Shown in pieces: positions 1 to 47,544 of a DNA stretch of 47,544 nucleotides. The stretch covers positions 1 to 47,544 of the IMG/VR virus record IMGVR_UViG_3300009177_000053, one strand, 5' to 3'. Under the pieces are notes generated by a model. That model saw nothing but the letters and a program-made list of their open reading frames with translations, did not search any database and was not told the origin of the DNA. The DNA comes from a virus. Position 1 is the first letter of the stretch, and each line of letters begins with the position of its first letter. A program made the position numbers and the translations under genes.

Positions 1-39
1 CGACCGCTCGAACGCCACCAGTTCTTGATTTCGCAACAT
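1..39 (-). CDS. Major capsid protein, first 13 codons only (duplicate of 46429-47460)
   Basis: The leftward ATG at 39-37 begins the same gene that is complete at 46429-47460. This fragment exists only because the contig ends overlap. The cement gene stop (TAA, 48-46) lies six bases upstream of this start, which shows that cement and capsid genes are adjacent on the circle. Confidence 0.9.
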   Translation of the reverse strand, partial: MLRNQELVAFERS

Positions 40-123
40 GGCTGATTACCCCTGGGCTGAACGTGAGACTTTGACCAGTTCGCCGGGGAGCCCGAAGGTC
101 CGGCAGTACCAATCCGTCTCCAC
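1..123. repeat. Left copy of the 123-base terminal overlap
   Basis: Bases 1-123 are identical to 47422-47544. Both copies hold the start of the capsid gene and the end of the cement gene, so the two ends join in frame without gap. The simplest reading is an assembly overlap of a circular or circularly permuted genome, not a biological direct repeat. The unique unit is then about 47,421 bases. Confidence 0.95.
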
Positions 124-984
124 GATCGTGCCCGCCGTGATGGCGGTGGACGATGCGGTCTGAGACGGGTTGACGTAGTAGGTGCCAGCTCCGCCGGTCC
201 CGGTGCCGAGCTGGGTAATGACAGTGCCGGCAGTCACGCCCGTACCGGACAGGACATCGCCCACCCCGAACGTGCCGGTGATGGTGCCGCCCGCCGTGAA
301 TACGCCATGGGCGCCGGTGATGGTGGTGGACGCCACGGTCTGTTCACCGATCGACACATAGTAGTCACCGGCGCCGCCGGGCGTGCCGTCGATCTGCGAA
401 ATGACTTCCGTGCCGCTGGCAACGCCAGTGCCCGACAGGACCGCGCCCGCCACGATCGTGCCCGTGACTGAGCCGCTGACCGTGAGGATGTTGTCCGCGA
501 TCACGCCCGTGAAACTGGACGTGCCGGCGGCGATCGAACCGGCGGAGCTGGTAGCGCCCGAGGTGGACGCGCCCGACGCCGCGAAGCTGGCCGCGCCATT
601 GGCGTAAGCGGCATAGGCTTTCATGCCCGGCGTGGCCTCGGCTGCGCCTTCGTTGAGCACCCACAGGTCACCGTCGCGGACCAGGGTAACCATGAACCCC
701 TGGGGCACCACCTGGGTGGCCTGGGCGAGATACACCGTGATGAGGGCCTGCTGCTCGCGATGCAGGATGCCATCCGGCTTGCCCGTGCCCACGCTGGCCT
801 TATTGCTGGCGATCGTGCGGGTGGGCTCATCCACCCAGGCGAAGCGCCCGACAGTGAGGCCGCCGGGGCCGGCGACAAGGCCGCCCGGCCCGGCCATGAC
901 CATGAAACGCGGGTTGGTGCTCGCCCAATCGCCCGCGACTGCCGGCGCCCAATTGGGGTTCACCTGGGTTTGAAAGCCTGACAT
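46..984 (-). CDS. Gp24-like structural cement/decoration protein with glycine-rich C-terminal modules
   Basis: A 312-residue virion protein expected to bind the outside of the capsid and stabilise it. The N-terminal ~150 residues resemble the structural cement (Gp24-like) family that sits next to capsid genes: it opens [20 protein letters not shown] and contains a paired PGGL stretch. Residues ~155-290 hold two copies of a module with signature VLSGTG, an xGT step, then GTGTGG or GTPGG and a GxYYV end. The same module occurs in the sheath, baseplate J-like and fibre proteins here. The short tail after the modules looks like the end of the core domain, so the modules appear inserted. The start follows AGGAG with five-base spacing. 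It lies between the protease-scaffold and capsid genes. Confidence 0.75.
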
Positions 985-1017
985 GGGATGCTCCTACAGG
1001 GGTGAACGGTGGGCGCC

Positions 1018-2436
1018 TTAGAGGGCGCGGACCTTGGTGGCGTTGGGGAAGCGCTTGGACAGCCTGGTCCGCAGCGCGGCATCCATCGCGAGGCGGGGCG
1101 TGGTGGCCGGCTTCTCCCCAGGCACCGGCTGCGCCTTGAGCAGCGCCGGGTACGCGGAGGGGTGGACGCCATCGATATCCACGCCCAGCTGCTCCAGCGC
1201 GAGGGCATAGATGCTGGCCGCGCTGTCGTGCGCGAGGTCCGGCACCACATCACCGATGTACGGACGGACGGCGGCCTCCGCGATGCGGATGGCCTGGAAT
1301 TCGCCCAGCAGCTCACCGCGCTGCCTCTTGAGCGCCGCGTCCATGGCCGGCTTGTCCATCGGCTTTTCGCCGGGCTTCGGCTCCGGCCCACCGTCCTTAG
1401 CCATGCGGTCCTTGGCCGGCGGGTCCTTGTCCTTGCCCTTCAAATCCTCGGGCTCACCGTCCGCCGCCTTGGGGGCCATCATGGAACATGCCTTGGCATG
1501 GTCCTCATCGGACAGCTTGCCCTTGAGGAATTCGCGGAGCCCTTCGTTGTCCATCGACATCACATCGTCACTGTCGGCGGTGATATCGTCCTGGTCCGGG
1601 TCCCCGTTCTCCAGCGGCCCGAGCTTGTCCAGCAGCTCGATGACGCTATCCAGGTCCGCATCCTGCGCGACGTGAGGCGCGGCCAGGGCGCGGAGGCCGG
1701 CCACCAGCTTGGGCTTGCGGGCGCGGAAATTCTTGCGGTTGATGTCCTTGAGCAGCGGGAACAGGTCCAGCTTGGCATCCGCCGCCACGATCGGCGTGAG
1801 GTGCGAGATAAGGGCGCCGTTGAGCATCAGCGCCGTGCGTGAGGTGAGGGCCGGGGATTTTGCCATCTGGTGAAACTCCGTTTCCGCGTCTTCTACGACT
1901 ACATCCGGGCCAGCTCGACCGGCCTCCACAAGCGCAACGTGATTAGCGCGAATATCGCGCATTATTCCGTCATAGCGCAAGCCATTGTATGTGCCCGGCG
2001 TCATATCCGATTTATATCGATAGGATGCCGACAGCTCGCGCTGCACATCGTTCTCGATACCAGCTATAGCGCTGGGCTTCACGAAAGTGATTGAGGCGTC
2101 CACATAAGGGGGGGTCCAACTGGCATCCGAACCGAGCCAGCCGGCAATATCCGCCTCATCGTAGGTTTCCACGTTGAAGGGGACGTGTTTGTCCAGCACG
2201 GGGCAGCGGTTGAACGTCTGCGCGCCCTTCGCCAGTTCGTCAGGATCGCGGAGCAGATGGTAAATCCGATTGGGCTCTAGCCCCAGCTCCTGCCAGCCGA
2301 TGATTTCATTGCCGCGATAAGGATTGACCGCCGCCTTGGTCACATGGGCGCGCGAAACGTGCAGCTTTCCGTCCGCGTCATAAGTCCGCACGGACTTGTC
2401 AAAAGCGAATTCAACCGTGTTGGGGTCGCGGGGCAT
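1018..2436 (-). CDS. DUF2213 prohead protease fused to a scaffold-like C-terminus
   Basis: A 472-residue head-maturation protein. Residues 1-180 match the DUF2213 phage protease group (herpesvirus-assemblin-like fold). Likely catalytic residues are a Ser in RELSASY (S136 or S138) and His166 in ANHVALVEAGRAG. Residues ~190-472 are charged, Ala/Lys/Glu-rich and low complexity, typical of an internal scaffold. Within this tail, AMDAAL occurs twice (residues 364-369 and 450-455). The AMDA core also lies in the portal-Nudix linker and near the capsid N-terminus, so it may be the protease's own cleavage signal. The gene lies between the MuF and cement genes, as expected for a head operon. The family call is firm; the exact nucleophile is inferred. 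Confidence 0.8.
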   Translation of the reverse strand: MPRDPNTVEFAFDKSVRTYDADGKLHVSRAHVTKAAVNPYRGNEIIGWQELGLEPNRIYHLLRDPDELAKGAQTFNRCPVLDKHVPFNVETYDEADIAGWLGSDASWTPPYVDASITFVKPSAIAGIENDVQRELSASYRYKSDMTPGTYNGLRYDGIMRDIRANHVALVEAGRAGPDVVVEDAETEFHQMAKSPALTSRTALMLNGALISHLTPIVAADAKLDLFPLLKDINRKNFRARKPKLVAGLRALAAPHVAQDADLDSVIELLDKLGPLENGDPDQDDITADSDDVMSMDNEGLREFLKGKLSDEDHAKACSMMAPKAADGEPEDLKGKDKDPPAKDRMAKDGGPEPKPGEKPMDKPAMDAALKRQRGELLGEFQAIRIAEAAVRPYIGDVVPDLAHDSAASIYALALEQLGVDIDGVHPSAYPALLKAQPVPGEKPATTPRLAMDAALRTRLSKRFPNATKVRAL

Positions 2437-2483
2437 GGGGAATCGCTATATCACGAATTCCCGCGCCGGTAAGAGAGCGTTTT

Positions 2484-2519
2484 CGCCGGGCCGGCGGGAG
2501 AAGGGGAACCGGCCCGGCG
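2484..2519. other. Perfect 11-bp intergenic hairpin
   Basis: In the 108-base gap between the MuF and protease-scaffold genes, CGCCGGGCCGG (2484-2494) pairs with CCGGCCCGGCG (2509-2519) across a 14-base loop. Neither strand has a T-run after the stem, so it is not a canonical intrinsic terminator. It could mark an RNA processing or attenuation point between portal-level and scaffold/capsid-level expression. Confidence 0.6.
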
Positions 2520-2544
2520 ATCACGCGCGAAGGGCGCCCGCGCG

Positions 2545-3417
2545 CTAGAACCCAGGAATAACGGATTTCGCGGTGCATCCGCAATTGATCAGCTCGCCCG
2601 GCTGGATGTATTCGCCGCTGATCAAGCAGCCCTGCCGGATATCGAACCTTTTCCCGTGCGCGGCCACATGATCGGGCCGGGGTTGGCGGCCACCGTGAGA
2701 GTGCTGCCAATCCGCCTCAAACAGGCCCAATTCCATCTTGCGGGTCCGCGCCATCGCGGCGGTGGCCTTGTTGTTCTGGTCCCGCGCGATGTTCGCGGCC
2801 CGCCGGTAGGTGATGCCATAGCGGTGCTGCAATTCCTCGGTAATCACCTGGGCGTCACGTCCGGCCTGGATGCCGCGCATGACGATGCCGCGCACATCGC
2901 CCAGGTGCTCACTGGCGATCGACCGAATGAGCCCCACGTTTTCGTCCAGCGTGGCCTGGAAAACATCGGTGCTGGCGCGGGTGGGGTCGAACCGCACGGA
3001 AAAGCCGGCCTCGCGCAGGATCGAGCGCAGCTGACTTTCCGACCGCTCCAGGGCGTTGGTGGCGAACCAGGCGGCCATCCGCGGCGCGGCCTCATCGAAT
3101 CGCTGCTGCCAATACTTCGCGAGCCGGTCCATGATCCTCTTGAGGGCGGAGGCCGGCGCCGCGTCCTCCGCGAGCTGGGCCACGGCGGGTTCATTGGCCC
3201 GGTAGCCGGCGCGGAGGTGCCACACCAGGGACCGCTGCATTTCCTCCACCAGCCGTTCCATCTTGCCCTGATATTTTTCCTTCACGGCGGCATTGGGCTG
3301 GACCGATGAAATCACCTTGTCCTTGCCGCTGGGCATCCGCAGCGGCCCCGAGGTGATGCGCTGCCGCCGTTCCATCGCCTGCCGGCGGGGGCTCACGGGT
3401 CGCGGCATATGATCCAC
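2545..3417 (-). CDS. MuF-type minor head protein
   Basis: A 290-residue minor capsid or portal-associated protein. The C-terminal third has the MuF (phage Mu F-like/SPP1 gp7) pattern: a region around RRAANIARDQNNKATAAM, then ADWQHSHGGRQPRPDHVAAH and a final CGC motif. The N-terminal part is helical and arginine-rich. It follows the portal gene, the standard position for MuF. The longest reading starts at GTG 3417; an in-frame ATG at 3408 is equally possible and neither has a strong ribosome site. The start region overlaps the 24-codon membrane-peptide gene in another frame. It ends with TAG. Confidence 0.85.
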   Translation of the reverse strand: MDHMPRPVSPRRQAMERRQRITSGPLRMPSGKDKVISSVQPNAAVKEKYQGKMERLVEEMQRSLVWHLRAGYRANEPAVAQLAEDAAPASALKRIMDRLAKYWQQRFDEAAPRMAAWFATNALERSESQLRSILREAGFSVRFDPTRASTDVFQATLDENVGLIRSIASEHLGDVRGIVMRGIQAGRDAQVITEELQHRYGITYRRAANIARDQNNKATAAMARTRKMELGLFEADWQHSHGGRQPRPDHVAAHGKRFDIRQGCLISGEYIQPGELINCGCTAKSVIPGF

Positions 3418-3467
3418 ACCACCCAGGCGAATATCACCACGAAGGCGAGAAGTTTAAGCGCCCACAT
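3393..3467 (-). CDS. 24-residue hydrophobic membrane peptide
   Basis: A very short frame reading MWALKLLAFVVIFAWVVWII then CRDP. It is one predicted transmembrane helix with Lys5 near the start and Arg22 after the helix. Its ATG overlaps the portal stop as TGATG, and its 3' end overlaps the start of MuF in another frame, so it is placed for coupled translation. Function is unknown. The composition and coupling argue against chance, but no homologue is recognised. A lysis or inner-membrane role is possible. Confidence 0.45.
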   Translation of the reverse strand: MWALKLLAFVVIFAWVVWIICRDP

Positions 3468-5383
3468 CAGCCAATCCGCAGGGGCCGGACCAGCAGCTCC
3501 AGCGCCGCCGCAAGGCCGGGGTGCAGCGGCTGGGGCGGAGCGTCCACGCTGGCCCAGGCCCATCCCGTGTGCTCATCGTTGAGCTGCGGGATGAACTGGT
3601 CATCCACGGGGTGGATGAATGTGCTGAAATCGACGTTGCCGCCCAGTTGCCGGGTCAGCAGCCGGCGCGAGCCCGGCGGCATAACGCCCACTTCCTCGAT
3701 TGCCTCGCGCGCGGCGGCCCCTTCGGCTTCCTCGCCTTCCTCGATTTTCCCGGCCGGCAGCGCCCAGGTGCCGCCATTGTCGGCATCGGGCCGGCGCTTC
3801 AAGAACAAGACCATATCGCCGGGGGCGATGAACATGGTGCCGGCGGCCATAAGCGCCGCGTCCATGGCGTGCTCACCCTTCGCGGGATCTCCAGCCGGGT
3901 CACCTTCGTTGAGGTTGGGGTCCACCGGCGGGGGCGGCAGGTCATCGGGGTTGATACCGTGGTACATCGAATTTTCATCGTTCGCGATGCGGCGCCGGCT
4001 GTCCTCCGGATCGAGCACGCCTTTATCGATGAGCACGGCGTCCGTGTCTGCCTTGGTCTTTTCGACCGAGGCGCGGCCCGCGTCATCCAGCTGCCACAGC
4101 GGGTTCCACGAAAACCCTATGTCCTCATCGATATCCCCCCATTCGTTGAGCTGGATGAGGTCCATGCAGGTTTTCAGCAGGGGGCTGACGAACTGCTCCT
4201 GTTGCGCCGCGATCCAGTCATAGAACGCCCGGATTTCGCCATCGCTGGAGGCGTTGAGGCCGCTGGGCGTGATGCCGAACAGCACCACCAGGGGAATGCC
4301 CGTGACGGCGGCCATGTGCTCCTGTGATTGTGCCTGGAGCTTGTCCAGCGATGCCAGCGGGGTGGCGACGGTGAAATATTCCTCAGTGTCCTTGTCCAGC
4401 AGGAAAAGGCCGCCGTTGTCGCGCATCTGGTTATAGAATTCCACGCGCTCGCGCAGCAGCTGCGAGGCCCCAGGCGACGTGAGGTCATCCATGCGGGTTT
4501 TGAGCCCGTTGGTGGCGAACGAATGGATGAGGTCCGAAACGGATTGCCGCGTCCGCAGCCAATTATCCACGTAAGGCTTGGACAGCTGGGTGAGCGAGAG
4601 GCCGCCGAACATATAGGCCGGCTTGAGGATGTCCGGCACCTCGCGGGAAACCATGGTGAGCAACCGCGATCGGTGGACCCTACGCGACTGCACCCACCAC
4701 GTCCGGGGGATAAAGAAATCCTCCGCCAGCGGGTTGTCAGAATTGTACTGGTCCGGGTAGGTCCAAAACGGCTCAATCACCTTGAACCCCTTGAGCCGGC
4801 CCTTGCCGAGCTTCCGCCGGTCCATGATCAAGGGCGTGGTCAGCTCATGAGGGTTGCCGTTGTCCCCCGTGTCGATCGACAGATTAGAGCGGCCAAACCA
4901 GCCATCCAGCTCAATCATTTTGGTGAACTTCGCCTTGAGCTTGTAACGCTCAATCAGCTCCACCATCCGCTGGACCTTGGGGGACTTGTCGCGTTCGCTG
5001 GTGGCGCTGACCGTCACCCACTTCCGCGTCATGTTCTTTGCCAGGATTTCGGACGGGCGCCGGTACTCAGGCCGGAGTGCCAGCTCCGCCAGCCACGCAT
5101 AGCCCATGAAGCCTTGGCCTTCGCCCCAGGCATACTGATTGGCCCACTCATACACCGGGGTTAGGGCCTCATCGTGGGCCAGCTTCACCTCATCGTTCGC
5201 CACCCCAGGCGGCAGCGGCGGCATGACGAACGGGGATTGCCCGCGCTCGCCCAGGCCGATGCGCTTCTGTCCGCGCGCCCAGCCGATGAGGTTGGCCGGC
5301 AGCTTGATGGGGAGCTGGGGAGGGGGCACCACTTCCGGCACCACGGTGGGAACGCGATTGCGATTGAAAAGCCGTCCGAACAT
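3467..5383 (-). CDS. DUF1073-type portal protein fused to a Nudix hydrolase
   Basis: A 638-residue fusion. Residues 1 to about 480 are a portal of the DUF1073 (gp6-like) group, forming the ring through which DNA is packaged and head joins tail. A Pro/Asp-rich linker (~480-505) leads to AMDAAL (506-511) and then a Nudix domain to the C-terminus. The Nudix box is complete at 545-567: GKIEEGE, seven residues, then REAIEEVGV. It therefore looks catalytically competent on a nucleoside diphosphate linked to another moiety. Related DUF1073 portals in databases are often labelled anti-CBASS Acb1 family, suggesting that this portal family carries cargo domains at its C-terminus. The start overlaps the terminase stop by one base (TGATG). 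Portal identity and Nudix box are secure; substrate is unknown. Confidence 0.88.
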   Translation of the reverse strand: MFGRLFNRNRVPTVVPEVVPPPQLPIKLPANLIGWARGQKRIGLGERGQSPFVMPPLPPGVANDEVKLAHDEALTPVYEWANQYAWGEGQGFMGYAWLAELALRPEYRRPSEILAKNMTRKWVTVSATSERDKSPKVQRMVELIERYKLKAKFTKMIELDGWFGRSNLSIDTGDNGNPHELTTPLIMDRRKLGKGRLKGFKVIEPFWTYPDQYNSDNPLAEDFFIPRTWWVQSRRVHRSRLLTMVSREVPDILKPAYMFGGLSLTQLSKPYVDNWLRTRQSVSDLIHSFATNGLKTRMDDLTSPGASQLLRERVEFYNQMRDNGGLFLLDKDTEEYFTVATPLASLDKLQAQSQEHMAAVTGIPLVVLFGITPSGLNASSDGEIRAFYDWIAAQQEQFVSPLLKTCMDLIQLNEWGDIDEDIGFSWNPLWQLDDAGRASVEKTKADTDAVLIDKGVLDPEDSRRRIANDENSMYHGINPDDLPPPPVDPNLNEGDPAGDPAKGEHAMDAALMAAGTMFIAPGDMVLFLKRRPDADNGGTWALPAGKIEEGEEAEGAAAREAIEEVGVMPPGSRRLLTRQLGGNVDFSTFIHPVDDQFIPQLNDEHTGWAWASVDAPPQPLHPGLAAALELLVRPLRIG

Positions 5384-6996
5384 CAGCGCCGCCCCGCTCC
5401 TGTTACCGCCCAGGTCCGCAAGCTGGCCGGGACAGCAATGGGCTTACCGCTGGTCCCGGAGAATTCAATCATAACCGCGTCGGCAAGGTTAGGCGACTTG
5501 GTTCCCTCGGGCGTCTTGTTGATCACGATCTTTCCCACGCCGTTGGTCTGATAGGTGGGCTGGGACAGCTCGCCCAGCAGCCTTTCCCGTAGCGGCAATT
5601 CGGACGGGATGGAAATCAATTCGTCCGGGTCATAGTGCTCGCCATTCACCGCCTTATGCGTGTGCTCAAAGCGGGTCCGCAGCTTCCACCATGCTTGCGC
5701 CTTCCGGTTCTGGAAATAGTCCTTGTTTTTGCGGCCCTTCACGTCCTCCGCCTCGGGCCGCTCAACGCCGGCAGAACCGCGAAACAGCGTGACGCCAATA
5801 ACCCGGCGCCGGGCCGCCTGCCGCTGGTCATTGATCACGCGGGCATCGCCGCGGACGCCAGCGCCCAGGCCATCGCCATCGGCGGTGAGGGTTTCATATT
5901 CCCCATCGTCGCACAGCTCGAGCGCCCGCCTGGTTGTCTCAAAGATATCCCCGCCGCTGCCGCTCCATTCCTCCAGGCTTTCCAGCAGGATGCCGTGGCG
6001 GCCACAGAACGCATTAAGGTCCGGCCCCTCATCGGCCACGTCCAGGCTGGCCGATCGGCGCCCGGTGATGGTGATTCCCAGCTTCTTGTGAGCGTCGATC
6101 GCGGAGCGCACCCAGGCACCGGGGATCACGATGCCGCGCACGGACGCGGTGTAATCCATATCGATTTCCTGGGCCAGGACCACCGCGTCCAGCTCCGCCT
6201 TCTTTTTCGCGTACCACGCCTCATCCTTGCGGGGGTCATCGCGCCAGCCGAACGAAAACACTTTGACGCGACCGCTCCAGCGCTTTTGCGCGAAGGGGTT
6301 GCCCATGCCGTTCACGCTGGAGAAATCCACGCGGCAATTGGTGGTGGCGGACAGCGCGGCCTCCGCCAGCATGGGGTGCTCCAGGTGCGCGGCCTCATCC
6401 ACGAAATAGATTGAGGTTCGATCGCCGCGCCCGATGTTATCGCCCACCTCGCCCGAAATGGACGCATGGGTGTCCGGGAAGATCAGCCGCTTTTGCGGAG
6501 CGTGCCGGCTTTCATCCCAGCCGCCGCGCAGCTCGCGGGGCAGGTTGCGGAGGAAGAACCGCCCTTTCCAGAACAGGCTTTTGGGCTCCGCCGGCTTATC
6601 AACGTATTCCTCTTTGCGGGAGCCGAACCCGGCGCGGAAACTGTCATAGTGGAGGGCGAGGGTGCAGGCGAGGCCCATGGCAAGCCAGCTGGCCCCCACC
6701 TCGCGGGTTTTCTCGGTTATCGAGGCTTCGGCCAGCCGCCACCGATCGAGCACGAATTGCACCCATTCCCGTTGCTTGGGGAACAGCACGAACGGCAGCA
6801 CCGGCGGGATGCCCGTGCCCACGTTGAGGGGGTTGTACGTCATCCCCCAATCGTTGATGAAATCCGCCGGGTTGAGCCGGTAATAGGCTTTCACCTGGGC
6901 CAGTTTTTCGGGGTTGGACCGCAACCAGGCGAGGCGGCGACGGCGGCCAGCGTAGACCGCCTCATAGTCCGGGTTCTTGAAGTCGAATTCGGCCAT
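5383..6996 (-). CDS. terL: Terminase large subunit (packaging ATPase-nuclease)
   Basis: A 537-residue DNA packaging motor. The ATPase domain has a Walker A-like KTREVGAS (residues 96-103), as in terminases that lack the classical GKT, and a Walker B strand SIYFVDE (195-201). The C-terminal nuclease has its first aspartate in SLDVADEG (D319) and a second acidic cluster in TADGDGLGAG (~371-380). Length is typical. It directly precedes the portal gene with a one-base overlap. TerS is unusually far upstream, at 13389-13778, separated by about 6 kb of accessory genes. Confidence 0.93.
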   Translation of the reverse strand: MAEFDFKNPDYEAVYAGRRRRLAWLRSNPEKLAQVKAYYRLNPADFINDWGMTYNPLNVGTGIPPVLPFVLFPKQREWVQFVLDRWRLAEASITEKTREVGASWLAMGLACTLALHYDSFRAGFGSRKEEYVDKPAEPKSLFWKGRFFLRNLPRELRGGWDESRHAPQKRLIFPDTHASISGEVGDNIGRGDRTSIYFVDEAAHLEHPMLAEAALSATTNCRVDFSSVNGMGNPFAQKRWSGRVKVFSFGWRDDPRKDEAWYAKKKAELDAVVLAQEIDMDYTASVRGIVIPGAWVRSAIDAHKKLGITITGRRSASLDVADEGPDLNAFCGRHGILLESLEEWSGSGGDIFETTRRALELCDDGEYETLTADGDGLGAGVRGDARVINDQRQAARRRVIGVTLFRGSAGVERPEAEDVKGRKNKDYFQNRKAQAWWKLRTRFEHTHKAVNGEHYDPDELISIPSELPLRERLLGELSQPTYQTNGVGKIVINKTPEGTKSPNLADAVMIEFSGTSGKPIAVPASLRTWAVTGAGRR

Positions 6997-7008
6997 GTGC
7001 GAGGGATA

Positions 7009-7668
7009 TCAGGCGGCACGCCTTGGCGAAAGCATGTCCATTTGCCGGCTGGCAGCGTCGATCAGCGGGATTGTCTGCGCGTACCGCGTACCGCTGCTGC
7101 CGTCGATCGACCAGGCGCCGGCCCCTGCCGCCATCCAGATACGCCGGCGGGTGTTGGCGCGAGCAACGTGATAATGGATGGCCTGGGCGCGGGGCTGGCC
7201 CGTTTCCGGATCGAGCGCGCAGAAATCGCCCCAATAGCGCATCCGCTCCACCTTCCATTCGGTCGATCCACCCAGGAAGATGCCCACCGATGGCCCCACG
7301 AAGGGCGCGAGGTCCGCCGCTTCCATGCCATCCTGTACCGCGATGAGCACCATAGGCACCACCGCAAGGCAGCGGTTGAGGTAGCGCAGGGACAGGGCCA
7401 GAGACGGCAGGCCGGCGGCCACGATGTCCGGCAGCACAAGCCAATCCGGGGCGGTGGGCTGGGCCTCTATCCACGCCAGAAACCGCTCAAAGGCTTCCTC
7501 ATCGAACGGACGTTGGGCGAGGAAATCGGACCAGGCCCCATTATCGGCGGCCCACGGGAACCCCTCGGTACGCCACACCCCGGCCCGGCTGATGAGTAGA
7601 CGCCATCCGCGGCGGCGCATGGCGGCCAGATTGCGCCGCGTGCCCGTCCGGCTGGCATAGACAATCAC
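7009..7668 (-). CDS. DpdA-like (TGT-fold) DNA transglycosylase candidate
   Basis: A 219-residue protein starting at GTG 7668, which overlaps the preceding stop as GTGA and has GGAGG ten bases upstream. It resembles the phage DpdA/TGT-like family, which exchanges guanine in DNA for a 7-deazaguanine base. Visible conserved blocks are GTRRNLAAMRRRGWRLL, ADNGAW with Asp42, LVLPDIVAAG with Asp81, VGIFLGGSTEWK (~128-139), a HVARANTRRRI block and IDGSSGTRYA. It is shorter than well-studied DpdA proteins (about 400 residues), so it may be a compact subfamily. No queuosine or preQ0 synthesis genes are visible, so a precursor would have to come from the host. The neighbouring Mom-like gene supports a DNA-modification role. 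Confidence 0.6.
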   Translation of the reverse strand: MIVYASRTGTRRNLAAMRRRGWRLLISRAGVWRTEGFPWAADNGAWSDFLAQRPFDEEAFERFLAWIEAQPTAPDWLVLPDIVAAGLPSLALSLRYLNRCLAVVPMVLIAVQDGMEAADLAPFVGPSVGIFLGGSTEWKVERMRYWGDFCALDPETGQPRAQAIHYHVARANTRRRIWMAAGAGAWSIDGSSGTRYAQTIPLIDAASRQMDMLSPRRAA

Positions 7669-8138
7669 GGCGGGAACGCCTCCAGAATCACCAGCTTGTT
7701 CCACTTGGTGATGCCGCATTTTCGCCAGCCGGCCAGCTGGAAACAATAGCCTGGGTTCGTGCTGCGGACCTTGCTGGCGTTGACGTAGGTGTAGAGCCGT
7801 TCCCCCGGCCACCGTGCCCAGGCGAGAGCCATGGCATCCAGGATGAGGTCCGACGATCGCCCGGCGCCGGTGTTGCGGAATACCGCACAGTTCACCCCTT
7901 GCTGGCCGTCCCCGCTGATGAATTTCCGCCATACGAACAGGGCGCGGGCGCAGGGGGTGAGCAGCACCATTTTCTGGCCCGGCCCGACAAATAGCCCAGG
8001 GTCGCGGCCATCGGCATAAGGCTTGTGGCTGTAGTGCTGGCGGAAGATGGACAGGGCCGTGGGGTTGCCGTCCCGCGTCTCAATCCAGGTCGCGCCAGTG
8101 AGGTCCAGCTGCGGCTGGGCGGCCAGCGCGCGGGGCAT
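7665..8138 (-). CDS. Mom-like GNAT-fold protein, putative DNA modification acyltransferase
   Basis: A 157-residue protein with a layout like phage Mu Mom and related GNAT proteins: an N-terminal FRQHYSHK (His-Tyr at 35-36), a central GVNCAVFRNTG, a helix after SSDLILDAMALAWARWPG, and a C-terminal RLYTYVN strand followed by NPGYCFQLAGW. Mom converts adenine in DNA to a carbamoylmethyl derivative. The present assignment rests on pattern resemblance and the HY pair, so it is tentative. It is coupled on both sides: TGATG with the gene above and GTGA with the DpdA-like gene below. That close pairing suggests both act on phage DNA. Confidence 0.5.
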   Translation of the reverse strand: MPRALAAQPQLDLTGATWIETRDGNPTALSIFRQHYSHKPYADGRDPGLFVGPGQKMVLLTPCARALFVWRKFISGDGQQGVNCAVFRNTGAGRSSDLILDAMALAWARWPGERLYTYVNASKVRSTNPGYCFQLAGWRKCGITKWNKLVILEAFPP

Positions 8139-8353
8139 CAGCGGGTTTCAAAGGTGCGGGCGCCGTCGATCAGCCGCGCGGCCAGCTCGCGAGCTTCCTG
8201 GGGGTGCATTTCCAGGGTGAACCGCGATTCCCCAGGCTTGCGCAGGGTGAGCGACATGCAGCGGTCCAGGCACTTCACCGAGACAATGGGCTCATCCCCG
8301 TTGACGCGGGCGAACAGGTCGCGCGCTTGATCCGGGATAGGCGGGGCATTCAC
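8138..8353 (-). CDS. Hypothetical 71-residue protein
   Basis: Acidic-to-neutral small protein beginning MNAPPIPDQARDLFARVNGD. The segment SLTLRKPGESRFTLEM suggests a beta hairpin followed by an amphipathic helix (QEARELAARLIDGARTF). Its stop overlaps the Mom-like ATG (TGATG) and its start overlaps the preceding gene by four bases, so it sits inside the coupled modification cassette. No family is recognised. It could be a small partner of the Mom-like/DpdA-like pair, but only position supports that. Confidence 0.6.
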   Translation of the reverse strand: MNAPPIPDQARDLFARVNGDEPIVSVKCLDRCMSLTLRKPGESRFTLEMHPQEARELAARLIDGARTFETR

Positions 8354-8637
8354 GGCAGCTTCCCCGTGCCATGGCGGAAATTGAATTTCAGCCGCCAGCG
8401 TTCGGTTGGATCGGCCACCAGCTGGTCAATGATGGCATCGGCGGCGGCGATCGGCATCGCCACGGTGGCCGGCGCTGCCTGGGCGCGGATCATGGCGTGT
8501 TTCATCGCCTCGATATCCTGGGCGATTCGGGCGGCCGGCAGCTGCGCCCACATGGACGTCATCGTGCCGGTGCTGGTGGGGTGGGACGCGATCACGCCAG
8601 TGAGCTGCCGGCGCGCGCGGGACAGCGGCGGGCTCAC
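8350..8637 (-). CDS. Hypothetical 95-residue protein
   Basis: Starts at GTG 8637, overlapping the preceding stop as GTGA. The protein is mostly alpha-helical and Ala/Met-rich in the middle (IAQDIEAMKHAMIRAQAAPA), with a basic end containing WRLKFNFRHGTGKLP. No family is recognised. It is part of the run of small overlapping genes between the two terminase subunits. Confidence 0.55.
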   Translation of the reverse strand: MSPPLSRARRQLTGVIASHPTSTGTMTSMWAQLPAARIAQDIEAMKHAMIRAQAAPATVAMPIAAADAIIDQLVADPTERWRLKFNFRHGTGKLP

Positions 8638-8834
8638 CGCCGGGCCTCAGACTTGAGGCGCCGGACGTGCTTGCGATAGCCGCGCGATGGCCGGAGGATT
8701 CCCGGCGCGAACCATGCCCATGCGCGCGGGATGCCTACGCGGGCCGCCAGCGCACGCCGCAGGCGTTCGGCATGAGGCATGAACAGCTCACCGGACACGC
8801 GGGCGGTGATGATTCGCTGGGTAGTGATTTTCAA
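8634..8834 (-). CDS. Small arginine-rich hypothetical protein
   Basis: A strongly basic protein ending RGYRKHVRRLKSEARR, likely nucleic-acid binding by composition. Two starts are possible. TTG 8834 overlaps the preceding stop (TTGA) and gives 66 residues. ATG 8780 follows GGTGAG at six bases and gives 48 residues (MPHAERLRRALAARVGIPRA onward). The coordinates given use TTG. Function is unknown. Confidence 0.5.
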   Translation of the reverse strand: MKITTQRIITARVSGELFMPHAERLRRALAARVGIPRAWAWFAPGILRPSRGYRKHVRRLKSEARR

Positions 8835-9238
8835 TGCCTGGGCATCCCAGGGTGGGGCAGGTGGCCGGCGCGGACATGCCCGTCCATATCGCACGCGAGC
8901 TGGATAGCCATGCCCTGGAAATTGGCATAGGGCATCTGTGCCATGGCGATGGGATCCCCGCGTTCGTCCAGCAGGGTGAGGTTGACGCTGCCGTGGATGC
9001 ACACGGTGGCGTCCATCACATGGGCGTGCGGGACATCAGCCTGGTCCTGGGTTTCGCAGGCTTCGCTGCGCTGCCGCTGGATGAGCCCCAGGTCTTTCAG
9101 CTTGCGGATGATAGACGCCTCCACAACCATGATGCGGTTGCCGAGACTGAGGCAAATGGCGGGCTCAGATTTCGCGCCATCGTTGATGAGATTGATTATT
9201 TCCTGCTCAACTTCCGTGAGCGGTGCCGGGGTATTCAT
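8831..9238 (-). CDS. Hypothetical protein with possible N-terminal winged-helix
   Basis: A 135-residue protein. The N-terminal 55 residues (TEVEQEIINLINDGAKSEPA ... IIRKLKDLGLIQRQR) have the helix spacing and recognition-helix look of a winged helix-turn-helix. The rest is beta-rich. Start and stop both overlap neighbours (ATGA at 9238). It may be a small regulator inside the accessory block, but no family can be named with certainty. Confidence 0.55.
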   Translation of the reverse strand: MNTPAPLTEVEQEIINLINDGAKSEPAICLSLGNRIMVVEASIIRKLKDLGLIQRQRSEACETQDQADVPHAHVMDATVCIHGSVNLTLLDERGDPIAMAQMPYANFQGMAIQLACDMDGHVRAGHLPHPGMPRH

Positions 9239-9477
9239 CGGGCTAAGTCCTCCTGTGTGGGCACGGGTTCTGTGATGACTTCATAGGCGGGACAGCGCGT
9301 GCATCGCCGCTCGCCTCGCCAGCCTTTCAGCCGGCCACGGTGGTCCGTCACCTTGAAGGCGTGGACCACTTCCCAGGCATGGGGTTTCGGACGGCGGAGC
9401 TGCTGCCGCACCCATAGCACCGCGAACGCGATGATGGACACGGCGATGCCGAAATAGAGCCAATCATGATCACTCAT
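9235..9477 (-). CDS. Single-pass membrane protein, unknown
   Basis: An 80-residue protein. MSDHDWLYFGIAVSIIAFAV followed by LWV forms one N-terminal transmembrane segment, then a basic RQQLRRPKPH stretch that should stay in the cytoplasm. A CTRCPAYE element lies near the end. It overlaps its neighbours by four and eight bases. Function is unknown. Confidence 0.55.
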   Translation of the reverse strand: MSDHDWLYFGIAVSIIAFAVLWVRQQLRRPKPHAWEVVHAFKVTDHRGRLKGWRGERRCTRCPAYEVITEPVPTQEDLAR

Positions 9478-9652
9478 CGTCCTCCGGTCCTTTGACCGAG
9501 AATGTGCCGGCGCGAAAGGATGGGTTGTCCACCTTCTTGAGCTCCGCCAGCCGATCGGCAGCGGCCTCGCGGGTGGGGAACCCTTTGAACGATGGCCCTA
9601 AGTCCACCTCATTCCCCACCCGGTTCGTGAATGCTACGCGGTACAAGTTCAC
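9470..9652 (-). CDS. Hypothetical 60-residue protein
   Basis: Reads MNLYRVAFTNRVGNEVDLGP with an acidic end GPEDDE. The GTG start at 9652 overlaps the upstream stop (GTGA). TTG two codons later has AAAGG six bases ahead and could also be used. It looks like a small alpha-beta protein with an amphipathic helix around TREAAADRLAELKKV. No family is recognised. Confidence 0.55.
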   Translation of the reverse strand: MNLYRVAFTNRVGNEVDLGPSFKGFPTREAAADRLAELKKVDNPSFRAGTFSVKGPEDDE

Positions 9653-9855
9653 CCTTTCGACTTGCGGCGGGACGCGGGCTTGTCATCGGCGCCGGGCTCA
9701 TCCGCCGGCTGCTGCGCGGCCTCCAGCTCGCCATCCAGGCGGGTGATTTCCGCGTGCATCCATGCCGTGTCCGCCGGCTCGATATCCCAGCCGTTGGCGA
9801 CGTGCTGGCCGATGCGGGCGAGGCGTTCGGCGCGTTCTGTCTTTTCCGTGGTCAT
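9649..9855 (-). CDS. Hypothetical 68-residue coiled protein
   Basis: Starts MTTEKTERAERLARIGQHVA; the helix ITRLDGELEAAQQ is followed by a disordered Pro/Asp tail and a basic ending SRRKSKG. ATG 9855 has GGAG eight bases upstream. An in-frame ATG at 9921 overlaps the preceding stop (ATGA) and would add 22 residues across the hairpin at 9875-9897. The shorter form is preferred because the hairpin suggests non-coding sequence. Function is unknown. Confidence 0.5.
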   Translation of the reverse strand: MTTEKTERAERLARIGQHVANGWDIEPADTAWMHAEITRLDGELEAAQQPADEPGADDKPASRRKSKG

Positions 9856-9874
9856 AGCGTTTTCTCCGGTTGCG

Positions 9875-9897
9875 GGGAGGGGCACGATACCCCTCCC
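9875..9897. other. 8-bp G/C hairpin before the 68-residue gene
   Basis: GGGAGGGG (9875-9882) pairs with CCCCTCCC (9890-9897) around a 7-base loop, just upstream of the ribosome site of the gene starting at 9855. There is no T-run on either strand, so a translational or RNA-stability role is more likely than termination. Confidence 0.5.
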
Positions 9898-9917
9898 GCC
9901 GAGTGAGCGCACGGGGC

Positions 9918-11252
9918 TCATGTGCAGTTCCCCGGCCTGACATCCTCCAGCGCCCGCGAGCGGACCAGCAACTCCATCGCCTCCAGGAAGGCCACCACCT
10001 CGGGCGGCGGGTTCGTGAGGTTGCGGGGTTCCATCAGCTTGTCCAGCCACCGCCAGTATTCCAGCGATGCCGTGAGGGCGCCGGCCTCCGCCGCGGATAG
10101 GGTAGAGGGGCGCCGGGGCAGCGGTTCATCCGGCACAGGGATGCGGTATTCCTCGCCATTGCGCCGTTCGATGGTGAACAGCCGCCCGAGGCCATCGCGA
10201 TGGATAGGAGCCGGGAATTCCGCCGCCGGCACGCCATAGTCATCCGCCAGCGATTCCTGACGGTCGAACGCCCCCACGCCCAGGCCATAGAACTGCTCTA
10301 CAGGCTGGCCGGGCTCGCGGCCACGGACGCGCGTATCATGCTGATGCTGCCAGCGGGGCAGCGTGGCCTGGATGCGGTTGCGGAATGCCCAATCGCTTTC
10401 CCCCTTTGCGCGCGGTGGCTTGACGCCCAGCCGATCGGCCAAGGCATCCAGCTCCGCACCTCCAGCGGTAAAGAAGTTTTCCAGGCCGGTTCTGACAACC
10501 ACCGTGGCCGGCGCGGGGTCCGCATGGTCGCCAATCTCCACCGCGTCGATTTCATCACACGCCCAGCGGGCGAGGGTTGAAGGGTTGATGAACCACCTAT
10601 CACGCGCAGGCCGAAGGATGCCCATGCGCTTCAAGCAGCGGATCACGCGGGGCTCAATGTCCTGCGGTTCGTGGCTGTGCTTTTCCAGCGCCTCAATGCG
10701 GCTGCGCAATCCGTTTAAGTCGGCTTCATCACCCGCGACCGCGCCTTCCAGTCCTCCCAGGCTTTCGTGGAGCGCTGTGTTGGCTTCCAGAATGCCCACG
10801 ATTTCGGTGGTCATGTCCTTTTCGGACGCCTCCAGCTTGCCCAGGCGGCGGACGTTATCCACCTGGGCGTGCTCCAGCTGGTTCACCCGCGCTTCAATGC
10901 TGCCGATCGGCGGCGGACCATCCACCATACCCAGCAGGCTGTTGAGCAGCCGCTTGCCCTGCCTATAGGTGTCCTGAGAAATGAAATCGAAAGACACGCC
11001 GGCATAGTCGCGCCAGCTTTGCGTTTCCCCATCGAATTCGCCCAGCCTTTCCTCCACCAGCTCGCGGTGGGGCTCGAACAGCGTAACCAGCGCGGCGAAC
11101 AGCTGCCCGGTGATGTTCTTGCGCGGGATGCTGGACGTGCCCAGCGCCTCCGCGATCGACAGCGAGGGGTTGGCGCTGCCGTCCCCGTCCACGATCAGGT
11201 CATAATTCCACGCCAGAAAGTCCTCCAGCGTGAGGCCCGGTAAACTGCTCAT
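9918..11252 (-). CDS. 444-residue coiled-coil protein of unknown function
   Basis: The largest accessory protein between TerS and TerL. Residues 1-110 are globular. Residues ~115-200 form a long coiled coil with heptad-like repeats (ARVNQLEHAQVDNVRRLGKL, LNGLRSRIEALEKH). Then come a helical segment VIRCLKRMGILRPARDRWF and a region DRLGVKPPRAKGESDWAFRN that recalls sequences in phage baseplate proteins. The C-terminus is Pro/Leu-rich and helical. Its ATG directly follows the stop of the acyl-carrier-like gene (TGAATG), so the two are probably co-expressed. No enzymatic motif is seen. It could be a minor virion protein or a scaffold for the accessory enzymes. Confidence 0.6.
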   Translation of the reverse strand: MSSLPGLTLEDFLAWNYDLIVDGDGSANPSLSIAEALGTSSIPRKNITGQLFAALVTLFEPHRELVEERLGEFDGETQSWRDYAGVSFDFISQDTYRQGKRLLNSLLGMVDGPPPIGSIEARVNQLEHAQVDNVRRLGKLEASEKDMTTEIVGILEANTALHESLGGLEGAVAGDEADLNGLRSRIEALEKHSHEPQDIEPRVIRCLKRMGILRPARDRWFINPSTLARWACDEIDAVEIGDHADPAPATVVVRTGLENFFTAGGAELDALADRLGVKPPRAKGESDWAFRNRIQATLPRWQHQHDTRVRGREPGQPVEQFYGLGVGAFDRQESLADDYGVPAAEFPAPIHRDGLGRLFTIERRNGEEYRIPVPDEPLPRRPSTLSAAEAGALTASLEYWRWLDKLMEPRNLTNPPPEVVAFLEAMELLVRSRALEDVRPGNCT

Positions 11253-11498
11253 TCAAACCCCCATCTTTTCGTCCAGGCGGGCGAGGATTTCGCCCACGGT
11301 CATGTTCGCGGACAACGCCAGCACATCGTCCTCCAGCTCAAAGGCTTCCTCAAAGCGGATTTCCAGGTCCACGATGTCCAGCGAGTCCCCCTCAATCTCG
11401 GGGGCATTGAACGCCGTGGTATCGTCCGCCTGGGCGAGGGGCCGGCCAATCACCTCCACGATGATTTCCCGCGCCCGATCTTCCTGGGCCGGGCTCAT
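11253..11498 (-). CDS. Acyl carrier protein-like protein
   Basis: An 81-residue acidic helical protein. The pattern EGDSLDIVDLEIRFEEAFEL carries the DSLD motif whose serine takes 4'-phosphopantetheine in acyl carrier proteins. It continues with ALSANMTVGEILARLDEK, matching the third and fourth helices of the fold. Size is normal for an ACP. ATG 11498 overlaps the preceding stop as ATGA; an upstream in-frame GTG at 11507 is less likely. A host holo-ACP synthase would be needed for activation. No fatty-acid or polyketide enzyme is nearby, but a GNAT-like protein lies downstream. The fold and motif are clear; the acyl group and partner are unknown. Confidence 0.75.
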   Translation of the reverse strand: MSPAQEDRAREIIVEVIGRPLAQADDTTAFNAPEIEGDSLDIVDLEIRFEEAFELEDDVLALSANMTVGEILARLDEKMGV

Positions 11499-11677
11499 GT
11501 GAGGCACACGTTGGCGAGTTCCGTGGTGTCATCCACCGGACAGTCCTGGATGGCCGTAATGAGCGCATCCAGCTTTGAGCACATTTCCTGGAATTCCGCC
11601 CAGGTGATGGCATCGGCGGCAGCGCGGCGAAAGTCCGCCCGCGCTCGCACCTTCTTGAGCGCTTCAAGCGTGGTCAT
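11495..11677 (-). CDS. Hypothetical 60-residue helical protein
   Basis: Reads MTTLEALKKVRARADFRRAA and then a second helix around WAEFQEMCSKLDALITAI. Both ends overlap neighbours by four bases. It looks like a two-helix protein of the small phage type, with no recognisable family. It is immediately upstream of the acyl-carrier-like gene. Confidence 0.55.
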   Translation of the reverse strand: MTTLEALKKVRARADFRRAAADAITWAEFQEMCSKLDALITAIQDCPVDDTTELANVCLT

Positions 11678-11925
11678 TGGCCGGCCTCACCACGCCCGTG
11701 GGCCTGTTCCATAGCCATGCGGAGGGCAATGGCCTTCGCCAGCTCCACCAGCGACATCGCGCATTCCAGCACCTGGGCGACGTGTGAGGCATAGAGGGGT
11801 TCAAAGTCCCCGAGGGCGGCGCCGGAAACGCGAAGCGTGTGGGACTTGGCGACATCGCCCACGTCTGCGGCGCGCGATGCGAGGTCCGCCAGCTCATCCG
11901 AGGTGACGGCAAGTTTCTTTGGCAT
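11674..11925 (-). CDS. Hypothetical 83-residue helical protein
   Basis: The start at ATG 11925 (MPKKLAVTSDELADLASRAA) is preceded by CACAGGGA at about nine bases, a leader form repeated before several first genes here. An upstream in-frame ATG at 11991 would read through the promoter-like sequence and is rejected. The protein is mostly helical and Ala/Leu-rich. It would be the first gene after the promoter at 11963-11991. Function is unknown. Confidence 0.55.
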   Translation of the reverse strand: MPKKLAVTSDELADLASRAADVGDVAKSHTLRVSGAALGDFEPLYASHVAQVLECAMSLVELAKAIALRMAMEQAHGRGEAGQ

Positions 11926-11962
11926 TGGTGACGATTCCCTGTGGTTCGTTATTGACGCGGGA

Positions 11963-11991
11963 ATTATCACGGGGCCGATATGGAACCGCAA
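11963..11991 (-). promoter_or_regulatory. Sigma70-like promoter, leftward
   Basis: On the minus strand, TTGCGG (11991-11986) and GATAAT (11968-11963) are 17 bases apart, in a 79-base non-coding gap upstream of the gene starting at 11925. This is a good match in sequence and spacing, and it could give extra transcription to the accessory genes and everything below. Confidence 0.5.
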
Positions 11992-12004
11992 GGGATTTTA
12001 TCGA

Positions 12005-12472
12005 TTAGGCGATATATTTTCCGTCCAGCAGCTGCGCCACCCAGCTGATTATCCGACCGGCGGCCACATCGCGCATCCCGTCCCATGTGCCTGGGTAATC
12101 CGGCCCGAGGCCGCGCCGATCGGTATGGAATGAAACCTGACCGGTGGGGATTTCGATGTAGAGCACCTGATTGTGGAACGGCTGGTCAGGATCGAGCTGC
12201 CAGCCCCAGGGCCATGGAACCGCTGCGCTGTGGTCCAGCATAGCCTGGGCGAGGTTGTCCATGGACCACTGTTTGCGGGCATAGGCGTCCGCCTTGTAGC
12301 CGCTGCCCCGGTAAGCTTTCGCGCGGGCGCTGCACTTCTGCGCGCGGAACAGGTTGAGGCCGATGATGCCGACCGGCCCGAGTTGCTGCAATTCGGCATA
12401 GAGGGCGCGGGTGGCCTCCCCGTTGCTGCCGCGATAGATGCCCGCGACTCGCCCCAGGCTTTCGCTGGTCAC
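12005..12472 (-). CDS. Hypothetical 155-residue protein
   Basis: Starts at GTG 12472 (MTSESLGRVAGIYRGSNGEA), overlapping the stop of the frameshifted gene above as GTGA. The C-terminal half contains FHNQVLYIEIPTGQVSFHTD and a WDGMRDVAAGRIISWVAQLL helix. The pattern VLYIEIPTGQVSFH is typical of small phage and plasmid proteins, but no activity is known to me. It ends 13 bases before the promoter at 11963-11991. Confidence 0.6.
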   Translation of the reverse strand: MTSESLGRVAGIYRGSNGEATRALYAELQQLGPVGIIGLNLFRAQKCSARAKAYRGSGYKADAYARKQWSMDNLAQAMLDHSAAVPWPWGWQLDPDQPFHNQVLYIEIPTGQVSFHTDRRGLGPDYPGTWDGMRDVAAGRIISWVAQLLDGKYIA

Positions 12473-12704
12473 AGCAGCAGGAAAGGCCGCTGGGTGCCGG
12501 CCATGTGCGGCGCCCCGAATTCGTGAGCGGCCGGCACTTCCCGGCGATGGTCGATCGTCGCCACATGCTGGAGCTGGGCGTTGGCCGCCAACCCCTTGTG
12601 GAGCTGCTGGAGTTCCTACGGTCATCAGCCCAACCCCACACGTAGGTGAGGCCCTGGGATTCGCCCACGCGGTAGCGCACCTCAAAGCGGGAATAGGTGC
12701 TCAT
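12469..12704 (-). pseudogene. Small gene interrupted by a one-base frameshift
   Basis: The frame from ATG 12704 reads MSTYSRFEVRYRVGESQGLT and continues YVWGWADDR, then loses sense at about 12620. A second frame picks up with ELQQLHKGLAANAQLQHVAT, runs to QRPFLLL and stops exactly on the next gene's GTG (GTGA). The span is 236 bases, one short of a whole number of codons, so one missing base near 12615-12622 would restore a 78-residue protein. It could be a natural mutation, a recoding site or a consensus error. No slippery heptamer is evident. Confidence 0.55.
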
Positions 12705-12865
12705 GAGCGCCCCTCCGCCTGGTCGATCGCGCGATTGATCGTGATGAGGGTGAACTGGTGGTCCGGCCCCTCCAGCGCCTGCTTGGCGAGTTTCAAGGCC
12801 GCGAGCATGGCCGGCGCGGCATCCTGCATCAGCCGGACCTTGCGGGATGGACGCGCGCCGCTCAT
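12701..12865 (-). CDS. Hypothetical 54-residue protein
   Basis: Reads MSGARPSRKVRLMQDAAPAM, then a helix LAALKLAKQALEG and an ending NRAIDQAEGRS. The ATG at 12865 overlaps the upstream stop and its TGA overlaps the next ATG, so it fills the gap exactly. The N-terminus is basic and could bind nucleic acid. Function is unknown. Confidence 0.55.
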   Translation of the reverse strand: MSGARPSRKVRLMQDAAPAMLAALKLAKQALEGPDHQFTLITINRAIDQAEGRS

Positions 12866-13041
12866 CGCTGCTGGCCCTTGGGCCGGATCGAGCCGGTGAT
12901 ACTGCCGTCCATAAGGCTCGCCATGCTAACCACGCGGATTTGCCCGAGGTAGCGCCACCACCGATAGGCGGCGGCCATGATGACGAGATCCCGCGCGACC
13001 GAAATGGCCGTGGGGACGTGGTGCAAAAGGGTCATCATCAT
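12862..13041 (-). CDS. Small membrane-associated hypothetical protein
   Basis: A 59-residue protein starting MMMTLLHHVPTAISVARDLV followed by IMAAAYRWWRYL: one moderately hydrophobic helix, then a basic tail. ATG 13041 overlaps the preceding stop (ATGA). Function is unknown. Confidence 0.5.
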   Translation of the reverse strand: MMMTLLHHVPTAISVARDLVIMAAAYRWWRYLGQIRVVSMASLMDGSITGSIRPKGQQR

Positions 13042-13211
13042 GGCCGCGCCCGATCGTATGCTTGGGCGTCCTTGGCGAACTTGCAAAAGACATTCGGGCC
13101 GGTGATGAACCCGTGGCGCGGCGGGTTGATGCTGTCACCTGGACGCCGCGGACGGTAAATCCATCCATCCTCATCGGTGCCCCAGCCGGCGGGTGCGCGC
13201 AGCTCGCTCAC
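13038..13211 (-). CDS. Hypothetical 57-residue protein
   Basis: Starts at GTG 13211, overlapping the preceding stop (GTGA); an in-frame TTG at 13220 is less likely. The protein contains WGTDEDGWIYRPRRPGDS and PPRHGFITGPNVFCKFAKDA, a pattern rich in Gly/Pro/aromatics that looks conserved but that I cannot name. No membrane segment. Confidence 0.5.
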   Translation of the reverse strand: MSELRAPAGWGTDEDGWIYRPRRPGDSINPPRHGFITGPNVFCKFAKDAQAYDRARP

Positions 13212-13330
13212 GGTGCCCAATTGTCACCCCCGATCATGACCAGGAAGGGGCCGACCTTGTAGAGCGCCCATAGCGCGAAGGCCGAAACCGAGGTGAACGC
13301 AGCCCAGGCCGCAATGCGTGTTGCCGTCAT
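13208..13330 (-). CDS. 40-residue single-pass membrane protein
   Basis: Reads MTATRIAAWAAFTSVSAFAL followed by WALYKVGPFLVMIGGDNWAP. It is almost entirely hydrophobic, with one or two helices. ATG 13330 has GAGG upstream at about seven bases, and its neighbours overlap on both sides. It could be a holin-like or superinfection-exclusion peptide, but only its hydrophobicity supports this. Confidence 0.5.
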   Translation of the reverse strand: MTATRIAAWAAFTSVSAFALWALYKVGPFLVMIGGDNWAP

Positions 13331-13392
13331 TTGGCCGCCTCTTTTCTGGCCTGCAAAGCCTCCGCCATGCTGTTGAAAGGACCGGCCATCAT
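13327..13392 (-). CDS. 21-residue coupled peptide
   Basis: Reads MMAGPFNSMAEALQARKEAA and a final Lys. The ATG at 13392 overlaps the TerS stop (ATGA) and its TGA overlaps the next ATG. The perfect stop-start chaining on both sides is the main support; it looks like a short amphipathic helix. Confidence 0.4.
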   Translation of the reverse strand: MMAGPFNSMAEALQARKEAAK

Positions 13393-13778
13393 CCATCGCC
13401 CAGCATCTCCCTGTAAGCCTTCTCATTTTCCTTCGGATCGCCCGCATCCCGCGTGGCTATCGGGGCATCCTGGTCCCCGGACAGCTCCAGCTTGTCTTTC
13501 TGGCCCAGCATCTGCTTGCCCAGCCATATCTGCATGGTGGCGTTGCCGCTCATGGCCCCGTGCCATTGGGCGCGGCGGAGAGTGGCGCGGCCCGTCGCGC
13601 GGCCACGATCCACGGCGGCCTGGATATCGGGGTCCTTGGCCCGCCGGTCCTTGAGGGTGCTTTCCGCCACACCGCACACGGCGGCCATTTCCGCGTCCGT
13701 GCAGCCGATCGCGGCAGCGGCCTCCAGGGTCCTGAGATTGATTTCCGCCAAGGGGCGCCCGCCCTTCTCCGTTGTCAC
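13389..13778 (-). CDS. terS: Terminase small subunit
   Basis: A 129-residue DNA-recognition subunit for packaging. It has an N-terminal helix-turn-helix (LAEINLRTLEAAAAIGCTDA, AAVCGVAESTLKDRR) followed by the conserved block ATLRRAQWHGAMSGNATMQI then WLGKQMLGQKDK, characteristic of phage TerS-like proteins. The GTG start at 13778 overlaps the SLOG gene stop (GTGA). It is separated from TerL by about 6.4 kb of accessory genes, an unusual arrangement. A transcriptional-regulator annotation is sometimes used for this family, but the C-terminal block favours TerS. Confidence 0.8.
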   Translation of the reverse strand: MTTEKGGRPLAEINLRTLEAAAAIGCTDAEMAAVCGVAESTLKDRRAKDPDIQAAVDRGRATGRATLRRAQWHGAMSGNATMQIWLGKQMLGQKDKLELSGDQDAPIATRDAGDPKENEKAYREMLGDG

Positions 13779-14143
13779 CTGAGTATCACCGGCTTTTGCG
13801 CGGCGATGGCGCGGCGGATTGTGTCCTCCGTTCCACCCTCGCGACTGGATGCCACGAAGGCTATCACCATGTCCACGTCATCCACCACAACCTGGTTTCG
13901 TTCGTGCATCCGCCGGGCGGCCATGCCGCGCGACTTCACACCCTCCAGGTTGGGCTTATGGACCGTGGTGGCGAGGCCCCGAGCTGCGGCCCGTTCGATC
14001 GCCCAGGTATCGACGCCACGGCATCCGCCGGACACCACGCGCACGCCGGGCGGGATGCTGTCCACCACCGCCTCAATGAACGCCCTGTCTGTACGCTGGC
14101 GCGAGCCCACAACGGCTACCGCACCAATATTCCGGAAATCCAT
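13775..14143 (-). CDS. SLOG-family (YspA/DprA-like Rossmann) protein
   Basis: A 122-residue compact Rossmannoid starting MDFRNIGAVAVVGSRQRTDR. The first strand-loop VAVVGSR, the second VRVVSGGCRGVDTWAIERAA and a late GGTEDTIRRA match the SLOG superfamily, whose members bind or process nucleotides and NAD-related ligands. ATG 14143 has GGGGG upstream and overlaps the preceding phosphoribosyltransferase gene by 28 bases. The coupled PRTase partner suggests nucleotide or base-ribose chemistry, in phage metabolism or counter-defence. The superfamily call is good; the ligand is unknown. Confidence 0.75.
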   Translation of the reverse strand: MDFRNIGAVAVVGSRQRTDRAFIEAVVDSIPPGVRVVSGGCRGVDTWAIERAAARGLATTVHKPNLEGVKSRGMAARRMHERNQVVVDDVDMVIAFVASSREGGTEDTIRRAIAAQKPVILR

Positions 14144-14805
14144 GCAACCCCCATTGCGTTGACACCGCGAGCGCGCAGGCCGCCCACGGCTTCCTCCATA
14201 TGCCACCCCGAGGTGGCGACATCATCAACCACCACATGCAACCGCCCCAAGATCGGCTCCGCCACGAATTCCAGTGCCGGAGTGTTGAGTGCCTGCTTGG
14301 GGTGACTGCCGCCCGATAGGAAACGATCGGCATAGACCTGGAGGAAGTCCCACCCCAGGCCGCCGGCCACGCGCTGGGCCAGCATCTTGCCGAAACAGTC
14401 CACCCGCTTGCTGTGGCCGCACGCGACATTGACCACCACCGCGCCGGCATCGCCGCATAGCTTCCGCACCACCTCCGCGACTTCCACCGCCGCAGGATCG
14501 AGCACGGCAGGGTCCAGCCGGTGCTTGGCCGATTTCAGCGCCGATATGTCCGCCTTGCGGGAATGCGCTGCCCAGGCACGCGGAGAGAACCAGGCCACCC
14601 CATTGCGCGAGTAGAGCGCGGGCCGCCACACGATCGCCCCCAGCGGTGAGCCGGCGGTGGGGGCCGCCCATGTGTGGTCCGGGAATACCAGCTCAATGTC
14701 CGGGGAGGCGAAACCGGCCAGCAGCTGGTCCAGCTCCGCAGGGGCATATCCAACCCGCGCGCTTTTCTCGGGGCCGGAAACGGTGAGTGGTGTTTTGCTG
14801 GTCAT
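14116..14805 (-). CDS. Phosphoribosyltransferase-fold protein
   Basis: A 229-residue protein with a type I PRTase signature near its C-terminus: LHVVVDDVATSGWHMEEAV, in which the paired acidic residues and TSG loop bind PRPP. A loop ADRFLSGGSHPKQ lies about 30 residues earlier, in the position of the flexible/PPi loop. The N-terminal ~90 residues (WAAPTAGSPLGAIVWRPALY region) are a variable hood that should select the base. It resembles ComF/orotate-type PRTases only in the core. It overlaps the SLOG gene and has a long structured leader. It could salvage a base or attach ribose-phosphate in a modification or NAD pathway; the substrate cannot be read from sequence. Confidence 0.75.
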   Translation of the reverse strand: MTSKTPLTVSGPEKSARVGYAPAELDQLLAGFASPDIELVFPDHTWAAPTAGSPLGAIVWRPALYSRNGVAWFSPRAWAAHSRKADISALKSAKHRLDPAVLDPAAVEVAEVVRKLCGDAGAVVVNVACGHSKRVDCFGKMLAQRVAGGLGWDFLQVYADRFLSGGSHPKQALNTPALEFVAEPILGRLHVVVDDVATSGWHMEEAVGGLRARGVNAMGVAWISGILVR

Positions 14806-14847
14806 TGTCCGTCCATCGTGGATTGGGGCCTGTATGGGCGCCCTGCG

Positions 14848-14864
14848 GTCACCGATTAATCACT
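14848..14864. promoter_or_regulatory. ATTAAT-centred operator-like site 1
   Basis: GTCACCGATTAATCACT lies in the non-coding leader of the PRTase gene. Related sequences occur at 19115-19129 and 26372-26385, read on the matching strand as CACTAATTAATCACT and GACTAATTAATTACT. The shared core and its intergenic placement suggest a binding site for a phage regulator, perhaps the ribbon-helix-helix or XRE protein. Confidence 0.5.
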
Positions 14865-14877
14865 GCGCGAGGGATGA

Positions 14878-14945
14878 ACCGTGGAGGGGGTGAGGGTGTT
14901 AGGGCGTCCGATGTACCGCCATCGCATCCCATGCCCCTCCACGGT
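14878..14945 (-). promoter_or_regulatory. Structured RNA leader (12-bp outer stem) upstream of the PRTase-SLOG genes
   Basis: The 162 bases between the lysine-tailed gene and the PRTase start hold no gene. ACCGTGGAGGGG and CCCCTCCACGGT form a perfect 12-bp stem (14878-14889 with 14934-14945). On the transcribed strand the 44-base interior contains a nested CGATG/CATCG hairpin with a six-base loop. No T-run follows, so it is not a simple terminator. A ligand- or protein-responsive leader is possible. Confidence 0.45.
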
Positions 14946-14967
14946 CGTTTATCGCGCCGCTACGGGA

Positions 14968-15252
14968 TTATTTCTTTTTCCCGTCCTGGGCGCTGGCATC
15001 GGGCTCATCGCCCTGCTTGTCCCCCTGGGGTTCGGGATCAGCGGGCGGGGGTGCCAGCTCGCCTTTCTTCCGAACGGGGAGGGCGGTGTGCTCGATGCTA
15101 TCGACGGGAATGCCGATCGCTTCGGCCAGCGCCTCAAAGCCGGCCTCGAGTTTCTTGGCCGCTGCTGCGATGGTGGCGAGGTCCTTGCCGCTGGGCATGG
15201 TGAACTTCGCTGACACCTGGATGACGTGACGGTGAGGTATGGTGGTAGCCAA
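14968..15252 (-). CDS. Hypothetical 94-residue protein with disordered basic tail
   Basis: Starts at TTG 15252 with GGGAG eight bases upstream, a strong ribosome site that decides this unusual start. Residues 1-60 (MATTIPHRHVIQVSAKFTMP, then helix TIAAAAKKLEAGFEALAEAI) appear folded. The rest is Pro/Asp-rich and ends in DGKKK. No family is recognised. It lies between the replication-initiator-like gene and the PRTase leader. Confidence 0.6.
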   Translation of the reverse strand: MATTIPHRHVIQVSAKFTMPSGKDLATIAAAAKKLEAGFEALAEAIGIPVDSIEHTALPVRKKGELAPPPADPEPQGDKQGDEPDASAQDGKKK

Positions 15253-15326
15253 ATCTTATCTCCCATGTGGATGCTAATGTGGGGCGTGATTGCCCCGGTG
15301 AAGCGGTTTGTTATTCCGCTTTTCCG

Positions 15327-15355
15327 CTTATGCTTAACTTACCCGTCAATTGCAA
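15327..15355 (-). promoter_or_regulatory. Possible leftward promoter
   Basis: On the minus strand TTGCAA (15355-15350) and CATAAG (15332-15327) are 17 bases apart, at the end of the initiator-like gene and upstream of the gene starting at 15252. A 6-bp AAGCGG/CCGCTT hairpin (15301-15321) follows. The match is moderate. Confidence 0.35.
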
Positions 15356-16193
15356 TAATCCCTTTGCCGATTAATTCCGTAACGCGCGCTATCGGGGTCC
15401 CGTACATTTCCAGCTCATGGGCTTCGTCCTGGGGCAGGGCCATGAGCACGAGCATGGCGCGCTTCCGGTTCTCGGGTGTGTCCGGCCACTGCTGGGTGCC
15501 CAGGATGCGGGCGATGGTCTTGCCGCCGTTGAGCTGGTTGTTGCGGCCCCTGCCGGCGGTGCCGTTCGCGCTCGCGGGGTTCTTCTCCCCTCTATGAATT
15601 AAATCCTTATCTTGAGTAAGTAAGGTAAGCGTCCGCGCGCGTGGCTGGCCCCGTAGGTTATCGATAGGTTCGGAATAGGTTTGCAAATCTGAATTATCGT
15701 GGCCGTTCAATGATTTAGAAACCCCCGCGTATTGGGCACTTTTTGCACCCTTGCGTGACGTGCGCGGTACACTGGCGGAACCTTCAGAGTTATCCACAGG
15801 TTTTTCCACATCCTGCCGAGGCCGCCCGCCGCCCTTGCCGTTGGCCGCGCTGGACCGGGCCTTTTTCGCGCCCTTGACCATCCGCCGGTTGTAGGGCGTC
15901 CCGTGCCGATCGCGCGAGAAAACCACCTTGGCATCCAACTCATCGAACGCCGCTTGCACCTCCGCCAGTGGCTTGCCCACCAGGGCCGCGAGGTCCGACA
16001 CGGACAGGGGATCGCCTTCAAACGCCAGATAGCCGCCCGCGCCGGCCATGAGCGGCAGCATGTGGACGGTCCATAGACCTTGCGCCGCGAGGGACACCAG
16101 TTTTAGGCGTTCTTCACCGCGCAGGTCATCCCAAAACATCCGCGTGGACGGATTTTTGACGACTGGATATTTAGGCGTGCGTCTAGCTGGCAC
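15339..16193 (-). CDS. Replication initiator / DnaD-like winged-helix protein (tentative)
   Basis: A 284-residue protein. The N-terminal ~90 residues resemble phage replisome-organiser proteins: FWDDLRGEERLKLVSLAAQG, LSVSDLAALVGKPLAEVQAA (winged helix), then FSRDRHGTPYNRRMVKGAKK. The centre is low complexity and basic, with GGGRPRQ. The C-terminal part (QLNGGKTIARILGTQQWPDT, LVLMALPQDEAHELEMYGTP) is a separate helical domain. No polymerase or helicase is present, so it would recruit host replication proteins. GTG 16193 has AGGGA eight bases upstream. The initiator role is inferred from domain resemblance. Confidence 0.5.
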   Translation of the reverse strand: MPARRTPKYPVVKNPSTRMFWDDLRGEERLKLVSLAAQGLWTVHMLPLMAGAGGYLAFEGDPLSVSDLAALVGKPLAEVQAAFDELDAKVVFSRDRHGTPYNRRMVKGAKKARSSAANGKGGGRPRQDVEKPVDNSEGSASVPRTSRKGAKSAQYAGVSKSLNGHDNSDLQTYSEPIDNLRGQPRARTLTLLTQDKDLIHRGEKNPASANGTAGRGRNNQLNGGKTIARILGTQQWPDTPENRKRAMLVLMALPQDEAHELEMYGTPIARVTELIGKGIIAIDG

Positions 16194-16209
16194 GTTGGTT
16201 TCCCTGTGG

Positions 16210-16237
16210 AGGCGGCCAGCCCTGCGGCCGGCCGCCT
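16210..16237. other. 8-bp intergenic hairpin
   Basis: AGGCGGCC (16210-16217) pairs with GGCCGCCT (16230-16237) in the short gap between the initiator-like gene and the AT-hook gene. No T-run follows on the transcribed strand. It may only be a processing signal. Confidence 0.4.
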
Positions 16238-16244
16238 TTCGTCA

Positions 16245-16751
16245 TCAGTTGAGGGTAGGCCGGCCCGTGGCTTTGGCAGCATCCTCCAGCACGGTCGCGG
16301 CGATACCCTCCGCAGCTGTCCCGGTCCCCGGCAGGACGGGCTCCGGCTGCGCCGGCGCTGGTTCCTTGGCCTTGCCCTTGGCGGACTTGTCCTTGGGTGG
16401 CCGGCCTACCGGCTTCTTTTCCTCGGGCTCCGGGATGTGGACGTTGGGCCGGCCCTGGGCGTCAAATAGCTCATCTTCCATGGGCAGGCCGATCGCCTCG
16501 CGCACGATGGCATAGGCCACATCGAACCCGGCCCGCTTGTCGTCATCCCAGGTGGCATAGCGAAACGCCATGTCCGCCGCTTCCTTGGGGATGCCGGCGT
16601 TGGCGAGCGTTTCGCGCGCGAGGGTGATATCCGAGCCGACTTCAAGCCGCTCCTGTTTCTTCTCATCGATAATCCGCTTCTGATCGCGGATGAGCTGGAA
16701 CAATTCCTTGGTTCCCAGCCGCTGCCGCGTGGGCCGCGTTGCTTTGACCAC
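16245..16751 (-). CDS. AT-hook-containing hypothetical protein
   Basis: A 168-residue protein. The N-terminus is basic and helical (MVKATRPTRQRLGTKELFQL, IRDQKRIIDEKKQERL). A helical domain follows, then KKPVGRPPKDKSAKGKAK, which contains an AT-hook-like GRP core. The C-terminus is Pro/Ala-rich. GTG 16751 is preceded by GGAGG at five bases, a strong site. It probably binds DNA and might assist the initiator-like protein encoded just below, but no family is recognised. Confidence 0.6.
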   Translation of the reverse strand: MVKATRPTRQRLGTKELFQLIRDQKRIIDEKKQERLEVGSDITLARETLANAGIPKEAADMAFRYATWDDDKRAGFDVAYAIVREAIGLPMEDELFDAQGRPNVHIPEPEEKKPVGRPPKDKSAKGKAKEPAPAQPEPVLPGTGTAAEGIAATVLEDAAKATGRPTLN

Positions 16752-16820
16752 TTACACCTCCAATGGCCCAGGTTGAGGATTGCGCCGCCGGGTGGGCTGG
16801 GCCGGCGGTGTCGGGGTCAT
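16752..16820 (-). CDS. 22-residue Pro/Arg-rich peptide
   Basis: Reads MTPTPPAQPTRRRNPQPGPL then EV. Its ATG overlaps the adenine methyltransferase stop (ATGA) and its TAA directly abuts the next GTG, whose ribosome site lies inside it. It may be a true peptide or a coupling leader that delivers ribosomes to the next gene. Confidence 0.35.
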   Translation of the reverse strand: MTPTPPAQPTRRRNPQPGPLEV

Positions 16821-17689
16821 GTGCCCAGCAGCTCCTGCTGCCGCGGACGGCTTAGGGCCGCCCAGGCACGGGGATTGATCCATAGGACTTCGGTGCGAGG
16901 CCGCGCGCCGTCCGCGAGCGCTTCCCGCTCGATCCGGTGCCAGCCGGCCAGGGCGCCGTCATAGAGCGCGGAGGGATAGCCGGATATCACCACCATGCCC
17001 TTGAGGGTGACCACGAACGCCAGCAGCTGGGCGTGGTCATCCATCGTCATTTCATGGCGGTAAGCGTGGTAGCGCATCCCCGATCGACGGGTTTTCTGTG
17101 ACCGCGTGGCCGGCAGGTAAGGCGGATCGACGTAGTGGAGCGTCTTTTCCGCGTCCTGCATCGCCATGATTTCGATGGCGTTGCGATTCTCGATAACCAC
17201 CCCGCGCAGCCGATCGATGATGAGGCGGAGCGCATCGGGATAGGTCACCCAATCGTGGGCCGGGGTGCTGCCCGCCTTGTTGGCGTTGGCGCGGAACCCG
17301 GTGCGTACCTCGCGGTTGAACCCGTCCGAACCGAACCCCATGAACGAACGGACGATGAGCTGCCGCGCCGCTTCGATTGGGTCTGCGCAATCCAGGTAGG
17401 ACTGCTCAAATTCATCGCGGGCGAACGGCGTCAGCTCCAGCCGCTGGACCAGCTGCGCGCTGGACACGGGATCCCTGAGAACGCGGAACAGGTTGACCAC
17501 ATCCGCGTCCAAGTCGTTGTAGACTTCGGCATATGACCGCCCCTTGCGGATGAGCACCGAGGCCGCGCCGCCGAACGGCTCGACATAGACGCGGTGGGGC
17601 GGCAGGTGCTGGATGATCCACGGGGCCAGCATCCATTTCCCGCCGTGATAGCGCAGCACGGGCCGCCTGGGCGCCTGGTCCTTGCTCAC
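16817..17689 (-). CDS. D12-class N6-adenine DNA methyltransferase (Dam-like)
   Basis: A 290-residue SAM-dependent enzyme. The SAM-binding LRYHGGKWMLAPW (~12-24) and the EPFGGAASVLIRK block (about 37-49) are typical of the D12 class. The catalytic DPPY is at 188-191. Length matches Dam-like enzymes. The likely product is N6-methyladenine, perhaps in GATC, but the recognition sequence cannot be read. The GTG start at 17689 overlaps the preceding stop (GTGA). It forms one of three methyltransferases here and may protect phage DNA from restriction. Confidence 0.92.
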   Translation of the reverse strand: MSKDQAPRRPVLRYHGGKWMLAPWIIQHLPPHRVYVEPFGGAASVLIRKGRSYAEVYNDLDADVVNLFRVLRDPVSSAQLVQRLELTPFARDEFEQSYLDCADPIEAARQLIVRSFMGFGSDGFNREVRTGFRANANKAGSTPAHDWVTYPDALRLIIDRLRGVVIENRNAIEIMAMQDAEKTLHYVDPPYLPATRSQKTRRSGMRYHAYRHEMTMDDHAQLLAFVVTLKGMVVISGYPSALYDGALAGWHRIEREALADGARPRTEVLWINPRAWAALSRPRQQELLGT

Positions 17690-18153
17690 GGTGAAACCAC
17701 CTCGATTTCCACGCCGTACTCTATGCCAGCGTGCTTGCGCTTCACCTGGGAAATGCGCGTGTCCACACTGCCTTTGACATCCTGGATGACGCGCCGGTCA
17801 GATGGAATTTCGGTGAAAGCGAAATCCGCGTAATAGGTCCACACCAGCACCTTGCGCCCGTCAGGGGTGAAGGCGTGCAGCGGGAACTTGGGTTGCAGCT
17901 GGATGTCCTTGATGAGGCCCCGCGATTCGCGCAGCTTGAGGTTGGCGTACTGCCGGGCCTCAGTCTTGCTGTCGAATTTGTGATATTCCGTGCCGTTACA
18001 ATCGGGGTGACGGACACAGAAAAACTCCGGCTTGATGGGCCGCTGCATCATGTCCACCTGCCACGCTCCGCAGGTGATGCATACATGGACGGGCTCCGCG
18101 ACGGCACCCACCGCCGAACCTTCCACCAATCGCCGCTTCCGTGCGAATCTCAT
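17686..18153 (-). CDS. DUF1064 family, nuclease-like protein
   Basis: A 155-residue protein. The segment YHKFDSKTEARQYANLKLRE followed by LQPKFPL and later VWTYYADFAF and VIQDVKGS matches DUF1064, a small PD-(D/E)XK-like family in phages. The D-F and D-V-K elements are candidate metal-binding residues. An N-terminal CITCGAW...CVRHPDC set could bind zinc. The start directly follows the upstream stop (TGAATG). It may act as a junction resolvase or structure-specific nuclease in recombination; that role is inferred. Confidence 0.7.
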   Translation of the reverse strand: MRFARKRRLVEGSAVGAVAEPVHVCITCGAWQVDMMQRPIKPEFFCVRHPDCNGTEYHKFDSKTEARQYANLKLRESRGLIKDIQLQPKFPLHAFTPDGRKVLVWTYYADFAFTEIPSDRRVIQDVKGSVDTRISQVKRKHAGIEYGVEIEVVSP

Positions 18154-18834
18154 TCATGCCGCCAATGGTAAGGGGGTTTCGTCCCAATCCGTGGGACGTT
18201 CGAGCAGCCGCCTTGCGTTGAAGGGGATGCGGATTATCCGTTCATTGTCGATCGCGCCGGGGTCCTCAAAGTCCCATACGAACCACGCATAAGCCGTGGC
18301 GGATTTCGCCTTGCGCGATACCCGGCCCTTGACCATGGCGAGCCGACCGATGAACGGGCAGATATACGAACAGGGATACTGCCGGAAAAATTTCTCGCGC
18401 GGCTGGGTTTCCATCCATTGCAGCCGGCAAAGCAGGGCAACGCCCTTGCGGGCCTGGGCCATGGCCTCAACCGCGAAATCCATCGCCCGGTTGAAGGGCG
18501 GATTGGTGATGATCCAATCCGGATGAGCTGGAGGCCGCCAGCCACCAAGCAACGGGGTTTGCAGGAAGTCCCCCATCTCCCCAAAGCCATAGGGGAAGAT
18601 ATCGGAACCGTGGACCACGCCGAAATCATCGCGTAGCGCGCGGACCATATGCCCCTGCCCGCACGCGGGGTCCCATGCCGTAAGATAGGCCAGCGCAGCC
18701 CGAGGCCGGCGGGGCGCGAGGATGAACCGACTTAGGGCGCGGGTGCCCCATAGCGGGGTGGGGAAAAAGTCCAGCGAATCGGGTGGCTCGATCCGGCGGG
18801 CGCCGACAGCAGCGGAGACATGGTAGCCGGTCAC
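18154..18834 (-). CDS. SAM-dependent N6-adenine methyltransferase (NPPF type)
   Basis: A 226-residue protein. AWDPACGQGHMVRAL is the SAM-binding motif I and DWIITNPPFNRAMDFA holds the catalytic NPPF of N6-adenine or related amino methyltransferases. The start of the protein (EPPDSLDFFPTPLWGT) is the common FFPTP entry of phage methyltransferases. No separate recognition domain is evident, so specificity is unknown. GTG 18834 overlaps the preceding stop. It is transcribed with the Dam-like enzyme. Confidence 0.85.
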   Translation of the reverse strand: MTGYHVSAAVGARRIEPPDSLDFFPTPLWGTRALSRFILAPRRPRAALAYLTAWDPACGQGHMVRALRDDFGVVHGSDIFPYGFGEMGDFLQTPLLGGWRPPAHPDWIITNPPFNRAMDFAVEAMAQARKGVALLCRLQWMETQPREKFFRQYPCSYICPFIGRLAMVKGRVSRKAKSATAYAWFVWDFEDPGAIDNERIIRIPFNARRLLERPTDWDETPLPLAA

Positions 18835-19019
18835 CGCTTCGCCTGCCGCCTGGTTGGGCGCAGGGCCTCGGTGAGCAGGCTGTTGATGGTATCGCTGGCC
18901 CCGCGTTCCCCGTCCGCCTGGGCGTCAATCGCCTCCGCTATCGGTGGGTCCAGATACACCACCTTTCTCACGCGGTCCTTACGGGGGCGGCCCCTGGGCT
19001 TCATTTCTGACATTGCCAC
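18831..19019 (-). CDS. Ribbon-helix-helix DNA-binding protein
   Basis: A 62-residue basic protein with KPRGRPRKDR (AT-hook-like) followed by RKVVYLDPPIAEAIDAQADG and ASDTINSLLTEAL, the strand-helix-helix order of a ribbon-helix-helix repressor. It is the first leftward gene from the divergent control region, a typical place for an autoregulated repressor. GTG 19019 and ATG 19013 are both possible; the ATG has a better spaced GGAT. It is a good candidate to bind the ATTAAT-centred sites. Confidence 0.7.
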   Translation of the reverse strand: MAMSEMKPRGRPRKDRVRKVVYLDPPIAEAIDAQADGERGASDTINSLLTEALRPTRRQAKR

Positions 19020-19108
19020 TATCCATTGTGGTTACCCCTAAATCTGGTATGCGAATTTATGGGCACATACAAGAGGGAATTTTTATGCCCTTAAAATGTG
19101 GAAACCTG

Positions 19109-19140
19109 TTGACGAGTGATTAATTAGTGGCGCATAAAAT
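19109..19140 (+). promoter_or_regulatory. Rightward early promoter with embedded operator
   Basis: In the 154-base AT-rich divergent region, TTGACG (19109-19114) and CATAAA (19133-19138) are 18 bases apart and point to the gene starting at 19174. The spacer holds AGTGATTAATTAGTG (19115-19129), the second ATTAAT-centred site, so a bound protein would block RNA polymerase. Weaker leftward elements are also present, but I cannot fix one. Confidence 0.55.
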
Positions 19141-19173
19141 TATCAGTGAGCCGATACACACAGGGAGAAAAGT

Positions 19174-19411
19174 GATGCTGGTTCGTTTGTCGATCGACGG
19201 GAAAAAGGCCAAGGACGTTCCCGTGAAGGATTGGGCGGAGGCGTCCACCAAGGTTCGCGAGTTCATTGACCAGAACAACCTGGGCTCCGGCTGCGGCAGC
19301 GGCCTAAAGGCGTTCACGGGCGGCCCGGTTTTCGAGGGTCCCAAGCAGGTGGGCCGGATTTCGTACAATGGCCGCGCCTGGGATATGGCCGGCGCCCCGA
19401 TCGCGCTCTAA
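19174..19411 (+). CDS. Hypothetical 78-residue protein, first early gene
   Basis: ATG 19174 follows AGGGAG at seven bases, deciding the start; an in-frame GTG at 19127 would lie inside the promoter. The protein reads MLVRLSIDGKKAKDVPVKDW and ends with GRISYNGRAWDMAGAPIAL. It resembles a small alpha-beta protein seen in phage early operons, but I do not know its function. Early genes of this type often counter host functions. Confidence 0.6.
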
Positions 19412-19425
19412 GGCGGAGGAAACCG

Positions 19426-19920
19426 ATGCTGCGAATGAACTGGATGCCCGACACTATCGAGGCCCGCTCTATTGAGCGGAAACTGCTGCTCCAGCGGTGC
19501 GACCGCGATGCCCGCCGCCTGCCGACCAAGGAAGGCATGGGCACGCGGGAATATCTGTTCAAGCTGTTGCGCGAATATCGCGAGGTCCGCGACTATTACC
19601 GCGACAATCCCCCCGTGGACTTTTTCGAGAATCGTTTCCCCAGCTGGACCGTGCAGAAAAAGGCGGTGATCAAGGAATATCTGGACCGCTACCGGGAAAA
19701 GATCATCACCGAAATCCGCCGCATCCGCCTGTGGGAACGGACGGGCCACGCCCCGGCCTATCGCTTGGGCACCAAGGTGTGGTTCCCCGCCGCCTTCGGA
19801 TATTCGGTGGTGGTTTTCGGGGAATACCGCGACGGTGAGGGGTGGAGCTACGTCTATTCCCACCCCTTTGAGAGCGGTGTGAGCAAGATCAGCGCCGCCC
19901 CGGCGGAGGTGGACCAGTGA
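19426..19920 (+). CDS. Hypothetical 164-residue protein
   Basis: Start ATG 19426 has GGAGG six bases upstream. The protein is rich in charged helices (REYLFKLLREYREVRDYYRD, KKAVIKEYLDRYREKIITEI), followed by a beta-rich end (RLGTKVWFPAAFGYSVVVFG). No family is recognised. Its 3' end overlaps the next gene by GTGA. Confidence 0.6.
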   Translation: MLRMNWMPDTIEARSIERKLLLQRCDRDARRLPTKEGMGTREYLFKLLREYREVRDYYRDNPPVDFFENRFPSWTVQKKAVIKEYLDRYREKIITEIRRIRLWERTGHAPAYRLGTKVWFPAAFGYSVVVFGEYRDGEGWSYVYSHPFESGVSKISAAPAEVDQ

Positions 19921-20288
19921 CGGCGGCGGAGCGATCGGCGCGGCGCGAGGTGCGGAACCCCGTGCTTGCGCTGCCCGCTGCGCGGGCCATCCAGGACTTG
20001 CCCCTGGAGGTCCGCCGGCCCCTGGGCATCCTGCTGCGCGAGTTGGCCCAGCAGGCGAGCGGCAAGGCGGACGTTTCGTGGCGGCAGCGCAAGGGCATCA
20101 TGGCCGCCTATTGGCGCGCGGTGTCCATCTATGCCCGCCACATCGCCCATGTGGTGGACCCCATCGCCCTGCGCGGTACGAACGTCCTTTCCGTTTCCCA
20201 GGTGAGCGGGGAAATCCGTGTGGGCGACCGCATCAGCGCGCCGGGGACCATCATGGACGGGCGGGTCATCACCGAGATTTTCCGATGA
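19917..20288 (+). CDS. Hypothetical 123-residue protein
   Basis: GTG start overlaps the upstream stop. The N-terminal 80 residues are helical (EVRRPLGILLRELAQQASGK, RKGIMAAYWRAVSIYARHIA). The C-terminal part (VSQVSGEIRVGDRISAPGTI) is beta-rich with a small turn like an OB or SH3 strand pair. Function is unknown. Confidence 0.55.
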   Translation: MTAAERSARREVRNPVLALPAARAIQDLPLEVRRPLGILLRELAQQASGKADVSWRQRKGIMAAYWRAVSIYARHIAHVVDPIALRGTNVLSVSQVSGEIRVGDRISAPGTIMDGRVITEIFR

Positions 20289-20530
20289 GCGACCGTCTGA
20301 AAATCGAGGGCATCGCCCCCAGCATGAAACTGAGCGTGGGGGTGAAAATCCAGCTGCACGGGCGAAAGGATTTCGTCCAGGTGGTGGAGATCAACGATGC
20401 GGAGCGCGCGGCCTATGTGGTCCCTTGTGATCCACCGGGGGCCAATCGCCGCGAGCGCCGCGCCAACCAGAAAAAGGCCATTGCCGCCGCCGCCCAGGTG
20501 GCGCGCGAGGCCGCCAGGACCAAGCAATGA
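20285..20530 (+). CDS. Hypothetical 81-residue protein with basic tail
   Basis: Start ATG 20285 overlaps the preceding stop (ATGA). It reads MSDRLKIEGIAPSMKLSVGV, with beta strands around FVQVVEIND, then a basic helix RRERRANQKKAIAAAAQVAR. The RRERRANQK tail is common in phage small proteins that may bind nucleic acid. Function is unknown. Confidence 0.55.
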   Translation: MSDRLKIEGIAPSMKLSVGVKIQLHGRKDFVQVVEINDAERAAYVVPCDPPGANRRERRANQKKAIAAAAQVAREAARTKQ

Positions 20531-20919
20531 AACCCGAACCGATGCCATGCGGCGATGCCGCGCGGGCCGCCCTGCCGCCCGAAACGATCGACTCCCGAGA
20601 CTTCGCCTTTGGCGAGCGCTACAGCATCCGGGCGAAGGTGCTGGCCCGCTTTGAGCGGGACGGCAAGCAGTGGGAGCGGCGGGTGTGCAAGAACTGCGGG
20701 GGCACCTGGGAATGCCTCGCCAGCTCGCGCGCGGAATACGGGTCCGGCCCGTGCCGCATCGCTTTCCTCCAGCGCCGGCAGCGGCGCGGTCTTATGGTGA
20801 TTGACGCGGCCATGCGCTACCGGCGCAACCGCAAGGACAAGGCTGCCTTTGGCGATATGTGCCAAATCCTGGGCCTGTTCATTGCCGAGGATCGAGCTGC
20901 CGGGCGCCCATCATGGTGA
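20527..20919 (+). CDS. Zinc-ribbon-like hypothetical protein
   Basis: A 130-residue protein starting MKPEPMPCGDAARAALPPET, with a central CKNCGGTWEC and a later CRI that could form a zinc site. The C-terminal half is helical and basic (MRYRRNRKDKAAFGDMCQIL). It overlaps the preceding gene by four bases. A DNA-binding role is plausible, but no family is recognised. Confidence 0.6.
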   Translation: MKPEPMPCGDAARAALPPETIDSRDFAFGERYSIRAKVLARFERDGKQWERRVCKNCGGTWECLASSRAEYGSGPCRIAFLQRRQRRGLMVIDAAMRYRRNRKDKAAFGDMCQILGLFIAEDRAAGRPSW

Positions 20920-21003
20920 AGCGCGGACGGATTACGAACCGCCGCCGCGCCGGCCCGGCATGCCGTCATCCAGTTTGAGGGCGGCCCATCCAATTATTGC
21001 AAG

Positions 21004-21339
21004 GTGCCCTGCGCGCAATGCCCGTGGCGGATGGACTTGCCGACCGGGGTTTTCCCAGCCCAGGCATTCCGAATCTCCGCGCCCACCGCCTATGATGCGG
21101 CCACGGAAATGTTCGCCTGCCATATGACGGGATCTCGCAAACCGACAACCTGCGCGGGGTTTCTGCTCGCGAATTCAGCGAACAATATCGCCGCGCGCAT
21201 AGCCCAAATGTTCCACCTGGACATGCGGCTGGTTAGTTCGCCCTATCCGCTTTACCCGAGCTATCGGGCCATGGCGATTGCCAACGGCGTTGCGGCGGAT
21301 GATCCAGCCCTTGCACTCTGTAGAGCTGACGACGAATGA
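21004..21339 (+). CDS. DUF6283-like protein, possibly 5'-frameshifted
   Basis: The frame contains PCAQCPWRMDLPTG, MFACHMTGSRKPTTCAGFLL and a helix NIAARIAQMFH, matching the DUF6283 pattern of conserved cysteines and histidine. Homologue-like residues continue upstream of the only available start, GTG 21004 (HAVIQFEGGPSNYCK in frame), back to a stop at 20917 with no initiator. An ATG at 20913 (MVKRGRITNRRR) lies in the frame one base off. A single-base shift at 20940-20960 would fuse both into a normal gene. Function is unknown; zinc binding is likely. Confidence 0.55.
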   Translation: MPCAQCPWRMDLPTGVFPAQAFRISAPTAYDAATEMFACHMTGSRKPTTCAGFLLANSANNIAARIAQMFHLDMRLVSSPYPLYPSYRAMAIANGVAADDPALALCRADDE

Positions 21340-22637
21340 AAAAGCTAAGGACCGCTGATATTTTCGCAGGTATCGGCGGTTTCAGCCTGGGCCTGGAGAA
21401 GGCCGGCGGGTTTGAAACCGTGATGTTCTGCGAAACCAATAAGTTCTGCCAGCGCGTGCTGGCGCGGCATTGGCCCGAAGTGCCATGCCACGATGATGTT
21501 TCAACCCTCCAGCTCACCGAAGGATTTGCCGATGTCATCACGGGTGGATTCCCATGCCAGGATGTTTCTAAAGCCGGGAAGCGCGCCGGCATTACCGGCA
21601 AGCGTTCGGGACTCTACCGGGAACTTATGCGTACCCTTCGCATGGTACGACCGGGCCACGCGATCGTGGAGAACGTGGCAGAGCTGCTTAATTTCGGGAT
21701 GGGCGTTGTTCTTGGAGACTTGGCCGCGAGCGGGTTTGATGCGGAATGGGATTGCGTACCAGCGGCAATCTGCGGCGCCCCTCACCGACGTGATCGGGTC
21801 ATCATTGTTGCTCACGCCGATCGCAAACGACAGCAAAAAACGCGGGTCATTCGACCCCGAAAGGTCCGTGTGTCTGCCGGGCCAGCTGAAAACCAAGGGC
21901 CTGCCCGAGGTGCTGCCGACCCCGACAGCGGGGGACGCGGCGCTGGCGCGGCGGGTGGCGACGGCGAGCGGCGAGCTGTACGAGACGGGGACGGGCTCAA
22001 TTCGCGTCCGCGGCGAGGGGCCAGGATCGAGCAACCTGGGCCTGCCTGGGGTGCTGATGACAGCGGAGCTGCCGGCCATGCTGCCGACGCCCACGGCATC
22101 GACCGGGGGGCCGGAACGGACATTCCGCCCAGGCCGGGGGCAGAAGTTGGCGAGCGTGCTGGCGAATACGATGCTGCCGACGCCGCTGGCAGGGGACCAC
22201 AAGGGCACGAACATGAGCGGGCGGCGGACCACCAGCGCGCACAATCTGCCCACCACTTTGAAGCGGGCTCACCTGGAGACGCTGCCGACGCCCCGCGCGA
22301 GCGATGCGGACAAGGGGGGCCGTGGCGACCTTTTGACAGTTTTGCGCGGGTACGAGAGCAAACACGCCGGCACCTTGCCGACCCCTATGGCTCGCGACTC
22401 GCGTTCCGGGAAGGCATCCCCGGAGACGCATGGGAAAAACTCACGCCCGCTGAACGAAGTGCTATCCAACATGAGCGGGAATCAATCTGGCCGGATGAAC
22501 CCGCGCTTTCGAGAGTGGATGATGGGGTTTCCCATTGGATGGACCGAACCGTAGCCACCGGTAACGCTGTGGTCCCGGACGTGGTGCGGCTGATCGGGCT
22601 GGGCATCATGGACCTGGAGGCCGCCGGAGGATGGTGA
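21336..22637 (+). CDS. C5-cytosine DNA methyltransferase
   Basis: A 433-residue enzyme. Motif I is DIFAGIGGF (8-16), the catalytic PCQDV is at motif IV with Cys74, ENV is at 112-114, and GAPHRRDRVIIVAH is motif VIII. Motif X, ATGNAVVPDVV, is near the C-terminus. The target-recognition part (~160-390) is low complexity with repeated DAxGxxRG phrases. Another long frame with protein-like features lies over the same bases (21493-22554). The start overlaps the preceding stop (ATGA). It probably protects phage DNA from restriction; the target site is unknown. Confidence 0.92.
   Translation: MKKLRTADIFAGIGGFSLGLEKAGGFETVMFCETNKFCQRVLARHWPEVPCHDDVSTLQLTEGFADVITGGFPCQDVSKAGKRAGITGKRSGLYRELMRTLRMVRPGHAIVENVAELLNFGMGVVLGDLAASGFDAEWDCVPAAICGAPHRRDRVIIVAHADRKRQQKTRVIRPRKVRVSAGPAENQGPARGAADPDSGGRGAGAAGGDGERRAVRDGDGLNSRPRRGARIEQPGPAWGADDSGAAGHAADAHGIDRGAGTDIPPRPGAEVGERAGEYDAADAAGRGPQGHEHERAADHQRAQSAHHFEAGSPGDAADAPRERCGQGGPWRPFDSFARVREQTRRHLADPYGSRLAFREGIPGDAWEKLTPAERSAIQHERESIWPDEPALSRVDDGVSHWMDRTVATGNAVVPDVVRLIGLGIMDLEAAGGW
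21493..22554 (+). CDS. Overlapping-frame LPTP/GFPIGWT protein within the methyltransferase gene
   Basis: A 353-codon frame entirely inside the methyltransferase gene in another frame. It is not a random shadow. It reads YDRATRSWRTWQSCLISGWA, then LFLETWPRAGLMRNGIAYQR, then repeated LPTPxAxD units and a C-terminus NPRFREWMMGFPIGWTEP. I recognise this succession from many phage proteins encoded beside cytosine methyltransferases. The LPTPTA units are the other-frame image of the DAxG phrases in the methyltransferase. The start is uncertain: ATG 21493 or a later ATG at codon 14. It may be a target-recognition or accessory subunit, but its function is unknown. Confidence 0.6.
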   Translation: MMFQPSSSPKDLPMSSRVDSHARMFLKPGSAPALPASVRDSTGNLCVPFAWYDRATRSWRTWQSCLISGWALFLETWPRAGLMRNGIAYQRQSAAPLTDVIGSSLLLTPIANDSKKRGSFDPERSVCLPGQLKTKGLPEVLPTPTAGDAALARRVATASGELYETGTGSIRVRGEGPGSSNLGLPGVLMTAELPAMLPTPTASTGGPERTFRPGRGQKLASVLANTMLPTPLAGDHKGTNMSGRRTTSAHNLPTTLKRAHLETLPTPRASDADKGGRGDLLTVLRGYESKHAGTLPTPMARDSRSGKASPETHGKNSRPLNEVLSNMSGNQSGRMNPRFREWMMGFPIGWTEP

Positions 22638-22852
22638 TTCCCGAAGGGGTGGCGGCCCTGTTCGCGCTGCATGACGAAACCGAACGCCGCGCCCAGGCAT
22701 GGGTGCGCGAATATCGAGCTGCGCACCCCGGAGCCCAGCCGGCGGCGGCCATGCGTGCGGCAGGCTTCCCCGTGGGCAATGGGGCCAAGCTGGGATGGGA
22801 CGATGTGGTGACCGCCTGGGGCCGGCGCTGGTTAGCGGGGAGTCGCGCCTAA
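22631..22852 (+). CDS. Hypothetical 73-residue protein
   Basis: Reads MVIPEGVAALFALHDETERR and ends GWDDVVTAWGRRWLAGSRA. It overlaps the methyltransferase end by seven bases. It looks helical and could contain a helix-turn-helix-like AAMRAAGFPVGNG segment. Its 3' end overlaps the leftward membrane-peptide gene by 21 bases. Confidence 0.5.
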   Translation: MVIPEGVAALFALHDETERRAQAWVREYRAAHPGAQPAAAMRAAGFPVGNGAKLGWDDVVTAWGRRWLAGSRA

Positions 22853-22963
22853 GTTATCGCCCAGCCACCGCCGCTCGCTTTCCTTGGCGATGCGCGCGAG
22901 GCGGACCAGGCCAAGGGCGAGCACGGCGCCGACGCCCAGGCCCACACAGAATGCCGCGATCAT
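22832..22963 (-). CDS. 43-residue single-pass membrane peptide, coupled to XRE regulator
   Basis: Reads MIAAFCVGLGVGAVLALGLV, then RLARIAKESERRWLGD and a short tail. One transmembrane helix is followed by a basic-acidic cytoplasmic segment. ATG 22963 overlaps the stop of the XRE gene (ATGA), so the two are one leftward operon inside an otherwise rightward region. It could be a toxin-like peptide or holin regulator; neither is demonstrated. Confidence 0.5.
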   Translation of the reverse strand: MIAAFCVGLGVGAVLALGLVRLARIAKESERRWLGDNLGATPR

Positions 22964-23178
22964 GCTGCGGCCGGCCGCTTTCCCGCCGGCGTATCCAGCT
23001 TCAAGCCGGCTTCGATCGCGCGCATGGCATAGGCGGTTCGCCTGTCGATCGGCTGGCGGCCACTTTCAAAGCCGGCGATGGTGGGTTGCTTCAGCTCCAG
23101 TTCATCGCCCAGCTGCTGCTGGGTGAGGCCGCGAGCGCGACGGATCGCCTTAAAACGATCGGGGGTTAGCGTTTCCAT
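22960..23178 (-). CDS. XRE-family helix-turn-helix regulator
   Basis: A 72-residue protein with a Cro/CI-like domain: FKAIRRARGLTQQQLGDELE and then LKQPTIAGFESGRQPID, helices 2 and 3 of the classic fold. It lacks a C-terminal oligomerisation or cleavage domain, so it is Cro-like in size. It is encoded against its neighbours, and the gap to the HNH gene contains a rightward promoter-like sequence it could control. Without an integrase nearby, a lysogeny role is doubtful; timing control or a two-gene antitoxin-like role is possible. Confidence 0.75.
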   Translation of the reverse strand: METLTPDRFKAIRRARGLTQQQLGDELELKQPTIAGFESGRQPIDRRTAYAMRAIEAGLKLDTPAGKRPAAA

Positions 23179-23234
23179 GGCCTAAACGGATGACATGAGC
23201 CGAGAAAAATATCAATAGGCTGATGAAATCACCA

Positions 23235-23264
23235 TTGCCGCGTGCGGTGGTTGCCGCGTATAAA
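23235..23264 (+). promoter_or_regulatory. Rightward promoter upstream of the HNH gene
   Basis: TTGCCG (23235-23240) and TATAAA (23259-23264) are 18 bases apart in the 120-base gap between the leftward XRE gene and the HNH gene. The GCGGTGG/TTGCCGCG surroundings contain a second TTGCCGCG copy, which may form a binding site. Confidence 0.5.
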
Positions 23265-23298
23265 TATCGGCGAAACGATAAATCACAGGGATTTGTTG

Positions 23299-23697
23299 AT
23301 GCCGATCAGCGCCGCCAATCGCAAGCGCTATCCCAAGGACTGGCCCGAGATCAGCCGGCGCATCCGGTTTGACCGCGCCCAGGGGCGTTGCGAGTGCCGT
23401 GGTGAATGCGGAGTGGACCACGAAGCGGAGGGGCGCAACCACAGCCTGGACATCCTGGAGCTGGACCGATGCCCGGCCCGACACGGGGCGCCCCATCCGT
23501 TCACCAAATCCAAGTCCGTGGTGTTGACCACCGCCCATCTGCCTGGGCGCGAGATTGAGCAATGTGGCGATGACGACTTGATGGCCGCGTGCGAGCGCTG
23601 CCACAACCGCATGGATGCCCCGTCGCGGCAGCGCAACGCCTCTAAAACCCGTCACCGCAAACGCGGCCAGGACGATCTATTCACGGGTGACCAATGA
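23299..23697 (+). CDS. HNH endonuclease-like protein
   Basis: A 132-residue protein starting MPISAANRKRYPKDWPEISR, with ATG 23299 preceded by CACAGGGA. It carries CECRGECGVDH, TTAHLP and LMAACERCHNRMD, the His-Asn-His-like set with zinc-binding cysteines found in phage HNH nucleases, which often cut DNA during packaging or degrade host DNA. It is the first gene after the promoter at 23235-23264. Confidence 0.75.
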   Translation: MPISAANRKRYPKDWPEISRRIRFDRAQGRCECRGECGVDHEAEGRNHSLDILELDRCPARHGAPHPFTKSKSVVLTTAHLPGREIEQCGDDDLMAACERCHNRMDAPSRQRNASKTRHRKRGQDDLFTGDQ

Positions 23698-23918
23698 AGA
23701 TGAAACATACCTTTGCGCGGGTGGTAGCGGGCGCGATCGTGGCCGCCGGAAATGATGACGCCATGCTGGTTTATTATGAGGACCATCATTCCGAGGATGC
23801 CACGGCGGAGCTTGCCGAGGCCGCCGGCCACACCCATGCGTCCGTCTATCGGATAGTCAAAAAGGTGCGGAAGTCGATCGCGCGGGACCAGGAAGTTTCC
23901 ATTGTGAGGCCGAAATGA
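23694..23918 (+). CDS. Hypothetical 74-residue protein
   Basis: Reads MKMKHTFARVVAGAIVAAGN and contains TAELAEAAGHTHASVYRIVK, which looks like a helix-turn-helix for DNA recognition. The start overlaps the HNH stop (ATGA). It may be a small regulator; no family assigned. Confidence 0.5.
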   Translation: MKMKHTFARVVAGAIVAAGNDDAMLVYYEDHHSEDATAELAEAAGHTHASVYRIVKKVRKSIARDQEVSIVRPK

Positions 23919-24103
23919 GCCCCGAGGAAATTCTATCCAATTTCCATCGCTTCCAGCCCCTCACGGACACCGAGGTGGTGAAGGCCATGGAAGGTGCCCA
24001 GCAGCGCCTGGGGGCCGCCACCCAGGTCCAGGCAAAGATGGTGGCCGCTATGTTCCACACCGCCGCCGGAGTGATGCGCGAGGGCGCGGGGGAAAGCGGC
24101 TAG
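23915..24103 (+). CDS. Hypothetical 62-residue helical protein
   Basis: Reads MSPEEILSNFHRFQPLTDTE; mostly amphipathic helices (VVKAMEGAQQRLGAATQVQA). It ends at an amber codon (24101-24103), after which the same frame stays open with coding-like sequence to 24301. See the next entry. Confidence 0.55.
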   Translation: MSPEEILSNFHRFQPLTDTEVVKAMEGAQQRLGAATQVQAKMVAAMFHTAAGVMREGAGESG

Positions 24104-24133
24104 AGGCATCTGCCCTGGGAAGATTTCCGCCGC

Positions 24134-24301
24134 GTGCTTGGGCAGGCCGCCGCGATGCTTTTGGCCCCGAACGTGAACGCCGACAGCGCCATATTGGCCG
24201 CTGCCTTGATGGCTTGCCACGCGCGGGGCATCGAATCGCCTGGGGAAGTGCCGGCGCCCCCAGCCGAACAACAGCCGGACACAGGAGAGACGGACCAATG
24301 A
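24134..24301 (+). CDS. Hypothetical protein in the same frame after an amber codon
   Basis: The frame continuing from the amber at 24101 reads LPWEDFRRVLGQAAAMLLAP and ends PAEQQPDTGETDQ, overlapping the ERF start (ATGA at 24298). A separate start at GTG 24134 (55 residues) or ATG 24155 (48) is possible. Amber readthrough would give one 128-residue protein, although TAG is used as an ordinary stop by other genes here. Function is unknown. Confidence 0.4.
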   Translation: MLGQAAAMLLAPNVNADSAILAAALMACHARGIESPGEVPAPPAEQQPDTGETDQ

Positions 24302-25098
24302 CCGATAGGACAGGCAATGCGGTGGCCCACCGCGAGGACCAGGCGGGAATGCCGGCAATAGACGGGTCACCCACCTCAATGCTGGGCGCGATCATGGTCC
24401 TGGTGAAGGACCCCGGCGTGGACGTGGCGAAGCTGGACGCGCTGCTCAACATGCAACGCCAGATGGAAGATCGACAGGCGGAGCAGCTTTTCAACACGGC
24501 TTTCCATGAAATGGAGGGCCGCTTGCCGCGGATCAAAAAGAACAAATGGGTGGAGTACAAAAATAAGACATCCGGCAATATGGAGAAGTCTTTCAAGTTC
24601 GCCACCTGGGAAGATGTTGACGCGGCTATCCGCCCGCTGCTGCGCGAATTCGGGTTTTCGCTGGCGTTCAACAGCGAGCCCCGGACGGCGGAGGGCGGCG
24701 GCCTGATCATCACTGGCGTGCTGATGCACACTGGCGGCCACAGCAAAAAGGCATCAATCCCGCTGCCGCTGGATACCTCCGGCGGCAAGAACAACCTACA
24801 GGGGGCGGGCTCCACGTTCTCCTACGGCAAGCGCTACGTCACCCAAATGCTGCTCAACATCGTGACCGAGGGCGAGGATGACGATGGCAACAGCAGCACC
24901 GCCGGCCTCCAGTATATCGATGAAACCCAGCTCAAAAGGATAAAGGGGCTGCTGGCCGACGCGAAGGCGGATGAGGCCGCCTTTCTGGACTTCATGGGCG
25001 TGGCGAAGCTGGAGGACATTCTTATGCCCGAGGTGGCAAAGGGGGTGAACGCCCTGCTTGCCAAAATCAAGCAGAACGCGAGGGGGACGGCACAATGA
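24298..25098 (+). CDS. ERF-family single-strand annealing recombinase
   Basis: A 266-residue protein. The ERF domain shows FNTAFHEMEGRLPRIKKNKW, then FATWEDVDAAIRPLLREFGF, SLAFNS, IITGVLMHTGGHSKKASIPL and SYGKRYVTQMLLNIV, conserved in phage ERF proteins that anneal complementary strands. The true start is the ATG at 24298, overlapping the upstream stop; earlier in-frame starts are not supported. It lies directly upstream of a YqaJ exonuclease, forming an exonuclease-annealer pair for recombination and genome concatemer repair. Confidence 0.88.
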   Translation: MTDRTGNAVAHREDQAGMPAIDGSPTSMLGAIMVLVKDPGVDVAKLDALLNMQRQMEDRQAEQLFNTAFHEMEGRLPRIKKNKWVEYKNKTSGNMEKSFKFATWEDVDAAIRPLLREFGFSLAFNSEPRTAEGGGLIITGVLMHTGGHSKKASIPLPLDTSGGKNNLQGAGSTFSYGKRYVTQMLLNIVTEGEDDDGNSSTAGLQYIDETQLKRIKGLLADAKADEAAFLDFMGVAKLEDILMPEVAKGVNALLAKIKQNARGTAQ

Positions 25099-25760
25099 AA
25101 ATCCACGATTGCCAGCAGGGGACGCCGCAGTGGTACGCCCTGCGCCTGGGGATCCCCACCGCGTCAGAGTTCCACAAGATCGTGACGCCCACCGGCAAGC
25201 TGTCCGCCCAGGCACGGCGCTATGCCTTCCGACTTGTCACAGAAAAGCTGCTCAACCAAACGCTCACCAGCCTGGACAATCTGGAGTGGATCGAGCGCGG
25301 GCGCGAGTTGGAGCCCGATGCCGTCCGAATGTACGAATTTGAGGAAGGGGCAAAGACGGTGCCGGTGGGGTTCATCACCACGGATGACGGGTTGCTTGGG
25401 GCCTCGCCCGATCGCCTGATAGACGGGCGCAACGCTGGCCTGGAGGTGAAATGCCCCGCGCCCCACACTCACCTGGAATACATGGTGGACGGGTTCGGAA
25501 ATGATTACGTCCCCCAGGTCCAGGGCCAGATGCTGGTGGGGGAGTTGGACTATGTGGACCGCTATTCCTTCCACCCGTCCATGCCGCCGTTCCGCCTGCG
25601 CACCTACCGGGATGATCAGTTCATCTGGAATCTCGCCCAGGCCCTAAAGCAGTTCACGGACCAGCTGCACGAGCTGACCGAAAAGGTGAAGGGCATGGGC
25701 TATTTCCAGGAACAGGTGCGGGTGCAAACCCCCGCCGATGAGCTGGAGCAGCTGGCATGA
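25095..25760 (+). CDS. YqaJ-type alkaline exonuclease
   Basis: A 221-residue lambda-exonuclease-like enzyme: TPQWYALRLGIPTASEFHKI at the start, GLLGASPDRLID with metal-binding Asp106, LEVKCPA with Glu117 and Lys119, and DYVPQVQGQMLVG near 138-150. This is the PD-(D/E)XK active-site set for 5'-3' degradation of duplex DNA. The start overlaps the ERF stop (ATGA). It partners the ERF protein. Confidence 0.9.
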   Translation: MKIHDCQQGTPQWYALRLGIPTASEFHKIVTPTGKLSAQARRYAFRLVTEKLLNQTLTSLDNLEWIERGRELEPDAVRMYEFEEGAKTVPVGFITTDDGLLGASPDRLIDGRNAGLEVKCPAPHTHLEYMVDGFGNDYVPQVQGQMLVGELDYVDRYSFHPSMPPFRLRTYRDDQFIWNLAQALKQFTDQLHELTEKVKGMGYFQEQVRVQTPADELEQLA

Positions 25761-25942
25761 GAAAATACTTGATTGAGTTTTTCGACCGCGAGGGCACGCG
25801 CATAGGCTTGTGGCGGACCACCGCCCAGGACATCCAAACGGTCTATCAGATGCTTGCCATTATGCCGATCGACGCCGACACGGCTGGCAGCTCGATCCGG
25901 GAAGTTGACGCCTTCCCGGCGGCGGCAGTGGCTCCAGGCTGA
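25757..25942 (+). CDS. Hypothetical 61-residue protein
   Basis: Reads MRKYLIEFFDREGTRIGLWR; a short alpha-beta protein with TAQDIQTVYQMLAIMPIDAD. It overlaps the exonuclease stop (ATGA). Function is unknown; it is one of several small genes after the recombination pair. Confidence 0.55.
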   Translation: MRKYLIEFFDREGTRIGLWRTTAQDIQTVYQMLAIMPIDADTAGSSIREVDAFPAAAVAPG

Positions 25943-26298
25943 TGGCGTCCCCCTGCTGGATTAACCGGGTGAGGCCGGGGAAGGGGCGCGATTATGACCG
26001 GCAATTCCGCGATGCCCACCACCACAATGCCATGCTGGTCATCCGCGCCAAGGCATGGGTGGCAGCAGCTCTTGAGGATGATTGGCGGGTGGAGGGGAAA
26101 ATCTATGTGCAAGAGCCCCTGCGCCGCGCCTGCACCCTGACCAAGGAAGATTTCCGGGCGATCGTCATAAGCCGGGATGAGCCCGCCGGCGGCCGGCACC
26201 TACCGGCGGGATGCGTGACGGTGTGGAAAGGGCCGAAACAGCTGCTGATAGGACTGGAATACGACTGGAGCCAGATAACCGCGCTGGCGAGCGCCTGA
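25942..26298 (+). CDS. Hypothetical 118-residue protein
   Basis: ATG 25942 overlaps the upstream TGA by one base. The protein contains AHHHNAMLVIRAKAWVAAAL, a poly-His run, then IYVQEPLRRACTLTKEDFRA and WKGPKQLLIGLEYDW. It looks folded and alpha-beta, with no recognised family. Confidence 0.55.
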   Translation: MASPCWINRVRPGKGRDYDRQFRDAHHHNAMLVIRAKAWVAAALEDDWRVEGKIYVQEPLRRACTLTKEDFRAIVISRDEPAGGRHLPAGCVTVWKGPKQLLIGLEYDWSQITALASA

Positions 26299-26309
26299 GA
26301 GGCCCCAGG

Positions 26310-26384
26310 ATGAAACGGCGCCCGATGTACCAGGAATTGCCTGCGCCGCATCAGCGGCCAATTCTCGGGCCAGTAATTAATTAG
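26310..26384 (+). CDS. Possible 24-residue peptide
   Basis: Reads MKRRPMYQELPAPHQRPILG then PVIN, with an AGG adjacent to its ATG and its stop inside the ATTAAT-centred site. It may be a leader peptide or chance. Confidence 0.25.
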   Translation: MKRRPMYQELPAPHQRPILGPVIN

Positions 26385-26385
26385 T
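26372..26385. promoter_or_regulatory. ATTAAT-centred operator-like site 3
   Basis: AGTAATTAATTAGT lies in the gap before the zinc-finger gene at 26405, just ahead of its AGGAGG. It is the third site of the group with 14848-14864 and 19115-19129. No good promoter is seen, so it may act on translation or on transcription from upstream. Confidence 0.45.
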
Positions 26386-26404
26386 CACCACAGGAGGGGT
26401 TTCT

Positions 26405-26698
26405 ATGCCGGCTGAATATGAGTGTGCTGTCTGCCACCACCCAATCTTTGATGCCGCTGCCACGCACGCCCTGGGCGATGCGGAAAGAACGTGCGGCATA
26501 TGCAGGTTCCTTGCCCCGTTCGATGATGCCGCCCAGGCACGCATCCGCGAGTTCATCCAGCACCCCATCATGCCGCCGGGCTATGGCCGTGCCGAGCTGC
26601 GCCGGGTATATCCCGAGCGGGCGCACGGCGTGCCGCTGGTGGAGCTGGAGCGCAGCCTGGGCCGCAATCTGGTGGCAAAAAAAGCCGGCGCTGAGTGA
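26405..26698 (+). CDS. Zinc-binding hypothetical protein, last rightward gene
   Basis: A 97-residue protein with CAVCHHP and CGICRF forming a likely two-knuckle zinc site, followed by helical sequence (AQARIREFIQHPIMPPGYGR). AGGAGG precedes ATG 26405, deciding the start. Its 3' end doubles as part of the leftward terminator at 26677-26709. Function is unknown. Confidence 0.6.
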   Translation: MPAEYECAVCHHPIFDAAATHALGDAERTCGICRFLAPFDDAAQARIREFIQHPIMPPGYGRAELRRVYPERAHGVPLVELERSLGRNLVAKKAGAE

Positions 26699-26709
26699 AC
26701 AACGCCGGC
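26677..26709 (-). terminator. Leftward intrinsic terminator
   Basis: GCCGGCG (26684-26690) pairs with CGCCGGC (26703-26709); seven A residues at 26677-26683 become a U-run on the leftward transcript. It ends the HNH transcript and overlaps the end of the rightward zinc-finger gene. Confidence 0.8.
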
Positions 26710-26723
26710 AAGGCTCACAGGGA

Positions 26724-26745
26724 GGGCGGGACTTACCACCCGCCC
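26724..26745. terminator. GC hairpin between convergent genes
   Basis: GGGCGGG (26724-26730) pairs with CCCGCCC (26739-26745) in the convergent gap. There is no T-run, so if it stops the rightward transcript it does so weakly or with Rho. Confidence 0.4.
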
Positions 26746-26749
26746 CGAC

Positions 26750-27250
26750 CTATAGCAGCGGGAAACGCGCGTTCATAGCGGCCACGAAAGCCGCCTTATC
26801 CTCATCCGTCATCTTGTCCAGCGGTTTCAGCTTGGCGGCCACGGCGGACAGCCACCGGTGGTCCCCACGGATATCCTCCGCCGACATGCCGTAATAGGTT
26901 TGCGTGGCATCCAGCACCACCGCGAGGTTGCTGGACTTGAAATCATCCAGGTGGCCGATCAACAGATGATGATCGGGGGCCGGCTTGCCTTCCTCACTTT
27001 CGCAAAGGGTGACCAGGTTGCGGTCATCCAGCTCCAGGTCCGGCCTGCCCAGCGCAATGCAGTAGTGGAACGGAAAGATATGATGCACCTGGACGCCCTG
27101 GAGCGTGATGGCCGGGCCGCCAGTGAGGGGCTTGCACGCCGCGCAATGCGGCTGGGCCGCGAGGTGGGCCAGCTCCACATGATGCCAGCGGGGTGACCGG
27201 GTAATGCCGTGCCGCGCGGCCTCCTGCATCCCATGGTCCAATTTCAGCAT
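26750..27250 (-). CDS. HNH-like nuclease, last leftward gene
   Basis: A 166-residue protein with CAACKPLTG, VHHIFPFHYCIALG and DRNLVTLCE, the cysteine/HH/N-containing layout of an HNH nuclease. AAGGA lies eight bases before ATG 27250. It follows an intrinsic terminator (27268-27303), so it may be expressed through readthrough or from its own weak promoter. It ends with TAG. It may be a packaging-related nuclease or a homing-type element. Confidence 0.7.
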   Translation of the reverse strand: MLKLDHGMQEAARHGITRSPRWHHVELAHLAAQPHCAACKPLTGGPAITLQGVQVHHIFPFHYCIALGRPDLELDDRNLVTLCESEEGKPAPDHHLLIGHLDDFKSSNLAVVLDATQTYYGMSAEDIRGDHRWLSAVAAKLKPLDKMTDEDKAAFVAAMNARFPLL

Positions 27251-27267
27251 TCTATGGTCCTTTCATG

Positions 27268-27303
27268 AAAAAGGCCCGCTCACCAAGGGAAGGCGAGCGG
27301 GCC
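27268..27303 (-). terminator. Leftward intrinsic terminator after the lysis region
   Basis: GGCCCGCTC (27273-27281) pairs with GAGCGGGCC (27295-27303), a 9-bp stem; A-run at 27268-27272 becomes U5 on the leftward transcript. It ends the main late operon after the 67-residue gene. Confidence 0.85.
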
Positions 27304-27327
27304 GGGTCATTCAATGCCGATCGTGGC

Positions 27328-27531
27328 TTAGATGGCGGCGCCGACCTTGGCCGCGACCTTGCTGGCCGCCTGGGCGATCTGAGCCGCACCGCTGGCCGCC
27401 TTGGCGATCTTGCCCAAGCCACCCTCACCGTGCGCGATGGTGTGGAATTCGTTTTCGATTTCGGCGCCGATGGTCTCGAAATCCGGGATTTCCGTGGCGA
27501 GGAACGCCAGAACCTTTGCCCAATTCATCAT
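27328..27531 (-). CDS. Hypothetical 67-residue amphipathic protein
   Basis: Reads MMNWAKVLAFLATEIPDFET and then a helix rich in Ala and Lys (GKIAKAASGAAQIAQAASKV). It lies immediately after the endolysin gene and before the terminator, a common place for lysis accessory genes. It has no clear transmembrane segment. A lysis role is possible only by position. Confidence 0.5.
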   Translation of the reverse strand: MMNWAKVLAFLATEIPDFETIGAEIENEFHTIAHGEGGLGKIAKAASGAAQIAQAASKVAAKVGAAI

Positions 27532-27545
27532 GTTAAACGCCCTTC

Positions 27546-28067
27546 CTATGAGGTTGATGCCGGCGAATCTGCCGGCCCCGCGTCATACATATTCTGAAAT
27601 AGGCGGATGAGCCACCCCGTACCAAATAACGGGTAATTGGGCTTGGCCCTATAGAAGTCATCCCGTTTGACGCACACGCGGAGGGCGAGGTCCAGCGGGT
27701 CCCGGCGGACTGCTGCCGCGAGGGTCACCGGCCCAATCATCCCATCCGCCTTGATGGCAAGCACAGCCTGGAGGGGCTTGGCCCCCTCGGAACCCTCATT
27801 CACCTCACCATCAAAAACCACCAGATTGAGCGGCCAGCGCAGCGAGCCCAGGTTGTTGTTGTCCCAATAGTGCTTGCGATAGAAGGCCGAGAAATCCTCA
27901 ACCGTCATCGCGTCCAGCTGGGCGCGGGTGATTTCGGGGTGCATGGCGATGGCGATGCCGCCGCGCGTGTAGCCGCCAGGATCATGCGGATTGTCCGAGG
28001 TGGCGATATTGTCCCCGCCATTCTCGCGCCGCCATACGATGGCGAACGCCCTTTCAAAATCAGGCAT
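27546..28067 (-). CDS. GH108-type endolysin
   Basis: A 173-residue muramidase. The N-terminus has the glycosyl hydrolase 108 pattern: VWRRENGG (likely catalytic Glu15), NPHDPGGYTRGGIA and YRKHYWD. The C-terminus (KPLQAVLAIKADGMIGPVTL) is the peptidoglycan-binding part found in this family. It would cut the glycan strand at lysis. ATG 28067 follows GGGGAACA and overlaps the preceding gene by eight bases; an in-frame ATG at 28112 lies inside that gene and is less likely. No signal peptide is seen, so a holin is expected. Confidence 0.88.
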   Translation of the reverse strand: MPDFERAFAIVWRRENGGDNIATSDNPHDPGGYTRGGIAIAMHPEITRAQLDAMTVEDFSAFYRKHYWDNNNLGSLRWPLNLVVFDGEVNEGSEGAKPLQAVLAIKADGMIGPVTLAAAVRRDPLDLALRVCVKRDDFYRAKPNYPLFGTGWLIRLFQNMYDAGPADSPASTS

Positions 28068-28530
28068 TGTTCCCCTTCCCGACCAAGTGTCTGATGATCT
28101 GAAAATGGTCAATCAGCCAACCCAATACATTGAATAATAGGATGAACAGAGACGTTATTATTCCAGCGGTCCAGGATGCTTTCCTAATGACATTATCGTG
28201 ACCATCGACTTTGTGGCTGATTTCCTCCAGCCGCTCATCCACACCATCTATGCGTTTTACCTGATTTTCCAAACCCTCAATTTTGGTAGGCATATCCGCG
28301 AGTTTGTCCACGTTGCCTTTAAGATTGGCGACAAGCGTGCCGACACTCTGATTTACCTGGGCGGCATTGTTGGCCGTGTGCTTGACCAGCCGCAGCTCAT
28401 TCCACATCGCCTCGCTATCGTGGGCGCGGGATTGATTGCCCTGTTCCACAAGGTCTTTCAGGCCGCTTAGTGTTCCCTCTAAACGCCCGATCGCCCGGCT
28501 GATTTCATCAAGTGTGCCGCCGTCAGACAT
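28060..28530 (-). CDS. Coiled-coil protein with C-terminal membrane helix (holin or anchor candidate)
   Basis: A 156-residue protein. Residues ~1-115 are mostly coiled coil with heptad pattern (ISRAIGRLEGTLSGLKDLVE, EERLEEISHKVDGHDNVIRK-like). The end has one hydrophobic helix, WTAGIITSLFILLFNVLGWL, and a short tail. It lies next to the endolysin and resembles DUF1515-like phage membrane proteins. A holin or spanin-like function is inferred from position and topology. The DNA is more AT-rich than its neighbours. Confidence 0.6.
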   Translation of the reverse strand: MSDGGTLDEISRAIGRLEGTLSGLKDLVEQGNQSRAHDSEAMWNELRLVKHTANNAAQVNQSVGTLVANLKGNVDKLADMPTKIEGLENQVKRIDGVDERLEEISHKVDGHDNVIRKASWTAGIITSLFILLFNVLGWLIDHFQIIRHLVGKGNNA

Positions 28531-28540
28531 TGGGGAATCC

Positions 28541-28984
28541 TTACGCTATTGGCGCATTCACCGGGACGTAAGCCCAAAACTCAATCTGATTGGAAAGGCT
28601 GGTTTCGGCGATGGCTTGCAAACGATACATAAGATAGGGAATCGAGGGTTGCCAAGCACCCAGGCGAACCCCCACCGTCTTGCCGACGATGGTATAACCA
28701 CCCAAAATGCGGGTGGCCGGCGCCGCATCGGAAGCCGGGCCGATCGGCACCAAAACGAACGAAACCGACGCGAGCGATTCGCCGTCATTTCCCAGGCTAT
28801 CGAGCCACCCGCTAAGGTCGAAACCGGCAACATCGTCCGTGTCAGCCGTATAGGCAGCGAAAACCCCGGCATAGCCGGGGGAAACGACGCGCAGCAGCCG
28901 GCGCGAATTGGGCGGCGAGGTCTGGTTAGCGAGAACAAATCCGCCAAAGAAAGCGAATGCCTCAATGGTGCCGGCGGAGATCAT
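28541..28984 (-). CDS. Hypothetical tail-associated protein
   Basis: A 147-residue protein starting MISAGTIEAFAFFGGFVLAN, with PPNSRRLLRVVSPGYAGVFA and AYTADTDDVAGFDLSGWL. The beta-rich pattern suggests a fibre- or receptor-associated domain. The start is two bases after the upstream stop. It sits between fibre and lysis genes. Function is unknown. Confidence 0.55.
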   Translation of the reverse strand: MISAGTIEAFAFFGGFVLANQTSPPNSRRLLRVVSPGYAGVFAAYTADTDDVAGFDLSGWLDSLGNDGESLASVSFVLVPIGPASDAAPATRILGGYTIVGKTVGVRLGAWQPSIPYLMYRLQAIAETSLSNQIEFWAYVPVNAPIA

Positions 28985-28986
28985 TT

Positions 28987-29478
28987 TTATGCGTCCGTGG
29001 CGTCTTCCCACCCCGGCTGAGTTTTCACCCAGCCATAGAGCTTGACGATATCAGGGCGCCCATCGGTGAGAACGCTTTCCACCTGCGAATGCGGCAGCTG
29101 AAAGGCGAAGCTGCCGCATTCCAGCGGTTTGATCTTCTGCGCCTGTGCCTGGGCATTGGCGAGGATGGCGGCGGCCTCATTCCAGGACTGCCGGGCGATA
29201 ACGCTGGCCTCTTCTTTTTGCCGGATCATCGGCAGCGTGTCGGTTTCAGCGGGCTTGAGCGCATCCAGCGCAAGCGTAGCGGCATCCTGTTTGCCGACTG
29301 CATCCCCGAAGGCGCCCAGCGCATCCTGGAAGCCCGAACGCACAGCGGCATCCTTCCAGCCGATGAGGTGGAAACTGAGAGACATATCGAGCTTGGCATA
29401 GGAAACCCGGTCGATCATGAAGTATGCTTCCGGGACTACGACGCCGCTTTCAAACGTGAAAGGCTTAACCAGGGCCAT
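28987..29478 (-). CDS. Hypothetical 163-residue protein in the fibre region
   Basis: Reads MALVKPFTFESGVVVPEAYF, a beta-strand start followed by helices (EEASVIARQSWNEAAAILAN). It could be a fibre chaperone or a short tail component. Its position after the fibre gene suggests a host-recognition role; no family is recognised. Confidence 0.5.
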   Translation of the reverse strand: MALVKPFTFESGVVVPEAYFMIDRVSYAKLDMSLSFHLIGWKDAAVRSGFQDALGAFGDAVGKQDAATLALDALKPAETDTLPMIRQKEEASVIARQSWNEAAAILANAQAQAQKIKPLECGSFAFQLPHSQVESVLTDGRPDIVKLYGWVKTQPGWEDATDA

Positions 29479-29493
29479 AGGAAAATTCTCCTG

Positions 29494-30663
29494 TTACGGT
29501 ACGAAGGTGGCAACGCCACTGTTGCTGTAGATCGTGCCCGAGGGCAACCCAGCCGATGAGGTTGGAGGTGAGGGGATGGTGAGCTGGCCAGCGCTGGAGC
29601 CGACTTTCAAGATTGAGCCGACAGTGACCGTATTGGTGCCGTTGAGGGACCAGGCGAGAACGGTGCCGCCACCGTTGTCCGTGTCCTTGATGAACCCCTG
29701 CCGCGTCGATCCGCTGCCCGAAATCAGCACATCGAATTTCACCACCAAGTCCTTGATGCCGCGCAGCACGTTGCCGCTGGTATCATCGATAGTGACGGGG
29801 AAGGTAGCGCCTGACGCACGGTTGGTGTTGCCGCCATTACCGAAAAGCGCGTTGCCGTTGACATCCAGCGGCACCACGGCGTCCTGCGATCCATTGAGCG
29901 CGAAATAGCCATTCACCGGCTCAAAGGCGGCGGTGATTACGCCGGTGTTGGTGCCATTGTATTTCGTATTGAACCAGATATGGCCGTCTTCCGTGAACGT
30001 CATGCGGGTCCAGGTGAGATTCGCCCCGCGGATAAATCCCGTATGGATGAGTTTGAACGCGGCGGCGGTTCCCGACGACATAGAAGCCGAGCCGGCATTG
30101 ACCGTGCCGCTAACCGCATAGGTGCCGTCCCCACCGGGAGTTCCACCTGTCTGGCTAGTGATGATTGTGGGAACCTGGGTGGAAAGCGTGGACCCGAATA
30201 CGACGTCGCCCACGTTGATCGTGCCGCTGGTTCCGGTGGTGGTCATGACGCCCGAGGCCACCGAGGCGGTGTAAGACGCGATGGCCGACTGAGGATAGCC
30301 GCTGAATTCGACATACGACTGATTGGCGGCGACGTATCCGCTGCCCGACAGGGCGTAGCCGATCGCAAGCCGTTCCTTTAGGTGGGCCGCGCGATCGGTG
30401 GCGCGAACCGTATATGCCGAAAAGCCGCCCGTGCTGTTGTTCTGGACTGACAGCACATTTTGGCCGGCAATATTGTTTTGGAAAATGTACTCAGCTTGGC
30501 TGAATGAGCCGCCGGCAAAGCTGGACGTGATGGAAGCGCCCGAGATCCCGGGGTCACTAAAATTCAGCAGCTGCGCGCCTGCGGAGGTCGCAACCAGAGT
30601 GCCGCCCGTAAGCGGGAGGGCCGGGCGCCCGGTGGGACCACCCGCAAATCCGAACCGGCTCAT
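29494..30663 (-). CDS. Tail fibre-like protein with a glycine-rich module
   Basis: A 389-residue protein with a triple-helical fibre look: LTGGTLVATSAGAQLLNFSD, many Ser/Thr/Gly residues and few charges. Around residues 137-198 it has a degenerate copy of the glycine-rich module (GTINVGDVVFGST, SQTGGTPGGDGTYAVSG), shared with the sheath, cement and J-like proteins. The C-terminus contains a repeated VLRGIKDLVVKFDVLISG-like region. Likely a receptor-binding or fibre component. The stop of the upstream gene overlaps its start. Confidence 0.65.
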   Translation of the reverse strand: MSRFGFAGGPTGRPALPLTGGTLVATSAGAQLLNFSDPGISGASITSSFAGGSFSQAEYIFQNNIAGQNVLSVQNNSTGGFSAYTVRATDRAAHLKERLAIGYALSGSGYVAANQSYVEFSGYPQSAIASYTASVASGVMTTTGTSGTINVGDVVFGSTLSTQVPTIITSQTGGTPGGDGTYAVSGTVNAGSASMSSGTAAAFKLIHTGFIRGANLTWTRMTFTEDGHIWFNTKYNGTNTGVITAAFEPVNGYFALNGSQDAVVPLDVNGNALFGNGGNTNRASGATFPVTIDDTSGNVLRGIKDLVVKFDVLISGSGSTRQGFIKDTDNGGGTVLAWSLNGTNTVTVGSILKVGSSAGQLTIPSPPTSSAGLPSGTIYSNSGVATFVP

Positions 30664-31586
30664 TACAGCACCACCACTGTGAGTTTATGCCCGGAAGTAG
30701 AGGCGTTGGCCTTTACTGTCTGGCCCGTTGCCAGGGGCGGAATTTCTAGGGTCTGACCGGGCGCGAGCAACGTGGCCGTGCCGTTGCCATTCGAATCGCC
30801 TGCGGAAGGCGTGCCGACCATATCCACGTTCACGTTCTCCGCCGTGGCGATGCCCTGACTGGCTGCATTGGGAGGATTGGTAATCCATCCCCCGTTGCAA
30901 GGGCCTGTAACCAAGGTGACGGCGGTGCCTCCCGTGGTGATGGCAGCTGCCGAGCCAGCGACTGGCGTTACCTTACCAGGGAAAAACAGCCATGTTCCGG
31001 ATTGCGTGACCGCCCCGGCCACCGCACCCAGCTTGGCATAGATGCCCTTGAGCGCGGCCACGACGGTTGCGGTGCCGCTGCCGCCATATGCAGCATCGGC
31101 GGTGGTGCCGGCCGCCGCTGCCGTGGCCGCTAGATTGCCGCCGCTTTCTTGAGCTGCCCCAGTGGGTAGCGGAAGCGCCACCGCGCTGACAGGCTGGGTG
31201 GCCTGCCAGAACGTCCCCGTGACGGCGATGCCGGCGGACAGTTTGCTCCATATTGCCTTGGCAATGGCGATGAGAGAGCCAGCGCCGGACCCCGACCACG
31301 CCGCATCTGAGGGCGCCCCCAGGTTGGTGTTGGTGGTGCTGATGCCGAGATTACCGGCAGTCTGGAGCGCAGCAGTAGCACCAGCCTGTGCCTGGGTGAG
31401 TAGTTCGCCCAAGATGGTATTGCCAGCGGCCACGGTGGCATCCAAGGCGATATGGATGGGGTTGCCATCGATATCCAAGGCCGTATAGCCGATGCCGATC
31501 GTTTGCCCCGTGGTGGGGTCTGAGGCGCAAATTTCATAGAGGGTCGCGCCGCCTTGGACGCCAACCGGGACAAGTTTAAGCGGCAT
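30663..31586 (-). CDS. Structural/fibre-associated protein
   Basis: A 307-residue protein rich in Ala, Gly and Thr, with PVGVQGGATLYEICASDPTT near the start and repeated xGGSGTATVVAALKGIYAKL and IAKAIWSKL segments. This composition is typical of tail fibres and their adaptors. ATG 31586 has GAGGA eight bases upstream. It overlaps the next gene by one base. Confidence 0.55.
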   Translation of the reverse strand: MPLKLVPVGVQGGATLYEICASDPTTGQTIGIGYTALDIDGNPIHIALDATVAAGNTILGELLTQAQAGATAALQTAGNLGISTTNTNLGAPSDAAWSGSGAGSLIAIAKAIWSKLSAGIAVTGTFWQATQPVSAVALPLPTGAAQESGGNLAATAAAAGTTADAAYGGSGTATVVAALKGIYAKLGAVAGAVTQSGTWLFFPGKVTPVAGSAAAITTGGTAVTLVTGPCNGGWITNPPNAASQGIATAENVNVDMVGTPSAGDSNGNGTATLLAPGQTLEIPPLATGQTVKANASTSGHKLTVVVL

Positions 31587-31614
31587 CGTTTGTGTCCTCT
31601 AAAACCGTAGTTGA

Positions 31615-32139
31615 CTAGGGGATTGTAGCGTGATTTGCCGGCGGGTCACCAGAATTGAGCATCTGCACCGTCTTACACCCGTCCACGAATACCGCCGCAG
31701 CCCGCGCGAAGGCCCGAAATTGAGGAATGGTGAAGGGGTGAGGATTGCCCGCCTGGTCGATCCAGTCGCGCGTGGTCTGGCCGTTGGTGAAAATCTGCCC
31801 ATCCATGATGCTGATCATTTGCGCCTGGATGTTGCTGATATCCTCCGGCCCCACCCCGAACGTGCCGCTTGTGCCTGGGGTGCTTTCGCTGGTCACCTCG
31901 AGGCCGGCGGCCAGCCGTGCAGCTGCGGCCTGGGCCGGGGACAAGATCGGGGCGGCATAAGGCGCGACATGACCGGACGCCAGCATGGCCGCATAAACGT
32001 CCGCCGTTAGAGGGTCATCCTTTGCCGCTGTGAACGGGTGGCTATCGCCGCCCTGGGTGAAAACCACCGTGGCGTCAATGGTGCTTTCGTCCGGCGCCGA
32101 AAATACCGGATCAGAGAAAGAAAAAACGGTGGTCACCAT
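31615..32139 (-). CDS. Tail fibre assembly-like protein
   Basis: A 174-residue protein beginning MVTTVFSFSDPVFSAPDEST, with DWIDQAGNPHPFTIPQFRAF, the DUF4376-type tail fibre assembly pattern that phages encode beside fibre genes. A TTG at 32148 is an alternative start. It likely helps fold the fibre, as judged by family and position. Confidence 0.6.
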   Translation of the reverse strand: MVTTVFSFSDPVFSAPDESTIDATVVFTQGGDSHPFTAAKDDPLTADVYAAMLASGHVAPYAAPILSPAQAAAARLAAGLEVTSESTPGTSGTFGVGPEDISNIQAQMISIMDGQIFTNGQTTRDWIDQAGNPHPFTIPQFRAFARAAAVFVDGCKTVQMLNSGDPPANHATIP

Positions 32140-32140
32140 C

Positions 32141-33997
32141 TCATGCAATCCTTACGAAAAGGGCGCCGAAATCCGTGCTTGTGCTCTGGAAATAGCCGTC
32201 ATTGCTGAGGGTGCGCCAAGTCCCCGATTGACCGATTACTGAGCCCGCAACAGTAGCCCCAGGGCTCCACGGCGTATTATTCCGCACCTTATAGGTGAGC
32301 GAATTCACCCCACCATAGACGCGGATATTGTCCGTGTAAGCCTTGGCATTGGTGAGGGCGGTGTTGGACACCGTGTCCGCGTAGCTTTCGGCGCTGGTAA
32401 GAGCGTTTCCAGCCGCGCGATCGGCATAGGCGGTGGTGGCCCCATTGGTCGAATTGTCCGAAACGCCCTTGGTGGGGAACTTCGGGGTTTGCGTGTAGGT
32501 GCGGACCTGGGTGGCCCGGTTGGTGGTGTACACCGTGCCGAGAAGACCGCCCGTATCGTTGTAAGCCTGGTTCACCTCATCCGAACCGGCATTGCCGCCG
32601 CTTTCGGCGGTGGAGTTGATGAAGCGCGCCCAGCGGAATGAGCCATTGGTCTTGTAATAGAGGATGCGAGCTGCGCCCGCGCCGCCATCGATATTGATAT
32701 TCTGAGCGCCCGAGCCGTCGCCCACGGTGAGATTGCCCTTGGCGATGAGCGAGCCCGTGAGGGTGCCGCCGGCCAGATTGAGATAGTTGGCCGCCGCGAA
32801 GGCCCGGACATAGGCCGTGGTGGCGACGTTCGTGGAATTGTCCGTGATGCTGGGGCTGGGCGCGGTGGGCGATTGCGTGAACGCCATAACCTGGGTGGAC
32901 CGGGTGATGCTGTAGACCGAGCCCAGCAGCGCGCCATTATCGGCATAGGCGTTTAGGGTTCGATCGGCGCCGGAATTGCCGCCACTTTCCGCCCCGGTAA
33001 CCGTATCGCGCCACCGCAGCACATTGGCCGTGGTGATTTCGATGATGCGCTGCTGGCCGGCGGTGGCGTCCAGGATGAAGATATTGGCCCCGGTGCCCGT
33101 GATGGTCAGGTTGCCAGTGAGCGTGCCGCCGGTGAGCGGCAGATAGCTGCCCAGGTTGGCTTTCACGAACGCCGTGGTGGCGAACAGGGTGGAGTTGTCC
33201 CCGGTGGACGCGGTGAGCCCGCGGACGCTGCCGGTGAAGGTCGCGCCCACCAGCGGCGCATAATTGGAGAGCTGGGTGTCCGTGTAGCTGTTGGCCGAGC
33301 TGATCGCGGCGCTTTGCGCATTGGTCGCGGCCCGATCGGCATAGGCGGTGGTGGCGAGCCGCGTGCTGTTGTTGTTCACCGCCTGGGTGGGCGCGGTGAC
33401 AGTGCCGGTGATGGCCCCGCCCGATAGCGGCAAATAGGCCGCCAGCGCCGCGCTGGTAAAGGCGTTGGCGCTGGTGACGGCAGCAGCTCCAGCGGCAGCG
33501 GATGAGGCGTCCGCATAGGCGGTGGTTGCCACGCGGGTGGAATTGTTCCCCGCCGGCTGGGTGGGCGCCGTGGGGTTGCCCGTCATCGCCAGATTGGTGC
33601 CGATGATGGATTGCAGGGTCACCCAATTTGAGCCACCAGACACGGGGTTGGCGGTGTTGTTGTCCGTGGTGTTGACATAGAAAATGCCGGGGGTGGTGCC
33701 CTGGACCATGGCCCCCTTGGGATAGCCGCCGATCGTGGTTGAGAATGACGAGTCCCAAAAGATCGGGCCGCCCATGGAAAACCACTGGTCCCAGCTGGAC
33801 ATGGCGAACAGCACGCCATTCTCATCGAGCCCATCGGGAGGCGTCCCGCCGCTGGCGATCGGTGTGCGCGTGGCCGGCGGATAGCCAGTTTGCCAGCTCG
33901 CGGCGGGGCTCGCGGCAGTGGCCGGGATTGTGTTCTTGCCGCCCGAGGATGCGAACGGGGTGGGGATTTTGGCCGGGATGGATGCTGCGGTGGTCAT
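32141..33997 (-). CDS. Long tail fibre with five TTAYAD-type repeats
   Basis: A 618-residue fibre. At least five repeats carry an NNST...ATTAYAD phrase (NSTRVATTAYADASSAAAGA, NSTRLATTAYADRAATN, NSTLFATTAFVKANLGSYLP, NSTNVATTAYVRAFAAANYL, NSTNGATTAYADRAAGN), with LxLTGGTLTGxL between some. Such repeats form trimeric shafts in phage fibres. The C-terminal part (VYGGVNSLTYKVRNNTPWSP) looks like a globular receptor-binding tip. It overlaps the next gene and lies between the DUF2612 and fibre-assembly genes. Confidence 0.75.
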   Translation of the reverse strand: MTTAASIPAKIPTPFASSGGKNTIPATAASPAASWQTGYPPATRTPIASGGTPPDGLDENGVLFAMSSWDQWFSMGGPIFWDSSFSTTIGGYPKGAMVQGTTPGIFYVNTTDNNTANPVSGGSNWVTLQSIIGTNLAMTGNPTAPTQPAGNNSTRVATTAYADASSAAAGAAAVTSANAFTSAALAAYLPLSGGAITGTVTAPTQAVNNNSTRLATTAYADRAATNAQSAAISSANSYTDTQLSNYAPLVGATFTGSVRGLTASTGDNSTLFATTAFVKANLGSYLPLTGGTLTGNLTITGTGANIFILDATAGQQRIIEITTANVLRWRDTVTGAESGGNSGADRTLNAYADNGALLGSVYSITRSTQVMAFTQSPTAPSPSITDNSTNVATTAYVRAFAAANYLNLAGGTLTGSLIAKGNLTVGDGSGAQNINIDGGAGAARILYYKTNGSFRWARFINSTAESGGNAGSDEVNQAYNDTGGLLGTVYTTNRATQVRTYTQTPKFPTKGVSDNSTNGATTAYADRAAGNALTSAESYADTVSNTALTNAKAYTDNIRVYGGVNSLTYKVRNNTPWSPGATVAGSVIGQSGTWRTLSNDGYFQSTSTDFGALFVRIA

Positions 33998-34011
33998 GCG
34001 CTGCCTCGGTT

Positions 34012-34575
34012 TTAGAGTTGCACCACCGTAGCAGAAACGCCGGTGGGCTTGGGCAAAATCCCCGACTGGCCCAAAATGGCCTGCTCAACGGGGGTGAGTT
34101 GAAAGGTAAAGGTGTACGTCATCGTCATATTGAGCCCATCGGTGACATAGCAGTCACCGCGCCCAGCAAAAAGCGTGAGCAGAATTTGATTGATGGCCGG
34201 GATAGAGCCGTCACAGATATTCGCCATGGCCTTGGCATAGATGAGGATGCGGAAAGCATCGTCCGTGAGGGCGAAATTACTGGTGAGCTGCTGCCCATTA
34301 TAGAACGGCGCTTGGTTGTACGGTTGCGAGCCCGGCAGCGCCTGGGAAAAGCCGAAATAATCGGTGTTGCTCACCTGGAGAACGCGCTGCACCCCGACGA
34401 TGCGGCCCCACACGTCCAGGCCATAGCCCACCGCCGTGTCCACGTTCCACATGAGGTCATAGAACTGGTCAATATCGGCGGCGGGATCGATGTACGTGTT
34501 GAAGTTCTCCAGCAGCTGCCCGAGGGTTGGGCTGTTGGAGAATTGGCTTTCGATGGTGTCCAGATAATTTTCCAT
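34012..34575 (-). CDS. DUF2612 tail/baseplate protein
   Basis: A 187-residue protein with TYIDPAADIDQFYDLMWNVD then VGYGLDVWGRIVGV and DDAFRILIYAKAMANICDGS, the DUF2612 pattern found in contractile-tail baseplates, next to the J-like wedge. It probably links fibre and baseplate. Assignment is by pattern and order. Confidence 0.75.
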   Translation of the reverse strand: MENYLDTIESQFSNSPTLGQLLENFNTYIDPAADIDQFYDLMWNVDTAVGYGLDVWGRIVGVQRVLQVSNTDYFGFSQALPGSQPYNQAPFYNGQQLTSNFALTDDAFRILIYAKAMANICDGSIPAINQILLTLFAGRGDCYVTDGLNMTMTYTFTFQLTPVEQAILGQSGILPKPTGVSATVVQL

Positions 34576-34578
34576 CGA

Positions 34579-36006
34579 TCACACCAAGTTAATGGCCGCG
34601 TCCGCCGGGTTGAAGGTGGGAATCTGATTGATGTTCACCACCACCTGGTCCTGGTTCGGCGCCGACGCCTTGAGGCCGGCGGTGGAGGATAGGGTCAGCG
34701 GGGCGCTGAGATTATAGGTGCCAGTGCCGCCGCTGCCCGAGCCCAGGCTTGAAATCTGGATACCATCGGGGATCCCCGTGCCGCTGAGTGTCTGGCCCAC
34801 CGCCAGCGTGCCCGACGCGACCGCCGACACGGTGAGCAGCGTGCCCGATGATGACGCCGTGAACGTGGCCCCAGGCGTGTTGCTGCTGCCGATCTTGAGG
34901 CTAATAATCTGCGCCCATGGCCCCAGCAGGGCGATGCTCGCATAGAAGCGCGAGGCGAAAACCGTGGAACCAATCTGCGGGATCACACCCCCGTCATCGC
35001 CGGAGAATGCCGCCGTGAGCGCGCCCTGGAGCAGCTGGAGCGCGTTGCTGGGCACCTGGGTGGTGTTGGGGACGGTCAGCAGGAAGAGGATGGGCAGCGG
35101 GGTGGCCTCATCGAACTTCACGGTATAGGACGGCGGGGTGGTGTAGCCGCTGGTATCGAAAACCGTTTCCGTGACGTTGCCGGTGTACGCGCAGCCTGGT
35201 CCTTTTTTCTGCCAGATGGCCGTGGCGACCGCGAGCGGGTCCCCACCCGAGACGCACACATAGACGCTGTTCGCCGCGATCGTGCGGCCCCCGACCGTGA
35301 CGGGCGAGCCGGTATCGTTTTCGGTGGCGTAGCAATCCAGCACGCCGGCCACGTCCAGGACGTTGCCGCGGATGGCCTGGAGCACCTGGAGGGCGTTCTT
35401 AGCCACCGATGCCTGCCGGCGCTTTTCGTACTGCTGGCGGTTCTCGACATTGCGGCCCAGCACCCCGTCATTCGGATTGCTGATGCGGTCCCACCCAGGG
35501 ATGCCGCGATAGATGGTCGTGAGCGCGCCGGCAGGGCATGAAATCGGGCCGGTGTTGAGGCATACGAAATCCAGCACGAGTTGGCCGGTAACGTCGATCG
35601 TGCCGCCGCCAACCGCCTGATAGAGGTTGGTGTCATCAGCGATCGCCAGCGAGCCCGCCGGGATGACGGTGCCCTGGGCGCCGATGCACACACAGCCGGG
35701 GACCAGCGTGGGCTGGGCCGGTAGCCGGTCCATGAAATAGATGCGGCCAATGCCATCCTGGAAACGCCCGAAGGAATAGGCCGGGTCCATCTGCTGGGTG
35801 AGCGAAACGAACTGATCGTTTTTATCCCCGATGATGGCGGTTTGCGTGGTTGCCAGCTGCTGCTCCGGTGAGCCGTCCGACATATCGAGGCCGCCGCCGA
35901 ATGCGCCTTGGATATCGCTTTCAACGCCGGCCAGGATCACGCTTTCATCGGGGGCAATGAAGCCGTTGGGGCCGAAGGTGGGGGACGGTACGGACGTGCC
36001 TGCCAT
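34579..36006 (-). CDS. Baseplate J-like wedge protein with a glycine-rich C-terminal module
   Basis: A 475-residue baseplate wedge protein. The core shows the J-like layout: GWDRISNPNDGVLGRNVENR, QYEKRRQASVAKNALQVLQA, GVLDCYATENDTGSPVTVGG and GQVVIVNIS-type strands. Residues 379-447 form one glycine-rich module (GTLAVGQTLSGTG, GSGSGGTGTYNLS), shared with three other structural proteins. After it come the final J-type residues (NINQIPTFNPADAAINLV), so the module is an insertion. It lies between DUF2612 and gp25-like genes, the standard order. Confidence 0.85.
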   Translation of the reverse strand: MAGTSVPSPTFGPNGFIAPDESVILAGVESDIQGAFGGGLDMSDGSPEQQLATTQTAIIGDKNDQFVSLTQQMDPAYSFGRFQDGIGRIYFMDRLPAQPTLVPGCVCIGAQGTVIPAGSLAIADDTNLYQAVGGGTIDVTGQLVLDFVCLNTGPISCPAGALTTIYRGIPGWDRISNPNDGVLGRNVENRQQYEKRRQASVAKNALQVLQAIRGNVLDVAGVLDCYATENDTGSPVTVGGRTIAANSVYVCVSGGDPLAVATAIWQKKGPGCAYTGNVTETVFDTSGYTTPPSYTVKFDEATPLPILFLLTVPNTTQVPSNALQLLQGALTAAFSGDDGGVIPQIGSTVFASRFYASIALLGPWAQIISLKIGSSNTPGATFTASSSGTLLTVSAVASGTLAVGQTLSGTGIPDGIQISSLGSGSGGTGTYNLSAPLTLSSTAGLKASAPNQDQVVVNINQIPTFNPADAAINLV

Positions 36007-36007
36007 C

Positions 36008-36361
36008 TTAGAAACTCGCGGTTGTGGTGGTGCCGTCCGTGGCCGTCACCTGCACCTGCCCGGTGAGCTGCCGCTGGTCCAGCGCGGAAATGATGACGGT
36101 TGCCGAGGCCACGCCCTGGACCGTTTCGGCGGCCCGCTGGAGCTGGAGCTTGATGGCGTTGAGAGACGCATTCTTTCCCAGGATTTTCTGGAAATAGGGG
36201 ACGCCCTGGGTGATGTCATACCAGTATTCCCCGCGAAACTGCTTGATCTTGCACGCGGCCATCTGCGCGAGCGAATAGGGTTCCGAGGCCACCGCGATGT
36301 GGCCGGAGGCGTCTTTTACCAGGTCCCATAATTGGGTATCGAGCAGCAGGGTCCGGGCCAT
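36008..36361 (-). CDS. gp25/GPW-like baseplate wedge protein
   Basis: A 117-residue protein with TQLWDLVKDASGHIAVASEP and then AACKIKQFRGEYWYDITQGV, the gp25-like/DUF2634 pattern of the conserved inner wedge. It ends with a Thr-rich tail. The stop of the upstream gene overlaps its start by one base. Confidence 0.8.
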   Translation of the reverse strand: MARTLLLDTQLWDLVKDASGHIAVASEPYSLAQMAACKIKQFRGEYWYDITQGVPYFQKILGKNASLNAIKLQLQRAAETVQGVASATVIISALDQRQLTGQVQVTATDGTTTTASF

Positions 36362-37056
36362 TACGTCGCCTTCGTTTTGGTGGACGTAGCGTGGACCACG
36401 CCGCCGCTCACCGGGTCACCATCCAATACCACAGCTTTCGCGCCGCCGGCCAAAGAGGAATCACCGGTGGAGGTGAGCTTTCCGTCCACGATCAGGTCCC
36501 CGGTAACTTCGGTGGCCGGCGCATCCAGGAAGATTTTGACCGGGGACTTGAGCCGAATCCCTTCCTGCGCCATGCGGATGAATTGGGTGGCCTGACCGTT
36601 GAGCAGGCCGCCCAGGTACACCCCATCCGCCGGGTCATGAAATCTGCTCGATCCGGGGTTTCCTTGCTTGCGGGTGGCCTTGACGCGGGAAATGTCCCGA
36701 TCGGCGAATATCGCCAACCCTATGTCCATCGCCACCGGGTCCACAATGACGGCATTCGCGCCGCCCTGGAGACGCCAATACTGGACGCCATAGAGCACGC
36801 CGTGGGGCACCGCGTTGCCGTTGCCGTCCACCTGGTTCACCAGCGGCTGGAGATCGACCGTTCCGCCGGTGGTCCCATCATCGGAATAGGGGGTGACCGC
36901 CACCACCTGGACAAGCGTGCTCACCCAGGTTTTTTGCAGCCAACGCATGATTTGAAAATCATGGGCGTTGAAGCGGCCGGCACCGCTGGCGAGCTGCTGA
37001 CTGCCGGTGTAACCGAGATCCCCGGAGGGCGGACTACTTGACGGGGGCGTATCCAA
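36361..37056 (-). CDS. Baseplate spike/Gp138-like protein
   Basis: A 231-residue protein with VSTLVQVVAVTPYSDDGTTG and YGVQYWRLQGGANAVIVDPV, matching the OB-like Gp138 N-terminal domain of baseplate spikes; the end (PATEVTGDLIVDGKLTSTGD) is beta-helical. It starts at TTG 37056 with GGAGG nine bases upstream, inside the previous gene (23-base overlap). It would form the membrane-piercing tip. Confidence 0.75.
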   Translation of the reverse strand: MDTPPSSSPPSGDLGYTGSQQLASGAGRFNAHDFQIMRWLQKTWVSTLVQVVAVTPYSDDGTTGGTVDLQPLVNQVDGNGNAVPHGVLYGVQYWRLQGGANAVIVDPVAMDIGLAIFADRDISRVKATRKQGNPGSSRFHDPADGVYLGGLLNGQATQFIRMAQEGIRLKSPVKIFLDAPATEVTGDLIVDGKLTSTGDSSLAGGAKAVVLDGDPVSGGVVHATSTKTKAT

Positions 37057-37909
37057 CGGGCGCGGCCTCCAGGCTGGTTTCCCATTTTCCGTTCGGCATC
37101 TGGCATTCCAGATCGTGGGCCATCTTGTAAACCGTCCATTTGCCGTTTGCGTTGGGAATTTGGCTTTGCACCTGGATAGAGGCCCCGTAGCCGATCGATG
37201 AATTATAGATCGTTTTCAGTGCCACCCCGGTGCTGGTGAATTGCGGATAGCCGATCATTCCAGTGGCCGCCGATATCAGGGGCACGGCGCCCCCGCGCGA
37301 GCCGTTGCGCGGCCAGATTGCCAGCTTGCCGTTATCGATGATCCAATTGAAGCCGCCGGCACGCGCGCAGGCCATCGCCTGGTCCCGAGCAGAGCCGGGG
37401 AAATACGGGTTGAGCAGCTGGACGCTCACCCCGTTGTTCTCAAAGGTGAGCCCCATCTGTGCCGCGAGGCTGGACATGACGGTGGCGGCATCGGCGCTGC
37501 CCTGGTAGCTGGCCGGCGGTACGGACTTGACCGCCTGGATGAGGCCGGCCATGGCCGTCACATGGAATTTCGCCTCCGGCGCCGCCTGGAGGTCCACCCA
37601 GGCATCGGCAATCGTCCCCTCAAAGACAAGGCCCAGGCCCGCCTCAGTGTCACCCGCGGATATCGCCACGGTGTTGTTTCGCAGCGTGAGCGGGATTTTC
37701 CCCAGCGTGGACAGCTGGTTCATGGTGCTCAGGTCCATGCCATAGACGCGGAGCTGTGTGGTGCCCATGCTCGCGCCGCCGGCTTTGACGATCGCCGCCG
37801 ACATGCGCAGGTTGCTGACCGTGTTCTGGTTGCTGCCCGAGGTGCCGAATGAGCCCGTGCCCAGGGTGAAGGTGACGGACATCAGCTTTTCGGTGAAACT
37901 GTCGCTCAC
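37034..37909 (-). CDS. Baseplate hub-like protein
   Basis: A 291-residue protein with LRVYGMDLSTMNQLSTLGKI and a GTIADAWVDLQAAPEAKFHV segment, typical of the tail hub (gp27/gp44-like) proteins. The GTG start overlaps the preceding stop. It connects tube and spike and may bear the tape-measure end. Assignment is by pattern and gene order. Confidence 0.7.
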   Translation of the reverse strand: MSDSFTEKLMSVTFTLGTGSFGTSGSNQNTVSNLRMSAAIVKAGGASMGTTQLRVYGMDLSTMNQLSTLGKIPLTLRNNTVAISAGDTEAGLGLVFEGTIADAWVDLQAAPEAKFHVTAMAGLIQAVKSVPPASYQGSADAATVMSSLAAQMGLTFENNGVSVQLLNPYFPGSARDQAMACARAGGFNWIIDNGKLAIWPRNGSRGGAVPLISAATGMIGYPQFTSTGVALKTIYNSSIGYGASIQVQSQIPNANGKWTVYKMAHDLECQMPNGKWETSLEAAPVGYAPVK

Positions 37910-38235
37910 GGCAGTTCCGCCGCCGTGACATAGAGCAGCTGAAATTGGGCGCCCAGGCCCGTATAGCTGGGGTCCGCGCCGCCCAGCGTTCCATCCGCCT
38001 GGACTGTCGATTGGGTATCGTAGAAAACGAGGTCCCCGACAAAACCCAGGTAGGCATCCCGGACGATGCGGTTAAGGTTCTCCGCGATCACGCCGCCGAT
38101 GATGAGCGCGTTGTCCACATAGAGGTCCACGAACATGCCGGTGGATTTCTGATAGACCTTGATTTGGCAGTTCTGCCCGGCCAGCAGCACGTTGACCAGC
38201 TGCGAGGGCACGGCGGTGAGCGGGATAATTTGCAT
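37906..38235 (-). CDS. Baseplate plug-like protein
   Basis: A 109-residue protein starting MQIIPLTAVPSQLVNVLLAG and containing LYVDNALIIGGVIAENLNRI and FVGDLVFYDTQ, the pattern of the small plug family seen in contractile-tail phages (Pam3-like). It is encoded between the hub and the 211-residue baseplate protein, the typical place. It would seal the central channel. Confidence 0.7.
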   Translation of the reverse strand: MQIIPLTAVPSQLVNVLLAGQNCQIKVYQKSTGMFVDLYVDNALIIGGVIAENLNRIVRDAYLGFVGDLVFYDTQSTVQADGTLGGADPSYTGLGAQFQLLYVTAAELP

Positions 38236-38870
38236 CAGCCGAGCTGCGCCCCCGTAAGATCATAGGGCGAATCCTGTGCCTGGACTTGCCCGGTGGTGGT
38301 GGTGTTGGCCCCGCTGGGTGCGGCGGTGCTGGTGAACTGTGATGTGCCCTGGTTCCGCACCTCGCGCAGCTTCACGTTGACGGTGAGCAGCGTGGCCCCG
38401 CTTTCCGCCGTCCGTTCGTTCTCGTCAAAGCCGATGATGTTGGCGCTGGGCCAGCTGTATTCCGGGGACAGGACGGTGACCAGCTCCAGCGATTTCTGGA
38501 GCTGCATGAGGGTCTGTACGAAGATCGACCGCACGAAGGTGGGGCCGCCGATCGACATGCGGACGCCGCTTTCAAATGGCGTCTGGACCTTGTTGTAGGT
38601 GGCGAACGCGCCCTGTTCCTGCTGGTAGTCCGACAGCAGGGCCTCCACGCGGAAATTGAACCCCACGATATTGTCCGGCAGCAGCAGCAGCAGGCCCGAT
38701 TGGTCGAAAATTCCCCACTGCGGGCCGAACGACAGGCCGGCGCTGAGAGTGAGCCCACCGATGTCTAGAGATACCCCGGCGCTTAGAAACCCCGGCGGGC
38801 GCAGCAGCGGAGGCACGCCAGGGGCCTGTGGAACATCGGGATAGGTAGGGGTCACCACGAAGTCAGACAC
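38235..38870 (-). CDS. Tail/baseplate protein, unknown family
   Basis: A 211-residue protein with a Pro-rich start (VVTPTYPDVPQAPGVPPLLR) and a central SPEYSWPSANIIGFDENERT. Beta-rich and Ser/Thr/Gln-rich at the C-terminus. It starts at GTG 38870 and lies after the tape measure, the place of a tail-tip or hub-associated protein. I cannot name the family. Confidence 0.6.
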   Translation of the reverse strand: MSDFVVTPTYPDVPQAPGVPPLLRPPGFLSAGVSLDIGGLTLSAGLSFGPQWGIFDQSGLLLLLPDNIVGFNFRVEALLSDYQQEQGAFATYNKVQTPFESGVRMSIGGPTFVRSIFVQTLMQLQKSLELVTVLSPEYSWPSANIIGFDENERTAESGATLLTVNVKLREVRNQGTSQFTSTAAPSGANTTTTGQVQAQDSPYDLTGAQLG

Positions 38871-38906
38871 GCTGTAGACCCCCTCCAGGGCGCGGGAAAT
38901 GGCCTT

Positions 38907-40949
38907 TTAGAATACCCCGCCGTTGGCAGTAGTGGCAAAGGTGTAATCTTCTAGGGCCGGCCCGATGTCGCGGGCAATGCCTTTGGCGTCCGTCGCCTGG
39001 GTGTGGACTTCCACCTTTTCCACCCTCGCATTCACGGTGGAGCTGCTGCCGGCCGGGGCGCCGGACATCGCGGTCCCGGATCGAGCGGACATCGCGCCAG
39101 TGATTTTGCGGATATAGTTGGCGGCCTCGGTGGGGAGGTGCTGGTCCCACTGGTCACCCCATTTGGCGATATCCTTATCCACGTTCCCCGGCCCCCAATC
39201 GAACGCGGCCAGGGCCTTGCGGAGGTCCCCGTTGTACTTCTGGAGCATGTCGTGGAACATTTTCGCCGCGCCGGTGGCGGACTGCTCCAGGTCATAGGGG
39301 TTGCTCACGCCGTACTGCTTGGCGGTGTCCGGCATGAACTGGAAATGCCCCTCCGCGCCGGCACTCGACAGCATGGCCTTGCCGCGTCCGCTTTCCTCCG
39401 CCCAATCGGTGTCCAGCAGGCCCTTGGGCAGCTGGTACTGATTTTCCAGGCCAGCGAATAGTGAGGCCGCCGCCGACTGGTCCAGCGTAGAGGTGGGCTG
39501 ATCGGCACCCAGCTTGCTCAAATCCACGTTCTCCAGGCCGTGATAGAGCCGGTGGGCAAAATCGTCCTGGTCATCGGCGTTGGCGCTGCTGTCCTCGGGG
39601 GCGTTGTGCGTGCCGCTTATGGCATTCCAGATTGCGCCTAGGCGGTGCTCCACCCACGAAAGCGCCTCCTCAAATGCCGACTTCATCGCCTTGAGCACCA
39701 TAGGCCCGAGCTGCGCGATGAAATCGATGAAATCCCCGAACAGCCGTTTGAGGTCACCAAAAAGGGTTTTCCAGGCCGCGCGGATTTGGTCCGAGGTGCC
39801 GAAAAAGAGGGTGTAAACGAACTTGAGGTAATCGCGCACGGCGGCAAACCAGTCCGCGGCGATCGTTTTGAGCTCCGCCCATATGGGCCGGACCATCGGC
39901 AGCAGCGAATTCCACTTGTCCTCAACGAACTGCCAGAACCCCCCGAACGCTGCCTTTCCGCCTTCGGTCCAGGTTTTCCAGTCGTCATAGAGGATGGCGA
40001 TGGCGGCCACCACGGCGCCGATGCCGGCGCTGACCAGCAGCAGCTCCGCCAGCGGGGCGAGCAGCGCCACGGCGAAGCCGATCGCGGCAGCGGCCAAGCC
40101 GATGAAAAAGGCCCGCACCATGGGCAGATGGGATCTCGCCCACTCAGCAAAGACGGTCAGGCGATTCGCCACCCAGGTGATGGCCGGCAGCAGCTCTGTG
40201 AGCAGCGTGCGGCCCACCGCCGCCGACGCCTGGACCATGCCGCGCCACGCGCTGGTGAGCTGCTGCGCCCTGGTGGCATCCTCGCCCGTGATGACGCCTA
40301 TGCGCCGCTGCTCCGCCAGCATGGCCTGGACCGCCGCGCGGCCCTGCATCAGGACGTTGATGGTGCCTTGGTCCAGCCCGAGGCCGGCACCCATGGCCTG
40401 GGCGCGGCGGGGGTCCATGTTGTGGAAGCGATCGGCCAAATCCAGCAGGATGTCCGACAGTGGCCGCGCGCGCCCCTCCGCGTCCGATATCTGCACGCCC
40501 AGGGCGCGGAAATACGGAATGACCGACGATTCCCCGGTGAGCTGGAATTTCTGGAATTCGCTGGTGAGGTTCTGAAAGCTGCCGGCGATGCCCTGCGCGC
40601 TGCCGCCGGCCCGCTCCGCCATGCCCTGCCACGCTGACAATTCCTCGGTGGTCATATCGAGGTTATGAGCGAGGCGTCCGGTGGCCGCGTCCGTCGCCAC
40701 CGTGTCGGCAATGAACTGCTCCAGCGCCTTGCCGCCGGTGATGGCTGCGAACAGCCCTATAACCTGGTTGCGTACCTCAGAGAAAAACCGCCCGGCCTGC
40801 TTACCACGGGCCTCCAGTTCCTTCGCGGTGGAGGCCGCGCCGGATTTCAGCTTGGCGCTGTCATCCTCAACCTGTTTCCGCCCTTTGGAAAACCCGGCGG
40901 GGTCCAGGATGAAAAGGGTGACAAAGGTATCAAGTATCGTGCTTGACAC
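38907..40949 (-). CDS. Tape measure protein with lytic transglycosylase domain
   Basis: A 680-residue tail length ruler. The N-terminal half is helical, with a hydrophobic segment (residues ~275-325: MVRAFFIGLAAAAIGFAVAL). The C-terminal ~200 residues contain a soluble transglycosylase-like domain: DTDWAEESGRG with a likely catalytic Glu, then GAEGHFQFMPDTAKQYGVSN and AFDWGPGNVD. It sets tail length and locally opens peptidoglycan at entry. The gene overlaps the frameshifted tail chaperone, a universal arrangement. Confidence 0.9.
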   Translation of the reverse strand: MSSTILDTFVTLFILDPAGFSKGRKQVEDDSAKLKSGAASTAKELEARGKQAGRFFSEVRNQVIGLFAAITGGKALEQFIADTVATDAATGRLAHNLDMTTEELSAWQGMAERAGGSAQGIAGSFQNLTSEFQKFQLTGESSVIPYFRALGVQISDAEGRARPLSDILLDLADRFHNMDPRRAQAMGAGLGLDQGTINVLMQGRAAVQAMLAEQRRIGVITGEDATRAQQLTSAWRGMVQASAAVGRTLLTELLPAITWVANRLTVFAEWARSHLPMVRAFFIGLAAAAIGFAVALLAPLAELLLVSAGIGAVVAAIAILYDDWKTWTEGGKAAFGGFWQFVEDKWNSLLPMVRPIWAELKTIAADWFAAVRDYLKFVYTLFFGTSDQIRAAWKTLFGDLKRLFGDFIDFIAQLGPMVLKAMKSAFEEALSWVEHRLGAIWNAISGTHNAPEDSSANADDQDDFAHRLYHGLENVDLSKLGADQPTSTLDQSAAASLFAGLENQYQLPKGLLDTDWAEESGRGKAMLSSAGAEGHFQFMPDTAKQYGVSNPYDLEQSATGAAKMFHDMLQKYNGDLRKALAAFDWGPGNVDKDIAKWGDQWDQHLPTEAANYIRKITGAMSARSGTAMSGAPAGSSSTVNARVEKVEVHTQATDAKGIARDIGPALEDYTFATTANGGVF

Positions 40950-41558
40950 TGGCGATTCGCCTGTTCTCCGCGTCCACCGCGATCACTTCTAGGAGGTCGT
41001 ACAAGTCCTCAACCCCCAGCACCGTGTCAAGCTCGACTAGGGTGGCTAGTCTGCTGCCGACGACGATCCCGATGGGGAAGGGGATGTTGGGGAACCCGAC
41101 ATATTCGCGGCCGCCATCCGCTTGATGTTGTCCATGATCTGCCCAAGGTAGGGGGCGGCGGTGGTCAAAAAACCCGTGTGTAAATCGAACGCCTCCATGC
41201 GCAGCTTGGCGATGGTGGTGGGTTCCTCGATATCGTTCCCATCTTCCTGGTCCAGGATGAGGGGCCGACCGGCGGGCATGGCGTCCACCTTGATCTTGAC
41301 GCACGCCAGCAGCTGGTCCCACATCCGGTCCGCCGCTTCCTCCGGCATGTTGCCGATGGCGCGGATGGCGAGCGAGGCCCAGGCCGCCATGCCCGCGTTC
41401 TCCAGGTCATCCGGCATGTCGGCGCCGCGGACGAATGCGGCGAGCCCGTGACGCGCCCACCGCTCCGCCTGGAGCGCCGGCATTTCCGTGATGAGAAAGG
41501 ACTTGCCGAAGTACCGGCTGTCCTTGTTCGTGATGGTGATTTCCCTGGTTTTCCTCAT
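40930..41558 (-). CDS. Tail assembly chaperone, long (frameshifted) form
   Basis: The same start as the short form, but a -1 slip at 41166-41172 continues in the other frame through GFFDHRRPLPWADH, EYVGFPNIPFPIGIVVGSRL and LYDLLEVIAVDAENRRIASV. The fused product would be about 209 residues. It overlaps the tape measure start by 20 bases. Long and short forms normally coat the tape measure together during tail assembly. Confidence 0.8.
41046..41558 (-). CDS. Tail assembly chaperone, short form
   Basis: A 170-residue helical protein read without slipping: MRKTREITITNKDSRYFGKS, LQAERWARHGLAAFVRGADM, ADRMWDQLLACVKIK. It ends with a low-complexity SPTSPSPSGSSSAAD, characteristic of an out-of-use frame after the slip site. 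The ATG overlaps the tube stop (ATGA). Located between tube and tape measure genes. Confidence 0.85.
   Translation of the reverse strand: MRKTREITITNKDSRYFGKSFLITEMPALQAERWARHGLAAFVRGADMPDDLENAGMAAWASLAIRAIGNMPEEAADRMWDQLLACVKIKVDAMPAGRPLILDQEDGNDIEEPTTIAKLRMEAFDLHTGFLTTAAPYLGQIMDNIKRMAAANMSGSPTSPSPSGSSSAAD
41166..41172 (-). promoter_or_regulatory. T TTT TTG programmed -1 frameshift site
   Basis: On the minus strand TTTTTTG lies in phase as GG(T TTT TTG) of codons 129-131 of the short chaperone. It is the same heptamer as P2 E/E'. After the slip the -1 frame is open to 40930 and carries coding-like sequence. Confidence 0.85.
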
Positions 41559-41992
41559 GAGCTGGCCGCCGACACGCTTTCCCAGGTGATGGTGAACGGC
41601 ACCGGCTCCAGGGTCTTTTTGGCCCCCGGCATCGGCTTCATTTTGGTGAGATAGCCGTTGGTCATCGCGAATTTCTTCTTGATGCCTGGGATGGTCGCGG
41701 AGCCCGAACAGGGCAGCTTTTCCTGTCCCGTGCGCTCCGCCTCAAACCACTGGTTGATGCGGTCCAGGGTGGGGCTGTTCGCCTGCATGGTGAACTTCTG
41801 GACCACTTCCTTGGGCACCCAGCCCGCCGACAGCACGCCGTCAATGCCCATTTTCAGCTCCGAATTCTCAACGTCATCGGTGTCAAAAATGTCATCCGTG
41901 GCGAAGCCTTGGAGAGAGAACGGCGTATCGAACAGGCCGGGCACCGTGAAGGTGATTGCCACGTTGGCCGCCGTGAGTGTGCGGGTTGCCAT
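41555..41992 (-). CDS. Tail tube protein
   Basis: A 145-residue protein with LQGFATDDIFDTDDVENSEL, an acidic loop typical of tubes in this group, then SAGWVPKEVVQKFTMQANSP and a beta-rich end (GYLTKMKPMPGAKKTLEPVP). It is adjacent to the sheath gene and matches DUF3277-like tube proteins by pattern and order. Confidence 0.8.
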   Translation of the reverse strand: MATRTLTAANVAITFTVPGLFDTPFSLQGFATDDIFDTDDVENSELKMGIDGVLSAGWVPKEVVQKFTMQANSPTLDRINQWFEAERTGQEKLPCSGSATIPGIKKKFAMTNGYLTKMKPMPGAKKTLEPVPFTITWESVSAASS

Positions 41993-42006
41993 TTAAGCGC
42001 CTCCGG

Positions 42007-43929
42007 TTACTGGATCGCGATCGAGGAAAGGGACAGGCTTTGGACGGACTCCCCGTCCATATACCAGAACTTCATCGGCGGGGTGCCGCGCTTCGCGCGC
42101 ACCGCTGCCGGCGGGTCCAGGATTTGGAGATACCACCCGCGTGTCTGGAGGGTGGGCGAAATGGTGATGCCGGCCTGCTGATCCACCTCCGCCGCCTCCG
42201 CTGGCGACAGCGTGACATTCTGCTGGATGGCACCGAAGTTGAGGGCCTGGGTGATGGGGTCCATATACGCGCTGTCGATCAGCGAATAGCCCTTGGGGTT
42301 GTACGGGATGAACCGCACAGCCTTGAGCAGCTGCCAGCCGGCCAGCAGGAAATTGGAGTTCATCCACTGCTGGTTCGCGTAGCTGTCCGCCCACAGGAAT
42401 TGCCCGGTGATGGACCCCGGATAAATGATGTTGTCCGGGTTGGGCTCACCCTTGAAGCCATATGCCCCGTAATAGCTGTAGCCATTCGCCTGGAGGTTGG
42501 CGGCGGTGGTGCCATCCGTGACGGCGGGGGTGAGGCCGGAGAACTGCGCAAAGGCCAGCGTCTGCCGTCCGCCCTGCTGCTGGAAGGCGATCGAAGCGAA
42601 ATAGGACAGGGTGGCCGCCGCGATATGGTCACCGGACTGGCCCCACACCAGCGCCACGCCTTCATAGCCGGCCTGCTTGATCTGATAGCCCACGGACGAA
42701 GTATCGCCGGCCACGGTGGGCGCCGCGCTGGTGTCCTTGAGCACATAGACATCGCTGTCCAGCTGGGCGTTGTTCCACGCCGCGAAACCCAGCTGGTCCG
42801 TGACGGTGGGCGCGAACAGGGTCATGAACGCGCCCCAATTCTGGTCCACGCCGTTGATCCAGGTCATCGCTGAATTCGGGGTCTGAGGGTCCGCGCCCTT
42901 GGAAACCACGCCCCCGTTGGTCGCGCCCAGCAGCAGCGGCGCCGCGAGCGAGCCCGTGGCAAAGCCGATCGTGCTCACCGCGCCGCTGGAGCCCGAGGTA
43001 ATCACGAACGCCTGCAACACGCTGTCGAACGTGACGGTGGCCGCGCCAGCGGTCAGCTGTTCGCTGCTGATGATCTGGCCGGGGGTCACCTGATAGGTGC
43101 CCGTGCCGCCAGTGCCGTTGCCGAGCGCCACAACCACGGTGCCGGCAGCAACGTCAGTGCCGCTGATGTTCTGCCCCACCGCGAAGGTGCCCGAGGTGAC
43201 GGCGGTGATGGTCATCAGCCCGTTCGTCAGGGTGATGGTGCTGCCGGGGGCCAGGGTGGACGTGGCAGAAAGTTGATAGGTGCCGACGCCGCCGGGGGTG
43301 CCGGTGAGCTGTTTCTGGACGGCGCTGCCCGCCGTGACGCCGCTGCCTGAGATCCCGGTGCCTGGGGCGATATAGACCGAGGTGGGAGGCGTGGCGACGG
43401 TGAGGATATTTCCGCTGATGCCGCCGGTGATGCTGTCCGTGAGGTTGGCGATGGTGCCGGTGCCCACGCCGTCCGACGCACCCAGCGCAGTCTGGATGAG
43501 GGTGGCCGCGTTGGAAAATGACGTGGCCGCCGAAAGGTTGATGGTGCTGGAGGTGAACGTGGTGCCGTCGATCGTGACGATGAGCTGGCCGGTGAGCGCC
43601 TGGAGCTGGGCCAGGGTCATCGTCGCCAGCGAACCGCCGCGCAGATAGGCCGCGACCGCGCCAGCGTTATACTGCGCGTATTTCAGCGCCGCCGGCTTGG
43701 TGAGCGAATTGTCCGGCCCGGTGAAATAGACCTGGGCCTCCGCATATTCGGGCGAGCTGCTGCCGAAATACGCGGCCACCGCCGGGGCATTGGGGAAGCT
43801 GGGAACGCTGCCGATCGGTGCCCTGGTGGACGTGGTGAGCATCAAGCCGGTGAGCGCGGCAGCTAGGCCGGCGGCGGCAAGAACGCCCGGAAAAACCCTG
43901 ACAATGCTTGATGCGGGAATCGTGCCCAT
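42007..43929 (-). CDS. DUF3383-like tail sheath protein with glycine-rich insertions
   Basis: A 640-residue contractile sheath protein. It begins MGTIPASSIVRVFPGVLAAA and carries the sheath-like blocks AAAYFGSSSPEYAEAQVYF-type and DQNWGAFMTLFAP through the C-terminal part WADSYANQQWMNSNFLLAGW. Between about 165 and 300 (about 43045-43440) it has an insertion with at least two glycine-rich modules (GTFAVGQNISGTD, GNGTGGTGTYQVT; ISGSGVTAGSAV). These should sit on the outer sheath surface. Without the insertion the length would be typical (~500). Confidence 0.85.
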   Translation of the reverse strand: MGTIPASSIVRVFPGVLAAAGLAAALTGLMLTTSTRAPIGSVPSFPNAPAVAAYFGSSSPEYAEAQVYFTGPDNSLTKPAALKYAQYNAGAVAAYLRGGSLATMTLAQLQALTGQLIVTIDGTTFTSSTINLSAATSFSNAATLIQTALGASDGVGTGTIANLTDSITGGISGNILTVATPPTSVYIAPGTGISGSGVTAGSAVQKQLTGTPGGVGTYQLSATSTLAPGSTITLTNGLMTITAVTSGTFAVGQNISGTDVAAGTVVVALGNGTGGTGTYQVTPGQIISSEQLTAGAATVTFDSVLQAFVITSGSSGAVSTIGFATGSLAAPLLLGATNGGVVSKGADPQTPNSAMTWINGVDQNWGAFMTLFAPTVTDQLGFAAWNNAQLDSDVYVLKDTSAAPTVAGDTSSVGYQIKQAGYEGVALVWGQSGDHIAAATLSYFASIAFQQQGGRQTLAFAQFSGLTPAVTDGTTAANLQANGYSYYGAYGFKGEPNPDNIIYPGSITGQFLWADSYANQQWMNSNFLLAGWQLLKAVRFIPYNPKGYSLIDSAYMDPITQALNFGAIQQNVTLSPAEAAEVDQQAGITISPTLQTRGWYLQILDPPAAVRAKRGTPPMKFWYMDGESVQSLSLSSIAIQ

Positions 43930-43932
43930 CGC

Positions 43933-44499
43933 TCAGTTCTCCTGACCAAAAACCTGCGCTTCCACGTTGATCAAATCAACGCGCAGAGTGTCCGCGTAAT
44001 CCTGCCCAGTTGCAAGCACGGGATTGAACTGCAAATGGGCCTCCAGCGACCACCGTTCCTCGTACTGTTGGGACTCGTCGGAGAACGGCATTTGCCTTGG
44101 TTCGTCAGCATATAGCGGCTGAATTGCATAACCGGAAGCGTCAAAAGCTGTGCAAGCCGACGCATCGCGCAGGGCCATGGAAACCGCCTGGGCCGCGTCC
44201 GCGCTTTCATCGCCATAGAAATCGAGTTGCACCACCCATTCATAGGCCGCCTCAATGCCATACGGCAGCGGCCCGGTTTCCGGCGGGATGATGTCAGCCG
44301 GCGGGTCATCCTCAATGTTGGTCATCAGCCGCGAGGTGCGCAGCGGGGTCATGATGAGATAGTGGGCGCCGACCGGCGGCGGGACGCGGTTCTGCTGTGC
44401 CTGGGCGATTTCGTAGCCGTCCGGCAGGATGGTGCCCAGGTAATCGCCCATGGCTTTCATGAGCACCGCCTGGGTGATGTCCAGGGTGGGCGCGGTCAT
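43933..44499 (-). CDS. Neck/tail terminator-like protein
   Basis: A 188-residue protein starting MTAPTLDITQAVLMKAMGDY, with RLMTNIEDDPPADIIPPETG and ELDYEWVVQLDFYG-type strands, matching the phage neck terminator (LIC_12616-like) pattern. ATG 44499 overlaps the preceding stop. It would cap the tail tube and link it to the connector; sheath follows. Confidence 0.7.
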   Translation of the reverse strand: MTAPTLDITQAVLMKAMGDYLGTILPDGYEIAQAQQNRVPPPVGAHYLIMTPLRTSRLMTNIEDDPPADIIPPETGPLPYGIEAAYEWVVQLDFYGDESADAAQAVSMALRDASACTAFDASGYAIQPLYADEPRQMPFSDESQQYEERWSLEAHLQFNPVLATGQDYADTLRVDLINVEAQVFGQEN

Positions 44500-44891
44500 C
44501 GATCGGCCACTTTCTGCTGGAGCACGATGCACACTTTGACGTGCGTGGCCCAGCTCTCCAGCATCTTCACAATCAACCAGGTGCCCTTATCCGGCCCGTC
44601 CGCGATGATGATGAGGTCACCGCCCTTGGCGTCCGCGCGGATCACGCCTGACCACTGCGGCCCGTTGATGTAGGCCGCCCGCGCGGTGCCCTGGATATTC
44701 AAGCCGTCCACCTGCCGGAGGTCGCGGCCATCCAGCGCCTGGATTTGCACCGGCACGTCCTTGTAATCGACGTAGGCCGGCACCTGCTTGTAATCCTCGG
44801 TTTTGGTGTAGCCGGCGGACTTCCGAATGAGGGCGACGGTGTCAGGGTTGATGCCCTGGATGGCGTCCCCGGCAATGGCGTTCAAGTTCAC
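44496..44891 (-). CDS. Head-tail connector component
   Basis: A 131-residue protein with VPVQIQALDGRDLRQVDGLN, YINGPQWSGVIRADAKGGDL and a beta-rich end. GTG start overlaps the preceding stop. Order (DUF4054, gp10-like, this gene, terminator) is that of the neck of contractile-tail phages. Exact role is inferred. Confidence 0.65.
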   Translation of the reverse strand: MNLNAIAGDAIQGINPDTVALIRKSAGYTKTEDYKQVPAYVDYKDVPVQIQALDGRDLRQVDGLNIQGTARAAYINGPQWSGVIRADAKGGDLIIIADGPDKGTWLIVKMLESWATHVKVCIVLQQKVADR

Positions 44892-45427
44892 TGCGACACC
44901 TCTTTATCCACCGATCGCAGCATGAACTTGGTGTCCACCAGCTGCTTGTCCGACACGCCCGCCGCCGACTGGCCGGCAGCGACACGCCGCGCGGCCTCGC
45001 CCACCGTGGCCCCGGTCACCTGGAGGCTGGGGTCATCGGCGCGCATCTTGCGCAGCATGAGGGTAACCGCCGACAGGGGCACGCCGTCAAATTCGGTTAT
45101 CGCGGTCACCAGCTGGTCCGCGACTCCTTCCCCGAAAATCTCCAGCGCCTTCACAGGGTCATAGCCCGTCATCTTGAGGATGTTGGCGAGGGCGTCCGGC
45201 CAGCCTGGGGACTTGGCCGCGATCATGTTGCGAAAGAAGGGGCGCGGAGGGATCCCCGCCCGCGGAGCCCCGCTGTCCTGGATGAACGCGACCATGGCAA
45301 CCGGAGTGCCGTCCGGGTAGCGGGCATTTTCCAGGAAGCCGACGCGGAGCGTGGTTTTCCGATCGACCAGTTTCCCCAGCTCGCGGAGTTTTTTGGCGAG
45401 CTTATCCCCGCCGGTTACCTGCGCCAT
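44888..45427 (-). CDS. HK97 gp10-like tail completion protein
   Basis: A 179-residue protein starting MAQVTGGDKLAKKLRELGKL, with VGFLENARYPDGTPVAMVAF and IPPRPFFRNMIAAKSPGW, the characteristic pattern of gp10-like neck proteins (RPFFRN). It overlaps the DUF4054 gene by 13 bases. Confidence 0.8.
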   Translation of the reverse strand: MAQVTGGDKLAKKLRELGKLVDRKTTLRVGFLENARYPDGTPVAMVAFIQDSGAPRAGIPPRPFFRNMIAAKSPGWPDALANILKMTGYDPVKALEIFGEGVADQLVTAITEFDGVPLSAVTLMLRKMRADDPSLQVTGATVGEAARRVAAGQSAAGVSDKQLVDTKFMLRSVDKEVSQ

Positions 45428-45882
45428 GGCGGCCTGGGGACCAGGCTATAGGGGATGATGCCAGCGGCCGGCCGTGGCGTGGCGAAGTACCGGCCCTTGC
45501 GGTAGCCGGCGCTGCTGGTCCAGTAGAGCAGCCCATATTGGGTCTGTGACCAGAACGCGGCGGTTTCGCTGATGCCGTCCGCCAGCTTGGCGGTGACCGA
45601 AACGCTGCCCTGAGTGGCGCTTTCGATGCGGCCCACCAGCCCACCAGGGGCCTTGCCGCCGATCGGCGCGAACAGCTTGACCACATGCGCGGTGGCGAGG
45701 TTGAGCAGCCGCTGCCGCGTCAAGTCCTGCGGAGGACAATAAGGGATAGGGGAGAGTGGCGTATTGTCCACAAGATCGCAGGCCGTCGCGAAATATAGCG
45801 CGGCCTGCGTTTCATCAACCGACGCGGCAAGTTCCGGGAACTGCTGCGCCCATAGCGAATAGTCGAACGCTACAACGCTCAT
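45415..45882 (-). CDS. DUF4054 head-tail connector
   Basis: A 155-residue protein starting MSVVAFDYSLWAQQFPELAA, with LYFATACDLVDNTPL and RQRLLNLATAHVVKLF, and the end YWTSSAGYRKGRYFATPRPA. This matches DUF4054, an adaptor under the portal in this phage group. Confidence 0.8.
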   Translation of the reverse strand: MSVVAFDYSLWAQQFPELAASVDETQAALYFATACDLVDNTPLSPIPYCPPQDLTRQRLLNLATAHVVKLFAPIGGKAPGGLVGRIESATQGSVSVTAKLADGISETAAFWSQTQYGLLYWTSSAGYRKGRYFATPRPAAGIIPYSLVPRPPWRR

Positions 45883-46424
45883 TCATCGTCTTTGTCGTGC
45901 GTCTTCAAATCTGAGACGCCCGCGATGTCCGACCGCGCCCCGGCCTCCGGATCGAGCGGCTTGGCATGGGGGTCCACCGCCTCATGATCGCGGGCCGCCG
46001 CCCCGATCTTGTCGCGGGGATAGGCGATGATGGCCCGATCACGAAGCGGCCCGAAATTCGGCCCGACCGCCTTGCACCATTCTTCCCAAAAATCCTTGGG
46101 AATGTAGGTGAGGGCATAGCCGCCGCTGTCCACCAGGGCGCCCGGCGTGTTCCCCTCGACCGCGCAGCCGCGCAGGGTGAACCGGGTTTTCCCGCTGGCC
46201 TCGTCATCGTTGGGCAGCTCCAGGTGGAGGCCGTTGGGCATCTTGCAGCCCACCACGATGAGGTCCGAATTGCCCCACTTGCTGGTGAGCTGCGCGGCGC
46301 GGGCCGGGATGGTCCGGGCCGCGTCCTGGGCCGCGTTGCCGCCGGGCTGGGGGGCGGTGCGAGCCGGACGGGCCGGCGCGCGACGTGCGGGGGCTTTCCC
46401 CGAGGGCTTTCCCTGCTGGGCCAT
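45879..46424 (-). CDS. Hypothetical head-proximal protein
   Basis: A 181-residue protein beginning MAQQGKPSGKAPARRAPARP, an Arg/Pro/Ala-rich disordered N-terminus, then a folded part (NSDLIVVGCKMPNGLHLELP, YALTYIPKDFWEEWCKAVGP). It starts four bases after the capsid stop. It is probably a capsid-associated or connector protein. Confidence 0.65.
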   Translation of the reverse strand: MAQQGKPSGKAPARRAPARPARTAPQPGGNAAQDAARTIPARAAQLTSKWGNSDLIVVGCKMPNGLHLELPNDDEASGKTRFTLRGCAVEGNTPGALVDSGGYALTYIPKDFWEEWCKAVGPNFGPLRDRAIIAYPRDKIGAAARDHEAVDPHAKPLDPEAGARSDIAGVSDLKTHDKDDE

Positions 46425-46428
46425 TGGA

Positions 46429-47460
46429 TCAGATACCCGCCATTTGCGCGACGGCCATGGGCATGAACCAGATGGTTCCCCAGGTGCCTTGCGTCTTTTT
46501 CTGTTTCCAGCTGCTGGACTTCGCGATGATGCGGTGAGCCCGCATCTTTTCGTTGAAGCCACAGGTTGCCGTCTGCTGGCCGTCGATTTCGTGGACGATC
46601 AGCTGGCAGCTGTAGGTGGTGCCGGACAGGTACTGCGGCGCCTGCTTGATCGTGAGGTTTGGGAAAACCTTCTTGATCATTTCGGCAGCGGTCAGGCCGA
46701 AGTCGTTGGTGTTGGCAATGTACACCTCGGACACCGAGTGCATCGCCAGCGTCATCGTGGCGTCCAGCTCCAGATTGGAGCCCGTTTGCAGCTGCAACTC
46801 CGCAAACATGGACTGCACGTCCTTGAGGATTTCCGTGGGGAGTGCGTTTTTCCACGAAGTCCCGCCGCCGGTTTTCGTGCCTGGAGTGAGGGCAGGCGAC
46901 AGCGCCGGGTCGTTGAGGATGCCATAGTTGGCGAGGCCGGCGACGCCGTAAAAATAGGTGTTGTTCTGGTACTTATCCAGAACCCGCGCGGCGCTGATGT
47001 TGAGCCGCTGCGCCCAGGCGATCTTGGCGAGGCCCATGCGATCGGCTTCGCGCTCGCCCCACTCGGTGAACAGCTGGTAGAGATAGCTCTGCCGCGGAAC
47101 CCAATTGACGTTCGCGCCGGCGCGGCCATTGGTGTTGTAGTCGCCATATGACGACACCTCACCGGTGGTTTCCACGATCGGGAATTCCGCCGTTTCGGTC
47201 ACCCAATCGCCCTTGCGCCCTTCGTCCCCGATGATCTTGGTGGCGTTGTTCGGGGTCGTGAGCACCTCAATGACTTTGGGGTCAATGTAGGTGCTCAACC
47301 AATTCGGGATGCCCGAGTTGGCGACGGTGACCAGGGCCGGCTGGGCGTCCATCGCCACCTCCAGGTCCCCGGAAATACCATCCATGATGAAATCGATGGT
47401 GTCCGGCAGATAGATGCCGTGCGACCGCTCGAACGCCACCAGTTCTTGATTTCGCAACAT
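46429..47460 (-). CDS. Major capsid protein (DUF2184-like, HK97 fold)
   Basis: A 343-residue protein matching the DUF2184 major capsid group: SGIPNWLSTYIDPKVIEVLT, VNWVPRQSYLYQLFTEWGER and WAQRLNISAARVLDKYQNNT. The N-terminus contains VAMDAQPAL (AMDA at 36-39), which I propose as a maturation cleavage site. The start follows the cement gene on the circular map. It forms the icosahedral shell. Confidence 0.88.
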   Translation of the reverse strand: MLRNQELVAFERSHGIYLPDTIDFIMDGISGDLEVAMDAQPALVTVANSGIPNWLSTYIDPKVIEVLTTPNNATKIIGDEGRKGDWVTETAEFPIVETTGEVSSYGDYNTNGRAGANVNWVPRQSYLYQLFTEWGEREADRMGLAKIAWAQRLNISAARVLDKYQNNTYFYGVAGLANYGILNDPALSPALTPGTKTGGGTSWKNALPTEILKDVQSMFAELQLQTGSNLELDATMTLAMHSVSEVYIANTNDFGLTAAEMIKKVFPNLTIKQAPQYLSGTTYSCQLIVHEIDGQQTATCGFNEKMRAHRIIAKSSSWKQKKTQGTWGTIWFMPMAVAQMAGI

Positions 47461-47544
47461 GGCTGATTACCCCTGGGCTGAACGTGAGACTTTGACCAGT
47501 TCGCCGGGGAGCCCGAAGGTCCGGCAGTACCAATCCGTCTCCAC
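47422..47544. repeat. Right copy of the 123-base terminal overlap
   Basis: Exact repeat of 1-123. See the left copy. Confidence 0.95.
47467..47544 (-). CDS. Cement protein, 3' end only (duplicate of 46-984)
   Basis: The last 26 codons, including the stop, of the cement gene repeat here because of the terminal overlap. Confidence 0.9.
   Translation of the reverse strand: METDWYCRTFGLPGELVKVSRSAQG

Follow-up and report, generated by a model that had tools for sequence, protein, structure and literature searches.

Introduction

The DNA analysed here, hereafter the window, is a stretch of 47,544 nucleotides from IMG/VR virus record IMGVR_UViG_3300009177_000053, and in it the phage portal gene continues in frame into a Nudix hydrolase domain. 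The portal remains in the emptied head, and it has so far been unclear by which route effectors fused to it would reach the host. This question would be answered by a protease site between the two domains. Such a site would also provide a simple sequence rule for finding other head-delivered effectors, which is testable in laboratory phages such as Bcep781. The fusion as such and the idea of its packaging were already known; what is new here is the likely release mechanism.

Results and Discussion

The portal–Nudix gene and its surroundings

The window ends in an exact direct repeat of 123 bases (positions 1–123 and 47422–47544) and is therefore probably an entire phage genome in circularly closed form, about 47.4 kb long. 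On the minus strand the genes are ordered as terminase, portal–Nudix, MuF-like protein, DUF2213 protease, cement protein and then, across the repeat, the major capsid protein (MCP) (Table 1). Immediately upstream of the terminase lie two ORFs (7009–7932 and 7665–8138, minus strand) that match only phrog_15826 and phrog_24928, both of unknown function. Another contig, IMGVR_UViG_3300009093_000365 (L004/L207), is 99.93% identical to positions 1442–5471 of the window and has an in-frame stop at portal codon 142, which is either a variant or a sequencing error.

Table 1. Positions of the portal–Nudix gene, its parts and the neighbouring head genes in the window
Feature	Position	Strand	Evidence
Portal–Nudix fusion protein, 638 aa	3467..5383	minus	One unbroken ORF; PF06381 and PF00293
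Portal core (Phage_portal_3), residues 106–449	4037..5068	minus	Pfam; sequence relative of E217, Pa193 and Pam3 portals of known structure
Linker, residues 478–509, Pro/Asp-rich, low model confidence	3857..3952	minus	pLDDT ~40–55 after residue 490
Putative maturation-protease site AMDA, residues 506–509, directly before the Nudix domain	3857..3868	minus	Tetrapeptide shared with MCP and with two places in the protease; homologous E217 MCP site
Nudix domain in its predicted released form, residues 510–638	3470..3856	minus	Pfam NUDIX 514–626; AlphaFold pLDDT 91.9
Nudix box, residues 545–567 (GX5EX7REXXEEXG)	3683..3751	minus	Catalytic positions fully or almost fully conserved across 89 relatives
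Subfamily motif LNDEHTGWAW, residues 601–610	3554..3583	minus	E, H and W conserved in 88–89 of 89 relatives
Large terminase, just upstream of the portal	5383..6996	minus	phrog_2 terminase, E 4e-21
MuF-like head morphogenesis protein	2545..3417	minus	PF04233, E 2e-10
DUF2213 head maturation protease/scaffold; sites AQDA 257–260, AMDA 364–367, AMDA 450–453	1018..2436	minus	PF09979, E 4e-42; phrog_2229; motif scan
Major capsid protein, AMDA at residues 36–39	46429..47460	minus	Matches E217/Pa193 MCP; motif scan

An earlier note, made from the sequence alone, had placed a DUF1073-type portal followed by a Nudix domain at 3467–5383. Pfam and PHROGs agree with these coordinates and this content, and the strand, which the note left unstated, is minus. 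The portal half is a full-length member of the Phage_portal_3 (DUF1073) portals, its Pfam match covering profile positions 12–356 of 357 (E 5.3e-82). The NUDIX match in the C-terminal region has an E value of 3.9e-16 and a score of 59.7 against a curated cut-off of 21.1. The PHROGs profiles found are those of portal protein (E 4e-106) and MutT/NUDIX hydrolase (E 2e-15), and phmmer connects the protein to portals of known structure (9b41/8fvh, E 1e-37). The extension, whose absence from related phages the note took as a point against it, is present in four Naesvirus isolates with the same architecture. The same fusion in these isolates and the single ORF rule out an assembly or frameshift artefact.

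In the AlphaFold model of the full-length protein the pLDDT exceeds 90 across most of residues 100–480 and the Nudix part is poorly modelled, probably due to a shallow alignment in that region. The placement of the Nudix domain relative to the portal was therefore not taken from this model.

Fold, conservation and possible substrates of the Nudix domain

When modelled in isolation with 43 sequences, the C-terminal domain was confidently predicted to have a Nudix fold (pLDDT 91.9). The best match among solved structures has a Z score of 18.3, and many Nudix structures score between 15 and 18. The Nudix box GKIEEGEEAEGAAAREAIEEVGV was found at the residues where it had been noted before and is intact when compared to GX5EX7REUXEEXGU, with Ala at position U. 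Across 89 aligned relatives its G, R, E, E and E show complete or almost complete conservation, the catalytic Arg and Glu of the REXXEE part being invariant, and the relatives have a second motif, LN-DEHTG-AW, in common. By modelled fold and intact box the domain is a real member of the Nudix hydrolase superfamily, and it is probably active.

The fold gives no substrate because unlike Nudix enzymes rank about equally: MutT, NudI, RppH, Ap4A hydrolase and plant NUDX1 are all neighbours in Foldseek and VIA-align searches. By structure as well as by profile, the domain lies close to generic enzymes of the MutT, NudI, Ap4A/Ap6A and RppH-like types. Assigning a substrate from the nearest structure or profile was rejected, as MutT, NudI, RppH, Ap4A and terpene-phosphate Nudix enzymes score alike. 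None of the NCBIfam equivalogs reaches its own cut-off on the domain. The NudE of phage IME08 is found only at rank 29 among the viral folds matched to the model, and T4 NudE was not among the sequences of the Nudix tree. PADLOC gave a weak match to PDC-S07 across the Nudix box, which we take as generic Nudix similarity.

Of the earlier interpretation, the Nudix domain and the portal family with C-terminal cargo stand, and two suggestions find no support. The comparisons point neither to ADP-ribose nor to another substrate. An Acb1-type (2H phosphoesterase) extension was rejected, as Pfam finds only the portal and NUDIX domains in the protein. The Nudix domain may have an anti-defence role, which has already been suggested in print for such fusions (PMC9503650).

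A candidate maturation-protease site at the junction

In the six-frame ORFs of at least 100 residues in the window, the tetrapeptide AMDA occurs exactly four times: once in the MCP, twice in the protease and once in the portal, where it directly precedes the Nudix domain. The junction reads AMDA|ALMAAG in the window as compared to AQDA|AMRAAG in the Bcep portals, so both portal–Nudix lineages have the motif at the domain boundary. The consensus A[MQ]D[AS], deduced in the present analysis and matched by the portal–Nudix protein at residues 506–509, is concentrated in head proteins. In eight phages, the MCP, protease, MuF and portal sequences (13,229 residues altogether) contain 33 sites, versus 4 in 30,516 residues elsewhere (Fisher p 1e-13), and shuffled head proteins contained on average 1.4 and at most 6. 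Within the window, MuF and the portal N-terminus have no strict A[MQ]D[AS] motif. For the linker alone, shuffling gives a 0.8% chance of finding the motif, and it is therefore the recurrence in several genes and in relatives that carries the case.

The MCP of phage E217 carries the homologous AMDS at residues 62–65. The mature MCP of both E217 and Pa193 is modelled from residue 66, in E217 straight after AMDS; this start is derived from density rather than from N-terminal sequencing, and the E217 authors offer maturation cleavage or disorder as its explanation. The E217 portal has AMDS at residues 70–73 and no strict site before its inorganic pyrophosphatase (InPase) cargo. Residues 1–93 of the Pa193 portal were not seen by LC-MS. 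Taken together, AMDA at residues 506–509 is likely a maturation-protease site, and from the MCP start in E217 and Pa193 we infer that it would be cleaved, probably by the DUF2213 protease.

Related fusions and the distribution of the Nudix module

The Burkholderia phages Bcep1, Bcep43, Bcep781 and BcepNY3 (Naesvirus) have the same portal–Nudix architecture, with 35–36% identity to the window protein over 85% of its length; in BcepNY3 the protein is annotated as "NUDIX hydrolase". They share the DUF1073 portal with a C-terminal Nudix domain, a site-like AQDA at the equivalent boundary and the gene order TerL–portal–MuF–protease–cement–MCP. They are only 35–39% identical and differ in a longer linker, in AQDA replacing AMDA and in their Nudix domain, which is not the closest relative of that in the window in the tree. 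Between Bcep1 and Bcep781 the portal core shows dN 0.004 and dS 0.31, whereas the Nudix domain shows dN 0.109 and dS 0.33 (omega 0.33). Despite this faster evolution no change is seen in the catalytic residues or in the DEHT motif. The divergence fits a constrained enzyme with fast change at other positions, three close genomes being too few to establish positive selection. A literature search for Bcep781 together with Nudix found nothing.

The Nudix module is also found on other head genes. We scanned 82 loci of portal relatives, 80 from viral contigs and 2 from genomes. In eight of these a long ORF downstream of the portal, mostly a DUF2213-type protease, starts with this Nudix domain (L108 and L109, which are the same match, were counted separately). 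A strict site separates Nudix and protease in three of the seven protease-fused loci examined (L108, L146 and L152), looser forms occur in L128 and L138, and L144 and L147 lack a strict junction site. Shewanella phage QDWS has a Nudix–protease fusion as well, and in Burkholderia phage Bm1 a stand-alone Nudix gene adjoins MuF. The fusions in QDWS, L108, L128, L146 and L152 resemble the window in Nudix subfamily, head gene cluster and frequent boundary site, but the Nudix domain sits on the N-terminus of the protease, not on the portal. A different protein (L016:4260-5648) has a Nudix domain at about residues 248–369 of 463, and its N-terminal part resembles by eye a phage head-protease-type domain.

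In the phylogenetic tree the portal-borne Nudix domains lie among the protease-borne copies, and free copies of other phages are separate (split 100/100). Either one or two captures by the portal fit this tree. Junction DNA patterns in IMG/VR detected no portal–Nudix lineage beyond the window's twin contig and the Naesvirus records, and the fusion therefore looks rare. The scan of genome contigs gave only two portal relatives, both lacking Nudix.

Iyer, Burroughs and Aravind (2022; PMC9503650) reported Nudix domains similar to that of T4 NudE on MuF, portal and capsid-processing peptidase, and suggest that they may be packaged and injected. That work agrees with ours in placing Nudix on head proteins and in proposing packaging and injection; it differs in the assignment to a T4 NudE-like clade, and in the available part of its text no junction site for the maturation protease is described. 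An earlier paper (Iyer et al. 2017) reported portals fused to 2H, PBECR and InPase domains.

Possible mechanisms

The explanation that we favour, to which we assign a probability of about 0.5, is that the Nudix enzyme is targeted to the head, released by the protease and ejected with the DNA. Attachment to the portal C-terminus would carry up to 12 Nudix copies into the head. During head maturation the DUF2213 protease would cut after AMDA (residue 509), giving an ordinary portal and a free Nudix enzyme of 129 residues within the head. It is small enough that it could exit together with the DNA and be active within minutes of the start of infection. The location agrees with the related portals. 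In E217 the C-terminal helical barrel of the portal projects into the head, and gp19 of E217 and Pa193 shows no density past residue 528 (residues 529–765). The Nudix domain in the window starts, by sequence alignment, roughly where the modelled part of these portals stops, and by analogy it should be located in the head lumen. E217 and Pa193 gp19 are thus comparable in portal family and in a C-terminal extension after the barrel inside the head, which in E217 is also an enzyme; E217 differs in its InPase cargo and in the missing strict site. Since a likely protease site lies between the domains, ejection with the DNA would be easier, as without it a portal-bound domain would stay in the empty head. 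The freed Nudix might, on the other hand, escape from the prohead before packaging.

The same proposed logic of head targeting, protease trimming and delivery with the DNA applies to T4 Alt and the internal proteins. It also applies to P1 DarA, the cleavage of which is cited in PMC5512222. These systems involve other proteins and proteases and are not portal fusions.

The target would most plausibly be a diphosphate-linked nucleotide, either a signal of host defence or a derivative of NAD/ADP-ribose; nucleotide sanitation and RNA-cap removal could be other roles. Assuming 10 turnovers per second and a cell of 1 fL, 12 enzymes would remove about 0.1 mM substrate in 10 min, which is roughly enough for a signal molecule and little for bulk NAD. 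Because of this limited amount, a signal or a rare damaged nucleotide is tentatively favoured as substrate.

Three other explanations can be considered. The Nudix domain could stay on the portal and have its function, such as nucleotide clean-up, inside the infected cell while late genes are expressed or heads assembled, with any cut merely clearing it from the finished head. Late head genes are expressed throughout assembly, and in other phages the cleaved scaffold and delta fragments exit the prohead. The E217 and Pa193 portal extensions, which lack density, and the missing strict junction site in E217 would also agree with such a late function. We nevertheless consider it unlikely, as the module shifts between the C-terminus of the portal, the N-terminus of the protease and a separate gene beside MuF, which suits head targeting better. 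A free Nudix enzyme could also be obtained by internal translation initiation at Met507 (Met578 in Bcep1), in which case the M of AMDA is a start codon and not part of a protease site. In the window an SD-like AAGGG precedes ATG 507 by about 10 nt, the Bcep ATG is preceded by AGGAT, and the BcepNY3 protease gene is annotated with an internal start for the scaffold. This is improbable in view of the same motif in MCP and protease, where an internal start makes little sense, the homologous E217 motif directly before the modelled mature N-terminus, and the Q that replaces M at the motif position in Bcep portals.

Some Nudix folds are binding domains, such as NrtR, which appears with ADP-ribose among the structural matches. 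That the Nudix domain is an inactive fold with a structural or binding role in the portal crown or linker is nonetheless very improbable. None of the aligned relatives has lost the catalytic residues, which also persist through the rapid Naesvirus divergence, and most related portals have no Nudix domain, so portal function does not depend on it.

Other cargo on related portals

As an enzyme domain fused to a head protein, the Nudix extension has the architecture of packaged portal-borne effectors (polyvalent-type head proteins). The earlier note had described the portal family as known for C-terminal extensions, and comparison of DUF1073-portal C-termini bears this out with a varied cargo: InPase (E217), ADP-ribosyltransferase (ART), zeta-toxin-like kinase, GNAT and topoisomerase IB. 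A wider reading, which we put forward tentatively and at slightly less than even odds, is that DUF1073-type portals are cleavable carriers. Effectors such as Nudix, ART, GNAT and others would enter the head on the portal or the maturation protease and would be freed there by the maturation protease at A-x-D-type sites before ejection.

The InPase of the E217 portal (L092:9124-11421; PF18823, E 3e-43) lies in the C-terminal part without cryo-EM density, and the available part of the E217 structure paper does not mention it. The portal of Pseudomonas phage Orisa03 (L100:2270-4381), annotated only as hypothetical protein, has a C-terminal ADP-ribosyltransferase (PF03496, E 5e-19). At many cargo junctions A-x-D-x is followed by [FW]...HPR...GKF, a looser candidate cleavage pattern. 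In the form A-x-D-x..[FW].E..HPR...G.F it recurs before the cargo in 13 portal tails (L107, L122, L140, L145, L149, L150, L153, L156, L159, L165, L173, L175 and L182). In L145 and L150 site-like motifs are repeated between successive cargo domains.

Follow-up and report, generated by a model that had tools for sequence, protein, structure and literature searches.

The window analysed here, the whole 47,544-nt stretch of the IMG/VR virus record IMGVR_UViG_3300009177_000053, carries 6.4 kb of accessory DNA between the genes for the small (TerS) and large (TerL) terminase subunits, the gap between the two being 6,384 nt. As listed in the preliminary description, profile matches and ORFs place in this interval, all leftward, genes for a DpdA-like and a Mom-like protein, several small ORFs, an ORF of 444 aa and a gene for an acyl carrier protein (ACP):

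5383–6996, minus strand: TerL, downstream border; relatives 61% identical (e.g., L102), phage records annotated terminase large subunit
7009–7668, minus strand: DpdA-like TGT-fold protein, 219 aa, GTG start; phrog_15826 (4.4e-32), model pLDDT 84
7665–8138, minus strand: Mom-like GNAT-fold protein, 157 aa; phrog_24928 (4.7e-24), model pLDDT 89
8138–8353, 8350–8637, 8831–9238, 9235–9477, 9470–9652 and 9649–9855 (within 8138–9855), minus strand: small ORFs
9918–11252, minus strand: 444-aa orphan with a coiled-coil-like middle; coding supported by a codon score
11253–11498 (or to 11507), minus strand: ACP with a DSL serine motif; PF00550 PP-binding, 22.7 bits (cutoff 20.8)
13389–13778, minus strand: TerS, upstream border; phrog_309 (E 6.3e-13)

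These genes had been read as one overlapping leftward run whose stop-start coupling implied a functional unit. The common orientation was confirmed, but the overlap is not unbroken, since a 193-nt gap separates 8637 from 8831 (by a crude gene caller that skipped or shortened some small ORFs). Coupling does not single out a functional unit either, as it is general in this phage, where 27 of the 69 adjacent same-strand gene pairs across the window overlap, TerL/portal among them. No sigma-70-like promoter was found in 5000–14900, where shuffled sequences gave a mean of only 1.7, thus its absence does not set the run apart. A PADLOC search of the interval proteins submitted returned no match.

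The Mom modification is of the N6-carbamoylmethyl type on adenine. When the model of the Mom-like protein is aligned with Mu Mom, H58, Y59 and S124 of the latter fall on H35, Y36 and S96 of the window protein; the HY pair, which we take to be active-site residues, is conserved among 143 distinct relatives (H in 131 and Y in 126, each with 11 gaps), as is the serine (136, with 7 gaps). Mu D149 (241-aa numbering), presumably the acidic residue of Mu Mom, aligns to N120 in the shorter window protein and is D in 33 of the 143 relatives, so that the acidic residue is not matched. According to the title of PDB entry 8bv8, S124A inactivates Mu Mom, and this structure is among the best structural matches of our model (VIA-align Z 12.2, 131 residues aligned, rmsd 3.3), with generic GNATs tying in score. 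Comparison of the family with one Mu Mom sequence gave no significant match (hhalign 0.5%, HMM E 0.014), and the Mom identity therefore rests on the fold together with the aligned residues.

Concerning the DpdA-like gene, the phrog_15826 match starts at residue 89 of a longer ORF (start 7932) and codon scoring chooses 7668, leading us to correct the start to the GTG at 7668, which overlaps the Mom stop by 4 nt. Residues presumably corresponding to TGT catalytic residues, paired by motif order, are conserved in nearly all of 80 relatives (D42 77, D81 80, Q112 79, G133 80 and D189 79). The best Foldseek matches of the model are TGTs (E 6.7e-4, prob 1.00), and VIA-align gave a TGT Z of 14.3, tied by TIM-barrel epimerases. 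The sequence also matches mycobacteriophage StevieRay gp54, a ‘DpdA-like tRNA-guanine transglycosylase’ (hhalign 99.4%, E 6.9e-22), and in size it falls into the class of this protein and of the singleton DpdAs of Hutinet 2019 (about 215 aa). Comparison with E. coli Tgt alone was not significant, searching the PDB sequences with a profile of the family gave no match, and Pfam reported TGT in just two of 20 family members, at E 0.18. Unlike these phage transglycosylases, the window gene sits in a packaging operon and overlaps a Mom-like gene.

It was considered whether the DpdA-like protein acts on tRNA or protein rather than DNA, leaving the Mom-like protein and the methyltransferases to modify the genome. 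The short form of the protein agrees with this, as does the lack of preQ0 genes, neither QueC nor QueD being found in the window; singleton DpdAs likewise lack preQ0 synthesis genes, and phage Orion, with DpdA alone, had no detectable 7-deazaguanine (PMC6884629). In addition, the structural matches include Cap10, a TGT-like protein of CBASS whose structure was determined with NDG-modified CdnD (9ntn, Z 13.8). However, the arrangement of preQ0-type modification (QueD-QueC-DpdA) has a counterpart in contig L035: here QueC overlaps a related DpdA-like gene of the short form, which comes after QueD, and a Mom-like gene lies at a distance of 2 kb. DpdA-like copies also occur on plasmids, one of them 2.3 kb from a ParB-domain gene. 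We regard a non-DNA substrate as unlikely.

The insertion becomes apparent when TerL relatives are compared (the best 80 loci being retained per scan). No Mom or DpdA family member was found in the best 80 TerL loci with the A2/A1 models, and none of these relatives carries the interval genes between TerS and TerL; more permissive iterated profiles revealed one divergent DpdA-like ORF, 5 kb upstream of TerS (L176). A TerS gene could be recognized in 38 of these loci and in L026, the others being fragments or having a diverged TerS, and in 31 of these 39 other records with both subunits the two genes touch or overlap by ORF bounds, the largest gap being 1,249 nt. The interval genes are thus not retained as a block among TerL relatives. 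In the loci examined, Mom and DpdA occur without the ACP, the 444-aa ORF or the small genes, save one ACP near each, and by the measure set out beforehand, independent variation between relatives, the idea of the whole set as one cassette fails.

This applies in particular to the proposal of a carrier-fed cassette, in which the ACP would load an acyl group, the Mom-like GNAT would transfer it to DNA and the 444-aa and small proteins would help. The window ACP, recovered also by whole-record search, possesses the DSL attachment serine, and a single-sequence search of viral_contigs and phages found no relative. Among the loci examined with a local ACP profile, just two have an ACP nearby: one of the 138 distinct Mom genes is directly followed by it (L047, same locus as L358, 6601–6849), and one of the 74 distinct DpdA genes has it 1.5 kb upstream (L244, 2171–2419). 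The Erythrobacter phages R6L and ZS04 each combine a DpdA-like gene (43% identical) with an ACP; in contrast to the window, these genes lie outside the terminase interval (in R6L about 8.5 kb apart), and no relatives of the other interval genes occur in the record part compared. Whole-record searches of 69 other Mom records (19 + 50, from the best 80) yielded a single ACP, plus one weak sub-cutoff match, and those of 13 DpdA and 17 TerL records yielded none. Set against a base rate of 293 ACPs in 50,697 phage records, these two local cases do not clearly exceed expectation (P 0.03 to 0.35 by assumption), and no phosphopantetheinyl transferase was found in 6 of 6 records searched.

The remaining genes are orphans. 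The 444-aa protein has no relatives in viral_contigs or genome_contigs, and its ORF is one of the 9 training ORFs of the codon score that supports it; a weak Helicobacter coiled-coil match in phages (24%) was taken as compositional. Profile search found no relatives of any of the six small ORFs in the loci examined. One hand-picked pair, window 9470–9652 and L244 3534–3731, gave a pairwise E of 3e-4 (1 of 2,000 shuffles), but the similarity is unsupported by profile search and at least 12 others among 42,635 ORFs score higher, so that we keep it as a lead only. Overall, we see no good evidence tying the ACP to Mom or DpdA, and a carrier-fed cassette appears very improbable. The same low probability holds for the narrower variant in which acyl-ACP, not a free CoA thioester, would be the donor of the Mom-like GNAT, possibly onto a DpdA-installed base, with L047, L244, R6L and ZS04 as scattered remnants; if true, the carrier-protein idea would represent a new donor chemistry for DNA.

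The Mom-DpdA pair itself is rarely linked, yet oftener than independent base rates predict. Among 138 distinct Mom genes, 2 have DpdA in their vicinity, and starting from 74 distinct DpdA genes, 3 have Mom close by, one gene occurring without the other in more than 95% of loci within the flanks examined. Searches of whole records revealed no Mom in 20 DpdA records, and DpdA in two of the 50 Mom records so covered (of the best 80, the remaining ones being searched within flanks). Nevertheless, five other contigs (L035, L050, L267, L285 and L307) contain both genes within about 3 kb, and in L267 DpdA overlaps a divergent Mom as an ATGA pair, so that the overlap recurs outside the window. Under independence ~0.008 co-occurrences would be expected in the 74 DpdA loci, against 3 observed; P remains ~0.002 if undercounting is assumed to be 30-fold, the base rates coming from pattern-scan counts, which undercount, and host group being left out of the model. 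Linkage above chance speaks for some role that the two genes have in common, more than that of unrelated passengers, and could be explained if the Mom-like and DpdA-like proteins formed a dual hypermodification unit without the ACP, which might, for instance, target the two purines or modify a single base in successive steps; the QueC and QueD genes of L035 also fit. On the other hand, most loci carry one gene alone, and anti-restriction gene clustering and shared host groups would raise linkage too, which makes a dual unit doubtful.

Altogether, the reading that we favour (probability about 0.6) is that of two separate anti-restriction genes for DNA modification, expressed late and situated at a hypervariable site of the packaging operon; they look like mobile protective genes that now and then move together. 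Of the DNA hypermodification cassette first proposed, the two enzyme genes and their likely role in DNA modification are retained, and the single carrier-fed cassette is not. Within this late operon, the TerS-TerL interval would be where insertions vary most, as suggested by the gap of the window against the largest gap elsewhere and by the TerL loci devoid of Mom and DpdA. Adenine in the phage DNA would be the target of the Mom-like GNAT, and the DpdA-like transglycosylase would replace guanine with a 7-deazaguanine; as neither QueC nor QueD is encoded in the window, the host preQ0/preQ1 pool would probably supply it. We infer that late co-expression with terminase may allow the DNA to be marked just before packaging, giving protection while avoiding the toxicity of early expression, and that the remaining interval genes, for the ACP, the 444-aa protein and the small proteins, are further passengers.

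This reading is supported by the fold and motif evidence for both enzymes, and by the positions of similar genes in other contigs: contig 3300025924_000060, of the same TerL family (TerL at 5631–7214), carries a DpdA-like gene elsewhere (about 22141–22743), and Mom directly precedes TerL in L064, L066 and L067. Moreover, the window also encodes three DNA methyltransferases, and methyltransferases recur as neighbours of Mom genes (111 of 134 neighbour proteins scanned for Mom and 37 of 39 for DpdA, one neighbour set coming from a crude ORF choice). It is weakened by generic GNATs and epimerases scoring equally, by the missing sequence match to Mu Mom or E. coli Tgt, by the lack of QueC and QueD, by the Orion result and by the linkage of Mom and DpdA above chance.

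Our findings thus give phrog_24928, a widespread ‘unknown’ phage family with relatives encoded in 315 stretches in one IMG/VR pattern scan, a structural assignment as Mom-like, tie phrog_15826 to DpdA-like transglycosylases and show that the overlapping Mom-DpdA pair recurs. Should DNA be the substrate of both enzymes, two hypermodified purines would be expected in these phages, a prediction that lends itself to a direct test.

The TerS-TerL interval of this virus record (47,544 bases) extends over ~6.4 kb and, as the preliminary description stated, is occupied by a leftward run comprising ACP, a 444-aa ORF, several small ORFs, a Mom-like gene and a DpdA-like gene. Its borders and last gene are as follows:

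13389-13778, minus strand: TerS, interval border
5383-6996, minus strand: TerL, interval border
7009-7668, minus strand: DpdA-like gene, placed by family match and codon-usage gene caller

The DpdA-like coordinates were preferred since the family match begins at residue 89 of a longer ORF and GTG 7668 was chosen by the gene caller. In the window, the DpdA-like start overlaps the Mom-like stop by 4 nt, and its end lies 12 nt from TerL. Such stop-start coupling had been read as the sign of a functional unit; however, 27/69 adjacent same-strand gene pairs overlap in this phage, TerL/portal among them, so that coupling is the norm and marks no unit. In the portal protein (3467-5383, minus strand), a NUDIX hydrolase domain occupies C-terminal residues 514-626 (phrog_1198, 2.1e-15).

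Comparison of TerL relatives does not support the whole set of interval genes as one cassette. TerS and TerL touch or overlap in 31 of the 39 further records in which the two were found (widest gap 1,249 nt), profile models of the Mom and DpdA families (A2/A1) matched none of the 80 best TerL loci, the remaining interval genes had no match across 198 loci, and the 444-aa protein had no relatives in viral or genome collections. The window structural genes are common to TerL relatives (e.g., loci L102 and L117); iterated profiles gave one divergent DpdA-like ORF 5 kb upstream of TerS (L176), another TerL relative (contig 3300025924_000060) has a DpdA-like gene ~15 kb from TerL, and Mom directly precedes TerL in L064, L066 and L067. 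Judged by these sequence comparisons, the interval is a hypervariable accessory site. By eye, the ORF immediately upstream of Mom and TerL in L064 (830-1303) resembles another GNAT. Separately, the ~60-aa proteins of window 9470-9652 (minus strand) and L244 3534-3731 resemble each other pairwise (33% over 51 residues), which the profile search did not confirm.

Mom and DpdA were mostly found apart: whole-record searches found Mom in 0/20 DpdA records and DpdA in 2/50 Mom records. When the comparison was broadened to 74 distinct DpdA genes and 138 distinct Mom genes (window excluded), Mom lay within the available flanks of 3/74 DpdA loci (L267, L285, L307) and DpdA within those of 2/138 Mom loci (L035, L050). 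These flanks extend 3 kb or more to either side for 83 Mom and 55 DpdA genes (window counted) and are incomplete for the others. Small as these fractions are, the counts (3 and 2, respectively) exceed the ~0.008 co-occurrences expected per set under independence, and assuming 30-fold undercounting, the linkage P is still ~0.002 and 0.03. Moreover, a divergent Mom-like gene overlaps the DpdA-like gene by ATGA in L267 (6489-7621), much like the window pair. The Mom-DpdA association is therefore real but optional. The large ORF before the L267 pair looks by eye like a helicase-methyltransferase, and L035 (3519-6627) holds Mom-like, QueD, QueC and short DpdA-like genes in a single run and would be a natural candidate for dual modification.

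This association could come from shared function or from a tendency of anti-restriction genes to cluster. Mom often has methyltransferases nearby, 7 of the 25 families listed among its neighbours being named as DNA methyltransferases. The window also contains:

16817-17689, minus strand: DNA methyltransferase
18154-18834, minus strand: DNA methyltransferase
21336-22637, plus strand: DNA methyltransferase
13775-14206, minus strand: DprA/SLOG-like gene just upstream of TerS (PADLOC PsyrA 1.3e-6, ShosA 3.5e-5)
14116-14805, minus strand: phosphoribosyltransferase-like gene adjoining the former

The three methyltransferases suggest a broad anti-restriction repertoire. The last two genes (13775-14805) resemble a phage-borne toxin-antitoxin pair of the PsyrTA/ShosTA type.

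The Mom-like protein belongs to phrog_24928, a family of unannotated function (33/33 scanned members match). Its AlphaFold model (pLDDT 89) has a GNAT fold, with a GNAT acetyltransferase as top Foldseek match in the PDB; VIA-align to phage Mu Mom (8bv8) gave Z 12.2 over 131 residues, a score that other GNATs tie. MAFFT aligned S96 with Mu S124, which the title of 8bv8 names as inactivating, and H35-Y36 with Mu H58-Y59. Among 143 distinct relatives, S96 is conserved in 136 (7 gaps), H35 in 131 and Y36 in 126 (11 gaps each). Where Mom has an acidic residue, the window protein has N. Since profile comparison of the family with one Mu Mom sequence was not significant, the protein is named Mom-like rather than Mom proper.

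For the DpdA-like protein, hhalign gave 99.4% with StevieRay gp54 (annotated 'DpdA-like tRNA-guanine transglycosylase'), and the top Foldseek matches of its model (pLDDT 84) are tRNA-guanine transglycosylases (TGT), with which other TIM barrels tie by Z. Of the 80 distinct relatives compared, 77 to 80 conserve each of D42, D81, Q112, G133 and D189. As QueC and QueD were not found in the window, any 7-deazaguanine would be host-derived. Hutinet et al. 2019 (PMC6884629) report singleton-DpdA phages and, for one of them, Orion, no detectable modification, so that DNA modification by the window protein is a predicted activity. DpdA-like relatives also occur in 162 plasmid records, 146 of which are from Pseudomonas; in one Pseudomonas plasmid (pND6-1, L197 2839-6470), a ParB N-terminal-domain gene lies ~2.3 kb from the DpdA-like gene.

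It had also been proposed that a carrier protein feeds the modification. PF00550 exceeded the cutoff in 1/69 other Mom records (L047; one more match was weak and sub-cutoff), 0/13 DpdA records and 0/17 TerL records. ACP is the next gene after Mom in L047 (5965-6849) and, by a local profile, lies 1.5 kb upstream of DpdA in L244 (2171-4530); these 2 local cases in ~212 loci do not clearly exceed the base rate. R6L and ZS04 each combine ACP and a DpdA-like gene in one genome (~8.5 kb apart in R6L), and phage ACPs are known but of unclear function according to the R6L paper (PMC5463345). No ACP synthase was found in 6/6 records. Carrier-fed modification, with ACP as donor, is possible but unsupported. 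Neither the Mom-DpdA gene pair nor ACP-fed DNA modification was described in the literature searched, an absence weakly supported since subscription journals mostly fell outside its coverage.

The late placement of both genes fits the toxicity and lysogen silence reported for Mu Mom (PMC12707154). Most likely, the Mom-like and DpdA-like proteins, whose substrates, products and protection we infer, would act as two late anti-restriction enzymes, marking adenine and guanine of the progeny DNA near packaging.
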